From a virus, in the IMG/VR virus record IMGVR_UViG_3300008110_000499, positions 1 through 24,500 of that record: a DNA stretch of 24,500 bases, one strand, 5' to 3'. The position numbers were made by a program, and so were the translations under genes. Below are positions 1 to 24,500 of the stretch, piece after piece. The first letter of the stretch is position 1; each line of letters starts with the position of its first letter. The notes below the pieces were generated by a model, which made no database searches, was not told the DNA's origin, and saw only the letters and a program-made list of their open reading frames with translations.

Positions 1-933
1 CTGACCAACATCGGGCAAAACTGGATCGAAGCGCCCGACTTCATCGCATGGCCAGACCTGTCTGCCTTCTCCCCGACGATCCCGCTTGGCACGGCTTCCA
101 CCTTCGCCACCGTCGTTGAGACCAATACGGTCAATGGAAAGTCGTATGCGCTGGACCGCCTCGCTTACGCGGTGACAGCGGGCACGGCCCCGACTTCGGA
201 GAGTGCGAGCGTCAGCGGTGGGGCGGCGGTTCTTTCGACGCAAAACACTGTGGGCTCAACCCGGCTGATCGACCTCTCGCTTCGTCCCGCTGTGCAGTCC
301 ACAAACTCGCAGCGCGAAGGCTCGATGTATTCGAGCATCGCGAGCATGGTCCGCGTCAAGTGCAGGGCCACGTTGACGGGAGACTACTCATACGCAGAGG
401 TCAAGTTCGGGCAGGATTACCCCGGATCTGGCTCCACCAACTTCGGCATCCGGCTTCGCGGCAGGCAGGCTGTCTCGTTTACCATCGCAGGAAATCCCGC
501 ATTACTCGTTTCGATCAATAGAAGCGGCGCCATTCAAAGCCTTGGGTGGGTGACGCGCTCCCTGTTCGACGGCGTGGACATCGGCGTGGACCTCATCACT
601 CTCGGAACCGTGGGATACGTCGCCGTCTATCCGTGGAACCCTGCCTGGACTGACTTCCCCGACTACTCCGATCACGGCTTCACCCTGCCCGTGGACGGGT
701 GCCTTGGCCCCGTCCCGGTCCCTGTGAACGCGCAGTTCGTCCAGACAAACATGCCTTATGCAGCCGGCGGTTACCCGGTACAGGCGCAGGGCAACGTGCA
801 GGACAGCTTTACGCGGAACTGGGGAGTTCATTTCGCGGTGGCGCAGGGAGGGACTGGAAGCGGTGGCGCTCAACTGAACATTTACACTGTAAAGTATTAC
901 TGGAAGGCGCTCGCAGGGGGCTCGCAGGCATGA
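1..933 (+). CDS. Tail appendage or receptor-binding-like structural protein, 5' end outside the window
   Basis: The reading frame is open from the first base of the window and closes with TGA at 931-933, so at least 310 residues are present and the true start lies upstream. An internal GTG at 172 is not a convincing start because coding continues without a break before it. Composition is typical of beta-rich virion proteins: many Gly, Ser, Thr, Val and aromatic residues, no charged helices, no signal peptide and no membrane segment. The end of the gene contains a perfect 13-bp palindrome at 881-893. The stop overlaps the next start (ATGA). I infer a tail fibre, spike or appendage component because it precedes a similar gene (1159-1965) with the same small-gene partner. 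No specific family was recognised, so the role is uncertain. Confidence 0.6.
   Translation: MTNIGQNWIEAPDFIAWPDLSAFSPTIPLGTASTFATVVETNTVNGKSYALDRLAYAVTAGTAPTSESASVSGGAAVLSTQNTVGSTRLIDLSLRPAVQSTNSQREGSMYSSIASMVRVKCRATLTGDYSYAEVKFGQDYPGSGSTNFGIRLRGRQAVSFTIAGNPALLVSINRSGAIQSLGWVTRSLFDGVDIGVDLITLGTVGYVAVYPWNPAWTDFPDYSDHGFTLPVDGCLGPVPVPVNAQFVQTNMPYAAGGYPVQAQGNVQDSFTRNWGVHFAVAQGGTGSGGAQLNIYTVKYYWKALAGGSQA
881..893. promoter_or_regulatory. Operator-like palindrome TTTACACTGTAAA inside a coding region
   Basis: This is a perfect 13-bp palindrome with central C, one of eight exact matches to TTTACANTGTAAA in the window. It lies within the last 50 bases of the upstream structural gene, where it encodes part of an IYTVKYY segment, and 37 bases ahead of the next start codon. 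The position inside a gene resembles stoperators rather than a promoter operator. The bound protein is unknown. Confidence 0.55.
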
Positions 934-1157
934 TCACGGTACTTACACAGACCCCTCTGACCGTCGCGGACCTCTCGCAAGGCGGGGCCGAAGTGGAGTG
1001 TCAGGTCTTTGACCTCGCAGTGGATCTCTCCACCCTCGAAGCGGACCTCGCTCAATACGACCCTACATCTGCGACTTCGCCATCAGTAACCATCGCCCGG
1101 AAGTATGCGAGGGTACTCTTGGACGCTTACGCCGCCTCTAAGGGGCAAGGAGCCTGA
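930..1157 (+). CDS. Small phage protein, paralogue of the protein at 1965-2165
   Basis: A 75-residue protein starting at an ATG that overlaps the preceding TGA. I prefer this start to longer upstream possibilities because translational coupling through ATGA is common in this genome. The C-terminal half carries DLAQYDPTSATSPSVT followed by an R..R..LD segment, which matches the 66-residue protein at 1965-2165 (NYDAASATSPGVT, then R..LRAILD). Both follow a large virion-type gene, so the two gene pairs look like a duplicated module. There is no membrane segment or signal peptide. Function is not recognised. A chaperone or minor component for the preceding appendage protein would fit the context, but this is inference. 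Confidence 0.7.
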   Translation: MITVLTQTPLTVADLSQGGAEVECQVFDLAVDLSTLEADLAQYDPTSATSPSVTIARKYARVLLDAYAASKGQGA

Positions 1158-1158
1158 T

Positions 1159-1965
1159 ATGCCCATCATCCCTTTCTTCGACCCCGCAACCGGGGCATCT
1201 GGCGGCCCCACCAACTCTGGCGGTGGCGGCACGATTGGCTGGAAAGTTGTCGCGGACTATGACCTTACGACGGTCGATACTGCCGCTGCAACGACGGGAA
1301 CGACCGGGTCCATCAACCTCACAGTCGGCGGCGCCCCGTTCATCTCCCTGACTGGCATCGATGGCATTGGAACAGGCTCATTGACGCCCACCAACGGTCA
1401 AGGGCTGGTGTTCTCGGTCAACTCGACTGGCCAAAGGTCCATCCTGTTCGACCCTGACTGGACCGCGCTGGGGGTGAGCGATGTGTTCCGCCGCATCTTC
1501 GCCGTCGAAGCGCAAGTGGCCATCGGCAATCTCTCCAACGGCGCAGCCGGCTACATTATGATGGCCTCCGCTGGTTCCAGTTCTTCGACTAACAGCAACA
1601 TTTCAAGCCGCTGCACCTTCAACGGGACTGTCTACAGCATCAACGCCCGGACCTACCACAGCGGCGCAGTCAACGACACCGCCGACACGACGGCGGCATC
1701 GCCCCCGGCTGCATGGTCTGCCTCGGTTATGCGCTGCCCGGAGGGCATCGAGATCTGCCACGGCCTGACGACGTTGCCGGCGAACCCGGACCTTCAGACG
1801 TTCGTGGGCCGTCGCCGGTCGCAGGACTTCCCCACCTTCGTCAAAGGTGGCTCGCTGCGGCTGGGAACCGACCCTAAGCTGTCCTTTGACCTGTTCGGTA
1901 CGTCTGCCGGCAACTCGTCCATGACTGTTAGACGGCTTCGTATTTCCGTTATGGAGGTGGTCTGA
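1159..1965 (+). CDS. Tail appendage-like structural protein
   Basis: A 268-residue protein. I place the start at ATG 1159 because an AAGGAG ribosome site lies just upstream (1147-1152); an in-frame ATG at 1105 would overlap the previous gene by 53 bases. After a short N-terminus (MPIIPFFDPATG) comes a Gly-rich hinge at about residues 16-26 (GGPTNSGGGGTIGW), then a long beta-rich, Ser/Thr/Gly-rich region with no charged helices. A hinge followed by a beta domain is common in phage appendage and receptor-binding proteins, but I see no diagnostic motif. The stop shares a base with the next ATG. The gene belongs to a large-gene/small-gene pair that mirrors 1-933 plus 930-1157. Confidence 0.65.
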   Translation: MPIIPFFDPATGASGGPTNSGGGGTIGWKVVADYDLTTVDTAAATTGTTGSINLTVGGAPFISLTGIDGIGTGSLTPTNGQGLVFSVNSTGQRSILFDPDWTALGVSDVFRRIFAVEAQVAIGNLSNGAAGYIMMASAGSSSSTNSNISSRCTFNGTVYSINARTYHSGAVNDTADTTAASPPAAWSASVMRCPEGIEICHGLTTLPANPDLQTFVGRRRSQDFPTFVKGGSLRLGTDPKLSFDLFGTSAGNSSMTVRRLRISVMEVV

Positions 1966-2165
1966 TGCTCATCACTGATTGTTACAAAGTTCTGGATGAT
2001 GACAGCAGCACGCCGACGATCGTCGTTCTTCGGTTCTCGCAGGTAGAGATGGACGATCTTCTGGCCAACTATGACGCGGCAAGCGCGACTTCACCCGGAG
2101 TTACCTACTGCCGGCCCGTGCTCCGCGCTATCCTTGACCGCGTGAAGGAGGTCAACGATGCCTGA
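1965..2165 (+). CDS. Small phage protein, paralogue of the protein at 930-1157
   Basis: A 66-residue protein whose ATG overlaps the preceding TGA by one base (TGATG). Residues 31-47 or so read LLANYDAASATSPGVTY, followed by a basic helix with RPVLRAILDRVKEV. The same pattern, Y-D-x-x-S-A-T-S-P-x-V-T then R-x-x-x-R-x-x-L-D, is present in the 75-residue protein at 930-1157, so the two are paralogues, although their N-terminal halves differ. No membrane segment or cysteine motif is present. The start of the next gene is embedded eight bases before this stop, indicating tight coupling. Function is unknown. Confidence 0.7.
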   Translation: MLITDCYKVLDDDSSTPTIVVLRFSQVEMDDLLANYDAASATSPGVTYCRPVLRAILDRVKEVNDA

Positions 2166-2466
2166 CGCCGAAACCGTGTCTGCCCTGGCTCCCCTGTTCG
2201 CCGGTCCCGGCGCCGCCGTGCTGGTGCTCTTGGCCGTCCTTTTCGGCCTTTACATCATCGTCGTCAAGCATGGCATCCCTCTCGTTGCCGCGCTGGGCAA
2301 GAGGCATCTCGACCAGATCGACGCGCTGATCGGAGTGCAGCGGGCTGAGAGTGCAGCGATCACAAAGACGCTGGCCAGCATCGACCGCCGACTGGCGAAG
2401 CTCGAAGATCTCTCTGAGCGCATCGGGGTAAACCACGGCGCGCTGTCTCCTGACCGCCTCACCTAA
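2158..2466 (+). CDS. Small membrane protein with coiled-coil tail, holin- or spanin-like candidate
   Basis: A 102-residue protein. Residues about 14-37 form a single strongly hydrophobic segment (AGPGAAVLVLLAVLFGLYII), followed by a predicted alpha-helical, heptad-like region (residues about 50-90: DQIDALIGVQRAESAAITKTLASIDRRLAKLEDL). One N-terminal membrane anchor plus an amphipathic helix suits a holin, an inner-membrane spanin or a membrane-anchored phage accessory protein. The site, at the end of a late block behind tail genes, is where lysis genes often lie. No endolysin is visible next to it and there is no second membrane span, so holin is only a candidate. AAGGAGG (2144-2150) upstream provides the ribosome site. 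Confidence 0.6.
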   Translation: MPDAETVSALAPLFAGPGAAVLVLLAVLFGLYIIVVKHGIPLVAALGKRHLDQIDALIGVQRAESAAITKTLASIDRRLAKLEDLSERIGVNHGALSPDRLT

Positions 2467-2476
2467 GAGGTCCACC

Positions 2477-2731
2477 ATGCCTGTTCGTCGCATCAAAGAA
2501 GGCGAGCCCGGTTACGGGAAGAAAAAGTTTGTCGCAACAGGCACCTATGAGGGCAAGGAATACACCGTCCGTTTTGGCGATGCGAACATGGAGATACGGC
2601 GCGACAGCCCGGAGGCGCGCAAGAACTTCCGTTCTCGCCATAACTGCGATGAACCCGGACCTCCGAATAAGCCGCGCTACTGGTCATGTAAAATGTGGTC
2701 TAAGAAGCCTGTCTCGGAGATCGCAAAATGA
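2477..2731 (+). CDS. Small conserved phage protein with RHNC...YWSCKMW motif
   Basis: An 84-residue basic protein with a GAGG ribosome site 8-9 bases before ATG 2477. The N-terminal half reads as a short beta-rich segment (KFVATGTYEGKEYTVRFGD). The C-terminal half has the distinctive pattern FRSRHNCDEPGPPNKPRYW followed by SCKMW, with two cysteines and a histidine that could bind a metal. From memory this C-terminal motif recurs in small proteins of many environmental tailed phages; I cannot attach a proven function. The stop overlaps the next start (ATGA). It is the first of four consecutive small basic genes at the right end of this block, which look like one functional group. Confidence 0.7.
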   Translation: MPVRRIKEGEPGYGKKKFVATGTYEGKEYTVRFGDANMEIRRDSPEARKNFRSRHNCDEPGPPNKPRYWSCKMWSKKPVSEIAK

Positions 2732-2880
2732 GCCCGCTATTGAAGTGGCGCAAAGAGCGGTCTAAGCCTGCCTGGAACCGCCCGAAGTCCCGCATGGCGC
2801 GACTGATGGAGCGCGTTCAGCGGGACATTGAGGCATCGCAGGAACGTGTAGAGACATTGAGGCATCGCAGGAACGTGTAG
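2728..2880 (+). CDS. Very small basic protein whose 3' end is frame-shifted by a 29-bp tandem duplication
   Basis: A 50-residue, strongly basic protein starting MSPLLKWRKERSKP; the ATG overlaps the preceding stop. From residue 33 the frame enters two perfect tandem copies of a 29-base unit (2824-2881). Because 29 is not a multiple of three, the second copy is read in another frame and ends at TAG 2878-2880 after ETLRHRRNV. If one copy is removed, the original frame continues with EQVEVNSKAGAF and stops at TAA 2916-2918, overlapping the next ATG as TAATG, the junction style used all along this block. I infer an ancestral 53-residue protein altered by a recent slippage duplication, unless the duplication is an assembly error. 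Function is unknown. Confidence 0.55.
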   Translation: MSPLLKWRKERSKPAWNRPKSRMARLMERVQRDIEASQERVETLRHRRNV

Positions 2881-2881
2881 A
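2824..2881. repeat. Perfect 29-bp tandem duplication
   Basis: Bases 2824-2852 and 2853-2881 are identical. The unit begins GACATTGAGGCATCGC. The copy number decides the reading frame of the small gene at 2728: two copies give an early TAG, one copy restores coupling to the gene at 2918. Confidence 0.95.
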
Positions 2882-2917
2882 ACAGGTCGAAGTCAACAGT
2901 AAAGCGGGGGCTTTCTA

Positions 2918-3259
2918 ATGGCAGACGACTACTGCACAAAGAAAGTAAAGTCGCAGTATGCCGTGTGGCCCTCTGCCCGTGCATCGCAGGCCGTCGCCAA
3001 ATGCCGCAAAGAGCGTGGCGATGTTCGGAAAGGCGAGGAAGGCACCTCCCTTCGTCGCTGGGAGCGAGAAGAGTGGAAGGACAAAGCGACGGGGAAGCCA
3101 TGCGGAGCGGGCGGGGATGCCGAATACTGCCGCCCCTCGAAAGTCGTCAGCAAGTCCAAGACCCCGAACACCCGTCCTTCCGCCGACGATGAACAGGACG
3201 CGCTCTTCCGCAAAAGGGCGGGTAAGCGCGCAGATCCCGTCAAGACACCCCGGAGGTAG
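2918..3259 (+). CDS. Small basic Cys-containing conserved viral protein
   Basis: A 113-residue basic protein. It begins with DDYCTKKVKSQYAVWPSARA, a pattern I recognise from small phage proteins of the form Y..KVK..y.vwPSAYAs..i.kCRK. The middle holds LRRWEREEWKDKATGKPCG and then EYCRPSKVVSKSKTPNTRPS, a W..E.W.D..TGKPCG...YCRPSK.vs.kTP motif that, from memory, is shared with phages and some large eukaryotic DNA viruses. Cysteines at about 6, 29, 82 and 90 may bind a metal. The C-terminus is Lys/Arg-rich and probably disordered. The start ATG lies four bases behind the TAA that would end the unduplicated upstream gene. A virion-internal or nucleic-acid-binding role is plausible from charge but unproven. 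Confidence 0.7.
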   Translation: MADDYCTKKVKSQYAVWPSARASQAVAKCRKERGDVRKGEEGTSLRRWEREEWKDKATGKPCGAGGDAEYCRPSKVVSKSKTPNTRPSADDEQDALFRKRAGKRADPVKTPRR

Positions 3260-3262
3260 CTC

Positions 3263-3397
3263 ATGCCGCTTTACGAAGGCAAGTCCCGCAAAACGATGGA
3301 AAAGAACATCAAGAAGCTGATCGACGAAAAGTACCCTCCGAAGCAGGCCGTCGCCATCGCATACGAGAAGGCAGGCAAGAGCAAGAAGAAGGGATAG
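3263..3397 (+). CDS. Very small Lys-rich conserved phage protein (44 residues)
   Basis: A 44-residue protein with a strong GGAGG ribosome site (3252-3256) before ATG 3263. The sequence [20 protein letters not shown] continues with a [10 protein letters not shown] segment and a C-terminal KAGKSKKKG tail. The pattern MPL..GKS...m..NI..li...yp.KQAvAIAy..AGkSkk is one I recognise from many very small phage proteins of unknown role, which supports a real gene despite its length. It is the last gene of the rightward block; the terminator hairpin follows at 3466. High Lys content suggests binding to nucleic acid or an acidic partner, as inference. Confidence 0.7.
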
Positions 3398-3446
3398 ACT
3401 GCCAAGGCCCCTGATGTGTTCATTACTAAGGAGTTTGGCGAGTCGT

Positions 3447-3459
3447 TTTACAGTGTAAA
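3447..3459. promoter_or_regulatory. Operator-like palindrome TTTACAGTGTAAA at the convergent junction
   Basis: This perfect 13-bp palindrome with central G lies between the end of the rightward block (3397) and the terminator hairpin (3466). There is no promoter next to it. The window's only GANTC site (GAGTC, 3440-3444) ends two bases upstream. Position beside a terminator is reminiscent of stoperator-type sites that block passing polymerase; the binding protein is unknown. Confidence 0.6.
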
Positions 3460-3465
3460 GAAGAA

Positions 3466-3491
3466 GGCCCCCACCGCGACGGGTGGGGGCC
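3466..3491. terminator. GC-rich hairpin terminator between convergent blocks, best for leftward transcripts
   Basis: A perfect 10-bp stem (GGCCCCCACC at 3466-3475 with GGTGGGGGCC at 3482-3491) encloses a six-base loop. Read leftward, the stem is followed by the T-rich run TTCTTCTTTAC, which fits an intrinsic terminator for the leftward operon ending at 3537. Read rightward there is no T tract, so termination of the block ending at 3397 is less certain. Nothing else is seen in 3398-3536 apart from the palindrome. Confidence 0.75.
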
Positions 3492-3536
3492 TAAGAGTGG
3501 CACACGCTATCTGCGCGGCTCTTTTGTAATGTGCTC

Positions 3537-3740
3537 TTACTCTACTCGATTATGTCCCGGCGTCAATGCCCAGGCCGCTACACTTAGCGCAGCGATGAAG
3601 CCAACGACCGCGCCGATGCTCATGTATGTCGTGACGATCGCGATGGACGCTGCGAGCGGAGTGCCCGTGACGGTCATCAGGCTCGCTGTGACTGCGACGA
3701 TCGACCAAAAGATGCCTGAGTAGACGAGTAGGCTTTTCAT
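3537..3740 (-). CDS. Small membrane protein with two hydrophobic segments
   Basis: A 67-residue protein on the leftward strand. Two hydrophobic stretches, at about residues 4-25 (LLVYSGIFWSIVAVTASLM) and 39-60 (YMSIGAVVGFIAALSVAAWA), predict two membrane spans with a very short loop and a short polar C-terminus (PGHNRVE). A GAGGTGG ribosome site precedes the ATG, which overlaps the stop of the HNH gene (ATGA), so the two are co-transcribed. Small two-span proteins of this type can be holins, superinfection-exclusion proteins or morons. The location in the leftward block argues against a classical late lysis gene. Function is unresolved. Confidence 0.6.
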   Translation of the reverse strand: MKSLLVYSGIFWSIVAVTASLMTVTGTPLAASIAIVTTYMSIGAVVGFIAALSVAAWALTPGHNRVE

Positions 3741-4306
3741 AGTGCCACCTCCGCTGCGGGCGTGGCGCTGTCAGACATCAGCAGGTTTCGCATGGACGCG
3801 GGCTGGAAGTGAAGCAGCCCGTGATCCGCATAGAACTCTGCGACCCGCACGGCGGCCTCTTCGGGCGTATCGAACGTGCCCAGGTAGCTGAGCTTCCGCT
3901 TGATGGAAGGGACCGCGATGAAGCGTTGACCGCGCTGGTAAACACCCTTGAACCCGGTGGGCGGGTACTTCGAGGTCGCATGGCCATAGGGGCGACGGTT
4001 CATCAGGTTTTGGCTGAGGGTGACAGCGCGCAGGTTCGCCCACCGATTATCCAGCGTGTCGCCGTTGATATGGTCGATTTGTAGCTCGCCAGGGTCTTGA
4101 CCCGTCATCAGCAGGTAGGCGATGCGGGCGCCGATGAAGGCGTGATTATTGATCCTGACGAACCAGCGATTATTCCGCAAGCCGCCGCTGATCGACCCGC
4201 GAGGGCGACCGCGATGATCGCGCATCCAGCGGAACTCCCCTGTCTCGGGGCAGTAGTGGATCATGCGAGCGACTTGACGAAAGGGAGGAAGGGGTCTGGC
4301 TTTCAT
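3737..4306 (-). CDS. HNH endonuclease with C-terminal AP2-like DNA-binding domain
   Basis: A 189-residue protein. Residues about 10-40 form the beta lead-in typical of this family (YCPETGEFRWMRDHRGRPRG). The HNH core is LQIDHINGDTLDNRWANLRA followed by VTLSQNLMNR, with the catalytic-type Asp-His pair (IDH), the central Asn (DN) and the final Asn of an HNN/HNH motif. The C-terminal third, GFKGVYQRGQRFIAVPSIKR and then LSYLGTFDTPEEAAVRVAEFY, matches an AP2-type domain. HNH-AP2 proteins are usually free-standing homing endonucleases in phage genomes. It has its own strong promoter (4361-4389) inside the leftward block, so it may be a later insertion together with the membrane protein at 3537. 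No intron boundary is visible nearby. Confidence 0.9.
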   Translation of the reverse strand: MKARPLPPFRQVARMIHYCPETGEFRWMRDHRGRPRGSISGGLRNNRWFVRINNHAFIGARIAYLLMTGQDPGELQIDHINGDTLDNRWANLRAVTLSQNLMNRRPYGHATSKYPPTGFKGVYQRGQRFIAVPSIKRKLSYLGTFDTPEEAAVRVAEFYADHGLLHFQPASMRNLLMSDSATPAAEVAL

Positions 4307-4333
4307 GGCGTCTGTCCGTGGTTGCGGAGTGGG

Positions 4334-4356
4334 ATACCCCTCTGTTGCAGGGGTAT
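4334..4356. promoter_or_regulatory. Inverted repeat over the start point of the HNH promoter, containing a GAGGGGTAT element
   Basis: ATACCCC (4334-4340) and GGGGTAT (4350-4356) form a 7-bp inverted repeat with a nine-base loop. On the leftward strand it includes GAGGGGTAT (4342-4334), the same element that is repeated in the control region at 7673-8102. It covers the predicted transcription start of the promoter at 4361-4389, a classic repressor-operator location. It could alternatively act as an RNA hairpin at the extreme 5' end of the transcript. Confidence 0.6.
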
Positions 4357-4360
4357 AGTG

Positions 4361-4389
4361 TTTATAGCAGGTACTGATGATAGCGTCAA
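4361..4389 (-). promoter_or_regulatory. Sigma-70-like promoter for the HNH and membrane protein genes
   Basis: On the leftward strand, TTGACG (4389-4384), a 17-base spacer and TATAAA (4366-4361) make a near-consensus -35/-10 pair. The predicted start is near 4354, giving a leader of about 48 bases to the HNH start at 4306. The primase-helicase gene ends at 4401, so this promoter separates the HNH pair from the rest of the leftward block. Confidence 0.75.
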
Positions 4390-4400
4390 CAGACTTTCTC

Positions 4401-6722
4401 TCACCGGCTGAACTTTTCTCTCTCTGCCCCCCTATGGGTAGCAGAGGGCAGTCCGTTTCCCTTCATCGCGACCGTGCCAGGAGGGATCGGCTTGAACCAG
4501 AGGGTCTTACCAGACGACTTCGGGAGCTTGCGGAAGCCCGCAGCCGTCAGCGCGCTACTGAGGGTCAGCCCGATCTTCGCGATCTGCGAGGGCGACAGGT
4601 TCTCGTCAATCGCCTGCGCGAACTCGCCTGCGGCAAAGCCATTATCGGGACCGCCCCGGTTTGCCTCGAAGGCGCTAATCGCGGCTTCATCCCAGGTGGA
4701 CAGGTGGCGGAACTTTTGATTGGACTTACCGCGCTTACTTTCCTCTTTGTCCATCAGCCACCAGAGGCCGTCTGTGTTGGCGCGCTTACCCGCGTCATAG
4801 AGCGCGACGGCCTCTGCCAGTAGCTGATCACGGTTCGCCCGGAGCCAGTCGAGATCCGCCTTCGGATGCGCGGCGTCGTCAGGGTCAAGGTCGGGGAATG
4901 AGGGGACTTCCACTACCCAAAAGCGGCGGTCGCCCGTCCGGTCTTTGAGGAAGCTGTCCTCATTCGTCGTTCCCGCGATGATGAAGTGGCGCGGCTGATC
5001 CTTGACGAACCGTTCGTATGGAGCGCGGAAAGTATCGGTTTGGCGAGTGAGGAAGTTCTTTAGAGAGTTTCCCTCGCTCATCTTTGTTGATGCCAGTTCC
5101 GCGTCCTCATAGATCCACGCACGATTGAGGACCATCAGGCTGTCTTTGTTCCGCGTGTCGATCTGCTGATCCACAAAGCACTCATCTGATGCCCAGGTGC
5201 GGAACAGGGTGGACTTGCGGAACGACTGACGGCCGGCAAGTACCAGTACCGTGTCGCACTTACAGCCCGGTTCGAGCGCACGGGCGACCAAAGAGATCGC
5301 CCATTTGCGAGAATAGATGGACAGTAGATCACGGTCCACCGTAAACGGGCACTGTATGGCTTCGGCAGGGGCGAATACCGTGTTCCACAGCCATTCGTCC
5401 AGGCGAGGTTCCCCATCCCAGGCGAGCCCGCGCAGGTACTCCTTGACCGGGTTCCGCTTCCTCTCCGCGCAGACGCTGAGGATGGCATCGAACACAGTCT
5501 CTTTGCCCGGACGGTTCATCGTCCACTGATAGTCGGCCTCTAACATCAGGGAGAGTTCGATATGCGCGTGCTCCGATAGCGGGGCGGTCCCGTTCATCGC
5601 GACCTGCCGGAAGTCGTCATACCAGAGGTTCCAGCGCGCATCATGCCGCAGCACGTTCATCAGGTTCGTCAAAGTCGGTTCGGGCACCGTCGTCAGGCTC
5701 CCGTCCTTGCCGCGCTTCATGGACAGCGTGGCCCGTCCAGGGACTTTGACTGTGTAGGTGTTATGCCAGACGATGTTCGCGGCGTTCGAGATCAGCTTGC
5801 TGGACCCGTCGCCCTCAACGACAAAGAACGCGGAACCGACGCTGCTTCCACTCTCCGGGCAGATCGTGTTCAGCCGGCTTCCGGCCGACAGCCCGGTGAT
5901 CGCTTCCTGCCATGAGCGGCCGTCGTTGAGGAATTTCTGCGAGAAGTCCACGCTCCGATGTTCCATGCGCGCAGCGGCAGTCGCGGGACGGGCTGCGGCG
6001 CTGCCCTGGGAGGCGCGTGGCGCCGTCGCACAGCGAGCGGCGATGCCCGACAGGTCTGCGGGCCGCAGGACGCAGCCAGCGTCCCCACAGAGGACTTCCA
6101 CGGCCTTCGGGATGGACGGGCACTTGACGTTCATGCTGCCGGGGAACCGCGCCAGTCTCGCCCCTACATCGTTCGTGTTGTCCAGCGCAGCGCGCCAGTC
6201 CAGGCCCTCCTTCGACGCCGCATCTGCGACCCGGCGATTGACCTCTGCGACGATGGCTTTGTGCAGCGTGCTGAGCCGTTCATGGTCGGCAGGGGTGAAG
6301 CCGTCCACTGCATAGTGGAAGTGATAGCCCCAGCCGCTGTCAATGATCGCGGTAGGGTCCATGTTCATCACGGCCGACAGCGCCTCTGTCACGACTTCCA
6401 GGGCGTATTCCTTCATGCCCTCGATCTCGTCATCAGGGACCGTGTAGAGGACGGCCTTACGGGCGTCCGCGCTGATCTCGACTTCCTCTCCCTCGGAGAC
6501 GCGCACGGCGGTATGGAGCCCGATCAGGTCGGCGTCGAAGAACAGGCTGGTGACTTGCTTGCAGTTACCCTTCGTCCGGCCTGTGCCAGAGGGGGACACG
6601 CTCCCTACCTCGAACAGCCCGGTGCTGATGTAGTCGCCCCCGGACAGCGCCTGTTCGACGTATTCCAGTCCGGCGGGAGGTTGCGGCCAAATAGCGGCGA
6701 TGATAGAGTGGAACTGGGTCAT
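4401..6722 (-). CDS. Primase-helicase: AEP-type primase fused to VirE-family superfamily 3-like ATPase
   Basis: A 773-residue replication protein. The N-terminal third has archaeo-eukaryotic primase motifs: FFDAD (residues 61-65, metal-binding DxD), SGWGYHFHY (129-137, the sxH motif) and ARLARFPGSMNVK (188-200, the third motif). The C-terminal half is a VirE-type ATPase: NPVKEYLRGLAWDGEPRLDE (424-443), a P-loop-like GRQSFRKST (497-505), Walker B region WIYEDAEL (536-543), a polar TTN (585-587) and KDRTGDRRFW (593-602). The P-loop departs from GxxGxGK[ST] but keeps the Lys-Ser-Thr. Such fusions prime and unwind DNA at phage or plasmid origins. The upstream spacer carries a hairpin (6753-6786). 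The ATG at 6722 has a weak GAGGA site. Family assignment is firm; origin specificity is unknown. Confidence 0.92.
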   Translation of the reverse strand: MTQFHSIIAAIWPQPPAGLEYVEQALSGGDYISTGLFEVGSVSPSGTGRTKGNCKQVTSLFFDADLIGLHTAVRVSEGEEVEISADARKAVLYTVPDDEIEGMKEYALEVVTEALSAVMNMDPTAIIDSGWGYHFHYAVDGFTPADHERLSTLHKAIVAEVNRRVADAASKEGLDWRAALDNTNDVGARLARFPGSMNVKCPSIPKAVEVLCGDAGCVLRPADLSGIAARCATAPRASQGSAAARPATAAARMEHRSVDFSQKFLNDGRSWQEAITGLSAGSRLNTICPESGSSVGSAFFVVEGDGSSKLISNAANIVWHNTYTVKVPGRATLSMKRGKDGSLTTVPEPTLTNLMNVLRHDARWNLWYDDFRQVAMNGTAPLSEHAHIELSLMLEADYQWTMNRPGKETVFDAILSVCAERKRNPVKEYLRGLAWDGEPRLDEWLWNTVFAPAEAIQCPFTVDRDLLSIYSRKWAISLVARALEPGCKCDTVLVLAGRQSFRKSTLFRTWASDECFVDQQIDTRNKDSLMVLNRAWIYEDAELASTKMSEGNSLKNFLTRQTDTFRAPYERFVKDQPRHFIIAGTTNEDSFLKDRTGDRRFWVVEVPSFPDLDPDDAAHPKADLDWLRANRDQLLAEAVALYDAGKRANTDGLWWLMDKEESKRGKSNQKFRHLSTWDEAAISAFEANRGGPDNGFAAGEFAQAIDENLSPSQIAKIGLTLSSALTAAGFRKLPKSSGKTLWFKPIPPGTVAMKGNGLPSATHRGAEREKFSR

Positions 6723-6752
6723 GGCAGTGATCCTCGTCAGTGTGTGGGACTT

Positions 6753-6786
6753 GGGCCGGTAGGGGAGTGGTTGCTCCTACCGGCCC
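6753..6786. other. Perfect 11-bp stem hairpin between the ribbon-helix-helix and primase genes
   Basis: GGGCCGGTAGG (6753-6763) pairs with CCTACCGGCCC (6776-6786) around a 12-base loop. The element fills most of the 71-base gap between the genes ending at 6794 and starting at 6722 on the leftward strand. Leftward it is followed by AAGTCCCAC, with no T run, so it is not a standard leftward terminator. Rightward it is followed by TTCTCTTTC, which could stop antisense transcription. A processing site, attenuator or protein-binding RNA hairpin controlling primase output are alternatives. Confidence 0.6.
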
Positions 6787-6793
6787 TTCTCTT

Positions 6794-7021
6794 TCAGAAA
6801 TTGCGAAGTAGGGTCAGTAGCTGGCGGGTCTTAGTCGGGCTGCGGCTCCATGTAGCATTTTCCGGCAAAGCCATCTGCGCTGCCAGTAGCCGGACATACT
6901 CGCGCAGCGCCGGCTTTAGAAACTCCGAGCAAAAAGCCTGGATGGAGCGACCGTCAAGGTAGGCAGCGGTCTTGAAGAGCATGTGGAGTTCTTCGTCCAC
7001 GACGATGTGTTCGGGCTTCAT
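6794..7021 (-). CDS. Ribbon-helix-helix-like small DNA-binding protein (candidate regulator)
   Basis: A 75-residue protein. The first 45 residues fit the ribbon-helix-helix pattern: a short beta strand (HIVVDEEL), a first helix (LHMLFKTAAYLDG), a polar turn with RSIQAF, and a second helix (CSEFLKPALREYVRLLA). The tail is basic (SRSPTKTRQLLTLLRNF). Such proteins dimerise and bind palindromic or tandem operators, and include phage repressors, antitoxins and partition regulators. The ATG overlaps the stop of the upstream gene (ATGA), so it is expressed from the leftward promoter at 7463-7491. It is the best local candidate to bind one of the two operator families, but nothing in the sequence proves this. 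Assignment is from pattern only. Confidence 0.6.
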   Translation of the reverse strand: MKPEHIVVDEELHMLFKTAAYLDGRSIQAFCSEFLKPALREYVRLLAAQMALPENATWSRSPTKTRQLLTLLRNF

Positions 7022-7413
7022 GTGTTCTCCATCTGCGCCATGAAGCGGCAGAGATCTTCATCCAGCTCAAAATCGCCGGCAAAGCCAACATAGCTGTGCC
7101 ACCCGTTGCCCGTCGTGTCTCTTGTCCTTGCGTCTCTGCACGGGTTGAACTGGATCGCGATGGTCTGGCTCCATGCTTCGCAGTTCGGCGTGTTGGAGTT
7201 CTCCGCTAGATGGTAGAACCGCGTCATCGTCGTCAGGCTGTCTGTGTTCACGAAGCGCACCATCACGCTGAGATGCGGCTCCTTCTCGCGACGGCGGCGG
7301 ATGTAGTCAAAGCCCTGGGCCATCACCGTGAACGACCGCTGTGCGTCCCGGCAGTAGTGGTACTCCTCACGCTCAACATGCACCTCGAACATCATGTCAA
7401 CGATCATCAGCAT
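7018..7413 (-). CDS. Hypothetical protein, first gene of the leftward operon
   Basis: A 131-residue protein. I choose ATG 7413 (MLMIVDMMFEVHVERE) because an AGAGAGG ribosome site lies five bases upstream and the leader from the promoter at 7463-7491 then fits; a longer frame beginning at 7503 would start upstream of the promoter. The sequence mixes beta strands and polar loops, has Cys at several scattered positions without a clear metal motif, and has an acidic C-terminal helix (DFELDEDLCRFMAQMENT). There are no membrane spans or signal peptide. First position in an early-type operon suggests an early host-takeover or regulatory protein, as inference only. I do not recognise the family. Confidence 0.65.
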   Translation of the reverse strand: MLMIVDMMFEVHVEREEYHYCRDAQRSFTVMAQGFDYIRRRREKEPHLSVMVRFVNTDSLTTMTRFYHLAENSNTPNCEAWSQTIAIQFNPCRDARTRDTTGNGWHSYVGFAGDFELDEDLCRFMAQMENT

Positions 7414-7462
7414 CTGGACCTCTCTCGTCAGCCCGTGGTGTGTGGCTGGGCCTGACCTAGAC

Positions 7463-7491
7463 ATAGTAACCAGACGGCTCGCCACTGTCAA
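7463..7491 (-). promoter_or_regulatory. Leftward sigma-70-like promoter for the early/replication operon
   Basis: On the leftward strand, TTGACA (7491-7486) and TACTAT (7468-7463) are separated by 17 bases. An A/T-rich stretch (about 7502-7545, with TATTTATTAAG) lies just upstream and could serve as an UP element. The predicted start is near 7456, about 43 bases before the ATG at 7413. Confidence 0.75.
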
Positions 7492-7672
7492 ACACCGCAA
7501 CATGTATTTATTAAGAGGTAGTTTTAGTGTAATTAAGACATCACGACTGAATGATTGCGCGTCTTAGTCAGCAGGCTTCGGGCTGAGTATGTTGCCGAAA
7601 TCTGTTACCGAAGTCGGCCCCTCAACAGCAGCGCGCATCGTCGCCCGGACACCGCGACTACTTGCACACTTT

Positions 7673-8102
7673 GAGGGGTCCAAATCCGTGTTCTAGACCC
7701 CTCAAAACCTGATTATAGGAAAAGCACCGCTCCTTCGCCCAGTCTCCGCCGAAATCGAGGCCGGAGACTTTGAGGGGTCTGTGAGGGGTATGATCAATAC
7801 CCCTCAAAAGAGGTCGATGATCATAGTGACGCTCCTGACTACACTTTAGAGCAGTTTCAAACACAAGCTAACATACTTTGAGGGGTATGAGGGGTATATG
7901 GTGTAAAGTGGTATGGGGTGTTGAGGAAGGGAAAAAGAGGTACTATTTAAACACCGCGCTTCGCACTCTGGACGGGCCATGAAGGGGGGTCACTACTTTT
8001 GCGCGCAGACCCCTCATACCCCTCAAACACTCCCCGATAGTGGAGGTAGGAGCGGGCGTTTCGGCCATGAAGGATCACAGATGTTCAGTATGCCTACCCC
8101 TC
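7673..8102. repeat. Cluster of ten GAGGGGT heptamers with nested inverted repeats
   Basis: Forward copies of GAGGGGT start at 7673, 7772, 7783, 7880 and 7889; reverse copies (ACCCCTC) start at 7697, 7799, 8009, 8018 and 8096. Most are extended to TTTGAGGGGT followed by A or C. Paired copies form inverted repeats: 7670-7680 with 7696-7706 (11 bp), 7783-7791 with 7797-7805 (9 bp), and 7877-7895 with 8009-8027 (19 bp, perfect). Balanced orientation and nested symmetry indicate protein-binding sites and not random G-richness. Confidence 0.85.
7877..8027. repeat. 19-bp perfect inverted repeat flanking an A/T-rich core
   Basis: TTTGAGGGGTATGAGGGGT at 7877-7895 recurs as its exact reverse complement at 8009-8027. 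Each arm consists of two GAGGGGT heptamers at 9-base spacing. The 113 bases between the arms include a purine-rich run and TACTATTTAAAC (7941-7952). A looping or strand-opening element is plausible. Confidence 0.85.
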
Positions 8103-8130
8103 ATATCTTTGGCAAAATTCTCAGTTTGCT

Positions 8131-8293
8131 TTTACAATGTAAAACCAAAACCAGATTTCCTACCACTAAGTCGTCCCCATCTTTACATTGTAAAACCAAA
8201 ACGGGATTTGTCGCCACTAAGTCGGTGGCTTTACAATGTAAAACCAAAACGGGAAATGTGGCCACTAAGTCGCTCTGACCTTTACATTGTAAA
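8131..8293. repeat. Four palindromic iterons TTTACANTGTAAA at about 50-bp spacing
   Basis: Exact palindromes lie at 8131-8143, 8182-8194, 8230-8242 and 8281-8293, spaced 51, 48 and 51 bases apart. The central base alternates A, T, A, T. The first three are each followed by ACCAAAAC and, after a short variable stretch, by CCACTAAGTCG; the fourth is followed by GTCG and then directly by the rightward promoter. About five turns of DNA per unit place the sites on the same helix face, as in iteron origins or multi-operator repressor regions. Confidence 0.9.
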
Positions 8294-8298
8294 GTCGC

Positions 8299-8326
8299 TT
8301 GACACTATGGCTGGTAGTGCTATGTT
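8299..8326 (+). promoter_or_regulatory. Rightward sigma-70-like promoter for the packaging and structural genes
   Basis: A perfect -35 TTGACA (8299-8304), a 16-base spacer and a -10-like TATGTT (8321-8326). The fourth iteron ends five bases upstream of the -35 box, so a protein bound there would touch RNA polymerase. The predicted start near 8333 leaves a very short leader to the first gene at 8346. Confidence 0.7.
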
Positions 8327-8345
8327 CAGTAGCGGAGCCGCCGCC

Positions 8346-8555
8346 ATGAAGTGCCCGACTTGCCTGAAAGAAACCATCGTCAAAGAGACGCGGCAGCCGC
8401 AAAAGGTCCGGCATCGGTTTATTGCCGAATTTTCGGTACAGTGGCCCGACCTGCTGATCCGCCGACGTAAGTGCGAGGAACACGGTACATTCGTAACCGT
8501 GGAGCTTCCTCTCATTGACCTTCAGAAAATCGCGGGTGATGCATGGAGAGCCTGA
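8346..8555 (+). CDS. Small zinc-ribbon protein resembling the NrdR DNA-binding module
   Basis: A 69-residue protein. It starts MKCPTCLKETIVKETR and later has LLIRRRKCEEHGTFVTVEL. Cys3-x2-Cys6 and Cys43-x2-His46 make a zinc-ribbon pair, and the RRRKC..HGTFVTVE stretch closely parallels the RRRxCxxCxxRFTTxE signature of NrdR, the repressor of ribonucleotide reductase genes. The ATP-cone domain that follows in NrdR is absent, and the last ligand is His where NrdR has Cys. I choose ATG 8346 because CGGAG lies eight bases before it; ATG 8307 and 8322 fall inside the promoter. It overlaps the next gene by 13 bases. As first gene behind an operator-controlled promoter it could be a regulator, but this is inference. 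Confidence 0.65.
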   Translation: MKCPTCLKETIVKETRQPQKVRHRFIAEFSVQWPDLLIRRRKCEEHGTFVTVELPLIDLQKIAGDAWRA

Positions 8556-8947
8556 CAAAAAAGCAAGCGCAGGTCGTCAAGTGGCTGGTCGAAAACGATC
8601 ACGACGATGAACCGACCATCGCAGTCAGGGAAGGGCTGGTCTCTCACGCGGGCTTCTTCAAGTGGGGCGGAAGCAAGGCCGTGGCCGAATGGTGTAAGGA
8701 GTACCGCCGGTCGCTGCCGCCCCCGCCTCTGACAGATGATGAGATCTCTCGCCGTCTGCGCCTGCTTGCGCCAAAGGCGCTGTCCATGCTCGAAAAAACG
8801 ATCGAGAATGGCTATGGCGACAAGACAGCGGTGGGCCTCTCGCAGTGGATCATCAAAGAGACAGTCAAGCCCGTGCAGGTCGAACAGCCCGTGTCGCATG
8901 ATGAGGCTGAGCGCGAACTCGCCAAAGTGCTGCGGCTGGTGAAGTAG
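8543..8947 (+). CDS. Terminase small subunit, probable
   Basis: A 134-residue mainly helical protein immediately upstream of the terminase large subunit gene. The first part (LTKKQAQVVKWLVENDHDD and the following FFKWGGSKAVAEWCKEYRR) looks like a helix-turn-helix DNA-recognition region. The middle (DDEISRRLRLLAPKALSMLE) fits the oligomerisation helices of small terminases, and the tail is charged (HDEAERELAKVLRLVK). Small subunits select the packaging site on phage DNA and load it onto the motor. The call depends largely on position and size, since these proteins diverge strongly. The ribosome site is weak, but the gene overlaps the previous one by 13 bases and the next GTG overlaps its TAG, which suggests coupling. 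Confidence 0.7.
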   Translation: MESLTKKQAQVVKWLVENDHDDEPTIAVREGLVSHAGFFKWGGSKAVAEWCKEYRRSLPPPPLTDDEISRRLRLLAPKALSMLEKTIENGYGDKTAVGLSQWIIKETVKPVQVEQPVSHDEAERELAKVLRLVK

Positions 8948-10518
8948 TGCCTTTCATCCCAGGGCGTGTCCCCGTCGCCATGCGCGCCAAGCTCGCAGCC
9001 CTACTCTCGGAGCCGGGCCTTTTCGCGCAGCTTCATAAGGTGCAAGACAAAGACACGAAAAGACTGGTGCCCTTCGACCCTCTGCCGATGCAGGTCAAGA
9101 TCTTTGACGCTGTAAAAGCTGGGCACAAACGCATCATCATCCTCAAAGCCCGTCAGGTCGCAGCGACGACCGGGGCGAAGATGGTGCTTCACTGGCTCGC
9201 CTACACGACGCCGTATGCGGCGATGCACGCGATCGTCAGCATGAGGGACGACAGCGCGACCTCGCTGATGGACGATAATCGGCGCTGGCTCGAACATCTG
9301 CCCAAGCTCTTGCAGCGTCCGCTGATCCGGCGAAGCAGCGGGCAGATCGCTTACGGGGACACAGAGGCGTCCTTGCAGGCGTTCACCTCTCGCTCAACGA
9401 CCGGGCTCCGCTCCTTCACCCCTGCGGCTGCGCTGATCTCCGAAGCCGCCTATGCGCCAGACCTCGAAGAAGTCTTGGCGCAGATCGATGCAGCCGTGGG
9501 CGACGGTCTTTTGATCGTAGAGAGCACGGCCGCGAACCCAAACGACTTCTTCTCGTCTCTTATTCGCGGAGCACCTGAGAACGGCTGGCACCTACTCACG
9601 ATGTTTTGGCATGAGCACCCTCTCTACTCTGACCCCGACAGCGACTTCGACGCCGCAGAGTTCGAGGCATCTCTTTCAGACAGTGAAAAGTCTCTGCGAA
9701 CAGCCTACTCCCTCACGCTGAACCAGTTGCATTGGCGCCGCCGCACGATGAAAAGACTGGGCAGCGAGCACAAATTTCGCAGGGAATATCCAGCGAATAT
9801 AGATGACTGCTTCATCGACCGTGAGGGCGGGTATTTCGAGGAAGAAATCCTGAGCCAAGTAACCGTGCTCGAACATCAACTGCACGGCGAACATCACGGG
9901 CGGGAGATCGAGAAGCCTCACCCTCACGATCGCTATGTGATCGGCGTGGACATCGGAGGCGGCGCGGGTGGGGACTACAGCGCCTTGGCCGTCGTCAGCG
10001 TGGCCACCATGCAGCCCGTCTACACTGAGCGCAGCAATAAGGTCACGCCGCAGGCATGGGCGCACCGCGTCATCCAAGTGGCCTCTCGCTATAATAATGC
10101 CCTAGTTTTGGCTGAGAGTAACAATCATGGCCACGCTTTTCTGCTCGAAATGCAGAACTGCGGATACACTCAACAGTGGCGCGACCCGGCGACGGGCAAG
10201 CCGTGGGTCACAACTTTACAGTCAAAACTCGACGCCTATGCCACGCTGCGGGAGGCCCTGCCCCTCGTCAAGATGATGGACCGGCCGACTTGGCTCGAAC
10301 TGCGAAGCCTGACCATCCCTCCGGGCAAGATCGCCCCGGAGGCGCCGAAGGGCGGGTATGACGACGCCGCGATGGCCGTCGCCCTCGCCTACCGCTGCAT
10401 CCGCGACATTCCGGCTTCCTGGCGAACGCAGTCTTTACAGTCAAATAGAACGCGCATTGACGACCTTCTCGCCTCTGCCCGTGCCCGACGCATCCGTTCC
10501 GCCACGCTCCCCTTTTGA
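8947..10518 (+). CDS. terL: Terminase large subunit (packaging ATPase and nuclease)
   Basis: A 523-residue motor protein starting at GTG, which overlaps the TAG of the small subunit gene. The ATPase half has a Walker-A-like region KARQVAATTGAK (67-78), a Walker-B-like AALISEAA (161-168), the coupling-type VESTAANP (191-198), and REYPANIDDCFI (279-290), the usual end of that domain. The RNase-H-fold nuclease follows: VIGVDIGGGAGGDYSALAVV (331-350, first Asp), LVLAESNNHG (387-396, Glu) and KGGYDDAAMAVALA (468-481, final Asp pair). Length is normal for TerL. The Walker A segment is unusual because the typical RQxGK[ST] is stretched. Two TTTACAGTCAAA stretches (10215 and 10434) near the 3' end are half matches to the phage palindrome. 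Confidence 0.95.
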   Translation: MPFIPGRVPVAMRAKLAALLSEPGLFAQLHKVQDKDTKRLVPFDPLPMQVKIFDAVKAGHKRIIILKARQVAATTGAKMVLHWLAYTTPYAAMHAIVSMRDDSATSLMDDNRRWLEHLPKLLQRPLIRRSSGQIAYGDTEASLQAFTSRSTTGLRSFTPAAALISEAAYAPDLEEVLAQIDAAVGDGLLIVESTAANPNDFFSSLIRGAPENGWHLLTMFWHEHPLYSDPDSDFDAAEFEASLSDSEKSLRTAYSLTLNQLHWRRRTMKRLGSEHKFRREYPANIDDCFIDREGGYFEEEILSQVTVLEHQLHGEHHGREIEKPHPHDRYVIGVDIGGGAGGDYSALAVVSVATMQPVYTERSNKVTPQAWAHRVIQVASRYNNALVLAESNNHGHAFLLEMQNCGYTQQWRDPATGKPWVTTLQSKLDAYATLREALPLVKMMDRPTWLELRSLTIPPGKIAPEAPKGGYDDAAMAVALAYRCIRDIPASWRTQSLQSNRTRIDDLLASARARRIRSATLPF

Positions 10519-10528
10519 GTGTAAACCC

Positions 10529-11704
10529 ATGCCGGACTTCGACCTGTTCCACGGCGACTTACTCACTGTTCTTCCTACCTGGGAAGATAACTGTGTTGAT
10601 GCAGTCGTCTGCGACCCTCCTTACGGCCTCTCCTTCATGGGCAAAAACTGGGACCATAATGTTCCCGGTCCTGCCTATTGGCGCGAGATCTTCCGCGTCT
10701 TGAAGCCCGGTGGGCATCTTCTTGCCTTCGGCGGTAGCCGGACTTTTCATCGCATGTTTTGCGCTATTGAGGACGCAGGCTTCGAGGTGCGCGACACGCT
10801 GATGTGGGTCTATGGCAGCGGCTTCCCAAAGAGCCTGGATGTCTCGAAGGCGCTGGATAAGGCTGCGGGCGCGGAGCGTGAAGTCATCGGGACCAAGCTC
10901 GGGCAGCCGGGTTACTCTATGTCACCGACGGTGGCCCAACGTTCAGCACAGTGGGGCCTCAGCAACCCTGAAGCTGAATGCGCTGTCACGGCCCCTGCCA
11001 CCGACTTAGCTAAACAGTGGCACGGCTGGGGAACGGCCCTCAAACCCTCGCATGAACCCATCTGCATGGCGCGCAAGCCGCTGGAAGGGACTAGCGCGCA
11101 AAACACGGCGAAGTGGGGCGTGGGCGGTCTGAACATCGACGGGTGCCGGGTGGCTTCCGTGGACGGGCATAAAACAGCAAAGATGAAACCAACGCTAGTG
11201 CGAAACACCCCGGCAGCGTTCGGGCCCAATAAGCTCATGGCCGGCAAAGGATCGCCGCTTGGCCGCTGGCCCGCCAACCTCATCCATGACGGCTCGGATA
11301 AAGTCGTGGGCCTGTTTCCGACGCAGGGCGTGGGCTCCGCAGCCCGCTTCTTTTACTGTGCAAAGGCCAGCCCCCAAGACCGTAACGAGGGCTGCAACGG
11401 GCTGCCGCTTGGCGAAGGGCCTGAAACCGGACGAAGCAAGCCGGCGCCCACAGCGAAAACCGCAAGGGGAGCACCGCGCGAAAATCATCATCCCACGGTC
11501 AAGCCGACAGACCTCATGCGCTACCTCTGCCGGATGGTTACACCGCCGGGCGGCACGGTCCTTGACCCGTTCATGGGCAGCGGGAGCACGGGCAAGGGCG
11601 CGCTCTTAGAAGGCTTCAACTTCCTCGGCATAGAGCGCGAAAAGCAGTATATTGAGATCGCCACGGCCCGGCTGAACGCAGTCCTTCTCGAAGAGGTCAA
11701 GTGA
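10529..11704 (+). CDS. Beta-class DNA methyltransferase (N6-adenine or N4-cytosine)
   Basis: A 391-residue enzyme. I take ATG 10529 because HGDLLTVLPTWEDNCVDAVV and the catalytic DPPY (29-32) follow at the usual distance; the frame continues upstream but would overlap terL by some 160 bases. Motif order is DPPY first and the AdoMet-binding DPFMGSGS (346-353) last, preceded by HHPTVKPTDLMRYL, which defines the beta class to which CcrM belongs. The centre has VYGSGFPKS (95-102) and LNIDGCRVAS, a region I recognise from phage and plasmid methylases. It lies between terL and portal, inside the packaging module, and its stop overlaps the portal start. Target sequence cannot be read from the sequence. 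Protecting phage DNA from host restriction is the likely role. Confidence 0.9.
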   Translation: MPDFDLFHGDLLTVLPTWEDNCVDAVVCDPPYGLSFMGKNWDHNVPGPAYWREIFRVLKPGGHLLAFGGSRTFHRMFCAIEDAGFEVRDTLMWVYGSGFPKSLDVSKALDKAAGAEREVIGTKLGQPGYSMSPTVAQRSAQWGLSNPEAECAVTAPATDLAKQWHGWGTALKPSHEPICMARKPLEGTSAQNTAKWGVGGLNIDGCRVASVDGHKTAKMKPTLVRNTPAAFGPNKLMAGKGSPLGRWPANLIHDGSDKVVGLFPTQGVGSAARFFYCAKASPQDRNEGCNGLPLGEGPETGRSKPAPTAKTARGAPRENHHPTVKPTDLMRYLCRMVTPPGGTVLDPFMGSGSTGKGALLEGFNFLGIEREKQYIEIATARLNAVLLEEVK

Positions 11705-13380
11705 TGCTTACACCCGCTCATGTTGCCGAAATCGTGGCACAGCACGATCTTTACTGGCAAAACCGGCGTGAGGAACTGCGGGAGTACCGCCGCCTCTACA
11801 TGACTGACTTCTGGGAGAGCCAAGAGGTCACGGTTGAGGGCGTGCTGCGGACTGAGGTGCCGAAGGCATACGCCGTCGTTGAGAGCTACCTCGGCAGTCT
11901 TTACAGTAAAAACCCGGCCGTGTTCGTGCAGCCCGACTTGCGCGCACGGGGAAACGCGGAGGTCGCAGAGGCGACGGCCAACCTCTACCTGCTGAACGTG
12001 CGAGAGCAGTTGGAGGATGCCACCCGGCTTGCCCTCATCTACCCGTCCAGCTTCATCAAGCTGTCCCCCGTCGTCAGCGTGGACCCCTTGAAGCGCGTGG
12101 CGGCTGCGGCCCTGCCCCCGTGGGAAGTCATAGTCGATGCCACGGCGTCGTCTTGGGATCAACAGCGGTATGTCGGCCATGTGTACCTGATGCCCCTGCC
12201 CGAAGCGGTGGAACGGTATGGCAAGCCTGAGACTGACTACACGCCCCGCGTCTACTCCAAGTGGATCGACAGCGCGTCCACCCTCGGCAGCAAGACGACC
12301 GTGGGCCTGAGCCCGAACGACACCAGCGTTCCTGGGATGGAAAAGTTCGTCCGCATCGTGGAGGTCTATGACCTTCTTGCCGACAAGCTCCTTGTCTACT
12401 CTGAGGACTACAAGGGCAAAGACTTCCTGTTCACCGGGGTCAAGGTGCAGGTCGGCGCCCTCTCTGCCACGCCGACAGAGGACGAAGAGCCCGAACTCGA
12501 ACATGAGACGACGGGCATCCCCTACAAAAGCGCGTCCGGCAGGCCCATCGTCCCCATCATCCCGCTGTATTTCAGCCGCGACCCGGACACCCCTCTGCGC
12601 GGGTACAGCCTCATTGGGCGCAGCCGTGACCAGTTCCGCGAACTCAACTTGATGCGGAGCTATCAGGCGCAGGGCGTCCGCCGCATGGCCCGTCAGTGGA
12701 TGGTCCGCGCAGGCTTCCTCTCGGAAGATGCAGCGGCCAAAATCACACAGGGACTTGATGGCGAAATGATTGAGGTTGATGTGGCCCCCGGCACTCCGCT
12801 GGATGGCAACATGGTCCCCGTCCCGCAGGCGCCCATCCCTGGCGACATCGCGGCCTATGCCCTCACCGTGGATAATGACATCAAGGACGCGGGCCTTCTC
12901 GCTCCTTTCACCCGTGGCGAGGTCACAAAGAGCACGGCGACTGAGCAGCAGCTTCTTGCCGCCTACACTTCCTCTGAAATCGGCCGCATGGCCCGCATCA
13001 GGGACGCGGTAGTGACGGGCATCGCCAGCACCTACAACATCATGCTGAGCGTCATTCTTGGCGACGAAGCGGAGCCTCTGTCTCTGCCGAACCCGGTCGG
13101 CCCCACCGTGCTGTCCGCAGACGACCTGACCGGGGACTTCTCGTATTGGGCCGTGGACGCGGGCACCACGCCCATGAGCGATATGGCGAAGCAACAGTCG
13201 CTCGAACGGCTTGTGCCCACCCTGCTGTCTCTTGGCGCTCCGCGTGAGGCCGTCCTTGCCGAACTCGTCAGGGCCTACCAACTCCCCGAAGCGTTCGCCA
13301 AGGCCGTCGAACAGGCGCAGCCTGTTGAGCCCGTTTCCCCCGAAGGGGCGCCTGCCCCACTACCCGTCGAAGGACAGTGA
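11704..13380 (+). CDS. Portal protein
   Basis: A 558-residue protein from ATG 11704 (TGATG overlap with the methyltransferase stop, GAGG eight bases upstream; GTG 11701 is an alternative start). It begins with a helical region (WQNRREELREYRRLYMTDFW), then has EVPKAYAVVESYLGSLYSKN, an arrangement common in portals, followed by PPWEVIVDATASSWDQQRYV, typical of the wing region. The long helical part LIGRSRDQFRELNLMRSYQA would fit the stem. The C-terminus is Pro/Ala/Gln-rich. Portals form the dodecameric DNA channel at one capsid vertex and dock terminase during packaging. Position downstream of terL and upstream of scaffold and capsid strongly supports the call. TTTACAGTAAA (11900-11910) inside it is a shortened match to the phage palindrome. 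Confidence 0.88.
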   Translation: MLTPAHVAEIVAQHDLYWQNRREELREYRRLYMTDFWESQEVTVEGVLRTEVPKAYAVVESYLGSLYSKNPAVFVQPDLRARGNAEVAEATANLYLLNVREQLEDATRLALIYPSSFIKLSPVVSVDPLKRVAAAALPPWEVIVDATASSWDQQRYVGHVYLMPLPEAVERYGKPETDYTPRVYSKWIDSASTLGSKTTVGLSPNDTSVPGMEKFVRIVEVYDLLADKLLVYSEDYKGKDFLFTGVKVQVGALSATPTEDEEPELEHETTGIPYKSASGRPIVPIIPLYFSRDPDTPLRGYSLIGRSRDQFRELNLMRSYQAQGVRRMARQWMVRAGFLSEDAAAKITQGLDGEMIEVDVAPGTPLDGNMVPVPQAPIPGDIAAYALTVDNDIKDAGLLAPFTRGEVTKSTATEQQLLAAYTSSEIGRMARIRDAVVTGIASTYNIMLSVILGDEAEPLSLPNPVGPTVLSADDLTGDFSYWAVDAGTTPMSDMAKQQSLERLVPTLLSLGAPREAVLAELVRAYQLPEAFAKAVEQAQPVEPVSPEGAPAPLPVEGQ

Positions 13381-13382
13381 TC

Positions 13383-13889
13383 ATGCCCCTCGCTCCCGAT
13401 ATGCCCTCTATGCCCGATGATCTCCGCATGGCCGCTGAGGCGTCTGACGCCGAAGTGGAGGACACCCTTGCGGGCCTCATTCCTCCCCCGGAAAAGCCTT
13501 ACAGCCCGAAGGTAGTGACCGCGCTCGCCAAAGCCATCGCGGCTGCGGCGAAGGTCATGGGCCTGGACCTCGCTCCTGAGCCCTACTCCGAACCCGTCAT
13601 GGAACTGGACCCGGAGGTAGTGCGCTTCCTCGCCATGATGGACGCCGCGTCGAAGGACTATGGCTCCCCCTTCCCCGTCCCTCTCGACCAAGTGAAGGGC
13701 GACCGGGAGTTGACCGTCCTCACGGCCCATCTTCTCGGACTGGCCAAAGACCGCGACTTCAAGGACTTCCTCAACATGCCGCTCGAAGAAGAGGGCATGG
13801 AGACTGAGGTGGAGGTCAAGGTCAAGCCCGGCATGGAGGAAGAAGAGGAAGAAGAGGACTTCGACTTCGCGGGCCGGATGCGCCGCTGA
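13383..13889 (+). CDS. Acidic head-module protein of unknown function
   Basis: A 168-residue protein. ATG 13383 has AAGGA nine bases upstream; GTG 13377 would leave almost no spacing. The sequence has a Pro/Met/Asp-rich N-terminus, a central Ala-rich helix (VVTALAKAIAAAAKVMGLDL) and a very acidic tail with seven consecutive Glu residues near the C-terminus ending in FDFAGRMRR. An acidic tail and a location between portal and scaffold suggest an assembly factor or a minor head protein that interacts with basic partners. The two palindromic operators at 13904 and 13933 follow directly. I do not recognise a family. Confidence 0.65.
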   Translation: MPLAPDMPSMPDDLRMAAEASDAEVEDTLAGLIPPPEKPYSPKVVTALAKAIAAAAKVMGLDLAPEPYSEPVMELDPEVVRFLAMMDAASKDYGSPFPVPLDQVKGDRELTVLTAHLLGLAKDRDFKDFLNMPLEEEGMETEVEVKVKPGMEEEEEEEDFDFAGRMRR

Positions 13890-13903
13890 TCGCCTGCCAC
13901 GGC

Positions 13904-13945
13904 TTTACACTGTAAAGGTGTAGGGCCGTGGCTTTACAGTGTAAA
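13904..13945. promoter_or_regulatory. Pair of operator-like palindromes between head genes
   Basis: TTTACACTGTAAA (13904-13916) and TTTACAGTGTAAA (13933-13945) lie 29 bases apart in the 69-base gap before the WYL-like gene. Both are preceded by GGC, and the central bases are C and G, so the two sites are reverse complements of each other. No good promoter is visible between them. They may act on passing polymerase, or in DNA organisation. Confidence 0.7.
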
Positions 13946-13958
13946 ACGGGAGTTGGGA

Positions 13959-14450
13959 ATGGCCTCACTTTTTGGCGCGTTGACCAGTGTAGCCAATAAG
14001 GTCAAGTCGGCCCTGGGCATCGGGCAAAAGCCGACTACTGTCATTCCCAAGACCCGTGGGCAGGCGTTCTACCGGACCTATGCCGGCGGCGTTGAGGCGA
14101 ACCTCACAGACGCAATCAATCGCAAACAGCCTGTCACCTTCTTCTATGACGACAAGTGGCAGCCTGACGGCGTCCCCGGCAAGATCGGGCAGCGCGTCGG
14201 TAACCCTCATGCCATTTGGATCGGTAACAATGGCACGAAATACCTACACCTATATGTAGATCCGCAGTCCGCGTCGGCAACTGGCGACTTGCCCGGCTGG
14301 CGGACCTTCATCGTGTCTCGCATCCAAAACGTCAGCGTCTTGGAGCTTGGCACTACACTGTTCGGCAAACCCGTCGCCTTCGTGTTCGCTCCCGGCTGGA
14401 ACCCCGCGTGGTACTCACGCGCAGGCACTCCCGTCGTTCTCGTCAAGTAA
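13959..14450 (+). CDS. WYL-like (SH3-type beta-barrel) domain protein in the head module
   Basis: A 163-residue protein from ATG 13959 (GGGAG six bases upstream). After a short amphipathic N-terminus (MASLFGALTSVANKVKSALG), residues about 45-130 read as a WYL-type barrel: LTDAINRKQPVTFFYDD, then GNPHAIWIGNNGTKYLHLYV, then LPGWRTFIVSRIQNVSVLE. The pattern A-i-x-x-k-x-P-V-t-F-x-Y, P-H-A, y-L-x-x-Y and W-R-t-F-x-x-x-R-I-x-n is characteristic. WYL domains in bacteria sense nucleic-acid-related ligands in regulators, but here no helix-turn-helix is attached. Phages carry similar stand-alone domains of uncertain role. A paired operator sits just upstream. A virion component is equally possible because of its position. 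Confidence 0.65.
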   Translation: MASLFGALTSVANKVKSALGIGQKPTTVIPKTRGQAFYRTYAGGVEANLTDAINRKQPVTFFYDDKWQPDGVPGKIGQRVGNPHAIWIGNNGTKYLHLYVDPQSASATGDLPGWRTFIVSRIQNVSVLELGTTLFGKPVAFVFAPGWNPAWYSRAGTPVVLVK

Positions 14451-14462
14451 AGGAAGTCCATC

Positions 14463-15302
14463 GTGACCACTCCCGCACCGTCCGCAAGTGCCCCGTCCCT
14501 CCCTTCGACCGCGCAGGCCGTCCTTGATGCGGCCAATGCCATCCACGCCACTCCTGAGCCCGCTGGCTTTACAAAGAAAACCGCGCAGCCCGACGTTGAG
14601 CCGTCCATGCTCGAAGCCCTCGGAGATGAGGGCGACGTTGAGGTTGAGGTCAGCGACGGCGAAGGTAAGCGCACGCGCAACCTGTCATGGTCTGATGCCA
14701 TGAAGCAGGTGCCGCCCGACATTCGGGCGCTGATGAAGAACATGCAGAAAGACTACACAAAGAAAACCCAGGAGCTTTCAGAGGCCCGCAAGGAGTTCAT
14801 TCGGGAGCGCGAAGCCCTGCTGAAAGGACAGCAGGCCCTCAAAGTGCCCGAAACTCTGCCTGAATACGACCCCTTCAACGAGGCGAGCATCAACGCCCGC
14901 ATTGAGGCCGAAGTCAACAAGCGCCTCAACGCCGTGCTCGAACCGATGAAGCAAGAGTACGAGGTCATGGCGGCCGAAGAAAGCTACCAGTCCTTCCTGG
15001 CTGAACACCCGGAGTTCAAGAACGACAAAGAACTTCGCGGCGAAGTCCAGCGCATGTTGGAGGCGAACACCTCCCTTGACCTCGAAACCGCCTATTGGGC
15101 CGCGAAGGGCAAGCTGAACAAGGCGCAGGCGACGAAGGAAGCAGAGGCGGCCAAGGCCCGTCGCGCCGCAGACCGTGAGGCTGCGACCCGTGCCACGGCC
15201 CTCCCGCGCAAAGGGACGGCGACCATGCCCGCAAAGGCCGACACAAAGAAAATGTCCAACGCAGACATCCTCGCGATGGCGCAGGCTCTTCATCGTCGCT
15301 GA
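14463..15302 (+). CDS. Capsid scaffolding protein, probable
   Basis: A 279-residue protein starting at GTG 14463 with AAGGAAG upstream. The N-terminal 60 residues are Pro/Ser/Ala-rich and acidic. Residues about 75-170 are strongly helical and charged with coiled-coil character (DYTKKTQELSEARKEFIRER and NARIEAEVNKRLNAVLEPMK). The C-terminus is Ala/Lys/Arg-rich (EAEAAKARRAADREAATRAT), ending in a basic helix (DILAMAQALHRR) suitable for binding capsid subunits. This acidic-coil-basic layout directly upstream of the major capsid gene is what scaffolding proteins of podoviruses show. There is no protease motif, so scaffold removal would have to be by exit or by another protease. Confidence comes from layout and position. 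Confidence 0.75.
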   Translation: MTTPAPSASAPSLPSTAQAVLDAANAIHATPEPAGFTKKTAQPDVEPSMLEALGDEGDVEVEVSDGEGKRTRNLSWSDAMKQVPPDIRALMKNMQKDYTKKTQELSEARKEFIREREALLKGQQALKVPETLPEYDPFNEASINARIEAEVNKRLNAVLEPMKQEYEVMAAEESYQSFLAEHPEFKNDKELRGEVQRMLEANTSLDLETAYWAAKGKLNKAQATKEAEAAKARRAADREAATRATALPRKGTATMPAKADTKKMSNADILAMAQALHRR

Positions 15303-15436
15303 TCTTGCGTACACTGAAAAGTCGCGCTACTCTCCTTGCATCGTGGGCCACCCCTCTGTGGAGCCTTCGGCGCAAGGAACCCGGCATCCCCGGACACTCC
15401 GACCCCCGGTAGCTTTTCACTCTAAAGGAGGGCGTC
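15303..15436 (+). promoter_or_regulatory. Leader region of the major capsid gene with strong ribosome site and weak promoter candidate
   Basis: This 134-base gap is long for the genome. TTGCGT (15304-15309), a 17-base spacer and TACTCT (15327-15332) form only a weak promoter match. TTTTCACTCTAAA (15414-15426) resembles a decayed copy of the phage palindrome. AAAGGAGGG (15423-15431), just before ATG 15437, is the strongest ribosome site in the window, in keeping with high capsid output. Confidence 0.4.
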
Positions 15437-16471
15437 ATGCCCGTCAATCCGTCGATCCTTTCGACTACTCTCCAGTTGCTCCGCGACAAGCTGATCGATA
15501 ACAGCTTCGTCAGCCACCCCCTGTTCCGCGCCATTGAGCAGGCAGGTAATCTCGTCAAGGTGTCCGGCGGCTCCCGCGTTGAGCAGCCTGTCATCTTCGG
15601 GGAGCACTCCTCTCTGAGCGTGCTGAATAACGGCTTCGAGCCCGTCAACATGGCGGTCACGGACCCCTTCAACGCCGCCAAGTTCGAGTGGGCGAACTTC
15701 ACGCAGCCCATCGTCCTGTCCGCCGTGGAAAAGGCCGCGAACAAGGGCGACCTTGCCGTGGTCAACATCCTCGAAAGCAAGATGAAGAACGTCATGCTTG
15801 GCCTGAAAAAGCAGGTCAACCAGCAGGTCATCGTCGGCACCGGGGCCATCAACACCCTTCAGACCCTCAACGGGAACGGAACGACCGCCGTCGCTCCGAA
15901 CACGACGGGCTGGTTCGAGGGTGTGACGCCTGCAACGCAGGCGAACGTCGTGGGCGGTCTGGCCAAGGCGACCTTCCGCAGCCAAAACTGGTACAACCAG
16001 TTCTTCAACAGCGGCGCGGCCTTCGACCTGAGCCACCTTGATCAGCTGATGATCAACGCGCAGCTTTACCACCCCGGCGGCAAGTTCCCGGACATCATCC
16101 TGATGAGCCCGCGCTGCTATGCCGCCTTCCAGGCGCAACAGCAGTCCTTCGTGCAGTATGTCAGCGCGACTGACCGGGCCTCGCTGGACGCCGATATGGT
16201 GGGCATGTGGCGCGGTGCGAAGATCTATGTGGACCCGAACCTTGGCTTCACGGCCAACGCGGGTTCCGGCATGGGCGCGCTCCCGGTCTCGGCCTATGTT
16301 CTTTCGAGCGATATGTTCCAGCTTTACGCCGACACGGACGGCTGGTTCAACCTCTCGGAGATGCTGCCCGTCCCCGGCACCGCCACTGAGGCTGCGATGG
16401 TATTCTGCCGGATGCAGCTTGTGACCGGCCACCTCGCCTCTCACGGCGTCCTCATCAACGCGGAGGCTTGA
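15437..16471 (+). CDS. Major capsid protein, HK97-fold type
   Basis: A 344-residue protein with an excellent ribosome site. After an N-terminal helix (LSTTLQLLRDKLIDNSFVSH) it has VSGGSRVEQPVIFGEHSSLS, the E-loop-like hairpin region, then DPFNAAKFEWANFTQPIVLS followed by AVEKAANKGDLAVVNILESK, a W-x-N-F-x-Q-P-I-x-x-S pattern that I recognise from HK97-fold phage capsid proteins, and a long spine helix (ILESKMKNVMLGLKKQVNQQ). The C-terminal half gives the A-domain, with HPGGKFPDIILMSPRCYAAF and GAKIYVDPNLG. Size, position after scaffold and the strong translation signal agree. No delta-domain or internal protease is seen, as expected when a separate scaffold is present. Confidence 0.88.
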   Translation: MPVNPSILSTTLQLLRDKLIDNSFVSHPLFRAIEQAGNLVKVSGGSRVEQPVIFGEHSSLSVLNNGFEPVNMAVTDPFNAAKFEWANFTQPIVLSAVEKAANKGDLAVVNILESKMKNVMLGLKKQVNQQVIVGTGAINTLQTLNGNGTTAVAPNTTGWFEGVTPATQANVVGGLAKATFRSQNWYNQFFNSGAAFDLSHLDQLMINAQLYHPGGKFPDIILMSPRCYAAFQAQQQSFVQYVSATDRASLDADMVGMWRGAKIYVDPNLGFTANAGSGMGALPVSAYVLSSDMFQLYADTDGWFNLSEMLPVPGTATEAAMVFCRMQLVTGHLASHGVLINAEA

Positions 16472-16476
16472 TCCAT

Positions 16477-16932
16477 ATGGCGACTTCCAACCTCATCAAC
16501 TACTTGCAGGCCGGTGAGGCTGCGGACACCTCGAACCGTCAGACGGTCGAGACGTTCCTCACCTCAACGACCGTCGCCACTGGCGACTTCATCGCCCTGG
16601 ACACGGGTGCAACGGGCGCCAATAAGGCCCTGTTCGTCGTCCCGACCCCGGCCGTCGCCGGCCGTGGAAACGTCGTCGGCGTGGCCCTCGCGGGCGTCGT
16701 CGGCACGGCCTCCGCACCGGCACAGGTCAAAGTCGTGATTGCGGGCTATGCCCCGGTGGCGAAGGTCGCTGCGGGTACAGCGCAGCACGCCTCCCTCACG
16801 ACCTCTGGCACCGCCGGGACGGCCGTCACCTATGCCACTGGCACTCACACGGGGACCGGCCCTGCCGCCGTCGCCCTGACTGCTGAGGCCGGTGGCTTTG
16901 CGGAAGTGTTCGTCTACGGCCGCTTCGACTGA
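16477..16932 (+). CDS. Head decoration or stabilisation protein, probable
   Basis: A 151-residue protein from ATG 16477 (GGAGG ten bases upstream; TTG 16468 is a poorer start that overlaps the capsid stop). It is Ala/Gly/Thr/Val-rich with repeated short beta strands (GDFIALDTGATGANKALFVV, VKVVIAGYAPVAKVAAGTAQ) and almost no charged helices. Small beta-rich proteins encoded directly after the major capsid gene commonly decorate the capsid surface or cement capsomers. It is followed by two hairpins that may reduce transcription into the tail genes, which would let capsid and decoration protein be made in excess. No diagnostic motif supports a named family. Confidence 0.6.
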   Translation: MATSNLINYLQAGEAADTSNRQTVETFLTSTTVATGDFIALDTGATGANKALFVVPTPAVAGRGNVVGVALAGVVGTASAPAQVKVVIAGYAPVAKVAAGTAQHASLTTSGTAGTAVTYATGTHTGTGPAAVALTAEAGGFAEVFVYGRFD

Positions 16933-16940
16933 GCCTGCGC

Positions 16941-16998
16941 TACCCTGCCCCCCAGGGTACACTGCCCCCGTCCGCCCACAGCGGGCGGGGGCTTCTTC
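16941..16998 (+). terminator. Tandem hairpins after the capsid genes, possible partial terminator
   Basis: The first hairpin is TACCCTG (16941-16947) with CAGGGTA (16953-16959) around five C residues. The second is a GC-rich imperfect stem (about 16964-16992, with a short left-side bulge) followed by TTCTTC (16993-16998). The pair fills the 79-base gap before the tail adaptor gene. A leaky terminator would lower tail gene expression relative to capsid. Confidence 0.6.
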
Positions 16999-17011
16999 AT
17001 AGGAGACAGCC

Positions 17012-18391
17012 ATGAACCTTGGCGAAATGATCGACTTTGTGGGCAATCTTCTCGATTATGATCCCACAAACGACACCTATAGACAGCAGATCGTCTCCCT
17101 GCTGAACGACGCGCAGACCCGCTGCCTGACTGACCGGCCGTGGGACTTCGCCATGCGCGACCGCGTGCTGAAAGTCTGGACTGATGTCGCAGCCGTCAGC
17201 GTCGGCGTCGTCAACGGCTCAACGACCGTGACGGGCGGCCCATTCCCCATCAGCACTTCGGCGGTCAAGCCGGGCTCGGAGTATGAGCTTGGCATCCTCG
17301 AAATAACTGACAGTAATAACGTCACCGGCCGTTACCGCGTGATGTATGTCGCGCTGTCCAACCAACTTTTCATTGAAAGAGACTTCGAGGGAGCGACCGG
17401 CGCCTACACGGCGAAGCTCTACCGCCGGGAGATCTACCTGCCCTCTGACTGTATGCAGGTCCAAAACGTCGCAGACCCCTCTGTGGGCATCCCCGCGAAG
17501 GCGATGTTCCTGAGCAAATGGGAGCGGGAGGATGCGAACCTCGACCCCGCGCTACTCGGCACGCTCGAAGCCTACCTGCCCTCGGAGGGGCTGCGCGTTC
17601 CGGCCCCGCAGACGCCGCGTGGAGTGACTGTCCCCACGGTCGCGCCGGGACAGGGCATCCGCACCATCAACGTCTACATGGTCAACGTGCATGGGCCGTT
17701 CAGCACCAACTTCGCGGTCTATCCGCGTGATGCCTCTGACGGCTTCGAGAGTGCGCTGAGCAAGGTCGCCACCTACCATCTGACTGATACGCAGACCCTG
17801 CACTTTACGCCCGAAGCCGTGGCTAATAAGACGGGCTTTTACAGGCGCTACTACTTCACTTGCCCGGAGGCAGGCATCCTCGCTCCTGTCCGCGTGCGAG
17901 GGGCCTATGTGCAGGGTGCGCCTCCTGTCCCGAACGTGGACACTGTTCCACCGCCCGGAGGCATCACGCTTGGGCCGGACCTGTCTCTGGCGACCCTGAG
18001 CAGCCAGACCTTCCAGGCAACGTCTATCCGCTACCAGTGGGATCAGTCGGCGGTCTATCAGTCCATCCAACTGTACCCTCACCCCTCGACAGACCAAGAC
18101 CTTGACTGCCGGATGCTCATCAGCCCGTCGCGGATGCTCGAAGATCAGGACGCGCCGCTGGTTCCGGCCGCATACGCGCAGCTAATCGCCTATGCTGCCC
18201 TCGAAAATGTCACGCTTAAAGTGGCGAACCCCGCGCTATCGCAGGTCTACATGCGAAAAAAGGACACGCTTTACAAAGGTATGGAGCAAGCCTACCTCAA
18301 AGCCGTCCCTCGCAGGCTCATCAAGGGCACACCCGTCGCTGGCTACCGCTATGTGACCAATCCCTTCGGGCCTCTGCGCCTACTCCCGTGA
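17012..18391 (+). CDS. Head-to-tail adaptor / tail tubular protein A-like
   Basis: A 459-residue protein with AGGAGA before ATG 17012. The N-terminus (LGEMIDFVGNLLDYDPTNDT, LNDAQTRCLTDRPWDFAMRD) is the helical start typical of podovirus adaptor (gp11-like) proteins, where a helix-rich dodecamer joins portal to tail nozzle. A beta-rich middle follows (VYMVNVHGPFSTNFAVYPRD) with a Pro/Gly-rich linker (NVDTVPPPGGITLGPDLSLA). The C-terminal helical stretch (LVPAAYAQLIAYAALENVTL) is again adaptor-like. At more than twice the length of T7 gp11, it carries an extra beta domain, perhaps surface-exposed. Position between capsid and nozzle genes supports the role. The assignment is based on layout and partial pattern. 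Confidence 0.6.
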   Translation: MNLGEMIDFVGNLLDYDPTNDTYRQQIVSLLNDAQTRCLTDRPWDFAMRDRVLKVWTDVAAVSVGVVNGSTTVTGGPFPISTSAVKPGSEYELGILEITDSNNVTGRYRVMYVALSNQLFIERDFEGATGAYTAKLYRREIYLPSDCMQVQNVADPSVGIPAKAMFLSKWEREDANLDPALLGTLEAYLPSEGLRVPAPQTPRGVTVPTVAPGQGIRTINVYMVNVHGPFSTNFAVYPRDASDGFESALSKVATYHLTDTQTLHFTPEAVANKTGFYRRYYFTCPEAGILAPVRVRGAYVQGAPPVPNVDTVPPPGGITLGPDLSLATLSSQTFQATSIRYQWDQSAVYQSIQLYPHPSTDQDLDCRMLISPSRMLEDQDAPLVPAAYAQLIAYAALENVTLKVANPALSQVYMRKKDTLYKGMEQAYLKAVPRRLIKGTPVAGYRYVTNPFGPLRLLP

Positions 18392-18398
18392 GGTCTTA

Positions 18399-20570
18399 AT
18401 GCGCGGAAATGTCTATCAAACGCCCATCGCAGGCGGGCTCGAAACTCGACTTCCGCAAAATCCGCAAAATGCGGGCAAGGTCGAAAACTGGATCAGCGAC
18501 CGCTCAACCGGCGGCTGGTCCTCTCGCCTTGGGTATGAGCCCTTTCGACCCGGCGCGACGAACTGGGATCCTTTCGGCAATAATGGCCCGATCTACTCTC
18601 TGCATGTAGCGCAGCACCTCGCAGGCGGGGCAAGGCAGCATGTTTTGTTCGAGGAAGGTGGCAGCCTGCACCTTCTTTACGATGCGGCTGGCACTCCTGT
18701 CCTTCGCACTCTTGCTACCGGCCGGCATATCCCCACGGCGACTGAGGCAGGAAGCTGGTACACAGACACCGGCTATGGAACGGTAGTTACCAATGGCTTC
18801 GACCGGCCTGTGATCGTAAAGCCGTGGCCGCTCGGATCTATCGTGGACAGTTCATCCACGATTACTCAATGTATTAGAAACTTTGGCTTTGATGGACTGC
18901 CGACTTCGGTAGACCCACACAATGTAAAACCAGTCCCGCCGCCGCCGTTCCCGCCGAACATCCCGGCTCCGGGTGCAGGCGCTGTCACCCTCTGGTGTCC
19001 ATCGCAGGGGAACGCGGTGCCAGACGGCGGACGGTGGGGCCTTGGCTTCGCAGATAACTCCGCAGGTACAGACGGGGCCAAAGAAGCCATCTTCGCATGG
19101 TCTGTCAGCTTCATCAGCGACACCGGGAGCGAGGGGCCTACCTCGCCTCTCGCCTCTGTCCGTTGGGCGCTGGAAGCGGGCGCGGAAGGCTTCAAGCACG
19201 CCGCCTATGTGGATCTACCCACCGGCCCGAAGGGCACAGTAGCGCGTAAGCTGTACCGAACCGCTAACTACTCTGACGACTTCGACTTCCCCGGAGACAC
19301 TACTCTCTACTTCATTGACATTATTCGCAATAATGTAGAGACTGTCTATTTCGACGCAGTGTCCTCTGCGAACCTCGGGCAGCCCGCGCCCGCGATTGCG
19401 ACCGGGCCTCTGCCTGCGCCCCGCGCACGGTTTTCCGCGCTTTATAATGGCTGCCTGTTCCTTGACGGCGGCATTGACGACAGCCGGACCCTCTACTTCT
19501 CCACAGCCGGGCTGATTGAGCAGTTCTCCGCAGACGCCTACATCGAACTGTCCTCGATCGGCGGGGGCATCACTGCACTTTTCTCGAACTATACAAGCCT
19601 GCTTGTTTTTAGAGAGAATGGCATCGATGTCGTGCAGGGCGACTACACGGCGGGCTTTACAGTCACGACCATCAGCAACAGCGTGACCTGCAAGGCGCCC
19701 CACAGCATCAAAACTGTCCCTGGCTTAGGTGTCGTGTTCCTCGCCACTGACGGCGTGTATGCGATCACGGGCGGTCTGGTAGGCGGCGCGAACGCGGAGG
19801 TCATCAACCTGACGAGTAATCAGGACAGTTTCATCGACAAAATCACGCCCGACTGTATGCCGAAGGCCGTCGCGGTTTTCAGTGAAAAGTCTCGCGAGTA
19901 CCAACTGTATGTCCCGCTCAACGGGAACGATCGGCCCGATCGCGGACTGGTTTTGCATGTAGACCGCCTGGGCAGCGTCGATACCGTCAGCCCCTGGTCT
20001 ACTCGCCTTGGCTTCCCCGTGGGCGCTGTCAGCAGTTTCTATGATGGAACCGTCGTCTTTGGCCATCACACCGGGAATGAGGACAGCACGCCGAACTCGC
20101 AGCGCGGGCTCTTCGTCATCAGCGGCAAGCATGTGCTCGGCAAGATTGCGGCCGAAAACACGCTGGTCTATGCGCCGCCGCCGGTCAGCACCTACCGTTC
20201 AGCGTGGAACGCCTTTGGAGATCCACAGACACAAAAACAGGTCAACTATGTGACCCTCTGGATCATCACGACGGGGAACGTCCCGATCACGGTTCGCCAC
20301 TACAAAGACTTCTCTCTGACGGCGACTGAGGAACGGACCTACCTCGCACAGCCTCCTGATGCGACCTCTCTCCCGGTACTCGATAAGGCCGTGATCGGCG
20401 CTGCAAACTTTTCAGACGAAAGACTGATCCCGCTCCGCGTCAGCGTGGCCCATCAGTCGGCCGCATGGTTTTGCTTCGAAATCGAGACGCAGGCAGAGAT
20501 CACCCTCGTTGGCTATGAATACGACTACATCACCAAGGGCACGCGAGTAGTCGCAGGGGTGCGCGCATGA
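18399..20570 (+). CDS. Tail nozzle / tail tubular protein B-like structural protein
   Basis: A 723-residue protein, the largest virion gene completely inside the window apart from any continuing at the edges. The N-terminus, GGLETRLPQNPQNAGKVENW, resembles the start of podovirus nozzle proteins, which name the number of tail subunits and anchor to the adaptor. A long beta-rich body follows, including RARFSALYNGCLFLDGGIDD, LLVFRENGIDVVQGDYTAGF and LGVVFLATDGVYAITGG, segments that read as beta-propeller-like blades seen in nozzle and stabilisation proteins. A proline run at about residues 175-190 (VPPPPFPPN) interrupts it. It ends overlapping the next ATG by four bases. Order adaptor-nozzle-internal proteins is that of T7-like tails. 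Confidence 0.65.
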   Translation: MRGNVYQTPIAGGLETRLPQNPQNAGKVENWISDRSTGGWSSRLGYEPFRPGATNWDPFGNNGPIYSLHVAQHLAGGARQHVLFEEGGSLHLLYDAAGTPVLRTLATGRHIPTATEAGSWYTDTGYGTVVTNGFDRPVIVKPWPLGSIVDSSSTITQCIRNFGFDGLPTSVDPHNVKPVPPPPFPPNIPAPGAGAVTLWCPSQGNAVPDGGRWGLGFADNSAGTDGAKEAIFAWSVSFISDTGSEGPTSPLASVRWALEAGAEGFKHAAYVDLPTGPKGTVARKLYRTANYSDDFDFPGDTTLYFIDIIRNNVETVYFDAVSSANLGQPAPAIATGPLPAPRARFSALYNGCLFLDGGIDDSRTLYFSTAGLIEQFSADAYIELSSIGGGITALFSNYTSLLVFRENGIDVVQGDYTAGFTVTTISNSVTCKAPHSIKTVPGLGVVFLATDGVYAITGGLVGGANAEVINLTSNQDSFIDKITPDCMPKAVAVFSEKSREYQLYVPLNGNDRPDRGLVLHVDRLGSVDTVSPWSTRLGFPVGAVSSFYDGTVVFGHHTGNEDSTPNSQRGLFVISGKHVLGKIAAENTLVYAPPPVSTYRSAWNAFGDPQTQKQVNYVTLWIITTGNVPITVRHYKDFSLTATEERTYLAQPPDATSLPVLDKAVIGAANFSDERLIPLRVSVAHQSAAWFCFEIETQAEITLVGYEYDYITKGTRVVAGVRA

Positions 20571-21241
20571 AACACTGGACTGAGCGGGAAGCCGCAGCGA
20601 ACACGACTGTCTCTCCTGACGCGCTCAACGACGAACTGCGGGCAAGTCAGTCCAGCATCACGACCCTAAGTCGGGAGCAGATGCCCCCGAACTTTGTGGA
20701 AGCCTCTCGGATGGTGGACTATGCGCTGCACCGCGTATGGTCTGATGCGCGCTGGCCAGAGGCTCGAACGGGGCAACAGCAGGCTGATGCCGATGTAAAC
20801 GTCCCCGATAATGCCTGGGAGGCGACGACCATCCAAGTCCACGCAGGCGGCTGGACAAACATCAGCACCGCGCCCATCACTCTGACCGGGTTCAAGGGCG
20901 GCAGCCTCTACTTCGAGTATGGCTGCAATACCTATGTGAACCAGATCTTCGGCGTCGGCGTGAACGACGGGAAGCCCTACTCTCCCGCCTACATGCGGAT
21001 GCGCGTGACCGTCAACGGCGTGACGATCGTTGAGCGCAGAGGCAAGTCGCATCACGGGCGACAGCGCATCTTCGGGACCGCGTTTTTACCGGCAGGAGAT
21101 CTGGTAGTAAACATTCAGTTCCGAATGACTGAGCCATCGCAGGATGCGAACAGCAACACGACGGCCGCACCGCCGGATAATAATGTCATGTTCGCGCATG
21201 TTTACGGCGGACGCTACTTGGCGATCGGGAGGTGGAGATGA
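20567..21241 (+). CDS. Tail appendage-like protein 1 of 3
   Basis: A 224-residue protein; its ATG overlaps the nozzle stop. The N-terminus, TTVSPDALNDELRASQSS, has the short x-T-x-x-x-L-N-x-x-x-x module often found at the virion-attached end of phage fibre proteins and shared in outline with the next two genes. A linker (ADVNVPDNAWEATTIQV) leads into a beta-rich domain with aromatic residues (GGSLYFEYGCNTYVNQIFGV) suggestive of a jelly-roll-like fold. It is likely a tail-attached accessory or host-recognition protein, but no receptor-binding motif or depolymerase active site is visible. Function is inferred from position and N-terminal pattern only. Confidence 0.55.
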   Translation: MKHWTEREAAANTTVSPDALNDELRASQSSITTLSREQMPPNFVEASRMVDYALHRVWSDARWPEARTGQQQADADVNVPDNAWEATTIQVHAGGWTNISTAPITLTGFKGGSLYFEYGCNTYVNQIFGVGVNDGKPYSPAYMRMRVTVNGVTIVERRGKSHHGRQRIFGTAFLPAGDLVVNIQFRMTEPSQDANSNTTAAPPDNNVMFAHVYGGRYLAIGRWR

Positions 21242-22137
21242 GCCGGATTATTCGACCTCCCGTTGAGGACGGGCAGGCCGTCACTGCGACGGACCTCAAC
21301 ACCCGTTTTACCGACTTCTCGCAGCCAAACGCGCTCAACCTGTTCAACACGCGGGATGCAGCCTTCGATCTTCCGCAGTTCAGCAGCACGCGCTTCATGG
21401 CGCCCGATATGGCCACAGCAATCATCGGATATAATGACTGGAAACATACAGCCTATAATACCGATACTGCGCCGGTAGGTGCCAGCGCCCCCTTTCTCGT
21501 CAGGAACGCAGCGGGCGTTTACACGCCGTTGAGCTTCGGCCCGACTGGCTGGACCCTGACCTCTGACTACATCTTCCGGGTCTATTGGGATCTCTCTGTC
21601 CGCCCTCGATATGAGGGTGTTCGTCCCTGGACTACCGCTGGAAGCCTCTCTTTCTGGAACATCGGAGCCGGTGTTGCAGGTCCATCCATCGCGACCAACG
21701 TCACTTGCTGGGCTTTTTGGCTCCAATGGGACATCACCAGTAATGCACTCGCAAACTGGACAAACGTGCCCCGTCAAGGACAGTTCAATAGCGGCGTCAT
21801 TGGAAACCAGATCGGGGAACCCCTCGGAAGCACGATGGCAACGACCGTCGTTCCCGCGTTTAATGAGACAGGTTCCTGCAATAATGGAGGCTTCGACGGT
21901 CGCCTGGAAGCCCTGATCGGATGGACGGGCATCAGCGGAGACTGGCATCACACAGTCGCCCCGAACGCGCCGATCACGATCTATGGACTTCGCCTCGCCT
22001 TCACAGGTTTACTTCATTCGTATAATAATGGAGGTCTTAACTATCTGGTTCGTGACGACGCGCTGAACGCGGCAGGGGCCATGCAGATCGACCATAATGG
22101 CGGAAGCCTGGAAGCCATGAGACTGCGCGTAAGCTGA
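21238..22137 (+). CDS. Tail appendage-like protein 2 of 3
   Basis: A 299-residue protein from ATG 21238, which overlaps the previous stop (ATGA) with GGGAGG just upstream; GTG 21232 is an alternative adding two residues. The N-terminus, RPPVEDGQAVTATDLNTRFTD, contains the A-T-D-L-N-x-x-F attachment-type module seen in its neighbours. The rest is beta-rich and aromatic (FWNIGAGVAGPSIATNVTCW, WAFWLQWDITSNALANWTNV) with no charged helices. The C-terminal third, NAPITIYGLRLAFTGLLHSY, resembles the closing strands of a beta-sandwich. As one of three consecutive related genes it probably contributes to a multi-protein tail appendage. No enzyme motif was seen. Confidence 0.55.
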   Translation: MSRIIRPPVEDGQAVTATDLNTRFTDFSQPNALNLFNTRDAAFDLPQFSSTRFMAPDMATAIIGYNDWKHTAYNTDTAPVGASAPFLVRNAAGVYTPLSFGPTGWTLTSDYIFRVYWDLSVRPRYEGVRPWTTAGSLSFWNIGAGVAGPSIATNVTCWAFWLQWDITSNALANWTNVPRQGQFNSGVIGNQIGEPLGSTMATTVVPAFNETGSCNNGGFDGRLEALIGWTGISGDWHHTVAPNAPITIYGLRLAFTGLLHSYNNGGLNYLVRDDALNAAGAMQIDHNGGSLEAMRLRVS

Positions 22138-22146
22138 GGAGACGCC

Positions 22147-22860
22147 GTGTCCTACACTCCCCCGACTACTTTCACGACCAACACGGTACTGACCTCCGCG
22201 AACCTCGAAGGAAACTTTGAGGCGCTGCGCGTGTACCTACACGACGGGATCGTGTCCGCCGACTTCTCGAACGCAAAATGGATCGAAACTCGGCATGTTC
22301 AGCCTCCCGAATATCAGCCCTATTCCGGCCTTACGCATGGAGTGTCCGGGTATCAGGGCGGACAGTGGGCCGGTGGCACAAACATCCGACTGACTTTTGC
22401 GACTAAATTCCTCACGGGTAACGGCCGGACCTCGAATAACAGCTTCATCAACGTCCCGAATACGGCGTTCTCGCTGGACATTCGTCGTGATGCCAAGATG
22501 CTGTTCCACTACTGGTGGGAGTGGGAGGCAGGCCGCGACAGTTCGACCGCCGCCTATCAGGTGGCGGGAGATGAGCGGCTGGTCTGGCTCGCACCCTACA
22601 TCGGGAACGTCCCCGCAGCCTTCAATAGCTACCGGCAAAAGGCGCAGGAAACTCGTAATAATGAGTATTCCATCGCAAATGCCTATCCTATTGGAACCTC
22701 TGAAACGTACCCTTCGGGCGGCGGTTATGATGCGAAGCAAGGCACCCTGATGTATGAAGCGAACATCGGGACCGTCACCTTCGGGCTCGCCACTCATTCG
22801 CAGATCGACCGCGTGGGCGTCGTGAACTGGGGCGTTGCAGTCGAAATCTACTACCTCTGA
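22147..22860 (+). CDS. Tail appendage-like protein 3 of 3
   Basis: A 237-residue protein from GTG 22147 with GAGGAG close upstream. The N-terminus, YTPPTTFTTNTVLTSANLEG followed by NFEALRVYLHDGI, is the clearest version of the attachment-type pattern (F-x-x-x-x-V-L-T-S-A-x-L-x-x-N-F) shared by this trio. The remainder is beta-rich with Trp- and Tyr-containing strands (MLFHYWWEWEAGRDSSTAAY) and closes with WGVAVEIYYL. The three proteins have different C-terminal domains, which suggests a common docking end and separate target-binding ends. There is no sign of a chaperone domain or enzymatic triad. Confidence 0.55.
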   Translation: MSYTPPTTFTTNTVLTSANLEGNFEALRVYLHDGIVSADFSNAKWIETRHVQPPEYQPYSGLTHGVSGYQGGQWAGGTNIRLTFATKFLTGNGRTSNNSFINVPNTAFSLDIRRDAKMLFHYWWEWEAGRDSSTAAYQVAGDERLVWLAPYIGNVPAAFNSYRQKAQETRNNEYSIANAYPIGTSETYPSGGGYDAKQGTLMYEANIGTVTFGLATHSQIDRVGVVNWGVAVEIYYL

Positions 22861-22868
22861 GGCGCGGA

Positions 22869-23543
22869 ATGGACCCTATCACTCTGGCTCTAATCGGGAC
22901 GGGCGCCCTCAAAGCGGGTGCAGGCATCGCGCAAGGCATCGGTACAGCCCGTGCTGGCAAGAAGCTCATGCTGTCCGAAGTGGAAAAGAAGGAACTTGCC
23001 GAACTCGAAAAGAGGCAGCGGACGGGTCAACTCGGCCTCACTGAACAGGAGCGAGGCGCGCTGGAACAGCGTTTTCTCGCTGAGCAGGCAGGCGCGCAGC
23101 GCGAACTCGAAGCCACCGCGCTTCAACAGGCCGCAGCCCGTGGACTGTCCGGCGCAGTCTCCGGGCGTGAACTGTTCCTGCAAGAGCAGGCGCAGGCCGT
23201 CGCGGAGACCGGCATGAGACAGCAGCAAAACGTCGCCGTGATGGAGGCTGATCGCGCTGAGCGTGAAGCCGAACAGGCGCGCATCGATGCCATGCGGGCT
23301 CAACAAAAGGCGGCGGAGGCGCAGCGGGCGCAGGGCATCGCGCAGGCGATCACGGGCGGTCTGGCCGGTGCAGGCGAGATCGCCATGACGGCGGCAGCGT
23401 CCATGCAGCAGACCAAACTGGCCGAAATCGAAGCCGCTGCAAAGGCTGAGGAAACTCGCTCTTTGCTCCTTAGACTGCAAACACAGCAGGGTGTTACGGG
23501 TAAGGGTATCGTCCCGACCGCCCCGACCGTTGGAGGCTTTTGA
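22869..23543 (+). CDS. Internal virion protein-like, Ala/Gln-rich helical protein
   Basis: A 224-residue protein. It begins with a Gly/Ala-rich hydrophobic segment (ITLALIGTGALKAGAGIAQG), then forms one long charged helix rich in Ala, Gln, Glu and Arg (LEQRFLAEQAGAQRELEATA, VMEADRAEREAEQARIDAMR), followed by a second Gly/Ala hydrophobic stretch (IAQAITGGLAGAGEIAMTAA). Such a membrane-prone helical protein after the tail genes matches the small internal virion (ejection) proteins of T7-like phages, which build a pore across the outer membrane or the envelope during DNA entry. I recognise the MDPIT.ALIG..A.KAG.GI start from similar phage proteins. Its stop overlaps the next ATG (TGATG). Confidence 0.65.
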   Translation: MDPITLALIGTGALKAGAGIAQGIGTARAGKKLMLSEVEKKELAELEKRQRTGQLGLTEQERGALEQRFLAEQAGAQRELEATALQQAAARGLSGAVSGRELFLQEQAQAVAETGMRQQQNVAVMEADRAEREAEQARIDAMRAQQKAAEAQRAQGIAQAITGGLAGAGEIAMTAAASMQQTKLAEIEAAAKAEETRSLLLRLQTQQGVTGKGIVPTAPTVGGF

Positions 23544-24500
23544 TGGCTCCCCTCGCCACGCGCACCCCGAAGTACCTCGCACAGTATGGGCGCACTCTCA
23601 ACGCGGCCTACCGTTTCGAGCAGATCAAGAAGGACATCGCGGACGAACAGGGCAGGGTCCAGTACCTCGACAGCCTAATCGGCCAAGAGCGTCAGACCCT
23701 CGCTGCCTTACAGCAGGGTTTCGCGGTGCAGCCGGTCGATCTGGCTGAGGCGCAGAGTGTCCTGCGTAATCTCGAAGAGCAGCGCAGCCGGTATAATCAG
23801 ATCCGCCAAGAGACTTTGTCTCGCGAAGAACAGAAAACCCTAACGACCGCTGCGGCCCGTCCATCGCCCGTGGAACTCGTCACTGAGGCGCGGTCCATCA
23901 TTCGCGGTGCCACGCCGGAAAAGGCCGCCGAAGTCCTGAACTACACACGGTCCCGTTTGAGTGAAAAAGATCAGCAGGGACTGGCTGCATACGCAAAACA
24001 AAATGCGACTGGAAAACCGCCCCCTAAAGATGCGCGTGCAGTCGCAGCGGCCGAAGAGGAAATCCGCCGCACCGTGCAGGCCGGGGCCTCTGGTATTCGC
24101 GGAGGAACTGAGGGCGAGATCATCGTAGAGCGCAGGAATTTGACTGCAAAAGAACTCGAAGGGGCGGGGCTAACGGACGATGCAGCGGCGCTCCGCGATG
24201 CCGGTTTTGCGACACAGGCCGATGCGTTTGAGGCTGCGCTCGAAGAAGTGCGACTGACGGGCGACCCCGCGTCCATCAGCAATCCGTTAGCCCGTGACCT
24301 CTACATTGAGGCGCGAAATAAGCAGGCATATCGGAACGATCAGCGCGCAGACTTTGAGCAGGAAGTGCTGGACAGCCGGAAGCGTCTGGCCAAGCTCGAA
24401 GGCGAGCGTCAGCAGATCGCCGGGCGCTATGACGACCCCGCGCAGGAAGCCATCAAGCGCGAACTGATCGCCAGAGGCTACAAATTCGCGGAGCGCGGGA
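23543..24500 (+). CDS. Large helical internal virion-type protein, 3' end outside the window
   Basis: The frame opens with ATG 23543, overlapping the preceding stop, and is still open at the last base, so 319 residues are seen of a longer protein. The visible part is almost wholly helical and charged with coiled-coil character (RFEQIKKDIADEQGRVQYLD, NLEEQRSRYNQIRQETLSRE) and has basic and acidic clusters throughout. Placement after the first internal-virion-type gene suggests it is one of the large ejection proteins of a podovirus-like particle. I see no transglycosylase or peptidase motif in the visible part, though such domains may lie beyond the window. Confidence 0.6.
   Translation, partial: MAPLATRTPKYLAQYGRTLNAAYRFEQIKKDIADEQGRVQYLDSLIGQERQTLAALQQGFAVQPVDLAEAQSVLRNLEEQRSRYNQIRQETLSREEQKTLTTAAARPSPVELVTEARSIIRGATPEKAAEVLNYTRSRLSEKDQQGLAAYAKQNATGKPPPKDARAVAAAEEEIRRTVQAGASGIRGGTEGEIIVERRNLTAKELEGAGLTDDAAALRDAGFATQADAFEAALEEVRLTGDPASISNPLARDLYIEARNKQAYRNDQRADFEQEVLDSRKRLAKLEGERQQIAGRYDDPAQEAIKRELIARGYKFAERG

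Follow-up and report, generated by a model that had tools for sequence, protein, structure and literature searches.

Gene content of the locus

The window analyzed here is a 24,500-nt stretch of viral DNA (positions 1 to 24,500 of the IMG/VR record IMGVR_UViG_3300008110_000499). The contig is a tailed-phage-like genome, with profile matches for the terminase, portal and major head protein, and has no near relative by DNA among named phages. The feature of interest is a small ORF lodged between two conserved genes (Table 1). The slot between these genes (window 2731-2918) is variable in the relatives L003-L034: it is empty in several of them (e.g. L003, L004, L008, L014 and L015), contains what looks like an M15-type peptidase gene, judging from the translations, in others (e.g. 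L005, L006, L009, L025 and L029), and is occupied by other small ORFs in further relatives. Just 3' of the DUF5872 gene lies a gene for a 44-aa Lys-rich protein (3263-3397; PHROG 2423, E 1.5e-17, function not known), and small proteins like it recur near the slot in relatives such as L021-L023.

Table 1. Coordinates of the features at the duplicated locus (positions in the window).
Feature	Position	Strand	Basis
Conserved 84-aa upstream gene; stop overlaps the ATG of the small ORF (ATGA)	2477..2731	+	321 relatives
Small ORF, two-copy form: 42 native and 8 out-of-frame residues (TLRHRRNV), stop TAG 2878-2880	2728..2880	+	42 residues identical to the 53-aa ORF of L002
Copy 1 of the 29-bp unit GACATTGAGGCATCGCAGGAACGTGTAGA	2824..2852	+	Single copy in the sister L002
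Copy 2 of the 29-bp unit, identical to copy 1	2853..2881	+	Absent from L002
Remnant of the native 3' end (QVEVNSKAGAF; stop TAA overlaps the next ATG), out of frame, apparently untranslated	2882..2918	+	Sequence, comparison with L002
Conserved 113-aa downstream gene, DUF5872 (PF19197)	2918..3259	+	Profile match

The intact form of the small ORF, as preserved in a sister phage described below, encodes a small, basic protein of 53 residues. With a codon-composition score of 0.091 the ORF is gene-like: the phage's own genes span this value (mean 0.21, 5th percentile 0.053), and off-frame sequence lies far from it (95th percentile -0.14). A structure prediction from the single sequence without an alignment, to which we give low weight, suggests helices at residues 3-11 and 22-50 (mean pLDDT 78). 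No homologue beyond the two phages was recovered from viral_contigs, genome_contigs, phages, plasmids, Pfam or PHROGs; no known family was found for the protein (best PHROG E 0.033), and in a comparison with 107 fetched loci all matches outside the sister were at chance level. Matches to Xanthomonas phages covered 19 residues with E-values of at least 2 and were set aside. Given this lack of homologues beyond two phages and the variable slot between conserved genes, the small gene is probably a dispensable accessory gene.

An exact tandem duplication near the end of the small gene

The 3' part of the small ORF contains a perfect tandem repeat (2824-2881) with a period of 29, exactly 2.0 copies and a 100% match, which was detected with Tandem Repeats Finder and is also visible by eye. 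Among units longer than 9 bp (tested up to 199 bp) the window holds no other exact tandem duplication, and this one is far beyond chance, with ~3e-13 exact 29-bp tandem repeats expected from base composition. The copy ends show no microhomology, as the flanking bases do not lengthen the match on either side. A sequence-only reading of this DNA had assigned the duplication to 2824-2918; the duplication is real, but the repeat proper stops at 2881, and the longer interval takes in all of the affected 3' end as far as the next ATG.

Starting from the ATG at 2728, copy 1 is read in frame and copy 2 in another frame, giving a product of 50 aa in total. This bears out the earlier proposal that the duplication shifts the frame and ends the protein at the TAG at 2878-2880. 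Rescue by a programmed frameshift was considered from the sequence and rejected: no slippery heptamer lies between the copies, and the frame of copy 2 has a TGA just upstream and no ATG, GTG or TTG for a restart.

A sister phage with a single copy

A scan with the neighboring 113-aa protein uncovered a sister phage, IMGVR_UViG_3300044591_001950 (locus L002; full contig L017), which shows 98-99% identity to window positions 918-15077 over the aligned stretches, a few indels aside. There the 29-bp unit occurs once and the 53-aa ORF, MSPLLKWRKERSKPAWNRPKSRMARLMERVQRDIEASQERVEQVEVNSKAGAF, is intact; it ends in ...TTTTGATGG with its TGA overlapping the ATG of the next gene. In a scan of viral contigs, from which the record of the window itself and others close to it may have been left out, the exact 29-base unit was found in the sister only. 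The sequence-only reading had anticipated that removal of one copy would yield a 53-aa protein with an overlapping stop and start; precisely such an allele exists in the sister (L002:1811-1972), the overlap being one base in both phages (TGATG in the sister, TAATG in the window). The neighboring junctions overlap as well, as had been stated (1965/1965, 2158/2165 and 2728/2731). A one-copy ancestor with an overlapping stop and start, predicted from the raw sequence, is confirmed by the sister phage.

The reading frame is kept in 18 of the 19 window genes compared with sister ORFs, the small ORF being the only one broken. The other within-gene indels measure 15, 126, 6 and 3 bp, each a length divisible by 3 (those of 126 and 6 bp fall in one gene), and a 76-bp indel is intergenic. 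Apart from the duplication, the small ORF differs from the sister's at three positions near its end (SNVs in the final codons and the stop, 2912-2917), all silent in the native frame. These would fit selection on that frame (chance ~0.2 each), and deserve little weight as they are clustered and may reflect one event. The known alleles amount to one two-copy and one one-copy sequence. Since the ORF is intact and the unit single in the sister, and only this gene of 19 is broken, the one-copy form is most likely ancestral. The earlier suggestion that the event is very recent is supported by the sister's single copy, which suggests a gain after the split. The identity of the copies adds little, because the two phages have diverged by only ~0.75%, and a pair of 29-bp copies dating back to their split would have a probability of 0.80 of being identical today.

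Differences and repeats were also noted elsewhere in the two genomes. At 3442/3443 the sister has 76 extra bp, placed between the gene for the 44-aa protein and a TTTACAGTGTAAA palindrome; next to this palindrome is a terminator-like hairpin (3465-3492). Within the gene for the DNA methyltransferase (10358-11704; PHROG 67), a 146-bp stretch (10869-11014) is swapped in frame for 20 unrelated bases in the sister, in DNA that is otherwise ~99% identical between the phages; perhaps a target-recognition or linker segment has been altered. The palindrome TTTACAnTGTAAA occurs in eight exact copies in the window (881-893, 3447-3459, 8131-8143, 8182-8194, 8230-8242, 8281-8293, 13904-13916 and 13933-13945), with 0.02 copies expected even when one mismatch is allowed. 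Upstream of the terminase gene, four of them are arrayed at intervals of ~50 bp. The sister has seven copies and the other fetched relatives none, and the palindromes look like putative regulator operators or origin iterons of this lineage.

Origin of the duplication

Two adjacent identical copies in one phage and a single copy in its close relative are what a derived tandem duplication leaves behind. We consider the probable explanation to be an ordinary, recently derived, one-step duplication in a small accessory gene of this phage lineage. The 29-bp stretch near the 3' end of the gene would have been copied once in tandem after the split from the sister; as 29 is not a multiple of 3, the first 42 residues are kept, followed by 8 wrong ones and a stop. 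Such damage was probably tolerated, because the gene is without known relatives and the slot is empty or otherwise filled in other phages.

What counts against an ordinary mutation is that each form is known from a single sequence, and that the copy ends lack microhomology. Tandem duplications arising by slippage usually show some end microhomology. Elsewhere, by contrast, GTCTCT repeats flank the 15-bp indel at 7117, and a GAA run holds the 3-bp one, which is the ordinary signature of slippage. All E. coli amplification junctions in one study likewise had microhomology, although the events were far larger (PMC3161906). The locus thus resembles other frame-shifting short tandem duplications in its perfect head-to-tail copy, its length that is not a multiple of 3 and its derived state relative to a one-copy sister, but differs from them in its origin, for which simple slippage between direct repeats fails to account; template switching or end joining could do so. 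Literature searches on phase variation in phages, on short duplications in tandem and on duplications caused by assembly turned up no directly comparable case.

The missing microhomology is equally in line with abutted contig ends and with a mutation by template switching or end joining. Two contig pieces with a common 29-base end may have been abutted instead of merged, in which case the phage would really be one-copy with an intact gene. An array of exactly 2.0 copies, in which the match ends with the unit itself, can arise when overlapping ends are joined in this manner; the single copy of the sister and the confinement of damage to one gene of 19 also speak for it, and strain variants in the sample (the SNVs at 2912-2917) can complicate local assembly. 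Against this, an exact junction without Ns normally requires spanning reads, and the rest of the contig is ~99% like the sister with no other frame errors. On account of the gap-free junction and the otherwise clean contig we favor a real mutation over an assembly error, and regard the latter as rather unlikely, if by no means negligible.

The sequence-only reading had further entertained a slippage-type on/off switch. In such a switch, reversible gain and loss of a 29-bp copy would toggle how the small protein ends and its coupling to the next gene. One- and two-copy alleles do exist in near-identical phages, and a perfect 29-bp repeat can collapse to one copy, which makes reversion possible, but no cycle is evident. 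Phase-variable arrays usually have many short units, and a slippage switch needs repeats in both states. Here, there are just two copies of a long unit, and the scans turned up only alleles with one and two copies, one sequence each. At this site, direct repeats spaced 29 bp are absent from the one-copy allele, leaving nothing to drive a gain. While a change in repeat number alters the reading frame, as at contingency loci, the two copies of a 29-bp unit, the repeat-free one-copy allele and the want of an allele series among the known sequences set this locus apart from them. With exactly 2.0 copies that share no end bases, and with nothing to slip on in the one-copy allele, the data do not support a slippage switch, and we deem it highly improbable. 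A two-state switch operating in the living population, which would set the C-terminus of the small protein and, via coupling, the level of the DUF5872 protein, is harder still to credit. If the switch were real, it would show that a phage can switch by changing the copy number of a repeat with two copies; the evidence argues otherwise.

Probable consequences for the downstream gene

The duplication, in the reading as an ordinary mutation that we prefer, probably also bears on the gene that follows. In the intact allele, as seen in L002, the upstream stop overlaps the downstream start in the manner of an overlapping gene pair. Strict coupling was observed in 13 of 14 tested overlapping pairs (PMC6728339), and termination-reinitiation coupling was almost abolished at ~20 nt in tested E. 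coli and H. volcanii gene pairs (PMC10666635). While the one-base overlap of the intact allele resembles such pairs, the duplication places the stop 37 nt upstream of the DUF5872 ATG at 2918, beyond the distance at which coupling nearly vanished in the published tests. No strong Shine-Dalgarno motif is apparent in the sequence before this ATG, and the predicted RNA folds around it hardly differ between the alleles (-24.9 and -26.6 kcal/mol). The duplication has likely altered the C-terminus of the small protein and, by analogy with the tested pairs, removed its translational coupling to the DUF5872 gene; lower DUF5872 translation in the two-copy form is a fair inference from the 37-nt separation as against the ~20 nt at which coupling was almost abolished.

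One could also imagine that the two-copy form is functional as it stands, with the altered C-terminus or the separated stop under selection. The basic TLRHRRNV does take the place of the native end of the predicted long helix, but this form is represented by a single sequence and was not found in any relative, and we hold this to be the least credible of the readings.

The duplication matters little beyond its locus. For annotators it serves as a warning that the 50-aa ORF is the broken form of a 53-aa gene.
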